Assembly (NCBI RefSeq): GCF_000003815.2
Contig: NC_049997.1
Location: forward strand, 4,615,893 to 4,679,892
Source: Branchiostoma floridae
Lineage: Eukaryota; Chordata; Leptocardii; Amphioxiformes; Branchiostomatidae
DNA: 64,000 nucleotides
Direction of reading: 5' to 3'
The notes below the pieces were generated by a model that had not been told where the DNA came from, ran no database searches, and saw nothing but the letters and a program-made list of their open reading frames with translations. Each line of letters starts with the position of its first letter. Position 1 is the stretch's first letter. Of this stretch, positions 1 through 64,000 are shown one piece after another. The position numbers were made by a program, and so were the translations under genes.

Positions 1-1410
1 TACTGCTAAATCAAACACTGTTCTGCTGATTCTGCAATACGACAGCACAAGACTCAGCGCAATAGAAAGTAGCAGGTGTTTTCATGAGAACATCGTAACG
101 TATCAAATGCACATGTAAAGTAAGATTACAATACGGCGGGCATTGGAAAAAGTACAATAAACACAAGTACATGTGCATCAAATTAAAAAAAAATTTGCAA
201 ATTTAAAATAACTCAAGATTACTCGCCTTATATTATTTGGTAACGTTGATAATATCTGGTGTAATGATTAGGACGACGTTGCGTCATTCTTTGCGTTTGG
301 GGTTCCCATCGGACGGTCAAAGTTCAGGGATGGTTTCGTCACATGATGTTTTTGCACCAGGTGTTCACAGGTACAGCAGGTACGACTTTGGACCAGGTAT
401 ATTGACACTGACAGCCATGTTTGCACGTACAGGCACAGAGACGACGAGTCCTGGCACAAACTGGAGAACTTTTCCGTGGTTACTGAACATTACGGTCATG
501 TGAGAAGGCTCTTTTGCGCTCTTGCCCGGTGAAGTGTCACTGAGTTGAGTCCACGATCTTTTAAGGTAAGTTTATATTTGAACACAACGTTGCTCTTTGT
601 TTACCATGTCACCCTTTGTCACATATGTAGTGTGATTGGTTTGCGACCACGGATTGAGGATATTCTATTATCTCATCCGTCTAATTGCAACAGAAAAGTT
701 CATGTCGTTTAATGTAAAATTCATTGTCCTGTGATATTCTACTGAAGACAGTGCGCCAAAGATCGCATGAAGTTTGTGATAGCGCCATGGGCAGGTTTGG
801 ACCTATATGTCGGCTGATACAGGGTTCAGTAACCTTTGTTATACTGTAAGTCATATGACAGACATAGTAGAAGTAAATGTCATGCATGATGTAATGTAGC
901 GTCTATTTTGCATTTAATTTTACGTTTCAAATCTATGATGGAAAGAAATCTCATTTTTTTTCTTCTTGTTCTTCAGAATTTCTATCTGTACAAGGAGCTT
1001 TTATGACAACAACATTACATTATGCTATATGTCAGTCTTTGTTCAATGATATGATATAAGATGATATTACATCGAACTAAGTGACATCATGTAGTCTCAG
1101 GAATGATTTTACACGGTATATTTCATTTACTGAGGTTGAATTTTACGTATTGCATATCTCTAATGTGATGTTCGAACTCTCATTTTCTACCAGGCCCCAT
1201 TTGAACATTATTGACCCCTTATTTCTTTTGTCACCTCCTTTATTCCTTTATTCAGATACCCTTTAGCCCTATTTAGGGCTAGTCTACCAGGGTTTGAATG
1301 AAACAATGAAACGTACATATACAAACGCAAATATATACACAAACATACATGTATATGTGTATATATACAAACAGATAATAATAGATACACAATCATAAAA
1401 AAAAAACTAT

Positions 1411-1715
1411 TGGTTCAGCGTGCAAAATACCCACTTGCACACTTGCACATTGCAACCACTTTTTGCTTGGTGCAACTTACTTCTGAACTTAGGTTGCAAC
1501 CTTAGATTCTGAGCCTCAGAACTTGATTTTGTTGTCAATTTACTTGGAAGAAATAAATGAACCAAGGCAACTCCATTTCATATTAGCCAAATATGTATGT
1601 ATTGTACCTTTTTTCCCCTAGAAATTAGTGAATTGTAGGTGGTGCAACTTGAAATTCAGTTGTGCAACCTTGTTTTTGCCCCAGGTTGCAACCTGGCTCA
1701 GAAAAGTATTTTGTA
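1411..1715 (-). repeat. Short interspersed repeat, copy 1 (MITE-like)
   Basis: This stretch, rich in the word TTGCAACC/GGTTGCAA, recurs in the opposite orientation at about 31329-31640. The shared landmarks come in the same order: GTGCAAAATACCCAC, CACTTTTTGCTTGGTGCAAC, a TTGTCAATTTACTTGGAAG block, GGTGGTGCAACTTGAAATTC, and an end near AAAGTATTTTGTACAC. The two ends carry a similar inverted word (GTGCAAAATAC and GTACAAAATAC), which suggests a non-autonomous DNA transposon. No coding capacity is seen. The boundaries are approximate. Confidence 0.6.
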
Positions 1716-1724
1716 CACTGTGGT

Positions 1725-2175
1725 TTGAGAAGACATGGTGAGATGTTGGGCAGGGTTTTGATGTGTGGTGGTAAGGTCAATATTCCATAGACTGATGGCA
1801 CGGTAGAGAAAAGTTCACTTTTTTTAGTTTGTCTTTGGCTTAGGTAGCTTAAAACTGAAGGAGTTGGATAATCTAGTTGAATATGTGTGGGTAGAATGGA
1901 CAGAAACAATGGAACTGTAAATGTCATGGGGCTCCTTACTGACAAGTATTCTGAAAAACAAAAATTAGTCAATGTGCTGATGGCGAATCTTTCTCTTTTA
2001 ATACCATGGGCCAACCCAAGCCTGAATGCATTTGGTTAACAGGTGTTTCTAGTTGGCATTTAAGCAACAATCTACAGGCTCTGTTCTGTACTACCTGGAG
2101 CCTACTAGAAAGTAGAAGACAGTTTGCTAAAACTGGTAGACTGAGTACTGTGCTACTGATAATACAAGTGCGCAT
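1725..2175 (-). mobile_element. Decayed LINE (CR1/L2-like) reverse transcriptase C-terminus
   Basis: Reading the minus strand, the frame over 2175-1969 gives LQVVQNRACRLLLKCQLETP followed by a leucine/tryptophan-containing stretch. That is the layout of the end of a CR1/L2-type reverse transcriptase (LQ..QNRAARL...., then a LHWLP-like motif). A second frame over about 1960-1730 continues with SVYGILTLPPHIKTLPN, close to the usual 'NSLPPHIK' tail of these proteins. The frame shift between the pieces and the missing catalytic part show a dead fragment. It runs antisense to the OCA2-like gene. The family assignment rests on remembered consensus, not alignment. Confidence 0.55.
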
Positions 2176-4949
2176 AAAACAACCGTACAGACTTCATAAG
2201 GCATGGCCCATTCGTGCCTTCTCACAAGGGACAATTACTGCATAGTTTTCTTTCTCATTATGAATTGTCAGTCCCACTCTGGTACAGTAGATATTATACA
2301 TATTGTCATGGTGGATTAAGCCTTACAAGAATAGTATCAAAGTTATCACCCCTCTCCTGCAAAAATTCACTGTTTGTCTGTTTGTAATTAAACCTTTTGT
2401 CCAGGTAAATATTCTCATTTTGAACCATCTGCCAGTACTTTGATTGTAATTTAATCTGAACTCATTACAGATAATATTATCTGTCCACATCTGAATTACT
2501 GCCCTACAGCACTTCATGCCTCATTGAGTCTTAAATCTCTGACAATTACTTACTAAAAGAGTTTCAATCCAAAGATGTTAGACTGTTTGCTAACCTGGGG
2601 CTTTTTTCATGCATTACTAATGATTGGACCCAAAAGTCAAAATATGTGCTTTTATCAAGTGTGTGATTCTTTATATTGGTTACAACTTCAGAGTCTGTTT
2701 TTCCAAGGATGTTATAATTTGAATGTCCTTGGTTTTTCACAGACTATATAAACAGACTACTGTAGCCGCACGACACCAATTGTTTGGAGGAGAAACTGAA
2801 ATTTGAAAGACAATAGGATTGACACAACACAAAGGCATTATCCCCTTGTCCTCAGATGACAAGGCATGTGACCAGTCACATGTTGAGGGATTCCCAGGAA
2901 TGTAGTCTGTCTAGTTGGAAAGACTGTTGCACTTTCAAAACAGGGGTGTTCTGTATTTTCTTGTGGATATGTGTCTCAATCAACCACACTTTCTTGTATG
3001 TTTTGGCATTGTTTGCAAAATATAATCCTTTCTAAGTTATAGATATATAACATTATTGCTTTATATAAATGTAAATCGACAAATTTTGTGAAAAGAAATT
3101 CTGATTCATGAAGACTAGACATCCCTGTCTATGAAAATGGATTCAACCAACTGATCTGTCTTGAATGCTCCCTTGGACATCTGACACTTCAGAAGGTGGT
3201 GCCTTGCAGTTTGGTTGGGTTTTGATATAACGTCCTTGGTTTATCACAGGTTTCTATGGAAAGATTTTATCAGTGGGGTATAATTCTGCAAGAACACCTG
3301 AAACCCAGAGTTATTGACAATTCTGATAGTTTCTCGGATTTGTCTTTGATGCCGTCACTATGGATTTCTTAAAAAGGTATGTTTTCTGAGAGAAAGTTAA
3401 TGTTAATTTTTGGGAAAGGTACTAATCTATGTGGCATTGGGACAAAATTGTCTGTTTTTGTCATTGCTGACAATTAATTTGCATGGAGAGTTGAGAAAAG
3501 TAGAATTGCATGAGAATGACTTGAAGTTTAACCCGGTGAGGGTTTTAATATTGGTGGAATGTGTGTTAAATTTCTTTATAGATTATGGAATGAATAGAAG
3601 TTTAGTATCCAGGATTTCATTATACTGCTGCTGGTGTCTTTGTCACAGTGATCAGCAATTGGCTAAACATCCACACACAGCATTGAATAATGAAATTTGT
3701 TATTTGATGAGTAAACTCAGATTTGTGTCTGTCATTCTGGCATGATTATTGATAATGACAGCATTTTTGCAGTTTTGTCTGACTGTTTGATCTGCATATT
3801 TAATGTGTAGCTAATTAGGTTGAAGAAATTGACAAGGGTACGAATGCTTTAGCGCAGAAAAATGCCAGAGTTGGGAAACTGAGAGTCCTGCAATGTTAAA
3901 ATACAGAACTAAGGACTGATGCATATCACTGTCCTTTGTGATGTTCTCTTTTAACATGACTTTTTTCTGTAACTAGCAAACAATATTTCTTAAATGGTGT
4001 AAGAATAATGCAACCCAGGTGTCTCACCTACATTTCAGGTATTTCTAAGTCACAAGACTTCCATGTGATGACATGGATAACAATAGCTGTCCCAACTGCC
4101 TTGAGGCAATTCCTACTCAGTGGGGGTTTCCCGGAGAAATCTTTTAACACTCTTATTTGTAACATAGACTGAATTGAGATTTGAACAAACATGAAGGATG
4201 TGAGAATCAATTAGGCGACATTGATTTGATTATATGGGAACCCCAAAACTGATGTGAGCATGGGAATAAAAAAATGTTTGGCCCAGAGAAACTAACTTCA
4301 TTTTGAAATCTATCTTAAAAGTGGTCAGGAAGGTTGAACAAGTGCCTAACAAACAGAGTATGGTATACCAAACAATAGATTATTTCTGTTCTTTCACATT
4401 TGTTCTTTGACCTGGGAATTGATGTTGGCATTCTATGACATTAGCATACATTTCCAATGTATTTTTTGCAATCTGTTTGTACCTCACCAATCCATATCTT
4501 TCAAATTTCAAGACATATATATTTGCTCATTTTGCTTTGTATGATTTGGAGCGTGGTTCAAAACTTTTTTTCTTTTTGGAAACGGACGAAAATTGATGAG
4601 CGTACGAATGTTCTCAATATAATAAAATCAATATGGTTACAGTGTTCGAAATACCCATCTGCAATTTGCAGAAGGAATTTTAAGATTGCAGAGGAAAAAT
4701 TAAACAATCCAAATTTTGCAGAATGAAAAAAATCAGGATTGGGATTCAATGCTTCTTAATATGTTAGCAAACTTAAGTGGCATTCTCACCCCTACAAGAC
4801 AACATTTAGCTCCTGTATGTTGTCTTGACTTTGTCTTGCATTTGTTTCCTATTTGACTGTTATCTAAAATTTTTCACCTCTTGCATATCAATTCATAGTT
4901 AGGGTATGAAACCTGTTCTTATAAGAACATGTTGTCTGATATGTTACAG

Positions 4950-7900
4950 AACCTGTTACTGTCCTATTGGTGATGAGCGGAGGTGTGATCGCCATGAATC
5001 CTGTCACCTACGGAACGTATCAAAGTCTTGAAGACACGGCCGGGGACAGGAGAAGACGTGCACATTTTGTACCGAACCGATCGCAGACGCCGTCGATTCC
5101 CGAGGAGAATACTGCGGACAAAGAGGACAGAGAGGTTGAATCTGCTTTTGATAACAATACTGACAATATGGAGAGAAGTCCACTGCTGACGAGAGAGCCT
5201 TGCCCAAGTGATCAAAATGCGAACAAAAGAACCCAAAGAGATGAACAAGTGGCAGTTAGGCCGAGGCTTACCAGACCACAATCTGCACCAAATGGGTATG
5301 TTTTTATATCTTACTAGTACTAAAATTATGCTCTTGATTTTCATTTGTAGTATATATTATGATATGCATAACTGCCATTGTCTTTTCTACTGTTCATTTT
5401 GAAGAATACTGGAGCAATTGTATCACAATTGCATTTTTCTTTGGCTTAGGCCACACCAATTTAATTTGTTAGTTCATGGATTTTCAAAAAATAAAGAAAA
5501 TATGCTTAACTGGAAAAACATACTAAAAACAAAGCCTGTGGACCTGGTGCATGCCTTGGTACACTCAGGTGTATGGAGTCAAGTAGAAATGTTCATATTC
5601 AAGTTTTCCTCCCTGCCCGTTGCACTTATGATGTTCACTTGCTATATTTTCACTTTAAAAAAATCTGTGAACCAACAACTTAAATTGGTGGGGCCTCAGG
5701 AATTTCAAGAAAATTAGAAAAAGTTCGTGAAGTTTGAACTCTGTCTTTTGACAATTTGCCTCTCTACCTTATGACTACGTAGTGTACTATCAGGAGCCCT
5801 GTACAGCTACAGCAATATGCAAGCTCTGGACGCAGACTTGGAGGCACGGCTGGACGGGCGGGGGCGCAGTGCTAGTGCCTTGTCTTTAACATCCCAGATG
5901 GAACTTCACACCAGTGATGACCATTGGTTCACAGTATCCAAGGGTACAAGGTTAGATATGCTTTGATGTTTTAATTGTACATTATGTTACATTGTGTAAT
6001 ATTGTCATCATTTAAAAAATCTGATAGTCATTCAAAGGATTTTAGGTTTAAACATTAATGCTAATATTTTGTATCAGTGTTTTTAAATCAAACAAAATAA
6101 CAGTTGATAACTCTTGATAAATGGATATTCTTTATATGGGTATGTCTTATTTCTTGCTCTTTTAAGGGAATTTTCTTTCCTAATAATGATAATTTTTTTT
6201 ATCTTTTATGTATTCAGGAAGTTATTCAGACAGATGAAGATAGGAGTCCTGTTCCTTATGGTCATAGCCTTCTCAGTAAGTCTGTTGTTAGTAACCTTAA
6301 AATACCATTGTCTGCAAATCCTATACAATGTAGATGCTTCCATGCTGCAAAAAACGTATTGTGGAATACTATCATCAGTATGATTAATTACCATATTGTC
6401 TATCACATGGTAAGAAATAATTTTGATATGTTAACATTTGTACAGGACCTCGTGTGCATATTTCAATGAATATGAAATGTTTTTTTTCCTCAGATAATGT
6501 TTGGCAGTATCCCAGAAGGCAATCAGCATCCCGAGACCATTGCTGTTTCTAGGTCACAACCATTCCGTATCCTTCACATTCCTGTATTGATATAGAAACA
6601 GCTGTATATGGTAGTCTATCAGAACTACTATATTTCAGTGATAATTTTTCTCATTCCTTTTGAATGTGTTAATAATTGCTTTATCAAAATTATTTTATTC
6701 AGTTACAATGAAATGGAAAAATATTTGTAACACCCTTATTAAAAAAGTTGCTAATCTGACATGTTTATGCCCTGTGTGCTGCGCCCGGATATAACTGGGA
6801 TAGGACATTTCCCGACCTAACAGCATTGTGTGCGAGTAGCACGGGAAACCCGGAAGTTAGGGGTGGCGGCCTTGTTCGGGGGTTCCTTTTCGGAGGTCAC
6901 TGGTCAAACCCTGGTACTAAGTAGCATTTTATTGGGCAGAAACTTGAGGGTTAAACTTTTTTACCAGTTTTCATGCTAGTCTGTGTGGTATAACCCTTAA
7001 CATCCATTTCAGATGAAAATATAGATGTTGACATGTTGTCCGGTGTGGTAAAACTAGGTGTGGACGGACCGTTCGACCTGCTGACCAGTATGGATGCCAC
7101 TTCCACCAACTCCATCAACGTGACCTTACGATGCAACGTGACAGGAAATGCGACATTAAAAGTATGGATTCTTGTTTATATTTCTTCTTTCTTACTTAGA
7201 CATTTCTCATGTCTATACATCATTTCTTTGAAATCAGATTTACTAAATTAATAACAAGATATTTCAAAGTCTGCGCTCCAGGGTTGTCTCCTGTCTTTCT
7301 GTCTCATTGTTTTGGAGTCCATGTTGTAAATTTTGGTGTTATTTAAATCACTTACAAAAATACATTGTCATTCATTTCACATCCTGAAGTTTAGATTTTT
7401 TGGAAAGATGGTTCGAAATCTTTGTCCGTCTTCTATCCTATGACAGGTCCTGGAGACAGCTTTGTTACACACTTCCTGAGTTACATGTACATCTTCAGAT
7501 TTTACTTTTTGCTTACTGTAAACTGTTGTATAATGCCTTTATCTAACTTGTCATTCATTTCTTTCTACTTACAGATCTTGGCCAACTATACCCTTGTTGT
7601 GAAGCACCCTACCAACATCCCAACATCAGACTGGGTTGGACATACAGAGAAGGTGCAGGTTGAGAGAAAGTAAGGCTGGTTTATAACTGTGTAGTTAGGA
7701 TTGTAGTTGTACTGTCTTCAATGTTTTGCCGTCAATGCTTTATGTTATTCTACCACAAGATGATTTAAATCACTTTTCCAATATTCTAAATGTTCATTTG
7801 ACTAAACTGAAAGAATGACTTTATTTATTTGGAGAAGCCACAAAGACATATCACAACTTTCCCATGTTCATAGATGGACAGAAAACTAATTTCCTCTTCA

Positions 7901-10900
7901 AATCAAAGAACCCACAAATTGTAGAAAAAAAAAAAGTGGAGCTCTTCGTCTTCCTTTGCTTCCAAAAAAGAAGTCAAACAGACCCGTTTAGAAATTTAAC
8001 ACTATTTGAGTAGCCTCTAGTACAATAAAGTTTACTACTGTTCATTGTCACATGTATGTCTTCCCTATTTTTACCATGTATTGCAATTAGCCCCGGGCAT
8101 GAACTTGCAAAAAATAATTCTAAGCCCTCAGAACTGAAGCATTCTTTCTTCGCCACCCAGGAATGAGGATGACTTGATAATGGTGGACATCACCACGGGC
8201 ATGAGCGAGGCCACAGCGCTCACCCTGTCGTACGTCGAGCTGCCGCCAGCTGTTGATTACAGCGTGCTGATCGCTGCCATCATCCTCGGATTTGTCTATG
8301 TCCTCATCACCTTTGATGTATGTTTGGTAGACACTGTTCTTGTGACATGTTACTTTGCTTAAGAGGTTTTGCTTGCATTTCTGGGCTTGGCTTGGCTGTG
8401 GTACTAGCATAGGTTTTTTGAAAAATTCTCACTAGTCCTGTAGCATTTGCTTTTATTTCATACACATTCACTTCTCTATACACGTGCAAATGCAGATACA
8501 CTGGAAGGTGATGGATGTTTCTTCATAATGCCTAAAGTAGAATTATAGATTTCAAAGGAGGCGACAAATCTTATGGTTCAATATGCTAAGTTTTCCTTGT
8601 TAACAAAATTCCTGCAAGTTGACTTAGCCCATGCTACCCCCAAGAGGTAATGGTTTCACCTGTTTCTATGGTTACAGCTGGTGCATAGGACGATAGCCGC
8701 CATCATTGGCGCCCTTGCCGCCCTGGCCGCACTTGCCATGCTGAACGAGAGACCCACCCTGGAACACATCATGGGATGGATCGACTTTGAAACACTCTCA
8801 CTCCTATTTGGAATGGTGGGTAGCTGGAAACCCTTTTGGCATTAGGCAATTCTGTATGATTCTACTATGAATAGCAATTATTTTCTTATTATCATGGTGT
8901 AGTTTGGGACAAAGGAAATATTTAAGTCTGATAGAAATCACTAGTGACGATCTGACACGTTATGATTTCATGGGTTGCTTTTGTCTGTTACAGATGATAC
9001 TGGTGGCAATTTTCATGGAGACAGGATTCTTTGACTATGTGGCAATCAAGGTAAGATCGGTCTGTTATGGATAAAAAATGTTATCCCTAGGTTGTAAGGC
9101 CCATTTTCAAATTCTTCTTTCATCTTTATGTATCAACTGTCCTCAGTCCTCATTCTTTCACTGTTTCCTTGGTCAACAAGTAGTTGTGTTATGTTCTTGG
9201 CACAGTGGCTATCCCTGTCCTTGGTGCTGAATTTGATATCTGTTAGAACTGTTGTTAACTAGGAGACTGTAGATAAATGTTATATGTACTGTACCATAGT
9301 GAATTGAATCAGATGTATTATGTGTTTTGTATTGTTTTGCCATGTTCCAGTGTTATAAGTTGTCGCGAGGCCGGGTCTGGGTGCTCATTTTCATCCTGTG
9401 CCTGCTGGCTGGGGTGGTGTCGGCATTCCTGGACAATGTCACCACTATTCTTCTCATGGTGCCAGTCACTATAAGGTAGGAGCATTGTAATCTGATTTGG
9501 GAAAGTTTGTAATTGTAGACTGTCTCTTGATTTTTTGTTAGAGGGTTGTCGTAGTCATATAATGCTAGTTCACCTGTATCCAGGGGATAACCTATATCCG
9601 TTATTTTCAAAACATGGTACTATGTAGGGATATCAAGTCGAAGGATGGTGGTATCAAATAGTTTCAAGATATTGCAGTCTGAAACCAACATCTGTCGACT
9701 TGATATGAGTAAATGCCCCAATTTTTAACAATGAATATAGGTTACCCTGTGGATATGGTGAACTTGTGTTACATGCAGCATATATTTCAAGATAAGTTTG
9801 CTCTTATTTCATATTTAACATTGTTACAGTCAAATATGCTATGAAGTTTGTAACAAATTTGGTCAGGAAATTTTGAATGAGAGCCAAACTAAACAATGTA
9901 GCAGCATTGTGCTAAGCATATCAAACTTCTTCCTTTCAGGTTATGTGAGGTCATGAACCTTGACCCCAAGTATGTCCTGATTGCCATTGTCATGTTCTCC
10001 AATATCGGCGGGACCAGCACGGCTGTTGGGGATCCTCCCAACGTTATCATCATCTCCAATGCTAGATTCCAGGCTGAGGTAGGTTTTAATAGTAGATGTG
10101 TGGTGTTCTCATATTGCCAATATGTGGTCAGCTAAGATTACGCTTAGAAATCAGGTTACCAATGTCCGAGCAAGTAGTTAGAGCGACCTTCCGAGAGAGC
10201 CCGCTAACATTGACTTCCATTGTACCATGTGGTTCTACGTGTCCAAGTGCATATTAGAAGGTACATCTTGTTACAAATTAGAATATTGTTCTCTCCGCCC
10301 GTGGGCACATAATGTCCCTGCATGCGTCCAACCTAAAATCAGTTTTTTTAGGCTAATCATTCAAATGTATACTATTAGTTAATAGATCCATTCAAAATGC
10401 TAGCAGTCTTGTAGTGCTGTTACTAGTATATCTGATTAACACATTTAAAAAAAAATATATCATTAACATCTACATTTTGTTATTGATATAAAAGGCTGAC
10501 TCAGGTTTTGTTAAAAACTGTTTTGTGTATTTTTGTCCCCAGGGAATCGACTTTGCCACATTCACGCTCCACTTGTTTCTGGGTATCATCCCTGTCTACA
10601 TTTTTGGTTTCATCCTTCTCAGAATCATTTACATGTGCAAACCACTCTTCAACAAGGAACACCCAGAAATTGTTGGTAAGTACTAAGGACACAGTATTAG
10701 ACTCCTAATTGTGGTTTCAAGATATCATACTCATAATCATATATTTGATATTCAACTTCAAAATTGGCAAAACTGTATACTTCATATCCAACTAAAATCT
10801 TGGGGAAATCTACATATTATTTAGTATTGGACTAAAACTTCAGGTAAACATATAGTGTAATGTATATTATATCATATTCAACTAGAAACTTAAGGAAATG

Positions 10901-11137
10901 AACACGTATTTGATGTTCAACTAAAACTCAGAAAAATATACAATTTTGATATTTCAGATTTCTTGTGACAGTAATTTTCTCTGTTTCAGAACTCAAACAT
11001 GAGATCAAGATTTGGAGACAGACTGCCCAGAGAGTGACTCCAGCAAGTCGTGAGGAGAACACAGTGAAGGCACTCCTCACACAGAAGGTCCTCACACTGG
11101 AGAACACACTCAAGAAGAAACTCTACAACCTCAATAG
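4950..11137 (+). CDS. OCA2: P protein / OCA2-like transporter, N-terminal half (gene cut by assembly gap)
   Basis: This is a 12-transmembrane anion/Na+ symporter-family protein; in vertebrates OCA2 sits in the melanosome membrane and affects its pH. Exons read: 4950-5295 (ATG 4973), 5783-5950, 6218-6275, 6494-6566, 7013-7161, 7575-7669, 8161-8317, 8678-8815, 8994-9050, 9351-9475, 9940-10078, 10543-10675 and 10990-11137. All join in frame. The cytosolic N-terminus has ERSPLL, an acidic dileucine sorting signal matching vertebrate ENTPLL. Then come TM1 (exon 6218) and a lumenal loop with several N-x-T sites (exons 7013 and 7575). Next is the family core: [27 protein letters not shown] and [11 protein letters not shown], ending at ELKHEI...REENTV. 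The second half of the family sequence should follow 11137, but a minisatellite and an N gap intervene. The exon 2 acceptor (5781-5782) was chosen because the nearby CAG at 5793 gives a stop. The 6566 donor is weak. Confidence 0.92.
6770..6930 (+). repeat. Interspersed repeat shared with 50050-50170
   Basis: Inside an OCA2-like intron, a GC-richer block runs from GCGCCCGGATATAACTGG to ATTTTATTGGGC. It shares ordered words with about 50050-50170: ACCCGGAAG, CCTTGTTCG, CTGGTCA, ACCCTGG and TTTTATTGGGC followed by GAAACT. It has no coding content. It is probably an old dispersed element, with unclear ends. Confidence 0.4.
7922..8140 (+). repeat. Dispersed element with GCAATTAGCC..GGGCATGAACTTGCAAATAAA-type tail
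   Basis: The run from AGTGGAGCTCTTCGTCTTCC to AACTTGCAAAAAATAA contains GAAGTCAAAC and TACCATGTA, then CAATTAGCCCCGGGCATGAA. Relatives with the same order of landmarks occur at 29030-29170, 34835-34915 and 42310-42520, all on the plus strand and all in introns. A constant end followed by an A-rich run fits the 3' part of a retrotransposed family (SINE or LINE end). No protein is encoded. Confidence 0.5.
9567..9764. mobile_element. MITE in OCA2-like intron (AGTTCACC...GGTGAACT ends)
   Basis: The left end AGTTCACCTGTATCCAGGGG continues with ATAACCTATAT. The right end reads ATATAGGTTACCCTGTGGATATGGTGAACT. The two are inverted copies over about 30 bp with a few mismatches, enclosing roughly 140 bp of non-coding sequence. 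Size, terminal inverted repeats and lack of an ORF identify a miniature inverted-repeat element. No clean target duplication was identified. It lies between the exons ending at 9475 and starting at 9940. Confidence 0.6.
10735..10965 (+). repeat. Degenerate tandem repeat with TTGATATTCAACT words
   Basis: Within the intron before the last visible OCA2-like exon, four to five loosely similar units of roughly 50-60 bp each contain a TTTGATATTCAACTAAAACT-like word followed by CAG/AGGAAA. Divergence is high, so this is an old tandem array. It ends at the polypyrimidine tract used by the 10990 exon. Confidence 0.4.
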
Positions 11138-11146
11138 GTGAGCAGA

Positions 11147-11440
11147 ATGGTAGCACCCATTGGATTTGTTGTACATAATGGTAGCACCCATTGGGTTTGT
11201 TGTACATAATGGTAGCACCCATTGGATTTGTTGTACATAATGGTAGCACCCATTGGATTTGTTGTACATAATGGTAGCACCCTTTGGATTTGTCGTCCAT
11301 AATGGTAGCACCCTTTGGATTTGTTGTACATAATGGTAGCACCCAATGGATTTGTTGTACATAATGGTAGCACCCATTGGATTTGTTGTACATAATGGTA
11401 GCACCCTTTGGATTTGTCGTCCATAATGGTAGGCACATTC
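11147..11440 (+). repeat. 31-bp minisatellite at the broken end of the OCA2-like gene
   Basis: About nine tandem copies of a 31-bp unit beginning ATGGTAGCACCCATTGGATT. Two variant classes alternate: CCCATTGGATTTGTTGTACA, and CCCTTTGGATTTGTCGTCCA (two copies, spaced apart). The array starts 10 bp after the donor at 11138 and runs almost to the N gap, so array length probably caused the gap. Open frames through it on the minus strand are repeat translations, not genes. Confidence 0.95.
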
Positions 11441-11456
11441 CCCCGGAACCAGTCTA

Positions 11457-11556
11457 NNNNNNNNNNNNNNNNNNNNNNNNNNNNNNNNNNNNNNNNNNNN
11501 NNNNNNNNNNNNNNNNNNNNNNNNNNNNNNNNNNNNNNNNNNNNNNNNNNNNNNNN
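11457..11556. other. Assembly gap (100 N)
   Basis: Exactly 100 Ns, the usual placeholder for a gap of unknown size. The remaining OCA2-like exons (second half of the transporter) should lie here or have been misplaced. Sequence right of the gap shows no OCA2 exon. Confidence 0.98.
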
Positions 11557-11761
11557 TCGAGGGAAGAGGAAAAGGACATAAAGTTGCACGCGAGCTTTTG
11601 CTCAGGTTTCCCTTGAATACCCTCCTAAATTCACCTCTCAGCATGATTTGCAATATCCAGGCTTTTCATTTGACATCATCGACGCCATGTTAGATTATAG
11701 AGTGTATCTGCAAATCACACACATGGGTAAGAATAAGATAGAGCAAGAGCAAGTCTTTTGT

Positions 11762-12707
11762 TACACGGAACAAATTCTTCACACATATATTAGAGTAGAC
11801 TGCCGCAATCCGAAAACCCATCCGGTCGTCACAGACTAAGACAGATTTAAAAATGGCCGATTTTACGAAGATTTTTCAATAGATATATATTGATGTGGCC
11901 GCCCATTGGAAAAGTACCTACGAGCGTCATGGACAGGTTCCCATTCAACGTGGCCGCGTTGGACAGGTGGATTAGTCTTGGAAAGGTCGCTAAATATTTG
12001 CGTTTAGTTTCGGAACCAGGAAAAAGTGACCGTTTGGGCCAGACTGAAATATTCATCGAGCTAATTTTCTTGGGGTTGACCGTTGACGTCTTCATTTGAG
12101 CCAGTGAAACGCAAATTTACCTACAACTACTATAAAAACGGTGTTCCTTGACTCACGACACAGGTACATTGTAGTTTCATGTATCGCTGTTCGAACTGTC
12201 AATACTCTTGCTGGTTCATCTTACAGCATTGGTTCAGAAATCTTTTTCTGACATCATGTTTGAAGCAGGATATAGGATAAGTCTTTTTACACAACAAGCT
12301 GGTACTTACATTGCTTACTTTTCGACGTCTCTCAAACACCTATGTCAGAGCTTCGAACTGGAGTTCTGCTTCTCACCGCTATATGTGTCGATTCAAATGA
12401 CCATTCCTCCCGGAGGAATTGTGAAAAGGCTTGACATGCCAAGACGGCAATGTTTCCAATGTAACGCCTGGTCCTTTGCTATAACTACATCAGAAAACCT
12501 TATTCGGTGGTAGCAAAGTACCAGACGTAATCACACCATATACACCTCGGGGCGGGTCATTTACCCTTAATTATTACATAGATTATAACCAAAGCTACCG
12601 CGAAAAACGTGCATCTTCGCGCAACTGAGTGCAGACAGCATACCAAACAAGACAAGAGATACATAGAAAAAACTGCTATGATTGAATGTTGTCATTAATT
12701 ATGCAAT
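11762..12707 (+). repeat. ~945-bp interspersed repeat, copy A
   Basis: From TACACGGAACAAATTC to CATTAATTATGCAA this stretch is nearly identical to 17096-18030, differing by a few substitutions and small indels. A shorter relative of its right part (TTATTCGGTGGT...CACCATATACACCTC) is at about 45812-45900. A TATAAAAA-like box lies at 12131, upstream of GACTCACGACACAGG. No intact protein is visible; the longest frame, about 100 codons near 12208, is not conserved in copy B. It could be a solo LTR or a non-autonomous element, and no terminal inverted repeats were identified. Confidence 0.75.
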
Positions 12708-13383
12708 TTTGTATGCTCATGCAGGTTTATGTTTTATGCATTTACTGACAGAAAAGGAAGGAACATCAGAGGATGTATAAATGTACATAGCGGCAGTTAA
12801 TTGTGCCGTGTTTCTTCCTACCGGTATTTTTTACCCCCTCCCAACCACGCGCCCGTTCGCCGTGTAATTCCGCGGCGTGTTACAATTACAATATTACGCT
12901 TTTAGCAGGACAAGAGTGGCAGAAAAGTTACACAGAAGAAGTGGCAAGGGTAACCTATAACAGCAACATGTAACTGGAGAAAATGATGCGTTGACAATTT
13001 GTCAAATCAGTATGGCTAGAGAAATCGTCGTAAACGTACCGGTATTATGATAATAGATGTTATATGTCAAGCTGCGCAAGTAAGTGTTATCTTGCAAAGT
13101 TGGTTTATGGTAATACTATGTACCTGCAAAAATTCAGTTCCAACTCATTATATCAACTGTCATTGACGTGTACCTAACTTATATGATTGTTGTACTTTCA
13201 ATGTCTGTAATTGTGATTTTAAGACAAATCATTGGACAACTTTAAATGTTTTTAGAATTAATTTGTAACGATTGTTAATTAACAATGTTTTACTGGTGAA
13301 CTTGCCTACAAAGTGTTGCTTTTCAACTTGAGTCATCAATGTAGAAATGACAGTGCTGATGACAGTCCTCTCGCCTGTGGTAG

Positions 13384-13763
13384 GTGCCAATGTCGCCCTG
13401 GGGAAGATAGCGTACCAGACAAGCACCCGGGCTGGGGGTGGGGCTGCCAGCCGTGCCGTAGACGGGAACACCAATACCAAGTTGTTCGCTGGTTCCTGTA
13501 CACACACTATAGGTGACCCGGGAGAGGATAACCCAACCTGGTGGGTGGATCTCGGCCAATCGTATATGGTTGATAGGTACGTAAATATACATAACACAAC
13601 ATATATATGTACATATACCAGTCATTACAGTAAGGCCCTGTTGATATGACTATTTGAATGACATCCGCGCGTGCATCAATTTTTGGTAGTTCCCCCAAGT
13701 TTTCAACCATAGGCGTAAATCGTTCAAATTCTAGCTGCATAATGAGCAAATTTATGCTGTAGG

Positions 13764-13823
<60 letters not shown>

Positions 13824-13949
13824 GTGTGTACATATTTAAATCTGCTGCATATATATATATTTAAAATCTACAGCATAAATGTGCTCATTATGCAGCTAGC
13901 ATTTGAACGATTTACGCCATGGTTGAAAACTTGGGGGGAACATTTGTTT

Positions 13950-14029
<80 letters not shown>

Positions 14030-14829
14030 GAAAACAAATGTCATTGCATGCCAACGTCAATTCCGAGGTCGAAGAGGAAGATGTGAAGGAACTAAAAATG
14101 AATAACAACTCGGTATGTTAAAACTTCCTGTCCACGTATATTTCATGATAGCCAAATGTTGTGTATTCGCATCAATTTTTGCATTGGATGTCAGTCATAT
14201 AATCAAATTAACGTGGCCTAAATATGCAAAAGAATAACTCACATACCGCAAACGCAGAGAAACCTGCATGACCAGCATTAGTAGCATATGGACGACCCAT
14301 TTCCATTTTCGGTCATACCTCAAATATTTTTTGTCTCAATTGAACCATGTACCAGTGGTCCTGTCTATAGTAGCCAATATGTCTAATGCGAACATTTTTT
14401 GAAGTCCATTGAGTGTTCGCTATAGGCAGGTTTGACTAAGTAGTCCAGTATTCGTGTGTGCGTGTGTGTACTTATGATTATTAGCATAATTTAAAATATT
14501 TTCGTTCTCCTGATTTCCATCGATAATTCAATACAAAATCCCAAGCCAAGCATAAAACTACTGAGGTCATTACTTTGTCTCCAATATCTACAGCGTGGTC
14601 ATCTTCAAACGTCAGGACTGTTGCGCTGAACGACTCAACCCCTTCAACATCCACATCGGGGATTCCGACCAGGTCAGCACGAACCCCAAGTGTGGTGGTG
14701 ACCATCGAATCGACGTGAACCAGCCGTCCATGTCGATCTCCTGTCAGGGGATGTGGGGAAGGTACTTTGCCGTCCGTCTCCCCGGATCCTCCCGAATACT
14801 GACCCTGTGTGAAGTCCAAGTATTTCCTG
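13384..14829 (+). CDS. F-type lectin (fucolectin/FTP) domain, two exons
   Basis: Exons 13384-13576 and 14594-14829 encode NVALGKIAYQTS...ASRAVDGN, WWVDLGQSYMVD, then VVIFKRQDCCAER, CQGMWGRYFAV and LTLCEVQVFP. This order is that of F-type lectins, and RQDCCAER fits their fucose-binding signature RxDx4(R/K). An upstream His in CTHT could be the partner His. The domain is therefore plausibly sugar-binding. The frame is open back to an ATG at 13347, giving MTVLMTVLSPVVGA, which is weak as a signal peptide. A splice acceptor at 13382-13383 directly before GTGCCAATG is the alternative start, so the true N-terminal exon may lie further upstream. Confidence 0.8.
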
Positions 14830-17800
14830 GTAGGCCTTTTCATACATTTAGTTTATATGGTTGTGGCGTAGTGTAGAGCTGTCACGAAGTGAGCAGGTGT
14901 TGACCACGGTATGTTGATTTAAACGGTGTCAAATGCACAGTTGATAGTAAAATGGTATGATTATCAATTGTCATCATCATATAGCCAGGAGTATGCGGAG
15001 TGAGACCGCGTGGCGTAATCGGCAGCGCGTTCAGCTCAGGCCCAAGAGGTCCTGATCATGGGTTTGAATCCTTCTGTGCCACCTATCTTGTGCCATTGGG
15101 AAAGGCACTTTACACGACTTTCCTCACTTGACTCAGATGTAAATGAGTATCTAGCTGCGGCTTGTGGCAGTGACAGGCCTTTGTAGCTGAGACTGGCCTT
15201 AGCGGCAAGAAACTGTTATTATAGTGTTAAATGACGAAAAAATTATTTCTTGAACATTTGGCAGCAACATGTACGTAAAGTTGAACATGCAGACTTAAGT
15301 CATGCCTCCGGAATTCATGTTTCATTTACATAATTTATATATGAGAAAATGCTACAATAGTTTTCTTTACTACGACGTTCATACCTTGGACATATTGTTA
15401 TCGAGGAGATGATCAACTGATGTCTTTTATACAAATGATGACCCCATTTGTATAATCAATGAGAAACATTTATAATAGATCACTTGTAACAAGAGATCGC
15501 CTTTCGTGTTAACAGCAATGCCGTACAAACATCCAAAAGACTACGGTGTTGATGCATGATGCAGTGAATGCAGTCAAAATTGTTTCTGTATGTGTTTCAG
15601 AAACGGACCCTCCACTGTCTCTCACGTGCTCAACAGCAACGTATACTTCAATCACCATCAGCTGGATAAAGCCGAGTGCGCCCCTTAGCGGATACAGAGT
15701 AAACTACACTCTCGTTAGTGACAGTCCTTCCAACGTGACGACAACAGAATTTGGTCCTGAACATGAGGAACATGTCCTCCAAGATGCCATAGCTGACCGG
15801 AATTACAGCGTGACTCTCGTCGCTGTTGGGATGTATAAGGACAGCGTGCCTGTTGGGGTCACCTGTCTTACATGTGAGCTCTATTGCAGTAACTTATTTA
15901 TCATCCTGTCAGATTGTACTTTACAGATATATGCTTGAATTCTTAATGTCGCTATCTTGTATAGCATTTTTACATGTGCTGTCCCTTTATCTGATAGTGA
16001 CGCCCCCACCTGAGGAGTTTCAGGTGACATACGTCACAGAAACGTCCGTTACAGTTTCGTGGCAGAAGAGGGTCAACTCTTTCGCTCGGCACCACAAGGT
16101 GTGGATAAGGCGCAGTGACTTTGCTGAGAGTCTGTTCACACGGTTCGTACCAACCGTTCAGACTGACCTGACGTTCAAATACCTAACACCTGGCACAGAG
16201 TATGTGATATCGGCCTCAAGCATCAACAGGCAAAACGAGGGTCCAGCCGTGAACCTTACTATGGAAACAAGTAAGAAAGCGTATTCCAATGTATACTATG
16301 GCCAAGACACCGTGGATTATCTTATGCAGCTGCCCCTAAATGCATTTGGACTGTATTTTCTTGTGAAATATTTTAAGACTTTTGTTTCAATGAATCATTA
16401 TGCTACCCTGGGAAAACGCAGACTCCTAACGAGGCACGCAAAGTTTACCGATCCCTACAACACGCACGCACGGGACACCCGCCGCCTAACACCCGCCGGC
16501 CCTCGAACCAGCTGGCCCCTACTAACACGAGCCTCTTTCGGAGTCTGGCTACGCCATGCATCCGGCCCGTCACACCAGTGCCATGATTTATGGCCCCACC
16601 GCGCAGCATGCCGTCCCCGCTCGCAGCGTAATTGGGTACAGCTAATTTCCGCGTGACACGATCTGACCAACCACATTCCTCCTACTACGTCATGAAATAA
16701 ATATTCCCTAGTTCACGTAAAATCAAAACAATCTACACGTGATTATTTAGCAAGGAATCGTGCCTCACGCCTACTCGAATGTGTTATGCCAGCTACTGTA
16801 GAGTTCTACCCCGCCGCATTTCTCTGGCGATCTAAAAGTTAATTTTGACATATACAGTGCTGTCTCCAGGACCTGTCCCGCCGCTGGACGGAAATTTAAC
16901 TGCAAATGCGCCATCATTATCTTCCGCAGAACTCACAAAATCCAAGGAGGTCCTTGCAAAATCGTATTCATGACACCAGAAGCCTTTCGAAGAGATCGAA
17001 AAATTCCTACTGCGGTCACCGTGTGCGTGCACATGTACCGCGCCCGTGCGATTAATCAAACTCCGAACCCTACAGCTCACACAGCTGCGATCTAATACAC
17101 GGAACAAATTCTTCACACATATATTAGAGTAGACTGCCGCAATCCGAAAACCCATCCGGTCGTCACAGACTAAGACAGATTTAAAAATGGCCGATTTTAC
17201 GAAGATTTTTCAATAGATATATATTGATGTGGCCGCCCATTGGAAAAGTACCTACGAGCGTCATGGACAGGTTCCCATTCAACGTGGCCGCGTTGGACAG
17301 GTGGAAGTCTTGGAAAGGTCGCTAATTATTTGCGTTTAGTTTCGGAACCAGGAAAAAGTGACCGTTTGGGCCAGACTGAAATATTCATCGAGCTAATTTT
17401 CTTGGGGTTGACCGTTGACGTCTTCATTTGAGCCAGTGGAACGCAAATTTACCTACAACTACTATAAAAACGGTGTTCCTTGACTCACGACACAGGTACA
17501 TTGTAGTTTCATGTATCGCTGTTCGAACTGTCAATACTCTTGCTGGTTCATCTTACAGCATTGGTTCAGAAATCTTTTTCTGACATCATGTTTGAAGCAG
17601 GATATAGGATAAGTCTTTTTACACAACCAGCTGGTACTTACATTGCTTACTTTTCGACGTCTCTCAAACACCTATGTCAGAGCTTCTAACTGGAGTTCTG
17701 CTTCTCACCGCTATATGTGTCGATTCAAGAGGAGGAATTGTGAAAAGGCTTGACATGCCAAGACGGCAATGTTTCCAATGTAACGCCTGGTCCTTTGCTA

Positions 17801-20800
17801 TAACTACATCAGAAAACCTTATTCGGTGGTAGCAAAGTACCAGACGTAATCACACCATATACACCTCGGGGCGGGTCATCATTTACCCTTAATTATTACA
17901 TAGATTATAACCAAAGCTACCGCGAAAAACGTGCATCTTCGCGCAACTGAGTGCAGACAACATACCAAACAAGACAAGAGATACATAGAAAAAACTGCTA
18001 TGATTGAATGTTGTCATTAATTATGCAAATTTGCTCCTATTTTGCATAATTAGTATTTCATCTTGTACAACATTGTCTGAGGTACCTACATACCATGAAA
18101 ATCCGTTGTTCCCTTCTTGAGTTATCGTCTCCAGAACTTTTTGACAAAAATGCCCCTGCTATCCCAAAACTAGACGCTAGGGGGCCAAAACTTATGTCAT
18201 TTCTTTCTGAGCACAAGAGCTATCTAATACTCAAAAATCGTGACCATAGCATGTTCAGAACACCAAAATAGCAAAACCGGAAGTTGCGCTGCAGTACCAA
18301 GGGAAGCCGCTAGGGGGCCCAAAATCTAATCATTTTCAGCTTTTATCACACCCTACCAACACATCAAGTATCAAACCAATCCACTCAGCCGTTCTTGAGT
18401 TATCTTGTTTACACACACACACACACACATACACAGACACACAGACACACAGACAAACACAGGGCAAAATATAACCTCCATGACATTTCATGGTGGTAAC
18501 TACATACGAATGCGGCATACGGAACATAGAGGTAGGTGCTATGTTCCGTGCGAACACTCAAGACAGGTGCTAACACTCAAGACAGGTCGATTACAATACT
18601 CTGTCGACGTAGGTTACCCTCCAGTCACAGAGTAATTAGATCGACAACGATGGACATAAAAAAACAAGATTGCAAATTTTCAAAATGGGCACCATAAACG
18701 TTGTGACAAGAATTGATGTGACAAAATATGGCACCACAGCCAACAGGGTATTCATTTGGTTATGAAAATGTGGATGGGCATAGCTATAGTGCCACACCAC
18801 GGCTTCAGTCTCCAAGGTCATATTTGTGCTCAAAGCCCCATTTTACATTGACATGAACTCTATGTCCACATGAACTTTTATATTGACCGGCTGATTTTTT
18901 TCTCTAAATCACTTTTGTAAAACACAGACACCCATTGATATGACGTAACGTATCAATTGATTCCATAGTTGCATTTTGCACCAACTGGTGTATTGATACA
19001 CAAACAAGTGTATTTTTTTCTCTCTCTAAACGGAGGTAGTCAGATATACCGTAGGTATGGTAAGAAGTGAAAAATAGTTATCTTATTTCGGGTAGCGTAT
19101 GTTTGTTTGTTTGTTGAAGACCAGCTGATACCTGGACCTGATCCTCTGGACCTGAACCGGACCTGAACATGAATTTTCTGTACCGATACCCACCCCTAAT
19201 TTAGACTATATAGCGGTAAATGAGTGTAGTGGTTTTAGAATCTCTTTGAATTATATTGAAAGTATTAAGGGGAAACAGACTGCGTTGTTGGTGAATGCAG
19301 TCAAAACTGTCTCCGTATGTGTTTCAGAAACGGACCCTCCACTGTCCCTCACGTGCTCAACAGCAACTTCTACTTCAATCACCATCAGCTGGATAAAGCC
19401 GAGTGCGCCCCTTAGCGGATACAGAGTAAACTACACTCTCGTTAGTGACAGTCCTTCTGAAGTGACGACAACAGAATTTGGTCCTGAACATGAGGAACAC
19501 GTCCTCCGAGATGCCATAGCTGACCGGAATTACAGCGTGACTCTCGTGGCTGTTGGGATGTATAAGGACAGCGTGCCTGTCGGCGTCACCTGTCTTACAT
19601 GTGAGCTTTATTACAGTAATCTATTTATCTTGGTGACCAAGGACTGTGTTGTATAGATACAGGCTTTAATTCTTAATGTAGTTTTCTTGTATAGCCTTTT
19701 TACATGTGCTGTCCCTTTATCTGATAGTGACGCCCCCACCTGAGGACTTTCAGGTGACATACGTCACAGAAACATCCGTTACAGTTTCGTGGCAGAAGAG
19801 GATCAACTCTTTCGCTCGGCACCACAAGGTGTGGATAAGGCGCAGTGATTTTGCTGAGAGCCTGTTCACACGGTTCGTACCAACCGTTCAGACTGACATG
19901 ACGTTCAGCTACCTAACACCTGGCACAGAGTATGTGATATCAGCCACAAGTATCAACAGGAACTATGAGGGTCCAGCCGTGAACCTTACTATGGAAACAA
20001 GTAAGAAAGCGTATTTTAATGTATACTATGGCCAAGACACCGTGGATTATCACATTGAAGTTTTTCAACTGTCATACAACACAAATTATTCTCACCTCGA
20101 ATTTTCATATACAGCTATAATTTCATTACCGTGGATTATCATATACAGCTGCCCCTAAATGCATTTGGGCTGTATTTTCTTGTGAAATATTTTAGGACTT
20201 TTGTTTCAATGAACAATTATACATACGTGTATTGCAACGTCTTTTTCAGGTCTTTATAACCCATGGATGATGCAAAACGAATTCAAATACAATTCAATCT
20301 GTACAACTGATTGAAAATGGAAATTTACTTTTGCGAACGTTTTAAGTGACATCCATCACTCTTCTTCAGCATCACTAGAATAAGCTGACAGAACAGCTGA
20401 CTTCATAAACGTTTCAACACATAGATTTTAACAATGATATCTGGATGTATGCTTTATATAATGTAACCAAATAACACAATGTATCCTTAAAATAGAGAGT
20501 TCAGAAATGGGTACAGGTACATACACTGATATTTATTTTGTTTTTTTTTCTTTCAGCCTGTAATAATCGCTTCGGAATGGAATCAGGTGACATACCAGAT
20601 GAAAGTATTACTGCATCTGGCTTTAATAACATCAACCGCGCTCCCTTCCGCGCTCGGTTGAATGGTGGCTATGGCCAGTTTTGGGTACCAGGAAGGGAAA
20701 GAAACCCTTGGTTGCAGGTATAAAATAATGCTATTGATAAAACATTTCTGTTTAACCAGTTATTTTTCGACCCATGTACCAATTTTCATGGCATGACAGC

Positions 20801-23800
20801 AATTGGTGGTTAAGGCATGTCAATTTTTCATTCATGTTCATAGTCCCCACATTATATATTACTGCAAAGCCATCAAAATCATCTTTGGTGTTATACAATG
20901 TTCCTTGATAAAACAGTGATTTGTGTCGTCATACGTTTTATATATTCTTCATACATTTTACTTATATATTTTCACTCTATAGCAAAAGTTTTGTCTGTTC
21001 TCTATTGCCTTTAGGTATATTTAGGCGGAATGAATTGCGTCACGGGTACCATTATTCAAGGTAGTGGCCCGGGACATGGTGCTTGGGTGAAGTCATACAA
21101 GCTACAGTACAGTGCAGATGGGATCGGGTGGACGACATATGAAGACACTGGTGGATCCGAAAAGGTAATCTTAATTTCACAAATTCTACGTTAACTGATT
21201 CTTCCTCTGATTGTGATAGAGAGGACAGACGAAAATTCCTGCGGGCTCTTTTCGACCATGAACAGTACAACATACCTTAATTTCAACGTACCGTCCTAAG
21301 AACCGTGACCCTTTCCAGTAATGTTACAACAGCTGGATTCAAACTTATTACGACCTCTAGCTCCAGAGGCAGGGCAGCTAACCATTAAACTTCGCAGTCT
21401 CCGTTGGTTATTGAATCCACCATTGTGTTAGAAAGTAGGTTGTAGTGCTCTATATGTATAATATTTAACTGATTAATTGCCCTATTTGTTTACCTGACAG
21501 GTCTTTCCAGGCAACACGAACGCCGGTACACCTGTCACAAACCCACTGGACTATCCTGTTGACGCTCGTTATGTGCGCTTCTATCCTCAGTCTTCTAGTT
21601 ACTACACGGCCATGAGGGTTGAGATTCTAGGCTGCAGCATGGAAAGTATGCCCTTAAAAATAACCATTTAGGTTTTGTTATAGCATTAATTGTCAAGTAT
21701 CTTACAGTGCTTTTCAGTTTCACTTCTCTGCATGGGTATCACTTTAGGAAAAACACGTACATTCTTTTTATATGAATCTTTTAGTGCCTGACGTAAAAAT
21801 ATTCTATACTGTCTTCTAAAACGACTGTAAGATGTATTGGGAATGCATGTGGACTTGGCATTTTCAAAGTTTTGTTGTACACACCTTGTTAAACTACCTG
21901 TGTTCTGTGTCTCAGGTAATACAGAGAGGCTCATCTTCCCCACACCACGCCACACCGGTAACTACGCCAGGCTGCTGACTACGTTAGCTCGGGATTTGAG
22001 TAGTTACACTTTGTGTCTGCGCGTGCGAACAGACATGAGCTATGGCAGTGGAATGGCATTGGTCAGTTACGCCGTAGAAGAACACAATAACGAACTGATG
22101 GTGGCAGGTGACGGTGATGGCGGCTTTCTGGTAAGTCATAAATCTTAATATCAAACCTATGGAATGTAAATCTGACTTTCTAGTTGTAGATTTGTCTAAG
22201 ATAAGGTCACACTGTCTTGAATTTATGAATGACATTAGTCCTACCTTGTTTTTTCCAGCTTTTGTTTTAGAATGAGGAAATTTCATCCAGTATATTTTGA
22301 GAAGGGACTGCACGAGCAACCTCCATGCACATAGCTCCTCCATGGGGTTGCTCCTGCAGCCCTTTCTCGCGCGTAGAGCTCGCTCCTTGGAGCTGGAGGG
22401 CTGTACGAGCAACCTCCACAAAGCTCCTCCATGGACGTTGCTCGTACAACCCATATTGTATATTTTTGCGAATGTGACAGACGAAGATTCGCGACAATTT
22501 GTAGAAACACACACATACACAATGAGCGAGTATATCAAGTATTCTGAAGCAAAGCTTGAAATGGTCCTTACAAAAATGAAGGATTGGTTGATACATAAAC
22601 AAACATATCGATAAAGTGTTTATTGTCTGTTATCTGTCATGTGTGTTACATTTTCTTCAGAACACTTAACAGCACATCTCAGTCAATATGATATCCTTAC
22701 GTGTAAATACATGTTATATTTTCTTACTTTTCAGCTATTTGCAGATAATCAAAAGGCTACCACAGCTTACCTGACTGTTCGGGACGATCTGTGGCACTCA
22801 CTATGCGTTACCTGGCGAGGAAACAATGGTTCGTGGCAGCTCTACGCTGATGGTGAGCTCAGAGATTCAGGATCGGGGCTTGCAGTCGGCGGTAGGATAA
22901 ACAGCGGCGGCACATGGATTCTTGGACAGGACCAAGACACAGTTGGAGGAGGATTCGAGACGTCTCAAGCCTTCAGTGGAGAACTGTCGCATGTGAACCT
23001 CTGGGACCGCGTGCTGTCTCCATCTGAGATAGAGGCAGTATGGCGGACATTCTGTGAACACCATGGTAACGTGATTGACTGGACAGGCACAACAGTAGCC
23101 ATTTACGGACTGGTCAGCAAGGAGCAGCATCGCGTCTGTGGTAAGGAGAATAGCCTTCATATCCAAATGTTGTTAACAATACAAGATAATAGTTTATTGA
23201 AAAGACATTCCCAAAGGCGAATTTAATTGCAAAGCAATTAAAATAGTGGTATTATACAACGTTTAGATAAAACGTCATAAAAGACAAGGTGAGAAAATAT
23301 CGATACATAATTTAAAGTCCTAATGAATATGTACCCATATCATAACGCATAAATGGTACAAAACACGCAGAGACGTGGCCTTCCTAGTCATAATCGCTGA
23401 ATGCCATTGAGGGTTTAGTAATAATGTTAAATGTAGGTGAGAAAAGCGCAAAAGCAAATTGCGAGAATGATTTCAGGCAAAAATAAAGCCAACTTACCCA
23501 CAGCCCTAGGTAGGGTCAAAATTGGGGCATCTCATTGACATTTAGTTTAATTTTAACGCACACGATATAGCCATGACAGCTAATTGTAAACTTGTACCCC
23601 AAACCAAGCTACCGGCGACTGCACATCTCCCGTGGCCCTTGGGATGGAGAGCGGCGCCATCGCTGACGACCACATCACGGCATCCACACAGGAACCTGAG
23701 TTCGAGGCTTACGAAGGTCGTCTGAATAACGGCTGGTCGTGGATGACGTACACCGTAGACACGAACCAGTGGCTACAGATCGACCTCGGCAGTCAGAAGG

Positions 23801-26800
23801 TCCTCACCAGTATCCAAACACAAGGCCTTTGGGGGGGATATACCGTCAAGTCTTACAAACTGTTGTACTCTGACTATGGGACAGCCTGGGTGACCTACGG
23901 AGATGGACAAAACGACATGGTATGTTTTTAAAGTTGACCTAAAGGAGGTAAGCTCTTATCTTGATGAATATTAACCCTATTCAGACCGGGCTTTTTGGGT
24001 CATCGATGACGTAATATGACGTAATTATGACGTCATCAATTTGACTTTATTGGCTGAAACAGTGAAAAGTGTATTCCCAGAAAACTTGAAGGCATGCCAC
24101 AAAAATGTAACAGCAAGTGTAGATAGCTATAATTTTTATTACGACTTGTGTTACCAATAGCAATATCAATGACGCCAAAGTGACGTCATAAAACGAGGTC
24201 ATACATATCTAAGATACCAGTTGGGCTCCGCCATCTTATATCCAACACCTTGATTTTTATAAATACTTTTTTGGTGACAAATAATCGCAAAAGACAACGG
24301 AAATAGACTAAACACGTTCATTTAATTTTTTTTTTTATGAACAAATACAAAAATGTAAATGTACCAGGTAGTTGCAACTTACATGTATTAGGGATAATAC
24401 GCTAGCTATTCTTGATTTGGTCATACTGTCCGCCATCTTTGATTTTGGCCCATGACGTCATCACATTAGCATAATTTATGCATAATTGATTATGAAAAAT
24501 ATTCTAGATAACATAAGATTTTACTATGATAGTATCTTATGCCACCGCAAGATCTGCTTGGAGATGAACATCCCAGGGGTTCAGACGTTCGAACGCGGTT
24601 CGGACGGTTCCATTATTCAGCTTCCGCTGGGTCTCTCTTTTTCTTGATGGCATCAAATTATGTCAATCTTTAATAAATGCTTCATCAATAGTAAGCATTT
24701 ACACATCTTGCTAAAAGTAGTTAGCTTACCCCATATATAGTGAGTTCCCGTTTTCACAATGTACCGTTGCATTATATTATGTCATTGGACCGTTCTGAAA
24801 ATTCCGTGGTCCCGTAGGGTCACCTGTGGTCACAGAGTGGTTCGAAACTCACGTTCGACATAATTTTTGTCACAGGCCTTAATTGACCTGAGTAATGATG
24901 TATGACATCCCATAAGAACTTGAACCTTAGACAAATTGGTAGCCATTCAATGCTTTATCAATTAACATATACAAGACAACAGAAAGACACTGATATATCT
25001 TACTAAACCTCTTTAGATATTTAATGGAAACCGTGACGGCGACACCGTTGTGGAACAGAATCTGCACACTCCAGTGACGACACGATATGTCCGGATAAAC
25101 CCACAGTCTTCGCACAGCAGCTCCCGCATGCGCCTTCGAGTGGAGCTTCTTGGGTGCGATGGTGAGTACGTTCACTTTAATTGTCTTCAATAAGACCCCG
25201 CGTTGGATACACCCGATCCCTGATATCGGAAGTTAAGCAACGCGCAGTCCGGACAGTACTTGGATGGTAGTCCCCCGACCTAGGACGACCGGGTTGTTGT
25301 AGCCGGACCAAGCATGGTCATTCCGCGAAGTCGTCTTCCGGGAAGGACGTAAAACGGGGATCCCGTGCTCGAGGAGGTGCCTCGACCACGTTAAACAGCC
25401 TTATTACTCATTGGGTACCTACTGGCTTGTAAAATACACCAGATGATCATTATGGTTATTATTATTTGATAAGGCTTTGTTGTGGGAGGTGGCTCACTTG
25501 CCGATAAGTATGTCAGTCATCAGATTCTATTTTGCCCAAGGTCTCGAGCTAAAAAAAATCAAATGACCCCAAAGTTGTTACTACCAAACTAGTCAGCAAA
25601 GAATGTGGCCTTGGATACGAATGTATGGTCGTGATTTTATAATGGTAGATAAACAGGCGACAGTATAATTCCGGACGAACATATTAATTCCGGAAAACCT
25701 TAATTTATTTCAAAATAGATAAACCAGATGAACTAACATTTGTAGGTATGATATATCAAAGGATGATGAATATATAGGTTGCAATTAGATGTATCCATGA
25801 AGAAGGCCAATTCTGCAGAATTCTGCGAATTCTGCCAAAACTCTGGGACCCTGTATTCATTATCCTTTGATACATCATACCTACAAATATTGATTCATCT
25901 GGTTAATCTATTTTGAAATTATTGAACTAGTTACATGTGAACCCTAATTTTCAACACAAAAATTGGACTTACCCAAATTTTCGACTGAACACCACCAGTC
26001 TATTTTTAATGATTAAGGTTTTCCGGAATTAGAGTGTTTGTCCGAAATTATACTGTCGCCTGTTGATAGCTCTTTACGTAGAGAATAAGTAGTCTAGGTA
26101 TCGGCCCTCCATTAGCTTCTTCTATAAGCAGAAGCCAGTTTTGGTTTAGACTTTGAAAGAGAATAACTAAAGAATGGGAGACTGATTGTGATGATTTTGG
26201 TATTTAGATAGCTTAAATGATGCTTGATATATTTGGATGGTAAATATGGAAATCATATTTAATCAACATAATTGATACTGATTTTTTTAAAAACCCGTTC
26301 CATTCCGTGATAGGGCTGTTCGAACATGTAACTGAGAGAATAACATTAATAGGTAGAAATTATGCACATGAAAATGCTTCGATTATTAGACATTACATAG
26401 TGGTAAATGGCCGGAATTTGACTGAGGTTGAAGTATAAATTATGCAAATAAAACCACATTTGCATAACTAAAAAAATGCTAGCAGTCTTCTTTTATAAGA
26501 TAAGATAAGTCAGCGTCTTATATTTGCGTGTAGGAGATGATCAATGCACGAAAATTACATTATTTGTATAAAAAATGAAAAAAAATAATAATACATCGAA
26601 AGTCAAAAAGTTAAATCATTCGTCGATGGTATGGGTCTTAGAACTCTGGTTCACGTGTAAAATGTACCCGGCGCTTGCACCGGGGACCATGGCCAACTCA
26701 TCAAACAGTTAAACGCTTTCTGCACTTTCTAAAGTCAAAGTCTTTGAAAACATCGGCAGAGATTCATGAAGATGTTTGATAAATATATATTTATACATAA

Positions 26801-29800
26801 ATGGTCATGTGTATTTTGCAATCTTTTTTCTTTCAGTTATTCCGCAGTTTCCTGCAGAGAACGTGACATGCAGCTCGGAGACAACGAGTTCATTTTCACT
26901 GCATTGGTTGTATCCTTCCGGTTATCTCTCAGGATACCGTATTTGGTATCAGTGCGTATCGTATGACGTGGTACCAACAAACGTCACGTCATTGGAAGAA
27001 AAGAGCGGAAGTGTCAACGTCACCATTGACGGTTTGAAGAGCGGCTGCAGATACAACGTCACAGTTCGCAATGTCGTCTCAATATATGAAAGTGCTGACG
27101 TCTTCATCGAGTGCATAACTGGTAACATTATTATCCATGAAATGTCATGGAGGTTATATTTTCACTGGCGTCTGTGTGTCTGTCTGTTTGTTAACAGGAT
27201 AACTCAAGAACGGCTGAATGGATTAGTTTCATACTTCGTTTGTTGGTGGGGTGTGATGCAAGCGTAATTGATTAGATTTGGGGGGCCCCAAGAGGCTTCC
27301 CTTAAGCTTGGTGCTGCAGCGCAACTTCCGGTGCTCTGAACAAGCTATGGTTCAAAATTTTGAGTATTAGAGAGCTCTTATAATAATAATAAGTCACATA
27401 ACTTTGGGCCCCTAAGCGACTAGTTTAGGGATAGCAGGGGCATTTTTGTCAAAAACCTCTGAAGGGGATAACTCGACAGGGGAACATCGACTTTTTATGA
27501 TTTTCGGTACCTTAGACCAAGGAGGTTAGACAATGTTGTACAAGATACAATACTAATTATGCAAAATAGGATGACATTTGCATAATTAATGCTAATAATC
27601 TATAAAAGGAGTTTTCAATGTATGTCTTATCCCGGAGATGATATTGTCTTGACATTTTATGTTGATAGCGTTCAGCGTCATGCCAAAGTGGGGGTGAATT
27701 TCAACCTCCCAACATTAATTTTTGGAACTGCAGGGTCATTTTTGTCAAGACATTCCAAAGTGGATAACTGCAGAAAGGAATGACATATTGACATAGTTTT
27801 GGACATGAGGGTAGCTTAGGGAAAGATGTTTCTAATGATATACATGTTATGCAAATGAGGGCTTGATTTGCATAATCTATTTGGAAATTGCATAATTCCA
27901 CTGTTTTCAATATCTGGACTTCAATAAATGTTACACATGTAAATTATGACAGATGGAACATAGGCAGATACCAAATATGCTAATGAGGAACTGATTTGCA
28001 TAATATCTGCGATAATGGTAAATCCACTTAATGATTGATGATGGGAATTTCATACTTGTGACACGTGTATGTTAATCAATGATGAACATCACCATGAATA
28101 AATCATGTAAATGTGCAAGTCATTTGCAAAAAAATTTTAAAAGCTTTAAACATTTCATGAAGGCATGAGGTCGCCGAACTCTAGTTTAATATCTTAAACT
28201 GCGTTGATGATTTAGACTATGTAGAGGTAAATGAGTGTAGTGGTTTTAGAATCTAGATTAAATTATGTTGAAAGTATTTAGGGTTAACAGACTACTTTGT
28301 TGTAAAATAATGCAGTAAATGCAGTTAAAAGAGTTTCTGTATATGTTTCAGAAACGGACCCTCCACTGTCTCTCACGTGCTCAACAGCAACTTCTACTTC
28401 AATCACCATCAGCTGGATAAAGCCGAATGCGACCCTTAGCGGATACAGGGTAAACTACACTCTCGTTAGTGACAGTCCCTCCGAAATGATGACAACAGAA
28501 TTTGGTCCTGAACATGAGGAACACGTCCTCCAAGATGCCATAGCTGACCGGGAATACAGCGTGACTCTCGTGGCTGTTGGGATGTATCAGGACAGCGTGC
28601 CCGTTGGTGTCACCTGTCTTACACGTGAGCTTTATCACAGTATTTGTTTTCTCATTTTGTCAACAGACTGTGTTTTACATATATAGGCTTTAATTACCTT
28701 TGCTAAAAGGTTCCTAACGGCTTGCTATTGTACTACTGGGTTTCATATCTTAAGCCCTGCGCATGCTATGATCGTGACATCGGGGCAGAGATGCAAATAA
28801 ATACCTAATCAACATAATCAATGAGAGCATGCTGTAAAACCACAGGGGTAAATGAATGGAATATCTTATGTCAGTTGGAAGTTATGTCCAGGTGAACATT
28901 ATTGAACAATAGATAAACAAATCTAATTTGCATATCTTATCAGAAAATGCTTCGAAAAACTATATTCATGTTAATTAAAATCACAGAACCCACTAATCAT
29001 TAAAGATGTGGGACTTTTCATCAGCCACTGCCTACAGAGAAGAAGTCAAACCTTCCAGTAAAGAATGTAGAATCATGCATATAGATAGCTGTACAGAATA
29101 GACACTTGTTACTTTTTACTGTCTGTACCCTTGCAATTAGCCTACGGGCATGGATTTGCAAATAGATAAATTGATTTTAAAAAAATCGTTATCTGAGTTG
29201 AGGAGATGACCAACCACTATAATCAATAACTATAATCATAATTAATAATCCTAATTATTGACAGACACAATTGATAAACCAGTTGTTAAAGTAGAATCAT
29301 TTGGCGAATGTATGAGGTCGTGGAACTCTAGTTCTTAATGTTGTTCTCTATTTTTAGTGACGCCCCCACCCGAGGACTTTCAGGTGACATACGGCACAGA
29401 GACGTCCGTTACAGTTTCCTGGAAGCAGAGGGTCAACTCTCTCGCTCTGCACCACAGGGTGTGGATAAGGCGTAGTGATACAGCTGAGAGCCTGTTCACA
29501 CAGCTAGTGCCCACAGGTCAGACTGACCTGACGTTCATTGACCTCACCCCTGGCACAGAGTATGTGATATCAGCCACAAGCATCAACACGCAGAACGAAG
29601 GACCAGCAATGAACATTACTACTGGAACAAGTAAGAAAGTGCATTTTCATATAAGTAAATACATTAATGTAACTATGCCCAACACATAGTGGATTCTGAT
29701 ATACAGCTGCACCTAAAGGTCTTTGGACTGCATGGCATCTATATTTCTTGTTAGTTATTTACTTCGATAAATATTTATGCATGATTTTATTGCAACGTAT

Positions 29801-32800
29801 TTTTTTCCAGATCCGTACTCATGGATGATGCAAAACATAGCTTTTTACATTAATAGTGTAAAGTATGATTTATCTGTAACCAAAGAACACACTGTATCTT
29901 CAGAAATGGACAGTCCAACTGAATTAGATGTTGTACAAAAGACAACCAGCACCATAACAATCTCATGGACACCACCTCAAGCTGTCCTTATCGCTTACAA
30001 CATAACCTACACAGAAAATGGAAGGAGTGCGTACATGATGACGTCAGGAGATGTTGACAGTTGTGAACTGACAGGTCTGGTACCTGGTACTCTGTATGAC
30101 ATAGACTTGGTGGCCGTTAGCAAGGTGGGGAGGAACATCGCCGTCAGTACTAGTGCTGTCACAGGTTAGTATTATTTTAATATTTTAATATTTTAATATT
30201 TTAATATTTTAATATTTTAATATTTTAATATTTTAATATTTTAATATTTTAATATTTTAATATTTTAATATTTTAATATTTTAATATTTTAATATTTTAA
30301 TATTTTAATATTTTAATATTTTAATATTTTAATATTTTAATATTTTAATATTTTAATATTTTAATATTTTAATATTTTAATATTTTAATATTTTAATATT
30401 TTAATATTTTAATATTTTAATATTTTAATATTTTAATATTTTAATATTTTAATATTTTAATATTCACTACACTGATGAAGCTATGGAACGACATACATTT
30501 GGCATATCTTTCCTCGCACATTACCGTCGACTTTGCCTGCTTTTAGCCAATTGCAATATATCTGTTGATGATGGATATACACTAAAATATTATTCTATCT
30601 TAAGACACAGCTCCACCTTCGAGTCTGAGAGTCACCAACTCCTCCACGACATCGTTGTTCCTAGAATGGACGCCACCTGCGGCAAACATTCTGTACTACA
30701 GCCTGGACATTTCAGACGAGCATAGCGGAGAGGTAGCATTGCTAAGGTAAAAAAAAAAGTTAAATGGACATACAAATAGTTTGCCATGAAGACATTATTA
30801 CTATGGACAGTACATGTAAGTTTAATGTGCATAGGAATGCTCTTTTTGTCTTTTTGTGATCAAGTTTGTTAATTTTTTTTTTCATTTTTTTTTAAATTTG
30901 GTAAGAGTTAATTATATGTTCTTCTTATCAAGTGAAATATGATCTGCAGTTTTGTTATAAGTATACGTTATACGTTAGCAGCATATCCTTTAGTATGCAT
31001 TGTTAGCATTGTTCTTTTGGAATGTTTGCACGATGTTTATTGCCTTAAATTACAAAGAATAATCTCATATACATTTCAAAATAAACTTTTTCATGATTTG
31101 TACATCAAACAAATGTTTACAATAAATGTCCATCTTTTTGTCACCTGTTTTCAATACAGGCTTGATGGACACAAAACGTCCTATTACGTCACAGGTCTTG
31201 TACCAGAAACTACATACGTCATCAAGATGGGGGCGTTCAGTGAGCATGGTCGTAGTGCGGACATCACTATTTCAAATAGTACAGGTATGGTGTTTGTTTT
31301 GGTAATAGGTCACTGTACAAAATAATTTTCTGAGCCAGGTTGCACAGTGTGGAACCTGGGGCAAAAAATAGGTTGCACAACTGAATTTCAAGTTGCACCA
31401 CCTACAATTCACTACAATTCTGAAAAAAAAGAGGTACAATGCATACATGTTTGGCTGATATGAAACGGAGCTGCCTCAGTCCATTTATTTCTTCCAAGTA
31501 AATTGACAACAAAATTGAGTTCTGAGGCTCAAAATCTAAGTTGCACCCTGTGCAGCCTGAGTTTAGAAGTAAGTTGCACCAAGCAAAAAGTGGTTGCAAT
31601 GTGCAAGTGTGCAAGTGGGTATTTTGCACTCTGGAGGTGCAGAGATACTGTGTATCATGTGAAGCATCTCAAGAGAATACCATACCTTTATGATACCTTA
31701 TCTAACAGGAAATAACAAAATAGCCGTGAGTCTAGCCTTGTTGTGCTTTTAGTCGCTCTTGGTATCGGCCCCTTCACACGAGAATGAACCGGAATTCCGT
31801 CAGAATGAAAATTATTTCCTATTCTTAGGAATTCGTAGTGTATTTAGACACTGCAATCCAGATATTTGTGCCAGTTCTTTTGGTTGGAAAGTTTCTGACA
31901 TGCTAAAAACTTTCGAGGTGAAGAAATATAGAATGGCATCTAACATGTATTCCAACTGCAGTATGACCGCATTCTACGGCATTTCAACATTATTCGACAC
32001 ATTCTGATTTCATTCGATGGAAAACCGAAACGGCAAGCCACTTCAAATCCTGCCAGAATGTGGCCAAAAGAATATCTGGAACGCAGTGAGAATGTCTAGA
32101 ATGCACTACAACTACCCAGGAATAGACAAACAATACTTATTCTGACGGCATTCCGGCTCATTCCTTCTCATGTGACGGGGATAGAAGGTCCATTTGGAAT
32201 TTTCACCCGAATGTGGCACGAATTTTGCACATTATTACATTATCCTGCTAATTCGGTTTCCGTGTGAAGGCCTTGTAAGCCCAATTTCGCCCTTTTTGTG
32301 TGCCTTTTAAAGGGCCTTCACACAAGGCTGGACTCCAGGCTAAGAAAAAAATACAGATAAACAGATTTTTACAGCTGATACAGATAAACATATATATTTA
32401 TTACCGGCTGATACAGATAGACAGATATAAATTTCCTATCTGGTACAGATACACAGACTAATAAATCCATCTTTTGGATCTTGTATACGGTATTCCCTGT
32501 ACCCTTGTTGGCTACTTTCCTGCATTTTATGATGGTGTTTATTTTCATTTGACACTTTCTTAATTCTTGTACGATAAAATTACCTCCTTCAAAAACTATC
32601 ACGTGAATAATCTGTCATTGAAGGGTCTTTGCCGACAGTCAAAGCCAGCACTGTTACCACTTCACACACAACGACGGAGGCGTCCACAACGGATAGAAGA
32701 ACAACTACTTCAATAACTACTTCTACTTTATGGACAACAACAGAGTCGCCAACAACGAAGAAAAGTACTGACTTTATGACAACACAAATGAGACTTTACT

Positions 32801-35800
32801 AGTTCATGCATACCTTATAGCACTATTATTGCGGTCTTGTTTGTCACACGTATAGAACGTACCAGCAAAACCTTATAGGGGACGCTAGCATACCTTTAGT
32901 GCAAATTATATGTCGTCGGAATAACAAGTCTTCTTTTATTGAATTGTTTCTGCAACTTTCTAAGCACATTATTGACCAAAACGTATTGGTAATTATAAAA
33001 AAACGTCGACATTTGAATTCTTAATGGGTTATTTTTTTTTACCATTTTTAGCAACCGAAGAGATAGAAAGAGACATAAAACCAGCCATGCCTGATTATGA
33101 TGAAGATACAACAAGCAGCCAAAGTACTACAGCATACTATAGTAAGATTCCTTTAAATCCTTCTCTAGCTTAGGGTGTGCATGTACTCTTTAATGCATGC
33201 GAATCCCTAATTTTCTAAAGGTATGTGTGACAGCTGAAGCTTCTGACAAACATACCTCAGGTTCCGAACATTAGGTCCAATAATTCAATAATTTGCGATA
33301 CTGACTTAGAATAAAGAATTTTAGTAATGTATTACCAGCAATGGATAGATTAGTTTTTTTTTCTATATTAACCATCCATGGTACGTAACCATATATCTTA
33401 TATATACTGGAATGTTTTTTATCGTTTACAGTAATGTCGACAGGAAAATCAACAAAGCCCCCTCTTATTGTGGAAACATCAAGTGCAGGTAAAAGTTTAT
33501 AGATGGGTCGGTATTTTCTACAGTAGATTTTCATATTACAGGCAGTATACTGGTTCACAAAAGCATATTCTTAGTTTCCTCGTTGATTTATGCAAAGTTT
33601 GAAACTATAAAGATAATACCTGAATCTGCGTTTCAGACAACGAGAAATCTACAACAACTCCCAAACGGACTACGGAAGATCCAGGTGAAAAGGTGGGACG
33701 TCTTTCGAACATTGATGCCGATTATATTTTCATATTTCTACTTAAACATCTGCGTCTAATGAAATTTCAATGTCTAAAGAAACATGAAAAATCTCCCACT
33801 TTTGCATGTGTCAGCGAAAATGTGTAAAAGTACTTCATTACTGATACTTCATTTCCTAGAATCCTTCAAAGTACTTCATTACTGATGCTTCATTTCCTGG
33901 AGTACTTCAACGTACTTCATTACTGATGCTTCATTTCCTGGAATCTTTCAAGTACTACATTACTGATGCATCATTTCCTGGAATTCTTCAAGGTACTACA
34001 TTACTCAAGCTTCAATTCCTGCAATCATTCAAAGTACTTCATTACTGATGCTTCATTTCCTGGAATCCGTCAAAGTACTTCATTACTGATGCTTTATTTC
34101 CTGGAATCCGTCAAAGTACTTCATTACCTATACTTCAATTCCTGAAATCATTCAAATTACTTCATTACTGATGCTTCATTTCCTGGAATCCTTCGACGTA
34201 CTATATTAATCATGCTTTAATTCCTGAAATCCTTCAAAGTACTACATTACTAATACTTCATTTCCTGGAATCCTTCAAAGTACCTCATTACTTATACTTC
34301 AATTCCTGAAATCATTCAAATTACTTCATTACTGATGCTTCATTTCCTGGAATCCTTCAAAGTACTGCATTACTCAAGCTTCAATTCCTGCAATCATTCA
34401 AAGTACTTCATTACTGATACTTCATTTCCTGGAATCCGTCAAAGTACTTCATTACTGATGCTTTATTTCCTGGAATCCGTCAAAGTACTTCATTACTGAT
34501 GCCTCATTTCCTGGAATCCTTCATAGCTCCAGCAGCTCGCACAAGGCCTAGAAGAGAGTTTGCCGGAAGTACTGGAACCTGAGGACATTCTTGCCGTGTC
34601 GTCCAACATTCAAGATATAATCAAACTCGGTGATACCTCTGAATCTGAAATGCCCCCATCAGTGTTGGTGAGCTTAGTTCTACTTTGTCTGGAGTTCTGA
34701 GTTTGAGTTGATCCACATTTAGCCTCAGAGTGCTCTGTAATTGTATGCACGGTGGTTAAAAAAACTCACTGTTTCTAAAGCGGAATTTACCATTATCCAT
34801 TTAAAGTAGAATATTATTTATAACTGTTCATTGTCACTTTTATATCTCCTATGTTTATACCATGTACTTGCAATTAGCCCTCGGGCATGAACTTGCAAAT
34901 AAATTTCTATTATCTTCATACTAGAACGTTACAATACATTACCAACTTGAAGGCATAATATGCATTTACATCGTAACTTTTCTGGACAGCAAACTACTGC
35001 AGGGATCATAGAGAAGCTTGCTTCTGCCGCTAAAGGATCGCAAGACATATCTGTAGAGAATGTGGAGACCATAGCCAATGGTGAGAATGTTTTCATGAAA
35101 ATAGCTGTATACAAGTGCTAAACATCGACTAAAGCTCCAAAGTAACCAATACACACATGTATTGGGTTTACCATGGCATGATTGTTTTTAGGCAATTGCC
35201 AATTGTAAAAACGTACGGTGATGCTTTACTTTACTTTGGTTTCGGTTTTACTCTGCTCTGCTCTGCTCTACTCTTTTCTACTCTGCTCTGCTCTACTCTA
35301 CGCTAATCTATTCTTCTCTACTCTGCTCTACTCTACTGTATGCTGTCTGCTGTACTCTACTTTACTCTACTCTACTCTTCTCTGCTCTGTTCCACTGCTC
35401 TGCTCTACTATTCTCTACTCTTCTCTACTCTGCTCTGCTCTACTCTACTCTACTCTACTCTACTCTACTCTATCTACTCTTGTCTACTCTACTCTACTCT
35501 ACTCTTCTCTGCTCTGCTCTGCTCTGCTCTACTCTACTCTAATCTACTCTACTCTACTCTACTCTTCTCTACTCTGCTCTACTCTGCTCTGCTCTGCTCT
35601 ACTCTACTCTACTCTACTCTACTCTACTCTACTCTGCTCTGCTCTGCTCTACTCTACTCTACTCTACTCTACTCTACTCTACTCTACTCTACTCTACTCT
35701 ACTCTTCTCTACTCTACTCTATCTACTCTTGTCTACTCTACTCCTCTGTTTTACCTTACTCTATCTTGCATCACTCTAATTCCCTCTACTCTACTCAACT

Positions 35801-38800
35801 CTACTTTAATCTACATTACTCTACTCAACTTTATTGCACTCTACTCAACTTTATTCTGCAACACCTTATTCGACTAAACTATTCTATAATCTACTGCATG
35901 CACTCTACTCTACGCATCACTCCATCTTTACGGTATCCACTAAGCTTGTGAAAATTCCCCAATGAAAACTAATTGCAGTTATTTCCAGTAAATGAGTTCG
36001 CTTTGAAGCTGGTTGTTTTTTCTCTTTGTTATTTAGCCGTGTTGCAGGCGGCTTCAGCAGTTATCGACGTGTTACCTAACCAGGAAACACAGACTGAAAG
36101 TTCCTCAGACAATATGTTAGAAAGTGATCTTATCGACACAAGTGCCACTGATCTTTCCCCAAGGCAACAGCTTAAGGAGTTGAAAAGGGAGGAGAAGGAG
36201 AAGGAAGACATGGTAATGACAGATGTCAAATCGTGTAATAAACATGAATTCCGATATTGTATTAAGCCATTGCACCAAATTATGTTTCCCGAAGGGGAAC
36301 ATCTTGTTTACATGTCTTTAGTTATTACAATATGTTCGGTAATTCAAACAACATTTTATTCTAACGTTTTATCTACTTCTTTCGAAACAAGGAACGAAAA
36401 GCGTCCCAGTCTATCGTGGCATCTTTGGACCAGGTTGCAGAAACTCTTCTGGCGTTACAGCCTGAGGATGCCGAGTATCACTCAAGCTTTAAAACTGAAA
36501 GTATCGCTGTTGATGTGGGGAGACTTCCTTCTGACAAAGATGTCCATCTTCACTCAGGAGATATTTTGGCAAATATTCCTTCCACAAATCAGTCTAAAAC
36601 AAACTCTATGCTGGATGTCAAGGTAAGAAAGACTCATCCAAGTCACAGTCAGTGCTTTCTGCCATTCTTGTAGTATCTACCAGAGTACTAACTGTTTAAC
36701 AAATGATGTTTGACATTTTATATCATCAGAATGAACAAATTGTTTTGTGTTTTACAGATGTCAGTTTTTAAGAAGAACCCGTATTCCTGGAGTAAGTCGA
36801 CTGGAGGACAAAACATCTCGTCATCAGTGACACTTCTGTCCATAAACTCAAAGGAGTCTGGAAACAGCACAAAGCAAGAAGTAAAGCTGGATATGCCATT
36901 CATACCGTTTCAAGCGAGTGGTAAGCAAGACAGCAGGCCATCAGACGATACGACAGAAAGCCCTAGTACGGAGGAAGATCCTACCAACGGCACTACTATG
37001 GCGTACCACGCCTTCGATGTTACAGCCGACAACGTCATCCCTGTTGTTAGTATGAACTGGTGGGATATAGAAGCTACATTTCACGTCTACATCTCTTACG
37101 GATATCCCCCGACAGAAGAAAAGTATGGCCAGAAAATAGTTATTAAGGAAGACGGGTATGAGGCCTGGCTCAGGGGAACAAATTTCTCTACATCCTTCAT
37201 TCCCAACACGACTGACCATAGCGGAGTTCTGTTTGTAGGAGTACAGAAGTTAGGTGCGTTGTTTATCTTCACAAATCATACGTTATCTTTTTTGTCCGTT
37301 TTTTCCACAATCGTAGCCACGTGAAGCCACGATAAGACCCTGGTATATATGTATAATTTTCAGAGCCGGTGAACTCAGCCCACGGTCATCAACAACAGCC
37401 TACTGTGCAGGCACTGAGAAAGAGGGACTACATACTGTCAATGCTATCTGTAGGCTGTTCGTCTTGGAAGGACAGTAAGAAACAATGGAGCCTGGAGTAC
37501 TGTGGCGTAAGTCAATCTAATTAACTTTATAAATTGTTGTAAATGTTCTTATACTAAACTAGTCCCTCGACCTCTGACCTGGCTGACACGGAACAAAGTA
37601 GAAAGTTGACTTAGTTGGCCAGTTGTTGCCAGGCGTTCAAATGAAGACCATAAAACTGCCCTAAGATAAAGTATTTTTTTTAGTCTTAGTCGTCACTTTT
37701 TTGCCTGCTCCTTATCAGATACTTGATGTACTATCTGTTGTCACCAGAGGGGTTAGCATGCATGTTGCAATTGCTTTCATACGAAGTACATCATTGAAAT
37801 AATCTAGCATATACGTTCAAGAACACATTGGAACAAGTTCTGTGAATGGCATCCTAAAAAAAAGACTGTAGAAGAAATTTGGAATTCACTTCATTAGCTA
37901 ATCATGTCATAATGTTTTTTCATTAACTCTTAAGTAGTTCCAGAAAAAGCTACCATGACAAAAGGAGAGATTACTTGAGGACGCAGGTATATTGTTTATA
38001 TTGTTAGCATTAGAAACGTAACAGAGATTTCTACCGCAAGTTTTTTCATCGTTTAACTTTGCTACCACATCAGGCTGACATTGATATGGACAATGGAGCC
38101 ATCAGCTGCCGATGTCACATGACTGAGGGGAAGGTCTCTGTGGGGACCATGACTCTTCCTCTTCCCAACTCCATCAACTTCATCAACGCTTTCAGGAACT
38201 TCCGCAATCTGAGCGAAAACTCAGTAGTGTTCTCCATCGTGGTGTCCGAGTACATCCTGTACATCTTACTCATGGTTTTCCTGTGCGTGGACTTTCACAG
38301 ACTATGGGTAAGCGTAAAGTTGATTGATCCTTAAACTTCAGAAGTTTAATGGTAACCGTGCTTTTCCCGTTGAAACGTCATCTTTCTCAAAACACTAAAC
38401 CAAGTCGTTCAAGGAATCAAAAATGTGACGAACAAATACACCAGATTGCCGCGATTGAACTTCCAGTTCATTTAGGGTTCATTTTGTTGCATCTTTTGAT
38501 TAATGTTAGTTTTGTTTATATTTATGGCGTTAAATAAAAGCAACTTCATGTAGATGACTACGTTATGGGTTTTTCATCTATCCTTAGAGTGCTCGTCGAA
38601 TAATCCCCATCTCTGGAGAGTGTGGAGGAGCGAACAGCAATGGGAAGCCTCTGTCCAAAGTGAGTCTGGTTCCTCCAGACAGGATGCCTGCACCACACGT
38701 CTATCAGATCACGGTCACCACCGGGTCCATGTTCAGCGCAGGGACCACGTCACGTGTCGGCTTCCAACTGTACGGGTCAGAGGGCACATCTCCAGTCAAG

Positions 38801-41800
38801 ATGCTGAACCCGGAAGGAGAGGTCGGTGTTGGTGATATGTGTAATCAGTGTTCAGAATTTTCTTTAACCGGAATATCTATATACCCATAATACTGAATTC
38901 CTACTTCAAAGACATTTATTTTTTTTTGTTCATGTTTAATTTGTTTCCAAAATAATGACCACCAAGAAATCATTGATGGTCTATTGCTTATGTGCCATAT
39001 CTACTCAACAGTACACACTAGTCAAATAGTCTTTTTTATGGTTGGCATATAAAGGCCAACAACAAAATACGTTTTTAGAATGGAAATATAGTTATCATTA
39101 CTTGGATATATAGTTGTCATTAGGCAACACAACCTTTAAGTTGCTTTGGTCCTCGTGTATATTAGTTGTGACATTGTAAGAATACAAATACAACAAGAGG
39201 GGGGGGCAATAGGAAAGTTAACGAAAAATGCTTTTTTCAGAATTTAGCAAAACAAAAGTATGAGAAAGTACAAAACAAGAGTGTTATAAGATAATCATAT
39301 CCAGCAAAAACATATGAAATAATCATATGCACAGAAACATTATGAAATAATATCAACAATCAGACTTTGAAATATTCATATGAAAATGAACACAAATGAA
39401 CTGAACAGGAACGTATGAAATAATTATAACAGAAACATATGAAATTAAATCATATCAAAGGAAATCTATGAAATAAAAAAATGCCTTTTTTTGTCATTTA
39501 CTGTTGGTAATTGCAGGCATTGGTGCGAGGAAGTACTTTGCACTTTGTCATGCCCGTACGAGAGTCACTTGGAGAAGTGATGTTGTTGCACATCTGGCAC
39601 GATAACTCTGGGGAAGGCGACAATTCATCGTGGTTCCTCGGAAGTTTTGTCGTCAGAGATGTAGAGAAGGATGTGGTGTAAGACGCAAAGGACATTTGCA
39701 AACCGATCTCTTTGTCCAAATTAATTCTGCCAGTTGTTTCTTTCCTACTCTGCAGCACTATGATACTCAATTTCGTCTCGTCTCGGCATGTGTGGTTTGG
39801 GAGAATGCAAAATGCCTTGCAAGATGGTCTCAATTAGCTCATTCCAATTTGAACAGGAACGCGAGTGAACTTGACTAAATGTTCATGAATAAAGACAATT
39901 GGCATGTTCGCTTTTTCATCTACTTCTTTATTGATATGACCGAATGATTGATATGTCTCCATGTCATAGGGAAATCTAGCATGATCGAAAACAAAACAAA
40001 AAATACAATTGTACTTAACTAAATCAACCCCTTTGGTTACTTTTCAGGTGTTACTTGACTTGTAACGACTGGTTATCAACAGAAAAGGGGGATGGCGAGG
40101 TGCAGAAGGTTGTTCACGCTAGCACCGAGGAGGAGCTGACATCCTTTACCAATGTCTTCATTGAGGCAACCAGAGATGTGTTCTACGATAAACAGCTGTG
40201 GGCGTCTGCCCTTGTAGCAACTCCGGGTCAGTATGGTTTTTATGAAATGTAGATATATAGACATATTTTAATGAAATGATAAAAAGAAATCAGCTCTCGC
40301 GTGCACGATTGCTCAATACATTTTGTAGTAAAACAGTTGCACAATTAAAAAGGTGACAAATAGTTTTTTTTTTTTTTACATTTTGCTCGGAGTAGGATCC
40401 AGCTTCACCAAAGCCCAGCGTCTGTCCTGCTGCTTTACCCTCCTGAACACCATGATGCTGGCCAGTGCCATGTGGTACAGGCAAGAAAACACAACTGCTG
40501 ACACAAGGGTGTTCAACCTGGGTTTCGTCCGGTTCACCATACAGGTAATGTTCATCACTTAATCGTTCGTTACTGTGAACCATCGTCATCAAAGGTGATT
40601 ATGTCATCATAATTAAGTACCTTGTTGTAGATTTATCAAACGTTGTTGTAGATTAAATAAAATCAATTGATAAACAAAAGTATTAATTCACTATGTGTGT
40701 CTATCATTATCCAAATGTTTACCGGAGCTGTACCTTAGTCTCATGACTGCTCTGACCGTACTTCCCGTGANNNNNNNNNNNNNNNNNNNNNNNNNNNNNN
40801 NNNNNNNNNNNNNNNNNNNNNNNNNNNNNNNNNNNNNNNNNNNNNNNNNNNNNNNNNNNNNNNNNNNNNNCAAAATTGTAGTTTAGATGTGGGAATCTCT
40901 CGTGCATTATGTATGCCCTTGATGTCATTTTAATTACTAGGATGTTAAGTTTTACTCTATACAACTATTTTTTTTGATTTGGGTAATTAGTTGTTGCCAT
41001 ACTTTGATCCATGTACAATTGTCGTGCAATAAAGTTCTTTTCTTTTTAGGGATGTCTCATAAACGATTGTATGTGCCAGAATACTAGTATGTGATCTTAC
41101 CTAAAGAATATCCAGACTTGTCTAATGTACAACATTAGGTCATTAAATAAAAGCCTTGTGACTTGTTTAAGATTGACATTTATCTGTAGTACAGTAGAAG
41201 CCAGTTAATTGCACACCGGATAATCGCACACTTCTGTTAATTGCACGAAATCCCAAATCCCATGGTGGTGCGGTCCAGCTGTATAACTTCGCTTTGTTGC
41301 ACCATTCGGATAATTGCACGAAATATACTGGCAAATGGGGTGTGCAATTAAGCGGCTTCCACCGTATCATAAGTTTTCAATCATTTATGTTGAACCTCAG
41401 GATATTTTCGGAAATGTGTCTTCCGCGTGGCCAAGTACGTGGCGTGGTTGACCGTGTTCCTGGTGTCCACCAGCTCCGCGTTCTTCGTCATCCTGTACAG
41501 TATGGACTGGGGCAAGGAGAAGAGCGACTCCTGGATGAAGGCCTTTATAATGTCCTTCATGGGTTCCAGCTGTGTGGTGGACACTCTTCAGGTGACGTGA
41601 CTTATAGTTATATCTCACTGCACTAGGGGCACCGTTGTGGCACTGCGGGGTTTGTTCACTGCGGCACTAGTACTGTTGTGTTATTTTCGCCGATTTTTTT
41701 TATAATGCAACAAAATACAAAAAAAAACGTTAGAAAATTAGTTCTTTATCTCTAAAAGTCGTAGCGTATCCTTCGAACCCTGCAGTGCCGCACCGATTAC

Positions 41801-44800
41801 CCAAGTGCAGTGAGATACCACTTTTCTTATCAAAAATACAGTATTGTCAATTCTTCATACAAGCTTTCTTTGATAAACTATTCAATCTTGTATCCACGAC
41901 ATATTCTCTACAGAGTATTGGCCAACTCAAAGCACTGCGAAGGCCATTGTAAGTGATAGGAATGTATAAAGTGTGTAAATGAGATATTGGAAACAGTATC
42001 AGCATTTGAACTTAAAGTGCTTAAATTGGTAAAGATTACAGTGGCACTTGATTTTTAAAAAACGTGAATCTGCACAGATTTTGGCTTTTAAGTAATACGA
42101 TAGGTTAAGGTTGTAAATTTAAGGAATGAAATTATACCAAATTAACGAACATGGCGGTCAATCGGTTATTATCAAATCAATCGGTTATTATTTTGAGGCC
42201 TGCAAAACCCACAAAGATTTCCAAACGTTAACTGACGAAAACAAAACTTTAACCCTATTAACGTCACATAACCCACTTATTAAAGAAATTTGAATTAAAT
42301 TAAATCACATTAAGAGTGGGTCACTTCGTCTTTTGCTGCTTCAAGAAAAGAAGTCAAACCCCAAATGTTTAGATTGTAGCTCTTAGCTCACTAGAAAAGC
42401 CTCTTGTTTCTAGATATCACCATACCAAAGTCTTTTTAATTTTCAGTATGTTTGCCATTTATTCTGTATGTTAAATGTTGCAATTATCCCACGGGCAAGA
42501 ACTTGCAAATAAAATTTCTGTTGAAATCTATTCCATATAGATCTTTGTGCTTGCTGTGGTCATGGCGTCCATCTTTAGTCTCCAGTTCCTCGCCAAGCCG
42601 CCGACTATTCGGAAGGAAGACCTGCAGCTGGACCTGTGGAACTCAACAGGTTTGAAGTCTCCATTGTCGTCTAGTTCCTTTGGGTAGAGCCATAGTCTGT
42701 ATGGACTGACTGACAAATGTTGTTTATACCTCAGGGTTCTCCCCAGAATTTTTTAGTATAGTGGAGGGGCTGGCAAAAATAACCCGCACCAACGCGCTGC
42801 ACTTTCATGAAAATGGGTTCATTTTGCAATGACAGAGGGTGTCAAATACTACAAGTATAATATACTGTTGTTTTTCCTTTGTTGTGAAGTGGCAAAACTA
42901 CTATTGTTTTGATCATTGCTCATTCACAAGTTATGGCAGACAATGCTGACTGGAAAAGTGATGCCACTTGGTACAAAAATCTGTGAATTGTCATTAATCT
43001 TAGCAAAACTAACAAAGAAAATAGGGAAGAAACACACTAAATTTGAAAAATAGTATAGTGGAGCTAGCTGAGAGTATAGTGGAGGGCCTCCCTTATTCCA
43101 CTCTCTGGGGAGAACCCTGCACCTCTGGCGCTTTTAAACGTCTTTACTTTCCGATAATTGTATCTACTTTCTGTCCCTATGGTATCTTTCCCTTAACCTT
43201 TTTTCGCTTCAACAATTAATAATTCTGTACAATATACGAACACAAAGTAAATATTACGATATCGCACAGATACGACGATTGGCGCGGTCAACGCAATTCA
43301 GAATTGTGTCTGAAAGATAGATTTACATGAAGACTTTATTTGAAATCATTTCCAAACTTCAAAAATCTTAAAATTTATCTTTAACGCGCGCACTCAATCT
43401 TTCACATTGTTGAACTAGTTCAACTGTAATATACAACACAAAAATTGGACAAATTTTTGACTGTACAGCACCAGTCTTTGTCAAAGAATGAACTATCCAC
43501 TACTGTCGTGACGTCACGTTATGTAAATAGAACACTGGCTCAGTAAGCAGTGGATCATAGGTTGCAGGAAGTCTGTGTCTATGTCTTTCACGTTGTTGCC
43601 TAATCTTGCCTTTCACGTCCTAGCACCAAAGAAAGTCTACCCACCCACTAAGCCTAATATGCAGTCTGCTAGGAGGAAGAAGCTGAGTGAGAAGTCAGCC
43701 TCGGTACTGAAGGAGTTTCTTCTTCTGTTCATCTTCGTGGTCCTCCTCTTCTACATCGCCCAGGTGGACAAAGACCAACATGCCTTTTACGAGACACAGA
43801 CATTGTCTCGCAATATTCTGCAAGAATATGACGCGGTAAGCAAAGGCAAACTTGGAGTTGTGTAGTGCAATTTATTCATGAAACATTGTAACATGCATCA
43901 CAATCATCACCAAGAAAACGAAACGCTATATAATGGAATTGGACCAAGATACAATTACAAGATTCATATTGTAGCAAGGAATCAAAAGTATTCAACTTTG
44001 TAACCAGCTCTTAGTTTGACAATTACAATAAGTATTTTTAATACTTTTTAAGATACAGGCATAAAAAATAGAAATAAACCTTTTATGGTTTGGCAAAACT
44101 CTGAACATGCATGACACATTACATGTTAAGCTCAAGTGATATATGCTGTGGAACTGCAAATGTATAATGATGCTCCCCCATCTTCCAATCTACATATGAT
44201 TCCATGTGCTTCTGAATCCTTGTTCCCGGCAATTTTACGTTCACACCGGGCGCTGCAACCCAACTGCAACCTGAACTGACCAGACCAGGGCGTGAATTCT
44301 ATTGTCTTGTAAGACAGAAGGATGCTAACAAATAGTATCTATTTACCCAAACGTAGTCATACATCCTAATAGTAATGTTTCATGTGTTGATGGTAATTTA
44401 AAATTTACCTACAGATCAGAACTCCGGACCAGTTTTACGTGTGGGCTGAGGACGTCCTGCTGTGGACTCTTTACCCGGCTACCTGGTACAACGGAAGGGA
44501 CATGAAGTACTTAGACCGGCAGTTTGCACACAACACGGGATCCTTCCGCCTCGGTCCTCCACGTCTGACTCAAGTTCGACATCTTCCAGGTACGTCTTGA
44601 GAAGTTTACCTGTTCTTCAGCCTTAAAGCAAATATGTTTCTTTCTTTACATTATTTTGATTTGACTCTATGGATGACATCCTTGCATATTTTCTTCGTTT
44701 CCCAAAAAAACAAAATAGATTTAGCACTTAATAGATCTTCGTACAAAGCAGCTGCAAAAGGGGAAGGATGTATGCCTTGATCTGAAACAAAAATCACAAG

Positions 44801-47800
44801 ACAGATACTAAAGTCGTAGAATGATGAAGTAAATTTAGATATATCAGAGAGGAAAATGCAACTACCACTAACGAAGAATCTGTTGTTCGTCATACCAAAT
44901 CAACATGGCCTTACTGGACATTTCCAATGACCACTAAAATCTAGTACATATATTAACAATATCATATGTTATTCCATGCAGATGCCATGGCACGGAATGC
45001 TATTCATGACCTCGGCTGGAACTTGGACTTGGGGAATGTTTCTGGTAACTGCTGGCGATTCGAGGTTAAGGACTTGTTAGCTCGTACAAACGACACCTTC
45101 CACTGCAAGAATCACCACTCGTTTGACGTGCCTTTAGGCCATGACTCCGCCGTGTCATTCTTTGGCATCTTGAGACAAAACGAGTTTATCGACAAGTACA
45201 CAAAATCCGTGACAATCTCAGTAAACGTCTACAATCCCAGCCGTAAGCTGTTCAGCACTGTGAAAATGGTCATAGACCGTTCTGGAGTCGGGCATCTCGT
45301 GCCAACGGCAACAATCGCTTCATTCAGACTGTTTCAGTACGAAAGTGATACTGACTTTGTGACCTTGTTCATGCACATTTTATTTGCATTGCTGTTCTTC
45401 CTTATGCTATATAACGAAATCAAAGCAATGAGAAACATGGGATGGAAATGCTTCACTTGTAAATGGAACGCCCTCGGTTGCGTTAGCCTCATCGGCACAG
45501 CAACAGCCATCTCCATCTTTATCAAGCGGTATGTGGTGGCATCTGAAACACTCGGAATCGTCGCTGGAAGTAAAGGTACGTCCGCCATGTCGCTACTTAT
45601 TTGATAAGATTATTGTTTTTGTTTTTTTTTACGAATGCAAACAAGACGCCTTTAACCCGCATTATTATATAGCCAGGCGCCGCTGACCAATCAGAAGGCC
45701 GCCAATTCCATGTTGGTTATGACGCTGTAACACATAGATTCCGTCCAGCCCGGTGTGTATCGTTTCTTCTGATTGGTCAGAAGTTGCATCGACACACAGC
45801 TTCGCTCACTCGGTGGTTTTATTCGGTGGTTATAGCAAAGGCCCAGGCGTTATGACACCATATACACCTCAGGGCGGATCATTAACCCTGCCCTTAATTG
45901 AAGACAATTTTTTGGTATAATACACAATCATCCATATGACACAATGCTTTACTTTTCTTTTATCGACCAGGTGAGATGGGATTTGGGCGCTTTGTTGACC
46001 TGCAAATTGCTGCATATTGGGATGATTGTTTGAAGCACATCTTGGGTCTTGTAGTCTTCATCAACACCGTGTCCTTACTTCGCGTCGTCCGCTTTAGTCA
46101 AACGATCGGCAAACTCCTGGCCCTGCCCGGTATCATGAAGGGAGAGCTGATGTCTTTCTTGGTTGTTGCTGCCGTAGCCTTTACGGCCTTCGTAAGTTCA
46201 GGTAAGTACTACAAAATCATAGCGTAGTGTATTGTAACTTTGGTGCATTGTACAATACTCGATGCTGACAACTTATTTGTCCATTGCTGGTTTCAGGACA
46301 TCTCATATTTGGCAGCCAAATGGCATCTTATACAGACCTGCAACACACAACTTTGGCACTGTTCGAGATGATGCTCGGCAGGTTAGTTTTACAAAGCAGT
46401 GTGTAATGATCTTAAATGTGAACCATAAAGTATCGTATGGCGCAATCGGTGAGGTGTTTGACCCAGACCCAAGAGGTAACGGGTTCGAAACCGCTGATTT
46501 GTCCCGATGTTGTGTCCTTGGATAAGGCACTTTACACGGCTTTCCTCGCTTCACTAAAGTGAAAATGAGTACCTAGCTAGGCTTCCTTGAATAGGACGTT
46601 AAATGGAGGTCCCGTATTTGAGAAGAGCCACACCTCGAGCAGTTATAGAACCCACCTCACTTATCGAAAAGAGTAGGGGTCCTTCCCGGTGTGAGTGGTT
46701 CAATCCTACAGTCTTATGGTTGCACTTGGGGCAATTACTGTCGTATTAAGGTCACCTGTGTGGCGCCGTATGGCAGCTCGCTCCAGACATAGCCCCGCAT
46801 AATGCAAGCTCCTTGCAATTCAGCCCCTGGTTGTCAAGAGAGAGTAGTCGGCGCACCCTGTACCCAATAACATTATGTTTTAGCAAGTAGTCAAGAACGT
46901 TATCTCATTGCTTGTTGTTATGACTCTAGATTCTTCGCCGAAGACATGTTGGATTCCAATCCTCTGATCGGGCCGATCTTCTTCTCCACCTTCATGATCT
47001 GCATCTTCATCCTCCTGGTGAACTTCCTCATGACCATCATCTGTGACGCCATTTCCGCTGACGTTGACGTCAACCATGACCGTGAACTTGCCGATCACAT
47101 GTGGAGGAGCTTCTGGGCTATGCTGGGGTTTCACAGCACACCGGATAAGGAGGATAAACCAGGTAAATCAAGCAAAAGTACATGAGTAGTTATTACATCG
47201 CCTTTCTGTCTCCGACATTAATACAACTATGTGGATACACTAAAAGATAAACGGAACAAGACAACCGGTGTAATGGTTAATTTGCTGTTCAACATTGTAT
47301 AGCATATAATGCTACTAAATATGCTTCGCGAATAAATATTTATATTTCTGTTATGGTTGGGCAGTAATTATGTTCAAATGATAATAAAATCAACGGTTTT
47401 TAATGTTTTCTTTTGTTTTGTTTGTGAAGATGTTTTGAAGATGGAAGAGGTGAAGGCAAAAATATGCATCATTCGGAAGAAGCTAGATGAAGGTCTGGAC
47501 ATTTGCAACTCCATCCTGCCTCCACATCGACAGGAAAAACACCCGAAGAGCCAAGACGTGCCCAGCTTCTTGCACCTTGACCCTTGTAACACGTCTTGCC
47601 AAATCATTCGCGAAGAACGTAAGTTAGCAACGATTGTCGAAGAAAATCAAGATACCACCAAAGGCATGGAGGTCGCTCGACCACCAGTTGATGCTAACGT
47701 AAATACAGCGGATGTAAGGATGCGGACCAAGCGAATTGAGGGCATCATTTCAAGGGTAGATCGCGTTACAGCCAAACACAGTGATCAGAAGGTGCCTCGG

Positions 47801-48526
47801 CCTATTCTGGTTGCAACAGCTCCACGTGAGAAGCAAACTCTGACATCTGCCACACATGCTGGTGAACGGCTGCAGCAATCTTCACGGAACATGTGGATCC
47901 CCGATCTAAAGCTTACCACTGAAGACAAGGCTGTACTCCTTTGTGATGAGATGCTGACAGACAAACACATCCATGCCGCACAGATGTTACTCCGCCGTCA
48001 GTATCCAGGGCTGGGAGGACTACAAGATACGGCAGTAGGAGCGTCCGTGTACGGATATACACGGGTCTCCGGAGACGGTCTACAGATTCACCACACCGGA
48101 TCCCTCCACTGGGTGGTTTCATCCTCCATAGGTGGACATGTCAGCCTTTATAACAGCATGCCCGGTAAATTAAATGCATCGCTGGAGTATCAGTTGTGTC
48201 AGTGTTACGCGCCACCCCCCAACATGGGCACAGGCGTACTGACTGTGAAAGTACCATGTGTACAGCAGCAGGATAGCAGGTATAGCTGCGGACTGTTTGG
48301 CATAGCCTGGGCTGTAGACATCGCGATGGGGACGGATGTGACTCAGGTCAGGTACAAGGAGAGCAGGATGAGAGTCCATCTCCGGGACTGCTTCGAACGC
48401 GGTCACCTGTCTCCCTTCCCACAGTCCCTTTCTTTCACCAGTCTGCGACCCAGTACCGTTCACCGGATTACTCTAACTTCAGCCGCTACCGGTAAACATG
48501 CCGATTCAAAAAGCCTGCAGGACTGA
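13384..48526 (+). CDS. Giant polycystin-1-like receptor-channel with lectin ectodomain and C48-like C-terminus
   Basis: Polycystin-1-family (PKD1L) membrane protein. These proteins pair large adhesive ectodomains with a self-cleaving GAIN/GPS, 11 membrane segments and a cytosolic PLAT domain. Exons (ends by eye): 13384-13576, 14594-14829, 15601-15873, 15998-16270, 19328-19600, 19728-20000, 20557-20717, 21015-21164, 21501-21645, 21916-22130, 22735-23140, 23609-23919, 25017-25161, 26837-27121, 28352-28624, 29358-29630, 29811-30164, 30611-30746, 31160-31284, 32639-32764, 33052-33141, 33432-33488, 33637-33692, 34527-34667, 34990-35080, 36037-36212, 36392-36622, 36758-37253, 37364-37506, 38074-38307, 38588-~38821, 39517-39677, 40048-40226, 40396-40544, one in the gap, 41401-41591, 42541-42649, 43624-43835, 44415-44589, 44982-45575, 45971-46201, 46297-46381, 46930-47162, 47430-48526. 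Every visible junction keeps frame. The first exon is uncertain, and no clear signal peptide was found. Confidence 0.88.
13690..14045. mobile_element. Nested fold-back element around (TA)n and (GA)n tracts
   Basis: About 13693-13766 (GTTCCCCCAAGTTTTCAACC...GCATAATGAGC...ATGCTGTAGGTT) is repeated inverted at 13866-13945, flanking a (TA)n tract at 13766-13821. A second hairpin follows: CATTTGTTTTCCAATA, then (TA)n at 13957-13988 and (GA)n at 13988-14026, then the inverse ATTGGAAAACAAATG (about 14026-14041). It lies in the intron splitting the F-lectin exons. Structure and lack of ORF suggest a fold-back/MITE-type element; the slippage-prone cores may vary between haplotypes. Confidence 0.65.
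15003..15235 (+). mobile_element. tRNA-derived SINE-like element
   Basis: TGGCGTAATCGGCAGCGCGT resembles a tRNA A box and GGGTTTGAATCC a B box, spaced as in a pol III promoter. The body has AAAGGCACTTTACACGACTT followed by TCCTCACTTGACTCA and GAGTATCTAGCTGC, ending near GTTAAATGACGAAAAA. A relative with the same order is at 46434-46880. It is in the intron after the F-lectin exons. It is not a functional tRNA, since the 3' half does not close a cloverleaf. Confidence 0.7.
15601..16270 (+). CDS. FN3 pair, cassette copy 1
   Basis: Two exons (15601-15873, 15998-16270), each one fibronectin type III domain and each entered and left in phase 1. The first has ITISWIKPSAPLSGYRVNYT and NYSVTLVAVGMY. 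The second has ETSVTVSWQKR, VWIRRSDFAESLF and LTPGTEYVISASS. Several N-x-T/S glycosylation sites are present. The pair recurs at 19328-20000 and 28352-29630. Against copy 2 the first domain differs at only about three residues, so the duplication or a gene-conversion event is recent. Confidence 0.88.
16400..17095. other. GC-rich inserted block between FN3 cassettes
   Basis: Up to about 16400 the intron matches the corresponding intron after cassette copy 2 (20140-20215). The match then breaks at GAAAACGCAGACTCC, and a C-rich segment begins (16420-16640), followed by ordinary sequence that leads directly into repeat copy B at 17096. The block is thus inserted relative to the sister cassette. 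No protein family, tRNA or rRNA is recognised in it. The 276-codon frame running through it is an extension of the FN3 exon and ends in unrelated sequence. Confidence 0.5.
17096..18030 (+). repeat. ~935-bp interspersed repeat, copy B
   Basis: Direct-orientation near-identical copy of 11762-12707, sharing the TATAAAAA-like box (about 17463) and all landmarks. It differs by small indels, for example a shortened segment around CGATTCAAGAGGAGG and an added CAT near 17878. Homology starts at TACACGGAACAAATTC and stops after CATTAATTATGCAA. Copies A and B are 5.3 kb apart and bracket the F-lectin exons and the first FN3 pair. Confidence 0.75.
18100..18510 (-). repeat. Dispersed repeat with (CA)n and GGGGGCC words
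   Basis: Contains GAGTTATC twice, CTAGGGGGCCAAAAC, GGAAGTTGCGCTGCAGTACC, a (CA)n tract (18411-18455) and finally CCATGACATTTCATGG. The same elements appear in inverse order and strand at 27130-27560, and relatives lie at 58636-59000 and 63040-63290. This marks a multi-copy lancelet repeat family. No coding potential is seen. Confidence 0.65.
19328..20000 (+). CDS. FN3 pair, cassette copy 2
   Basis: Exons 19328-19600 and 19728-20000, the second occurrence of the two-FN3 cassette, again phase 1 in and out. Residues match copy 1 except for a handful, for example STATSTS for STATYTS and SEVTTTEF for SNVTTTEF. Flanking intron sequence is also shared: upstream TTTAGACTATATAGCGGTAA matches the start of copy 3 near 28208. 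The exon joins in frame to the discoidin exon at 20557. Confidence 0.88.
20249..20520 (+). pseudogene. Relic of the exon that follows FN3 cassette 3
   Basis: After cassette 2, TTTTTCAGGTCTTTATAACCC leads to CATGGATGATGCAAAACGAA, matching the functional exon at 29811 (CCGTACTCATGGATGATGCAAAACATAG). Later words ATAACACAATGTATCC and TTCAGAAATGG (20476-20515) match its continuation. An unrelated segment (about 20310-20465) splits it, and the frame meets TGA after about 20 codons. This shows that the duplicated unit once included a third exon. It also fits splicing passing from 20000 directly to 20557. Confidence 0.6.
20557..21645 (+). CDS. Discoidin (F5/8 type C) domain 1, three exons
   Basis: Exons 20557-20717, 21015-21164 and 21501-21645. 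The translation has CNNRFGMESGDIPDESITAS, ARLNGG, PWLQVYLGG, VKSYKLQYSADGIGWTTYED, FPGNTNAGTPV, RYVRFYPQ and MRVEILGC. This is the full order of a discoidin/coagulation factor C domain including both boundary cysteines. Such domains bind lipids, collagen or glycans. The set starts and ends in phase 1, so it is a removable cassette. Confidence 0.92.
21916..23140 (+). CDS. Pentraxin domain, two exons
   Basis: Exons 21916-22130 and 22735-23140. The translation shows RLIFPTPRHTGNYARL, SSYTLCLRVRTDMSYG, LWHSLCVTWRGNNGSWQLYA, GGTWILGQDQDTVGGGF, FSGELSHVNLWDRVLSPSEI and an ending VAIYGLVSK. This follows the pentraxin fold including the HxCxT/S-like signature region (HSLCVTW) and the ILGQDQD Ca2+-site strand. 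Both edges are phase 1. Flanked by two discoidin domains, it makes a lectin-like triad. Confidence 0.92.
22305..22455 (+). repeat. Two palindromic GAGCAACCTCCA...GTTGCTC units
   Basis: CTGCACGAGCAACCTCCATG..CTCCTCCATGGGGTTGCTCCTG (about 22309-22360) and CTGTACGAGCAACCTCCACA..CTCCTCCATGGACGTTGCTCGTACAAC (about 22405-22451) are direct copies. Each is itself an imperfect hairpin (GAGCAAC/GTTGCTC). They sit in the intron splitting the pentraxin exons. Function is unknown; they are likely transposon-related. Confidence 0.55.
23609..25161 (+). CDS. Discoidin (F5/8 type C) domain 2, two exons
   Basis: Exons 23609-23919 and 25017-25161. The sequence reads CTSPVALGMESGAIADDHIT, RLNNGWSW, QWLQIDLGSQKVLTSIQTQG, VKSYKLLYSDYG, then DTVVEQNLHTPVTTRYVRIN and RLRVELLGC. 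It is a complete discoidin domain, closer to the classic pattern than domain 1, with phase 1 edges. The acceptor at 23607-23608 (CCAAG) is weak in pyrimidines and was chosen because it restores frame and the first cysteine. Confidence 0.9.
25200..25445 (+). mobile_element. 5S rRNA-derived SINE-like element
   Basis: The first ~105 bp follow 5S rRNA: CACCCGATCCCTGATATCGG, AAGTTAAGCAA, GTACTTGGATGGTAG and CGGGTTGTTGTAGCC, including the internal pol III promoter region. A non-5S body follows (GGACGTAAAACGGGGATCCCGTGCTCGAGG, then TTACTCATTGGGTACC). Related GGACGTTAAATGGAGGTCCCGT words occur inside the tRNA-type SINE at 46600. The 5S part has several mismatches to a working 5S gene, so this is a 5S-headed retroposon or pseudogene, not an rRNA gene. 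Confidence 0.7.
25652..26064. mobile_element. 413-bp MITE with long terminal inverted repeats and GATA target duplication
   Basis: The ends AACAGGCGACAGTATAATTC and GAAATTATACTGTCGCCTGTT are inverted copies. The inverted match continues in blocks through TTCCGGAAAACCTTAAT, AGATAAACCAGATGAA and TTTGTAGGTATGATATATCA to the centre, so the whole element can fold. GATA directly flanks both ends (25648-25651, 26065-26068), consistent with a 4-bp target site duplication. No ORF. It lies in the intron between discoidin 2 and the next FN3 exon. Confidence 0.85.
26837..27121 (+). CDS. FN3 domain, single exon
   Basis: VIPQFPAENVTCSSET then FSLHWLYPSGYLSGYRIWYQ, followed by CRYNVTVRNVVS and a final IECITG, a single fibronectin III-like domain. 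It is phase 1 at both ends, with four N-x-T/S sites. It is distinct in sequence from the duplicated cassette domains but shares the C...C spacing of cassette domain 1 (TCS at the start, CIT/CLT at the end). Confidence 0.85.
27124..28010 (+). repeat. Dispersed repeat family member with octamer-rich tail
   Basis: Begins with CATGAAATGTCATGGAGGTT, then GTCTGTGTGTCTGTCTG, GATAACTCAAGAACGGCTGA, GGGGGGCCCCAAGAGGC and AGCGCAACTTCCGG. This is the inverse of 18100-18510 and akin to 58636-59000. The following part repeatedly carries ATGCAAAT/ATTTGCAT words (27559, 27848, 27867, 27975), as in 59060-59580. No protein is encoded. Confidence 0.6.
28352..29630 (+). CDS. FN3 pair, cassette copy 3
   Basis: Exons 28352-28624 and 29358-29630, the third occurrence of the two-FN3 cassette. 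Domain 1 is nearly the same as copies 1 and 2 (SWIKPNATLSGYRV, EYSVTLVAVGMYQD). Domain 2 has drifted more (SLALHHRVWIRRSDTAESLF, LTFIDLTPGTEYVIS). The intron between the two exons is longer than in copies 1 and 2 and contains a dispersed repeat (29030-29170). Phase 1 at both edges. Confidence 0.88.
29811..31284 (+). CDS. Two more FN3 domains (three exons)
   Basis: Exon 29811-30164 gives a linker (WMMQNIAFYINSVKY) and an FN3 domain (TSTITISWTPPQAVLIAYNI, LTGLVPGTLYDIDLVAVS). Exons 30611-30746 and 31160-31284 together give another FN3 domain (PPSLRVTNSSTTSLFLEWTP, VTGLVPETTYVIKMGAFSEH), split by a phase 2 intron inside the domain, unlike the cassette domains. The 8-bp satellite at 30172-30464 begins only 8 bp after the donor at 30165. 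Confidence 0.88.
30172..30464 (+). repeat. Perfect 8-bp satellite (ATTTTAAT)n
   Basis: About 36 uninterrupted copies of an 8-bp unit (TATTTTAA in any phase), without visible substitutions. It sits in an intron directly after a splice donor. Perfection at this length means recent expansion, high polymorphism or an assembly-trimmed array. Confidence 0.97.
31329..31640 (+). repeat. Short interspersed repeat, copy 2 (see 1411-1715)
   Basis: Inverse-strand relative of 1411-1715, beginning TTTTCTGAGCCAGGTTGCAC and ending GTGGGTATTTTGCACTCTGG. The same internal landmarks appear in reverse order. It lies in the intron after the last FN3 exon. The open frames here are fortuitous. Confidence 0.6.
31757..32183. 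mobile_element. Fold-back element with ~45-bp inverted ends
   Basis: The left end CCCCTTCACACGAGAATGAA followed by CCGGAATTCCGTCAGAAT is matched in inverse at 32137-32183 (ATTCTGACGGCATTCCGGCTCATTCC...CATGTGACGGGG). Between them are further AGAATG/CATTCT words. The element is about 425 bp long without coding capacity. Related words (GTGTGAAGGCC and GGCCTTCACACAAGG) at 32264-32330 suggest a second broken element alongside. Confidence 0.65.
32639..33692 (+). CDS. Thr/Ser-rich mucin-like stalk exons
   Basis: Four small exons (32639-32764, 33052-33141, 33432-33488, 33637-33692) encode TVTTSHTTTEASTTDRRTTT, STLWTTTESPTT, TTSSQSTTAY, STGKSTKPP and KSTTTPKRTTEDPG. This is a low-complexity, probably heavily O-glycosylated stalk lifting the lectin/FN3 array from the GAIN domain. 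Frame is kept through all four. Without splicing, the first exon would hit a stop at 32801. Small repetitive exons like these are often alternatively spliced. Confidence 0.75.
33831..34520 (+). repeat. 41-bp minisatellite, ~17 copies
   Basis: Unit TACTTCATTACTGATGCTTC followed by ATTTCCTGGAATCCTTCAAAG, 41 bp, about 17 copies with scattered variants (for example ACTCAAGC for ACTGATGC, and CAATTCCTGAAATCATT forms that recur in alternation). It occupies the intron between exons 33637-33692 and 34527-34667. The last unit supplies the acceptor TTCATAG used by the 34527 exon, so array changes could touch splicing. Confidence 0.95.
34527..36622 (+). CDS. Membrane-proximal linker exons (GAIN N-terminal part)
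   Basis: Exons 34527-34667, 34990-35080, 36037-36212 and 36392-36622. The translation is helical and acidic: LQQLAQGLEESLPEVLEPED, IIEKLASAAKG, AVLQAASAVIDVL, LKELKREEKEKEDM and ASLDQVAETLLALQPED. Similar alpha-helical repeats precede the GAIN beta-subdomain in polycystin-1-like and adhesion-GPCR proteins. The acceptor at 34988-34989 (GGACAG) rather than the later CTGCAG keeps the frame. Confidence 0.75.
35225..35900 (+). repeat. (CTCTA/CTCTG)n pentanucleotide array
   Basis: About 670 bp of TACTC/TGCTC pentamers, degenerate at both ends, in the intron between 35080 and 36037. The array keeps two long frames open (about 200 codons of Leu/Tyr/Ser), which are artefacts of the repeat. The complementary theme, GAATA pentamers, occurs at 61895-62060 in a TPH intron. 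Confidence 0.95.
36758..38307 (+). CDS. GAIN/GPS autoproteolysis domain and first membrane segment
   Basis: Exons 36758-37253, 37364-37506 and 38074-38307. After a Ser/Thr-rich lead come FHVYISYGYPPTEEKYGQ and GVLFVGVQKL (GAIN strands). The GPS box follows: CSSWKDSKKQW, EYCG, ISCRCHMT, with the four cysteines and paired tryptophans of the family. Cleavage is expected in HMT (usual HLT/HLS). TM1 is VVFSIVVSEYILYILLMVFL, ending at the VDFHRLW typical before PLAT. The Met in place of Leu at the cut site is tolerated in some family members, so autoproteolysis is likely but not certain. Confidence 0.9.
38588..39677 (+). CDS. PLAT/LH2 domain (first cytosolic loop)
   Basis: Exons 38588 to about 38821 and 39517-39677. 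The translation has YQITVTTGSMFSAGTTSRVG, FQLYGSEGTSPVKML, then LHFVMPVRESLGEVMLLHIW, HDNSGEG and SSWFLGSFVVRDVEKDV, the standard PLAT order of polycystin-1 proteins. PLAT binds lipids and partners under the membrane. The donor after the first exon is not a clean consensus (GTCGGT at 38822), so that edge may move by a few codons. The second exon ends GT/GTAAG at 39677. Confidence 0.9.
40048..40544 (+). CDS. Polycystin-1-like post-PLAT region and TM2
   Basis: Exons 40048-40226 and 40396-40544: CYLTCNDWLSTEKGDGEVQK (the CNDWL box after PLAT), then FTKAQRLSCCFTLLNTMMLA and SAMWYR (TM2). The next exon should begin with the segment that follows FVRFTIQ and include TM3. It falls in or beside the N gap: 40544 ends in phase 0, whereas the next visible exon (41401) needs one base from a missing exon. 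Confidence 0.9.
40771..40870. other. Assembly gap (100 N) hiding one polycystin exon
   Basis: A gap of unknown true size. Reading-frame phases on either side (0 on the left, +1 needed on the right) and the missing third membrane segment both call for one exon of length 3n+1 here. Confidence 0.9.
41192..41364. mobile_element. Tigger/pogo-type MITE with TA target duplication
   Basis: The left end CAGTAGAAGCCAGTTAATTG followed by CACACC is matched inverted by GGTGTGCAATTAAGCGGCTTCCACCG at the right end. TA flanks both ends (41190-41191, 41365-41366). The internal TTAATTGCACGAAAT words and a TA duplication are typical of short pogo/Tigger derivatives. The element is 173 bp, without an ORF, in the intron just before exon 41401. 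Confidence 0.85.
41401..47162 (+). CDS. Polycystin channel region, TM4-TM11
   Basis: Exons 41401-41591 (TM4, YVAWLTVFLVSTSSAFFVIL), 42541-42649 (TM5), 43624-43835 (TM6, EFLLLFIFVVLLFYIAQ), 44415-44589 and 44982-45575 (extracellular TOP/polycystin domain with WYNG, RLGPPRLTQVR and DLGWN; then TM7 LFMHILFALLFFLMLYNEI and TM8), 45971-46201 (TM9, S4-like VSLLRVVRFSQT; TM10), 46297-46381 (pore helix, FEMMLGR) and 46930-47162 (TM11, FMICIFILLVNFLMTIICDA). Where PKD2 channels have LGD, this reads LGR, so it resembles the PKD1 side, which is thought to act with a PKD2 partner. Exons join in frame throughout. Confidence 0.9.
42310..42520 (+). repeat. Dispersed element ending GCAATTATCCCACGGGCAAGAACTTGC
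   Basis: Same landmark order as 7922-8140 (GGTCACTTCGTCTTTTGCTGC, AAAGAAGTCAAAC, then CAATTATCCCACGGGCAAGA, ACTTGCAAATAAA). It ends 20 bp before the acceptor of exon 42541, so the element contributes the branch-point region of that intron. Confidence 0.5.
42732..43119. mobile_element. hAT-like MITE (CAGGGTTCTCCCCAGA ends)
   Basis: A perfect 16-bp inverted end, CAGGGTTCTCCCCAGA at 42732 and TCTGGGGAGAACCCTG at 43104-43119, plus sub-terminal ATAGTGGAGGGGC and TATAGTGGAGGGCC motifs. The CAGGGTTCTCCCCAG terminus is common among hAT elements. It is 388 bp without a transposase. No convincing 8-bp target duplication was seen. It lies in the intron between exons 42649 and 43624. Confidence 0.85.
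45650..45905. repeat. Partial relative of the 940-bp repeat, after a duplicated CAAT-like block
   Basis: TTATTCGGTGGTTATAGCAAAG, CACCATATACACCTCAGGGC and TTAACCCTGCCC match the right part of repeats 11762-12707 and 17096-18030. Upstream, GACCAATCAGAAG (45688) and its inverse CTTCTGATTGGTC (45766) form an inverted pair around AACACATAGATTCCG. It is in the intron between exons 45575 and 45971. Confidence 0.5.
46434..46880 (+). mobile_element. tRNA-derived SINE-like element 2
   Basis: TATGGCGCAATCGGTGAGG (A-box-like) and GGGTTCGAAACC (B-box-like), followed by AAGGCACTTTACACGGCTTT, TCCTCGCTTCACT and GAGTACCTAGCTAGG. The body then has GGACGTTAAATGGAGGTCCC and a long GC-richer tail. Same family as 15003-15235; its body also shares words with the 5S-headed element at 25200. 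It occupies most of the intron between pore exon 46381 and exon 46930. Confidence 0.7.
47430..48526 (+). CDS. C-terminal exon: coiled coil plus Ulp1/SENP-like (C48) peptidase domain
   Basis: One 1.1-kb exon. The donor CCA-G/GTAAAT at 47162 and acceptor GTGAAG/ATG at 47429 keep frame (G+AT). Residues 1-30 form an amphipathic helix (MEEVKAKICIIRKKLDEGLD), as in polycystin-1 tails. After a charged, Pro-rich linker (about residues 30-190) comes a C48-like fold: HTGSLHWVVSSSIGG (His, 48107), VSLYNSM (Asn at 48152 where Ulp1 has Asp), VQQQDSRYSCGLFGIAWAVD (Gln, then Cys at 48287), RVHLRDCFERG and PFPQS. His-to-Asn spacing is 15 residues and Asn-to-Cys 45, close to Ulp1 (17 and 49). The frame is open to TGA at 48524. 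An ATG at 47441 means an independent short gene is the main alternative. Activity against ubiquitin-like proteins is unknown. Confidence 0.75.
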
Positions 48527-50779
48527 TCATTCATGTATGTGAGAAATGTCACCAACCGCTAGGTCAAGAAAAGTTGAATAGTTGCAAGAATTAGCCCTGG
48601 TCTTCACTTCCTGATCAAGAGGTGCTAACAAGCAGTTCACAATCATTATTTCTACTTTAAAGACAGGTGAAAAAATTTGTTTGACGTCTGACCTGGCGAA
48701 TGCGACCTCTGGAAGGACTGGAATATGACAATTTTTTATTTCCATTGTTATTATTGTCATTGTGTTTTTTTTTCCTTCAAAGCAGTTAGTGTTGTAACAC
48801 TGAGCTGGGCCACACTGGTAAACAATGACAGAAAAAGATTTAAAAAAAGATCAAATTCGTTTTGCTACATTACTACATCAATAGCACTGTCGATATTGCT
48901 TCCTGAATCTATAGTTGTTGAGTAGATTGATACCAAGTTCTATGTATTATGATGTGTTACTTTTCAAGAGGTTTACAAAATGTAAGAATATTCAAATGAG
49001 ACGTTTGACATACTGTGATGTTTTTCCTGCAAACATAAGGTGTATCAGAATACATGTATATACTTCAACTTTTACTAAAATTACAACTTTAACGAAATAC
49101 GGTAAACATATATCATCTGACTAACAAAACCAATTACGTCAGACTCATCATTTCTCTTATGGTAGGCATGTCTTGGATTCTTGATTGTATTGAGTTGTAT
49201 TTTATCATGGTTACTGGTGAACTTGGCTTACAACACCATGTGTATTTATTTTCGCGTTTGAATTCATGTAGATAAAAATTTAAGCGACAACTTTTTTGCC
49301 TACTATAGACAGCTTGCAGGCAAATTTGCACACAAATCAGATACCTAATGTCATGTTAATCTGAATTACCTTTATTAAAATTATAATGTTTTTAATGTAA
49401 TGAAAGAGTGCAGATAATAGATATGTAAGTCAATTCATACAGATGCCCTACATATTGGGCAAATCTCCACAATAAAATTGCTCGGTGTGAAGCACATGTA
49501 TATAAAATAACTCATATAAGGATTTATATCTCCAACTAGAAAGGCCGACATTTGCTTAAGAGCAAATACAGCATATTTCAGCCATACCCCTTCCCACGCA
49601 ACATTGGACTGTTCCAAATCACCCCTGCGCAAAAATGGAACATCCTCTTAACAGTACATTATCCCCCAAAGTGGACTGGTATTGTGAATTGATTCCAGGT
49701 AAAAACAGAGCTTGCTTCTATTTTTCAGAAAATGACAATAATCACACCTTCCATTCAGAAAATTTTCATAATGACTGAAAATTGTTGAATGACTTCATGT
49801 AATGTCATTAACAATTTTCAGTACGATAACTAGGTGTAAGTTTAAAAAAGTATAAGCTCCTTGTGATGTGGGTACATTTATTATTGCAGTGAACTTTTTT
49901 TATTCAAGTAAGGCATACGATTTAATAATTATCAAGCAGGTGCAGGTACTGTAGGAGCGTTTGTTTTCTTCAAGCTGTAAAACTGTTAAACTGTTTTACT
50001 TTGTATGCAATCAGCCATCGAGCCTATTCTTATTTTAGTTTAACAACTTCCTGCCAGACCCGGAAGATACGATTGAACCTTGTTCGAGGATTTATTTTCG
50101 TCTGTCTGGTCAGTCTGTTCATACCCTGGCGCTGAGAGTGTTTTATTGGGCTGAAACTCTGGCAGTTTAAAGTTACTTACAATTTAAATGTTCAAAGTTT
50201 ATGTCAAACAACAACAGCACTAGGAAATGTGGCCACTATAGACAGGTGGTCACTATAGAGAAAATGCTGATCTATTGACTAGGAGCCATATGTTACACAT
50301 GATTTCAGTACACTGATCATTAATCATATAAACATTGCACAGGTAAGCCAATTGTTTAGATGTACAATTAAGTTCAAATAATTCTGAAGAGAAATATTGA
50401 TGAGAAAATAATCATTCTCGCCACTGTCTAACTTATAATTACGTATCAAAACTAAACGCAGATTTTCTAACTAACGCACCTTTCGCCGACTTCATCAAAG
50501 GACCGCCGGCTATCAATCAAACACGGCTGTTGATTAGACTTAGAGTTTCAAACAGTCATGTGCTGTGTGCCAGTTGACAGCGAACTTCATGCTACGTGAT
50601 GTTTTACATTGCTTGGACCTTCTTTCCTACAGCGGTGCTTCTACAAAATATTTAGACTGTAACACTGAGTCCCACATGTTTTATAGAATAGAATTTGACG
50701 CAGAACAGCGTTTTTTGTTGGGTATTTTTCTTGAAACATGTTCGTGGGAATATCAGCGAGGCGGCGACGTAGGGATATC

Positions 50780-52140
50780 AGACCGTCAACAAAAGTCGCA
50801 CGGCGGCTAACGGCGCATCGAAGATACTAGCGCTATAAATAAGTGCTTCAACTAAGGATGGCAACCCGTACAATATTTTTGCATACTGTTGAGCTAAGTA
50901 AAGTTTGTTGTTTATGAGGTTTTAGTTGTCTTTGAAGCTTTGACCCGAAATATTTTAAAGTCAAACTGCTGAAGAGAAGTAAGTGACTGCTACGATTATC
51001 GTAGATATGGCCCTAAAAAAACTGATAAAAGAAGCCTTCTCAATAGTCTAAAATGCAAGAGCTTCCGGGGGGGCTTCGCCCACCTGGGTCCCCCCCACAG
51101 TGGCCCTGCCCCTGGACCCCGCCAGGGACATTCGGCGGCCCCGGACCCCTGTCCGACGCTTTGAAAAAATCCTGGCGAGAAGTCTGTACGGCCTGAGTCT
51201 TCAAGTTAACGTATTGTGTGGTCCCGCTTATGAATATTAATTAGCCTTCGCTTTCCTCTTCGCTGATTGGCTGAACCATTAATTGAATTAACTCTTCCTG
51301 CCGGCTAGACGCAGGTGCAGATGTCGGCTCTGTGGGGTGAACGTCCGAAAGGTCATGGCATGCATGGAGAACGAAAGAAAACCAATTTCCCCTAAAAAAA
51401 GTGCTGTAATTAAGCCTTTTACAGTACTTTATGCCAAAAATTTTACTTGGATCATTTTACCAACTATCTTATGCCTATCTATACCAAATGTTACTCATAC
51501 CAGGGTACAGGGGTGCAAAATATACCGTTATAAGACCGTCAACAACAGTCGCACGGAGCTAACAGCGCAGCGAAAATACCATCGCTAGCGTTTCAACTTC
51601 GGATAACAAGTTATAAGTACTGTTGAACTCAGTAACGTTAAAGTTTGTTTTTAGTTGCCTTTGACGATTTGACCTGAAATAGTGTTACGCTAAACTCCTG
51701 AAGAGAAGTTAAGTGACTGCTGCGATTATCATAGATATGCCCCTAAGAACTTATACAATATAAAGCCTTCTGAATAGTGTAAAATGCGAGAGCCTTAGGC
51801 GGGCTTCGCTCCCCCTGGCGGGAACACTGCTATATACGGGATCATGAGGCCCCGCTTATGAATATTAATTAGCCTTTGGCCTCCTCTTCGCTGATTGGCT
51901 AGGTCTTTGATTCAATTAACTCTCCGGCTGGCGCGCACAGGTGTGGCTCTGTGCGGGGTCACGGAAGGTCACGTCAGGAGGCCAAAAGAAAACACATTTC
52001 CCCTCAGAAAAGTTCCAAAATTAATCATTTTAAGGTTGTTTATGTCAAAAATTTTACTTGAATCTTGTTACCAAGTATCTAATGCCTATCTATACCAAAT
52101 TTCAGGTCATTTAATTGTAATACCAGGGTACAGGAGCCAA
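50780..52140 (+). repeat. Two tandem copies of a ~720-bp unit
   Basis: Unit 1 starts at about 50780 (AGACCGTCAACAAAAGTCGC), unit 2 at about 51530 (AGACCGTCAACAACAGTCGC). Both then share AAGTGACTGC..CGATTATC, AATGCAAGAGCTTCC/AATGCGAGAGCCTTAGG, GCTTATGAATATTAATTAGC, CTCTTCGCTGATTGGCT, CTCTGTG.GGGT and AAGTGTTCC/TTAAG words in the same order. Unit 1 is GC-richer in its middle. There is no protein. Probably a transposable element duplicated in tandem; copy 2 merges into the 162-bp array. Confidence 0.65.
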
Positions 52141-52650
52141 AAGTGTCCTTTTTTGGTCAAAAATTGGCCAAAAATCGCAAAAATAAGCATTTTGTTGCAC
52201 TGTACACCAAAAGTGTTATTGAATTTATATGAAGGTATTATCAAGGCACATCTGTGTCAAATTTCAGCTCATTCAGTTGCAATACCAAGGTACAGGAGCC
52301 AAAAGTGTCCTTTTTTGGTCAAAAATTGGTCAAAAAATCGCAAAAATAAGCATTTTGTTGTACTGTACACCAAAAGTGTTATTGAATTTATATGGGGGCA
52401 TTATCAAGGCACATCTCTGTCAAATTTCAGCTCATTTGGTTGTAATACCAGGGTACAGGGGCCAAAAGTGTCCTTTTTTGGTCAAAAATTGGTCAAAAAA
52501 TCGCAAAAATAAGCATTTTGTTGTACTGTACACCAAAAGTGTTATCGAATTTATATGGGGGCATTATCAAGGCACATCTCTGTCAAATTTCAGCTCATTT
52601 GGTTGTAATACCAGGGTACAGGGGCCAAAATATACAGTTTTGGTCTAAAA
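52120..52650 (+). repeat. ~162-bp tandem array, 3+ copies
   Basis: Each unit contains ATACCAGGGTACAGGAGCCA, AAAGTGTCCTTTTTTGGTCA, AAAATAAGCATTTTGTTG and a shared ACTGTACACCAAAAGTG. The first word recurs at about 52122, 52282, 52445 and 52607. Copies 2 and 3 are almost identical, and the unit keeps frames open, giving repetitive 139- and 205-codon ORFs that are not proteins. The tail (52740-52870) has GGTCCAGGAACGGCGGAG and a TATATTTCACCATACTATGT word. Confidence 0.85.
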
Positions 52651-54538
52651 TTGACCAAAAAATCTCAATAAAATCATTTTAGAGGCAGACATGAAAAAAC
52701 TGAGAAAAAAGCATCAAGGTATTGGCCCATTCTATCCCTGTGCCAAATTTCAGGTCATTCGGTCCAGGAACGGCGGAGATGAATCACTTTGAAGATTTGA
52801 CAGGAGAAAGAAAGAAGAAACATTACGAATACAATATATTTCACCATACTATGTATGGCTGAAATATAATAAAAATCGCCATTGTGCTTTACACTTTTGT
52901 ATTTAGTTTTGGTATTTAGTTTACCGCATTTAAGTCAACGTGTGTTTTGCTCTTGTAAAAAGTCAAGGTTTTTTGGTTGCCATAATTTATGGCAAATTTG
53001 ATATGTGTATACGTAACTTAACTTAGCTTAAAGTAATTTCATAATGTCAAAATCAAAAGCAGTTTGTAAGTTGTTTCTTGATTCAATAAAGTAATCGAAC
53101 TGATTTACATTCCTTATATGTTACTTTTAATTGGCGGAGTAATAATGTCAAAGTATACACAAGCATGCTTTATACATGTTTATACAAGAAAAAGGCAAAA
53201 AATAATTTTTACTTTCAATTCAGCCCTTGCTATATATACAATCATGCACCGTAAATTCGTATCATCTGCTATTCTCGCATAGGACTGTTTAGCCACAGTC
53301 GAGGCTGTAAGGCTGATATCAATTAGGATTTTACCATGGTCAATATTGACCAAAGGAGGCCATATATAGTCTATCGGTAAGCAAGAAAAGTGAATGATAT
53401 ATAAGTGATGCTCACATATACTTTTTATTGCCACAACACCACAGACTTCCCGTATTATTATTCCAAAAGGAAACGTTCTAAAAAGCAGCATATTTGATTT
53501 TTTTAACAGCCATACTATGTCTGAACATTGCGTCTGAAGTGACTTCTTTAGTTTGCCTTGGATGTGACTTAGTTTGTCTCGCATCCAGTCAATGTACTCG
53601 TTTAGTCAATGTACTCGTATGTGACCAAATAAAGATAGTAATACATTTGCGTATAAGACCCTTTTAAATCACTTTTAAGCAAGTTATCCATTCGGTCTCC
53701 TGAGCTATTTATGGAGGGAAATCTCATAAACATTTCTTTAGTAGTCACAAAGCTGGGCATGCCATACAGTTCTTGTGTCTAAATAGGAAGCCATAGTTTA
53801 GCGAATACTACACAACACTATCCTATATCTTGTCATGCCGTCAGCAAACGTAGTTATCTTATATATGGTTCAATGGTTTTTAAGTTTTCAAAAAAACCTA
53901 AAAGATTTTTGAACTATTGTGCCACGATTTACTTTAAACATTGTAATAGCGTCATATACGCATACATTCGCTCGCCGAGCAGTGTATGGCGTCTCGAAAA
54001 ATTCGTTGAAGTGAATTGTTCCAATATATATTCAATTTTCGTTTCAACTTAGCTGTTTCTTAGCTAAGTCTTACCAACACTAAGTCTCGCCAACACTGAC
54101 GAACTTTTAAGACGCTGTTGTCTTGTACAACTTTGTCACAATTTATACATTGCACTACCTTTCGCCTGCTATCATCACGAATAACCATAAGGTTCTATCA
54201 TATCAAGTCATACAAATACACAAACAGCGTACGTCTAAGTAATATATACACCGCCATACATAGGTGTGTCTCAATAAACAACTACAACAGAAGAATCATA
54301 TGTTATATGTTTTAGAATGACTATATATTTTAAATGAGTATAGATAACTACTTGTACTGCCCGTATACTCCCAATACTTAGAAACAGATAAATCTACTCT
54401 TTTTTTACACCAAAGTTTCCTTTCCAGAAAGAAGGCAACCTGTCATAGCTTTATAAGCTTGATACGTAACCTGTTTATACACGACAATAAATATGTTCTT
54501 TAATTGCGACTTCTGGCTCACAAAGTGACGTCATATCA

Positions 54539-57500
54539 TCACACGTCCATCTTGTCTAAGGCGTGGCTAATGGTGTCCAGCTCAGCTCGAAGCTCCTGGA
54601 TCACGCGCGCCACCTGGCGAGTGCTGTTCAGAACTTCAACCGTCTGCGTGTATGGGTTGTACCGCACGGTGAATGGGCGTTTTATACTCTTGGCAAAAGA
54701 CCTAATGAAATGGTGGATAATGTTTCATTGAAAGGTACCATAAAAATCTTTTGCGAAAAGAAAATGATCACTTGAATCTTTAATTTGAGACACAGTATCC
54801 AAAATTGACCCAATTTTCTATTTATTTCGTTGTGCGTTGAGTTATAATAATCGCATTTCTACAAATCAAAGATGTCAGACTCAAGATAGTGGATTCAGAT
54901 ATTAGATGTAATAAATGTGACGTATTTTTTCCATGTCTCGGTTGTTAGGTGGTTTACAATTCGCATTTCTAAACGTTCTGAGGTCCATGCATAACATCAC
55001 CCCATGTAAGTCCTAGCACAATGTGGCACCTACAAATTTTCTACAAACAGTGACTGTTTTAAAAGTGAAGGACATACCTCCAAATTGTCGATGTCTGACA
55101 GCACATCATGATCACGGAGAATGACCCAGTCTCGATCTCGCGAGAGAACACGAGACTAGGTCAGGTTAAACCGTTTGCGTAGCTATAGAATAAGATCATC
55201 TGTCCCCACCCCCACATTCTTGTGGAGTATGGTAGGTACAGATCCAGACTGGGTCATTTTCCGTGATCAAGATGTGCTGTGAGACATCGAAAATTTGGAG
55301 GTATGTACTTTACCTTTAAAACAGCCACTGTTGGAAGAAAATTGGTAGTAACTGTATACATATGTGACTGAGGAACCCCTTCAACTAGCACAATGTAAAA
55401 TTTACCTCATCTGCTCTTTGGCCTCATCAAAACTATGGGACAGGAAGTAGACGTCCTGGTAGGTGGTGATGAGGCATTCCTGCTGAACAACGGCTTCCGG
55501 GTCAAAGGGCAGAACTTTATCCTCCTGTGTCAGTGCATGCTGGGTAAAAACATTGATCGTTTGTTAGTACTGATATACAGCTACAAAACATGTAATTGCT
55601 ACTCTCTTTATGGTGTATTTATGATGTCTAAATAACGTGTTGCATGTTAGGTAAACTATCTAATTTCAACCCCCAAACAATCAGTGATCATGAATGTGGT
55701 TGAACTTTCGTCCTTACTACAACCAAGGAGGTTATAAAGACTTTTTTTAACCTCCTTGCTTCAACTAAGCACAGTAGTGTTTGTTAGTGTAGCAGGTCAT
55801 TTCGCGGCCATGCCAGGTCAGCAATTGCAACGTCATTTTGCCACAGAGTACGTCGTTTTGCAACAACGCACAAGTCGTTTCGCAACAAAGCGCACGTCAT
55901 TTCGCCACATTTGAATTTTATTTCTCTGGATGGCTTGATAGCATTGGCAATTGTATCCCTAACATCATTTACTTATAAATGGATGTCCACGAATGAAATC
56001 ATGACATATTTTCTCGCTATCGAAATGTCACAATAACTTGGTTGTTAGACTGAATCTCTTAGCCTCCATAGCAGGCTTTCTGGGGCCTTTTTTTGGCTCA
56101 TAATACACTTTTGCTGGCCATTTCTATTTGTACTCGGTCGCTGATTGCTGGCGTTTTCTGATTGCCGGCCTCCTTTCGGACCCACCTTTAACTCTCCGGC
56201 GGAGGACAGCAGCCCTGCTCCATATGCCCTGATCTTTCCGTCCTCTTTACACAGGCCGAACTCCACGGAGAAGAAATAGCACTGCGGGCAGTAAACAAAC
56301 CCACTCTTTAAAATGGTACACAAATGAACTCTCCAACAAATATTAGAAGAAAGAACCCTCTAAACTTGTTATCTGCAATTTCAGTCACATTTCCTCTGCA
56401 AATGGTGTCTGTATGGCACAACGGCTAGAGCGTTGGAATCAGAATCAGAAGGTCCTGAGTTCGCTACTCGCCATGACCTTGGCCCCATGACGGTGGAGTG
56501 ACGCCTACCGAGCCTCACGGCTAATCTGTCTAAAGGTGCCAAAAACACCTACGGATTTAGTGCTGCCATTGTGTCAACATCTGCACACTTGCCACTAAGA
56601 CTCGTAAAAGTTTTTGCCCTCTGCTCTGCAAATGTATATCTCTTACAAAGAGAACAAATTTAAAGGCATCATTTTGTTTCGAGAAATCTGCCCGAGATGA
56701 GGTAATACCGTGAAAATCGAAATCTAAAGATCTTAAGATTAGCCGACCTTCCAGCGATCACGAAGTACGTCCGAAGATCGTATATAATGTGACAGGGGTA
56801 TAAGGAACATGATCAGATCGTATGTTTAACTTATACTAGACAGAGAATGATCTATGATCACGTAGAGCAGAAAGTAAAATAATATACCACGGGAACATCG
56901 TAGAAAGCGATTGAAGATGAACTAACCGTAGCCAGCTTTTGGACTTCCTCGTCCGAAGCACCAAGGGAGGCCAAACCGATCTCGTGTGAGAACTCGGCAA
57001 AACTCGGGTCGGCCAGCATGGGCACGTGACCCAACAACTCGTGACAACAGTCCCTGGGGAAAGTAGATATATAAGTTCTTTTAATTTTTTAATTCAGTCG
57101 AAAATTTGGTTAAGTCCTATTTTTGTGTTGAATATTACAGTTAAACTAGTTCAATAACAATAAAGATAGTTTGCTCACGGTTCTGGGGTATAGAAAGGGT
57201 CCGTGCTATGGCGGATGTACTGGGTACAACGGATTTAAGTAACTCCGCGGATAAAGGTGAACTAGTGTTACACAGAAAGTCGAAAAACAATAAAGATAGT
57301 TTGCTCACGGTTCTGGGGTATAGAAGGGGTCGGTGCTATGGCGGATGTACTGGGTACAGTGGAACACACGGAAGGCAAGTCCTGCCAGGAAGTCACGTGG
57401 TGTCAGGTACCCCGCCACGGGCCGCAATTGGAAACCTGTCCGTTCTGCGGTCAAAGGTCACATAATTTTTGTAAAGGTATACTACCGATTTTGGGGGGAT

Positions 57501-60500
57501 GACCCCCAGAATTTGACCCTCCTATATTTTGTAGGGTATCAATAAGCTGAGGTTATAATTACATTCCCTTCAAAACTTTAAAGATTACGTTTTACAAAAA
57601 CTATGGTGAAACTGTATACGCCAGATGTGGGCATGTTTCCCTATGAAGCATTAGTTCCATGTTTCAGGAAGATCACAGTTTGTAGACATGTTTGAATGAT
57701 ACACTGATCTTGCAACTTCTCTCACTAGGCCTTAGTATCCAATGCTAGATTAGGGTAGTTTTAGCTTACTAAGTACGTAATAAAATGGTAGGAAAATCTC
57801 CTTTTTTGTACTGTCCAAATCTTCCGTACTATACCTGTGATATTTTCTTGTTATCTAAATCAATTATTAAGAAATATCGTAGTGTTATTCACATTTGAAA
57901 AAAAAATGGAAAAATTCTTCCCTTTAAGCAACAAAACAGTCATGAAAATACATTGTACTGAATATGGATTTACTTTAGAAGCTAATATAAGTATTGATTT
58001 ACTATAAAAAGAATATATTTGCTAGCAGATAGATAACTATTCCACATTTACTCAGCAAGAATGTAATAATAGACTTATTTGATTATTCATCACCTCCGGG
58101 TAATAATGGGCCATTCCATATTACTTAAACCTCCGGAACGGAATTGTCCCAATATGACACCACAATGTAAGAACTGACTTTTTAACAATTACTGATTCCT
58201 TGCAAATTGGACTATTCCAAATCTTGACGTTTATGTATACAAGAATGAGGTTGCTAACCTTTGAGAAATGCTGACACATCTTCCAGCTGAGGAATGTTGT
58301 CTTCTCTGAAAATAAGATTAAAAGGTAAATTTGCCAAGACGTATCAATCATATAAAGCGTAAAGATAAATACATGAAGACTATGCAATCATACATACATA
58401 CATTACCAACATGCACCTAGAGTATATATGGTTGATGGTCATCGATGTACTTAATATCAGATTAAAGGACCCCAAAATAGACATATTTTATTCAAAGAAT
58501 GCCCCAAACAAGTTTTTTTGTACAAATTGTGTTGGTCTTGACAAATCAATTTGCATAACATACTAAGGAGACATATTTCTTGAATGTATGATTCGACCAA
58601 AATTTAGCTTTATAATTATTACCTTTGCCAGAATGGCTAAGGTTATGTTTTAGGCTTGTGAGTCTGTGTGTCTGTGTGTCTGTGTGTGTGTCTGTTAACA
58701 GCATAACTCGAGAAGCCTTTGATGTATCCCGATTATATTTGGTAGGTGGGTAGGGGTCGGGAAAACGTAGGTCAAGTTCGATAATGGGCCCCCTAGCGGC
58801 TTGCTAAGGTACTGCAGCAGAACCTCAATTTTTGATATCTCGTGTTCTGGACATGCTGTGGTTATTATTTTTTAGTGGTAGATAGCCCTTGGGGCAGAGA
58901 GTAAGTGCCGTAAGTTTGGACCCCCTAGCGGCTTGTTTGGAACTGCAGTCACCGATTTCCTTTCAAACTTTTGACGAGAATAACTGGAGAACGTGTTGAT
59001 GGATCGTCATGATTTTTGGTTGTAGATAGCCCAGGTAACAATGTACATAATGGAATACTGATTATGCAAATCAGCAACTAATTTGCATGATTAATGAGGA
59101 AAGTTTATAAATCCACTGCATTTCACGATAGGACTTTCAAACTTGTCACATATATAGATGAGAAAGAGAGAAATATCAATGCATATTAATTATGCAAATG
59201 ATGGCCTCATTTGCATAATTAATGAGAAAATATGAACGTGTTGACGGATCGTCATGATTTTTGGTATGTACATAGCCGAAGGGAAGACTTACATGATGGA
59301 ATTCTAATTGTGCAAATCGACAGCTAATTTGCATAATTAATGAGGAAAGTTTGTAAATCCACTGCATTCCTTTATAGGACTTTTAAACTTGTCACATTTG
59401 TAGATGAGAAAGAAAGAAATATCAATACATTATTAATTATGCAGATGATGATCTCATTTGCATAATTAATGGGAAAATATGAACGTGTTGACGGATCGTC
59501 ATGATTTTTGGTAAGTAGATAGCCTAAGTAAAAACTTACACAATGAGATACTAGTTATGCAAATTAACAGCTAATTTGCATAATGAATGACGGAAGTTGA
59601 TAAATCCACTGCATTCAGTGATAGGACTTTCAAATTTGTCACATATGTAACTGAAAAAGATGGCAGAGAGTAAGAGGTGTATGTTTGGGTCCGCTAACGT
59701 CTTTCCTTGAACTGCAGGAGCCGGTTTCAAGAAGGATGAAAGTATCATCATGATTTTTGGTATGCTGATAACTTAAGTGATGCTTGATACAATTTAATAT
59801 TATTATGTAAATAGGGATCTAATTTGTATGAGCAATGGGAACCAACTCCAGGCATATAAAATAAAATGTAATGAGTAACACATTCTACATAACAAACCTG
59901 GTTTATTTGGCAAAGGTATGTGTTCGTGGAACTCTAGTTTGAATTATTACAGCACAGACCTAAACTAGCTATTTGCAGCTGGGGAAATCGGTTACCTAGC
60001 AACCGTTGCTAAGAAACATGTATTTTGAATTAGCTCCACCCTTGAAAATATTTAGTACGTACTCAGGATTCATCATACCAATTTTCATGCTTTTACCATA
60101 TTTCACACAATTCTATCAATTTTTGCACCAATTACCTAGATTAATATGGTGGAGCTTTGACCAAAGTGCTCTGGGTTCGAGATTACTCACCTATATCCGC
60201 AGTACATGCGCAGTAGAGGCAGGTTGTTGAGGTGCTGTTGACAGGCGTGTGTCGGGTAGAGTGACGTCAGTTCACGGTACACGGCACCCCTGCGGAACGA
60301 TACTCATCATTTTCAAGAAGGGAAAAACAAGAAATTAAAAAAATAACGTAGTTTTCAATGGGACCTAATCACTGTGACCACGTGACTCGATGCATTTGTG
60401 ACGCCAGTAATGAGTCAAAGGTTGTTGGAAGTCGATATCACCTACCCCAGTCCGGATCGGTGCCTCTTAACGTAGATTGTCTACTTTGCTCACTACACAA

Positions 60501-62746
60501 AGTAGCTGCTTTCTAACAACCTTTGTTTTATGTCAAAACAAGAAAACTAATAGGACATTGACCAAGAACCCACAACATGTATGCGTTTGGAAGGTCAAGT
60601 GTCATTATAATGATATTAGCCACGTTACTAGCAACAATACAACAACCTTCTACACAACAATAACTTATCAGTAAAAAACCGTTACGAAATATTAACAGGG
60701 GTGGTACAAAAATGAATGGATGATATTTTTGCTGCATACGAACTTACCATGTGTTCACCTCTTCTTCAGTATACTTTATTCTTGGTATGGGTTGGCCGCT
60801 GCAAAAGGCAATGAACACAATGAGACATGGCAGACTTTATACCATTAATATTGCCCGTACAATTAGCTGAACTGGACTACTTGTTACCCGCGCACAACAT
60901 GTACATACAAAGGAGGAAAGGCGAGCGTGAGTCAAGAGAAAGACTCGAAGAGCGAGAGAGAGAGAGAGAGAGAGGGGGGGAGAGAGAAAGACCCACACCG
61001 CGGTAAAAAATAAAAGTTGCTTCTTCTGTTTTGTGGCATAGGTAATGTCAATTAAAAATACAGCAATTCACCATCCTTTACTTACTATTTGTAATTCAGA
61101 GCTATCTCTGCGAACTGCTTTCTTCTTTCTCGGTAGACATTGTCCTTGAAACCCTGTGAAAGAAAAAAAAACACAGAATAAACATCCTAGTCATCATACC
61201 AAAATGTATGTACATTCTTCCCTCAGAGTCTATCACGACCTCGGGTAAAACACACCGTGTTGTATTCTGTATTCTGACCTAATAAGATCGAAAACGAACG
61301 TCACTTAGTTATGGATTGTTCATGATATAATGAAAAACGCACAAAGCTGTTCGCATTACTTTCCTCTTGCTCTAAAGAATTTCCTAATCTCTGTTCGATA
61401 AATAGATTCAACTGCATTCTGGGAGGCGATAACCCTCACTGTGTACAAGTAGGCTAATATATCCACGAATGCTTATACCGTAGAACCAACAGTGTAAATG
61501 ACATGCTAGGCCCAATATGTTGATTTATTCATACCTGTAGAAATGCATATATGTCTGTTTAGTTATACTGTAAGTAGTTTATAGACCTAACGAAAGTCGC
61601 TGTATTTTTGTCGTGTTAATGAATATTTCTGTATGTTTACCACTTACCGGGTGGTCAGCATCAAGATCATTTCCATACATGAGGACTCGGCACGCCGTCT
61701 TGTCCAGCTCACTGATTTTGCGCGGGAACCAGGGCACCTCGAACCCCTCCTCGCCTGAAAAACACGCCAATAACTATGTCATTACAAGGCCCCATAGCTA
61801 CGTGCATGCATACAGTATTACCCTGCTCGTAATTGCATTTTTATTTTTACAGTGGATTTTATACCATCTATGGCAAACCTGAGATGACACGTAACAGAAT
61901 ATAATAGAGTAAAATGGAGTAGAATAGTGTAGATGAAAGTATAGAATAAAATAGAAAAATCAAAATGAATGGAATAAAGCAGAAAAAATAGAATAGAATA
62001 GAATAAAGTAGAAAAAATTAAATAGAATAGAATAGAATAGAATAAAATAGAATAAAATACCTTGTCCATTGTCCTTGCCCAGGCTATCTGGCGTGTCCAC
62101 CTTGACCATCTTGGTCTCTCTCTGAATCCGACAAATCAGTTCGTTCATTCGGGTCTTGTCGGCTTCGCAGTCCATGTAGATTTCGACTTCCGATTTTCGC
62201 CGAAGTGAGCGTCGTGACTCGATATGCAGAACGCTGACCTGTTCTTCCTAAAACATTGTAAACAAAAATTCTTCAACATTTTTTTTAAAAGATGAGGACA
62301 TATAATTATCAGTGTAACACGTATGAATGGCTTACTCTAGATCCTCCAAATCTACCCTATTCATTTCATATTAAGAAAGAAAATCTTAAGAGAGATGTCA
62401 AAGAAACTACATATATATATATATATAACAGGGGCAATCGACTTTTCTTCCACTGAGACGAGGGCCGATACCGACTTCCAACAACCTTTGACCCGTTGCT
62501 TTCTGTTATCCTGAATAAGACCTAATTCAAATAAAAAAGCTAAATGTTAAATTCTTTATGATGCAAGATAATTTTCCCAAAACAATTTCCTGAACAGTAA
62601 ATGTGTATTACCTGAAATAATTGTAGTACAGCGGCAAGGCCCCCGACGTCCTTTCTCATAGACAGGATGACCGGTGTGCGAACGGGTGCGAACGTCTCCT
62701 CACAAGGGAAGGACGAGATGCGCCTACGGGTCCCTGGCCCTACAGT
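54539..62746 (-). CDS. TPH: Tryptophan hydroxylase (first exon(s) outside the window)
   Basis: Biopterin- and iron-dependent enzyme making 5-hydroxytryptophan, the rate-limiting step to serotonin. Minus-strand exons: 62746-62612, 62247-62061, 61754-61648, 61153-61086, 60798-60748, 60289-60191, 58305-58259, 57444-57309, 57053-56927, 56281-56186, 55539-55406 and 54701-54539 (stop). All joins keep frame. The N-terminal ACT-type regulatory domain ([20 protein letters not shown]) contains RRKSEVEIY, matching the PKA-site region near Ser58 of TPH1, and RRRISS lies earlier. The catalytic core has [59 protein letters not shown] (two iron His) and [10 protein letters not shown] (iron Glu). CYFF, rather than the YWF of PAH/TH, and KPFDP-like LPFDP point to TPH. 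The C-terminus is a tetramerising coil. Nothing in the reading frame is broken. Confidence 0.96.
55030..55350. repeat. Long inverted repeat in the last TPH intron
   Basis: 55030-55137 (AAACAGTGACTGTTTTAAAAG, ACATACCTCCAAATTGTCGA, GATCACGGAGAATGACCCAG) is matched inverted by 55235-55345 (CTGGGTCATTTTCCGTGATC, TCGAAAATTTGGAGGTATGT, AAACAGCCACTGTT) with few mismatches. The ~100-bp loop contains CTCGATCTCGCGAGAGAA. The transcript can form a ~110-bp hairpin. It is probably a fold-back transposon, lying between exons 55539-55406 and 54701-54539. Confidence 0.85.
55795..55915 (+). repeat. Degenerate ~25-bp tandem repeat (GTCATTTCGCCAC)
   Basis: Five imperfect units: GTCATTTCGCGGCC, GTCATTTTGCCACAG, GTCGTTTTGCAACAA, GTCGTTTCGCAACAA and GTCATTTCGCCACA, each followed by a short GCGCAC/AGTAC spacer. 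Intronic in TPH, non-coding. Confidence 0.6.
56405..56620 (+). mobile_element. tRNA-derived SINE-like element 3
   Basis: TATGGCACAACGGCTAGAGCG is A-box-like and GTCCTGAGTTCGCTACTCGCC B-box-like, spaced as in a tRNA head. A non-tRNA body follows (GACGGTGGAGTGACGCC, CTGCCATTGTGTCAACATC). In a TPH intron, antisense to the gene. Weaker match than the other two. Confidence 0.5.
57157..57358 (-). repeat. 72-bp duplication of a TPH exon end with its splice donor
   Basis: 57287-57358 (the 3' end of the exon 57444-57309 with its donor GTGAGC) is repeated 130 bp downstream in the transcript at 57157-57228, with about two mismatches. The duplicate still encodes [15 protein letters not shown] and still ends in CC/GTGAGC. 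Use of the second donor would add 130 bases and shift the frame, so the functional product needs the first donor. Confidence 0.9.
58636..59780 (+). repeat. Dispersed repeat with a ~245-bp tandem unit rich in octamer words
   Basis: Starts with (GTGTCT)n, GCATAACTCGAGAAGCC and GGGCCCCCTAGCGGCTTGC (family of 18100-18510 and 27124-27560). Then about three tandem units of ~245 bp each open AACGTGTTGACGGATCGTCA (58990, 59234, 59481) and contain ATTATGCAAAT, AATTTGCATAATTAATGA and CCACTGCATT words. It fills most of a 1.9-kb TPH intron, on the opposite strand to the gene. Confidence 0.75.
60950..60990 (+). repeat. (GA)n microsatellite
   Basis: GAGCGAGAGAGAGAGAGAGA followed by a G run, in a TPH intron 95 bp from exon 61153-61086. 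Simple slippage repeat. Confidence 0.9.
61895..62060 (-). repeat. (GAATA)n pentamer array abutting a TPH donor
   Basis: AT-rich GAATA/AAATA pentamers that become most regular at 61988-62055 and run right up to the splice donor of exon 62247-62061; the donor GTATTTT is itself made of repeat sequence. Frames of 70-80 Tyr/Phe/Ile codons here are repeat translations. Confidence 0.9.
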
Positions 62747-64000
62747 CTGAACAATAGTATAACATATGACATTAGATTTCGTTACAGCTCTGCATGATAA
62801 GTATTATCAGTATCAGTTCACTCACAACTTAAACGTCAATACCCTAATCGAAATACCGCCGCAAAGAAACTTTCTATGCCACGTTTTCTCCTGTATCTGT
62901 TATTTACATGTATGTTTGATGGGTCACCTTGGAAATCAACTATGCACTGTTGTAGGTGCTACCCATTTGTTTCAAGATGAAATAGATAAATAAATAGATA
63001 CGTTTTGCCAAAACAAGCCAAGAAGGCCCAAACCTATGCCATTTACTCTCGACATCAAGAGCTGTCTACCACTCAAAATCATAGCCACCGCATGTACAGA
63101 ACTTTCGCTGCAGTATCGTAACAGACCGTTAAGCGGCCCAAAATCTAGTCGTTTTCAGGTCTCATCAAGACCTAATAGTATCCAAATACCGAATGTCAGC
63201 CCATATACAGAATGGAATGACAATCCATACAACCGTTCTCGAGTTAGGATTCTCTACATACAAACATGCACACCCTACCCAAAATATAACTCTCTTGGTG
63301 AAGGTAAATATAATGCTACTATGCTATGTAACGAATGACCTATGACCTATGACAGAGAGGCCCATGACACTTCGCAATCGCTATGTTGGCTATATGGGTA
63401 TGGTAAAATTTTGAAGCAATAATCTGTTTGATTATTTGGTTGGGCCTTTACCTTGCTACAAATAGATCTGCTTGGGGATAAAGTTTATGCCAGTTTTAAT
63501 TATTATTCATTCTGTCCAGAGCAATTGAAGACGAATATCACTTAATGGTTGTATATGTCCCAACAATTCTGATATAAGTAATTCTTTATACAGAAGGCTA
63601 TCATTTTATACACAAGGACTTATCTCAATGGACCTGAAGAGCAAATCTAAATACATCATGACATGTGACAATCCCTGCATGGCAGATAGAGAAAAATATA
63701 TCAAGGAAGGTTTAGACATTAGAGATTCCTCAAATGATTATAAAAGCCTCCAATGATTGTAAGAAACTAATCCCATACTACATCTTCTGTATTAAGTTAA
63801 GCTATAGAACTGTAGTTATGTATATGCCATAATTTGTACCTCGTACAATTGTTGTGCAATAAAGTTATATTAAAGTCTTTGGTATGAATCGTTCACGGAA
63901 TGAGTTACGGAATACAAGTCAAACACTCTATTTAACAGGCGTTGGTAATCTACGGTGTGGTTTCTACGAAACATACTAGGGTCTGTAAATTGTATATGTA
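62747..64000. other. TPH first intron or upstream region; no exon recognised
   Basis: The TPH reading frame enters at 62746 in phase 0 after an acceptor (TTGTTCAG), so a start exon must lie to the right of, or beyond, 64000. No ATG exon was recognised here. 63040-63290 is a minus-strand member of the dispersed family of 18100-18510 (AAGCGGCCCAAAATC, CGTTCTCGAGTTAGG). 63826-63875 has GTACAATTGTTGTGCAATAAAG, the same end sequence as 41005-41040. Confidence 0.6.

Follow-up and report, generated by a model that had tools for sequence, protein, structure and literature searches.

The window, a stretch of 64,000 nucleotides of the Florida lancelet genome (C19:4615893-4679892), contains the 3' end of a polycystin-1-type gene on the plus strand; all features below lie on this strand. 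The first PLAT half falls in an ORF at 38588..38887 (Pfam PLAT, 3.7e-4) and a second PLAT part in an ORF at 39511..39678 (1.6e-4), both just under the cut-off; the PLAT domain of the polycystin-1 family is represented here by these two half matches, each a sub-cut-off fragment. Four channel exons with borders set by eye follow: 44415..44589 with the start of the polycystin (TOP) domain (Pfam Polycystin_dom, 0.0016), 44982..45575 with the remaining polycystin domain and the first channel helices (Polycystin_dom, 2e-7; PKD_channel, 9.7e-5), 45971..46201 (PKD_channel, 1.3e-6), and 46297..46381, which matches the same exon in three other channels of this genome (L041, L042 and L044). The last transmembrane (TM6) exon, 46930..47162, has a 3' phase of 1 and matches PKD_channel at 0.0011, under the cut-off. 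By Pfam, the ORFs of the window hold both the polycystin (TOP) domain and the PKD channel region of the polycystin-1 family.

Pentaxin, F5/8 type C and fn3 domains (Pfam) are matched by further ORFs upstream, which may belong to the same gene. No Pfam GPS match was found in the ORF at 38014-38331; the GPS-like motif read by eye is CRCHMT (HMT), and the GPS motif given in excerpts of a review is HL-T/S (PMC9672506). The window also includes a CTCTA-type microsatellite at 35210-35760 (probably intronic), a run of N at 40771-40870, and a region at 51895-52682 that looks like a tandem repeat, with three overlapping plus-strand ORFs encoding the same repeated peptide.

The terminal exon and its protease-like domain

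The TM6 exon is followed by a GT-AG intron (47163..47429) and a terminal coding exon (47430..48526) that contains a coil, a linker, a C48-like domain and the stop, and that is identified by its ORF, its phase match and its homologues (L002/L004 and L003). The donor, AACCAG/gtaaat at 47162, is in phase 1; the acceptor (gtttgtgaag) has its last base at 47429. Needing two bases, the exon at 47430-48526 reads through to a single stop at its end. A preliminary description of this DNA had proposed a donor at 47162 with an in-phase next exon, which is borne out by the phase 1 donor and the stop-free joined reading; the range it gave began at 47163, but the exon itself starts at 47430, because 47163-47429 is intron. 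Together, the TM6 exon (46930-47162) and the terminal exon make 443 codons including the final stop, without any internal stop. The 364-codon open run is longer than any seen in 2000 first-order shuffles of the exon, whose longest runs have a mean of 99 and a maximum of 251 (the shuffled exon was one base short, which is immaterial to the outcome).

The first part of the exon (47430..47656) encodes the C-terminal coil and tail of polycystins, which is common to channels that lack a C48 domain: in a tblastn search with the exon start, residues 2-34 match L041 and L042, and residues 3-75 match L044, all of them C48-less. It is followed by a fast-evolving linker (47657..47878; dN/dS of 0.67 for coil plus linker in comparison with L003), by the C48 (Ulp1/SENP-like) domain of about 180 residues (47879..48427), and by a short C-terminus (48428..48523) at the place where relatives run on into a PHD finger. 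The domain is delimited by an alignment of polycystin tails and transposase-like relatives (A5), by a profile search of PDB, and by a profile-profile comparison (hhalign, A6 vs A7).

The motifs reported earlier were all found again, LHWVV at 48104-48118, LYNS at 48146-48157 and VQQQ..SCGLF at 48260-48298. From the alignment, the putative catalytic His is at 48107..48109 (also aligned by the SENP1 profile), the putative oxyanion-hole Gln, six residues before the Cys, at 48269..48271, and the putative catalytic Cys at 48287..48289. His, Gln and Cys are thus present in the window type; the Asn (48152..48154) occupies the catalytic-Asp position, with N in three window-type rows and D in the other 33 of the 36 aligned rows. 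Activity may therefore be altered, and the His-Asn-Cys triad of the window copy suggests altered or reduced activity. Among 29 polycystin-type rows, 19 have H-D-Q-C, three H-N-Q-C (the window, L002 and L003), three H-D-Q-S, three H-D-Y-C and one L-D-Y-C; the MULE/YqaJ-type rows have H-D-Q-C in 7/7. The tails with Ser in place of the catalytic Cys are L016, L017 and L018 (C19:6.43-6.70 Mb).

Neither the window exon nor its domain alone has a Peptidase_C48 match in Pfam or a C48 match in PDB, and profiles were therefore built from paralogues: A6 from polycystin tails, A7 from MULE/YqaJ-type ORFs, and A5 from A6-type and MULE/YqaJ rows together. A6 and A7 align with an hhalign probability of 100 (E 5e-44), and two YqaJ-type members of A7 score above the Pfam Peptidase_C48 cut-off (L036, 3.2e-6; L038, 3e-9). 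In PDB, the A5 profile matches SENP1 (5.3e-6) and lines up with its His, Asp, Gln and Cys; 20 of its 22 PDB matches with E up to 1 are SENP, Ulp, ULP-domain proteases, OtDUB or RickCE (the remaining two are named 'Type III effector' and 'NopD'), and 14 of 21 A5 members match PF02902 at E up to 0.5. Without the MULE/YqaJ rows, nine of the 11 listed PDB matches of A6 are Ulp/SENP/OtDUB (E 0.05-1.3) and the other two are dynein-related chains; since A6 alone reaches only such values, the C48 assignment depends on the intermediate MULE/YqaJ rows. The nearest of the singly listed polycystin tails, L012, matches C48 at 0.0014 (19.0 bits, cut-off 20.7). Thus the profile check proposed earlier fails in Pfam on the window copy but succeeds through its relatives, through which the window domain can be assigned to C48 at the level of sequence. 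A single-sequence AlphaFold model of the window domain (pLDDT 33) is not interpretable, and a pattern-based search with a further alignment (A3) gave 67 viral-contig and 22 genome-contig matches, none of which was confirmed.

Polycystin genes with related tails in the same genome

A genome search with the window exon, in which only the best candidates are scored, gave at least 49 matches. They include the window itself, near copies of the whole exon (L002/L004 and L003), 26 loci with the domain (L005-L030; 45-52% identity), a split copy (L034), MULE-type ORFs (L031-L033 and L039), YqaJ-type or similar ORFs (L035-L038), coil-only matches (L041, L042 and L044), and fragments. A second genome search using the L012 tail as query found no additional intact locus. 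L003 is a full-length further copy of the window terminal exon. A near copy of the window terminal exons lies about 208 kb from them at L002/L004 (C19:4870087-4874171); its frame is broken by one base in the linker, and it may be a duplicate, a haplotype or an assembly effect. L019 has an internal stop. Partial second C48/PHD fragments were seen just downstream of intact tails at C9:2487880, C13:18712591, C13:20068467, C13:21161155 and C12:17111472-17112841.

A polycystin TM6 exon lies upstream on the same strand at 24 of the 26 loci L005-L030, and at 27 of the 30 loci of the domain clade (window locus counted); no polycystin exon was found near L022 and L027 (within about 7 kb) or L034 (within 4 kb). 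The acceptor phase is unchanged in L027, as though this copy had broken away from a fusion gene. The 24 larger-group loci share one layout, namely a TM6 exon, a coil exon and an exon with C48 and a PHD finger (the C48-PHD exon). The TM6 donor is in phase 1, the coil-exon acceptor needs two bases and the C48-exon acceptor needs one, each in 24/24 loci (a second candidate acceptor in L030 does not fit), and the coil-exon donor is in phase 2 in 23/24, the sequence of L016/L049 ending before the donor. The C48-PHD exons could not join the TM6 exon directly, as phases 1 and 1 clash; this objection is removed by the conserved coil exon that stands between them at 24/24 loci. At the window-type loci (window, L003 and L002), the TM6 donor is in phase 1 and the same acceptor is kept in 3/3.

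Eleven loci, the C13-type subgroup, have GT as the coil-exon donor. The donor that fits in the C5/C19 subgroup (data from 12 loci) is GC; at least 10 of these loci also have a phase-0 GT four bases downstream, whose use would misfit the usual acceptor. Confidence in the junction is accordingly highest for the C13-type and window-type genes. The apparent GC donor after the coil exon was seen in L017-L021, L023-L026, L028, L030 and L053, with the full GCAAGT in L023.

Linkage was also counted from the channel side. The window TM6 query gave 61 matches in the genome (itself included), of which 26 are followed on the same strand by a C48 match at a distance of 271-2081 bp; no other arrangement was seen within 5 kb. 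This count used all 61 TM6 matches and 40 of the 49 C48 matches, the nine dropped being three coil-only matches and six second pieces or fragments; the L012 TM6 exon was found only by a closer query, not by the window query. Two larger-group genes that were read farther upstream have Polycystin_dom matches of 8.6e-27 and 7.5e-27 plus channel matches, and one of them has a weak PLAT match too. The in-frame polycystin-C48 fusion put forward in the preliminary description is supported by the phase, by two more exon copies with the same acceptor and by 24 loci of the same layout. In the window gene, the in-phase join of polycystin and C48 is confirmed as far as sequence can do so, and many polycystin-type genes of this genome appear to be joined in frame to an Ulp1-like protease domain.

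By the Nei-Gojobori method, dN/dS within larger-group tails is 0.19-0.46 (eight chosen pairs). Between the window and L003 it is 0.35 for C48, 0.67 for coil plus linker, 0.66 for the entire exon and 0.21 for TM6. Between the window and L002 it is 0.73 for C48, at very low divergence, and undefined for TM6, with zero synonymous changes. These values point to constraint on the C48 part and to very little on the linker.

Tail forms and transposon-like relatives

The tails come in two forms. The larger group has a separate coil exon, then C48, then the PHD finger, whose C4HC3 zinc ligands are present at 23 of the 26 loci; Pfam PHD matches, all under the cut-off (best 3.1e-4), were obtained for five of six tails scanned (L012, L013, L020, L021 and L022, but not L005). 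The window type has coil and C48 within one exon, and no PHD finger or remnant of one was found in or downstream of the window exon. Window type and larger group are 44-54% identical in C48 and 29-44% in TM6. Between the two large subgroups, TM6 is 74-84% identical and C48-PHD 70-74%, TM6 being not less alike.

The 29 tails form one clade in the C48 tree (99/98) adjoining the MULE rows, with a warning of long branches from the program. The TM6 tree places the window type together with three C48-less channels, and only three of the 29 channels with a TM6 identity of at least 47% carry the tail, one of them frame-broken. These two observations make a single ancient fusion for all genes less likely. 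A second gain in the window lineage, by tail transfer or by a new capture, would be the simplest reading.

The closest other relatives of the tails, sampled in this genome only, are MULE-transposase-like ORFs (SWIM-C48-PHD), which have the same C48-PHD order as the polycystin tails. Upstream ORFs at L031 and L032 match PF21056, ZSWIM1-3 RNase-H-like (1.1e-13 and 4.1e-14), and PF10551, MULE (1.5e-6 and 1.1e-6); the one ORF tested upstream in L033 has no Pfam match. At L031 (3782-7337, minus strand) and L032 (1110-4759, plus strand), the MULE/ZSWIM-type RNase-H-like ORFs are followed by SWIM-C48-PHD ORFs. As the nearest other relatives are MULE-like, the C48 module probably came from a transposon. 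Excerpts of a survey report that MULE transposases were not found in the Florida lancelet (PMC6446971).

A candidate channel-enzyme fusion and its alternatives

We lean, with somewhat better than even confidence, towards a polycystin-1-type channel with a cytosolic coil and a C48 tail, a 'chanzyme' whose tail would be MULE-derived and act as a tethered deconjugase. A C48 module would have been captured from a MULE-transposase-like element and joined to one polycystin lineage, giving the C48-PHD form of about 24 genes, and it would have been joined separately, or by tail transfer, to the window lineage, which has no PHD. According to excerpts of a review, the vertebrate polycystin-1 coil binds polycystin-2, and cleavage of the tail can be followed by its entry into the nucleus (PMC9672506). 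Because of this binding in vertebrates, the tail would be expected to act at the channel complex or its neighbours, as a membrane-tethered deconjugase that removes a ubiquitin-like tag from the channel complex or nearby proteins; it might also be freed by tail cleavage. In a bolder version, which is tentative and could well be wrong, at least two captures by different polycystin-1 lineages of this animal brought in a transposon-derived Ulp1-type protease, mostly with a histone-reading PHD finger, and gave a large family of chanzymes. If this is true, such chanzymes could link channel or mechanosensory input to the stripping of SUMO-like tags from proteins, either at the membrane or, once the tail is cleaved, on chromatin.

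It is very improbable, in our estimation, that these are two neighbouring genes, with the polycystin ending upstream of 47430 and a C48 gene of its own starting near 47441. The ATG at 47441, which the preliminary description had left as a possible independent start, is retained in L002, but the codon is ATA (Ile) in L003, and in the coil exon of C48-less channels it is Ile in L042 and L044 and Met in L041; the coil itself is common to such channels. Most C48-PHD exons open with N-ATG straight after the acceptor, and L022, L027 and L034 have the domain with no polycystin exon within the distances given above, yet in L015 and L030 the C48 exon has no ATG at its start and its frame is still open. 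Strand, order and phases are alike at 24 loci on several contigs, and a chance-adjacent gene therefore hardly fits. Scarcely credible, and already disfavoured, is the idea that the tail is recent transposon debris, in frame by chance and functionless: transposase-like ORFs are indeed the closest other relatives in this genome and broken copies occur (the frame break in L002 and the internal stop in L019), but one clade of 29 tails, constraint and conserved splice phases are hard to square with it.

Loss of cleavage has to be taken more seriously, although we think it less likely than not. Here the tail would be a pseudoprotease that binds a ubiquitin-like modifier or a partner without cutting, the window type with Asn for Asp being such a case. 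Rows that depart from the canonical residues speak for it (three H-N-Q-C, three H-D-Q-S, and four H-D-Y-C or L-D-Y-C among 29), and constraint persists in the one Ser-type pair compared, L016/L017 (dN/dS 0.28), a hint that some members of the family have a non-catalytic role. Against it, canonical H-D-Q-C is kept in 19/29 polycystin-type and 7/7 MULE/YqaJ-type rows, the window type retains Cys, Gln and His, and papain-type proteases work with Asn in a Cys-His-Asn triad. We consider it unlikely that the tail is proteolytically released and mainly nuclear, with the PHD finger of the larger group reading histones in a TRPM6/7-like manner. The C4HC3 ligands in 23/26 larger-group tails and the sub-cut-off PHD matches in 5/6 of those scanned are consistent with such a role; excerpts of the literature also describe human polycystin-1 tail fragments that can reach the nucleus (PMC9672506) and TRPM7 and TRPM6 kinases that are freed from their channels and act on chromatin (PMC6515203). 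The window type, however, has no detected PHD finger, and its GPS-like motif reads HMT, with no Pfam GPS match. By analogy with these polycystin-1 and TRPM cases, a tethered deconjugase near the channel seems most likely, and release with nuclear action would be more plausible for the PHD-bearing group.

The window gene resembles the polycystin-1 family (PKD1, PKD1L1-3, PKDREJ) in the PLAT halves, the polycystin domain, the channel region and the coil after TM6, but in this gene and its relatives the coil is followed by a protease-type domain, in most copies with a PHD finger. To our knowledge, known members of the family end in a short regulatory tail. Motifs of the polycystin-1 tail are described in excerpts of PMC9672506. 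With peptidase C48 (Ulp1, SENP1/2/5/8, and the bacterial OtDUB and RickCE), the likeness lies in the profile match, in which His, Asp, Gln and Cys align with SENP1; the lancelet domain differs in being part of a membrane channel gene and, in the window type, in having Asn for Asp and no direct Pfam match. The MULE/ZSWIM-type ORFs (L031-L033 and L039) share the PHD finger directly after C48, and their C48 is 33-42% identical, but no RNase-H-like or SWIM part was seen in the polycystin tails scanned. Plant Kaonashi MULEs, as described in excerpts of PMC6117577, are Mutator-type elements with C48 domains; unlike the lancelet tails, these are plant transposon ORFs unjoined to a channel.

Channel-enzyme fusions are rare as far as we know, and the animal cases known to us are the TRPM chanzymes. 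TRPM2, TRPM6 and TRPM7 likewise combine a cation channel with a cytosolic enzyme tail, but their enzyme is a kinase or NUDT9, not a ubiquitin-like protease, and the channel family is another one; the TRPM6/7 kinases are cleaved from the channel according to excerpts of PMC6515203. Judged from its predicted parts, the lancelet gene would be a chanzyme-like variant of polycystin-1, TRPM6/7-like in concept, and the combination suggests a channel with a signalling enzyme of its own. Such a polycystin, with a ubiquitin-like-protease tail, would directly test the role of the cleavable polycystin-1 tail, because its tail domain has a definite biochemical activity to assay, and it would clearly exemplify the recruitment of transposon domains into membrane receptors.

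No polycystin-Ulp1/C48 fusion was named among the open-licence PMC papers listed, and a term search of the main text of PMC4284660 and PMC4967905 gave no mention of polycystin or Ulp1. Excerpts of PMC4967905 blame the high count of new domain combinations in lancelet on gene-prediction errors, and false fusions are known in lancelet gene models, e.g. a chordin wrongly joined to a PKD channel (excerpts of PMC6071037). Behind the proposed polycystin-C48 fusion, by contrast, stand exon phases, linkage and constraint seen at many loci and not just a single gene model.
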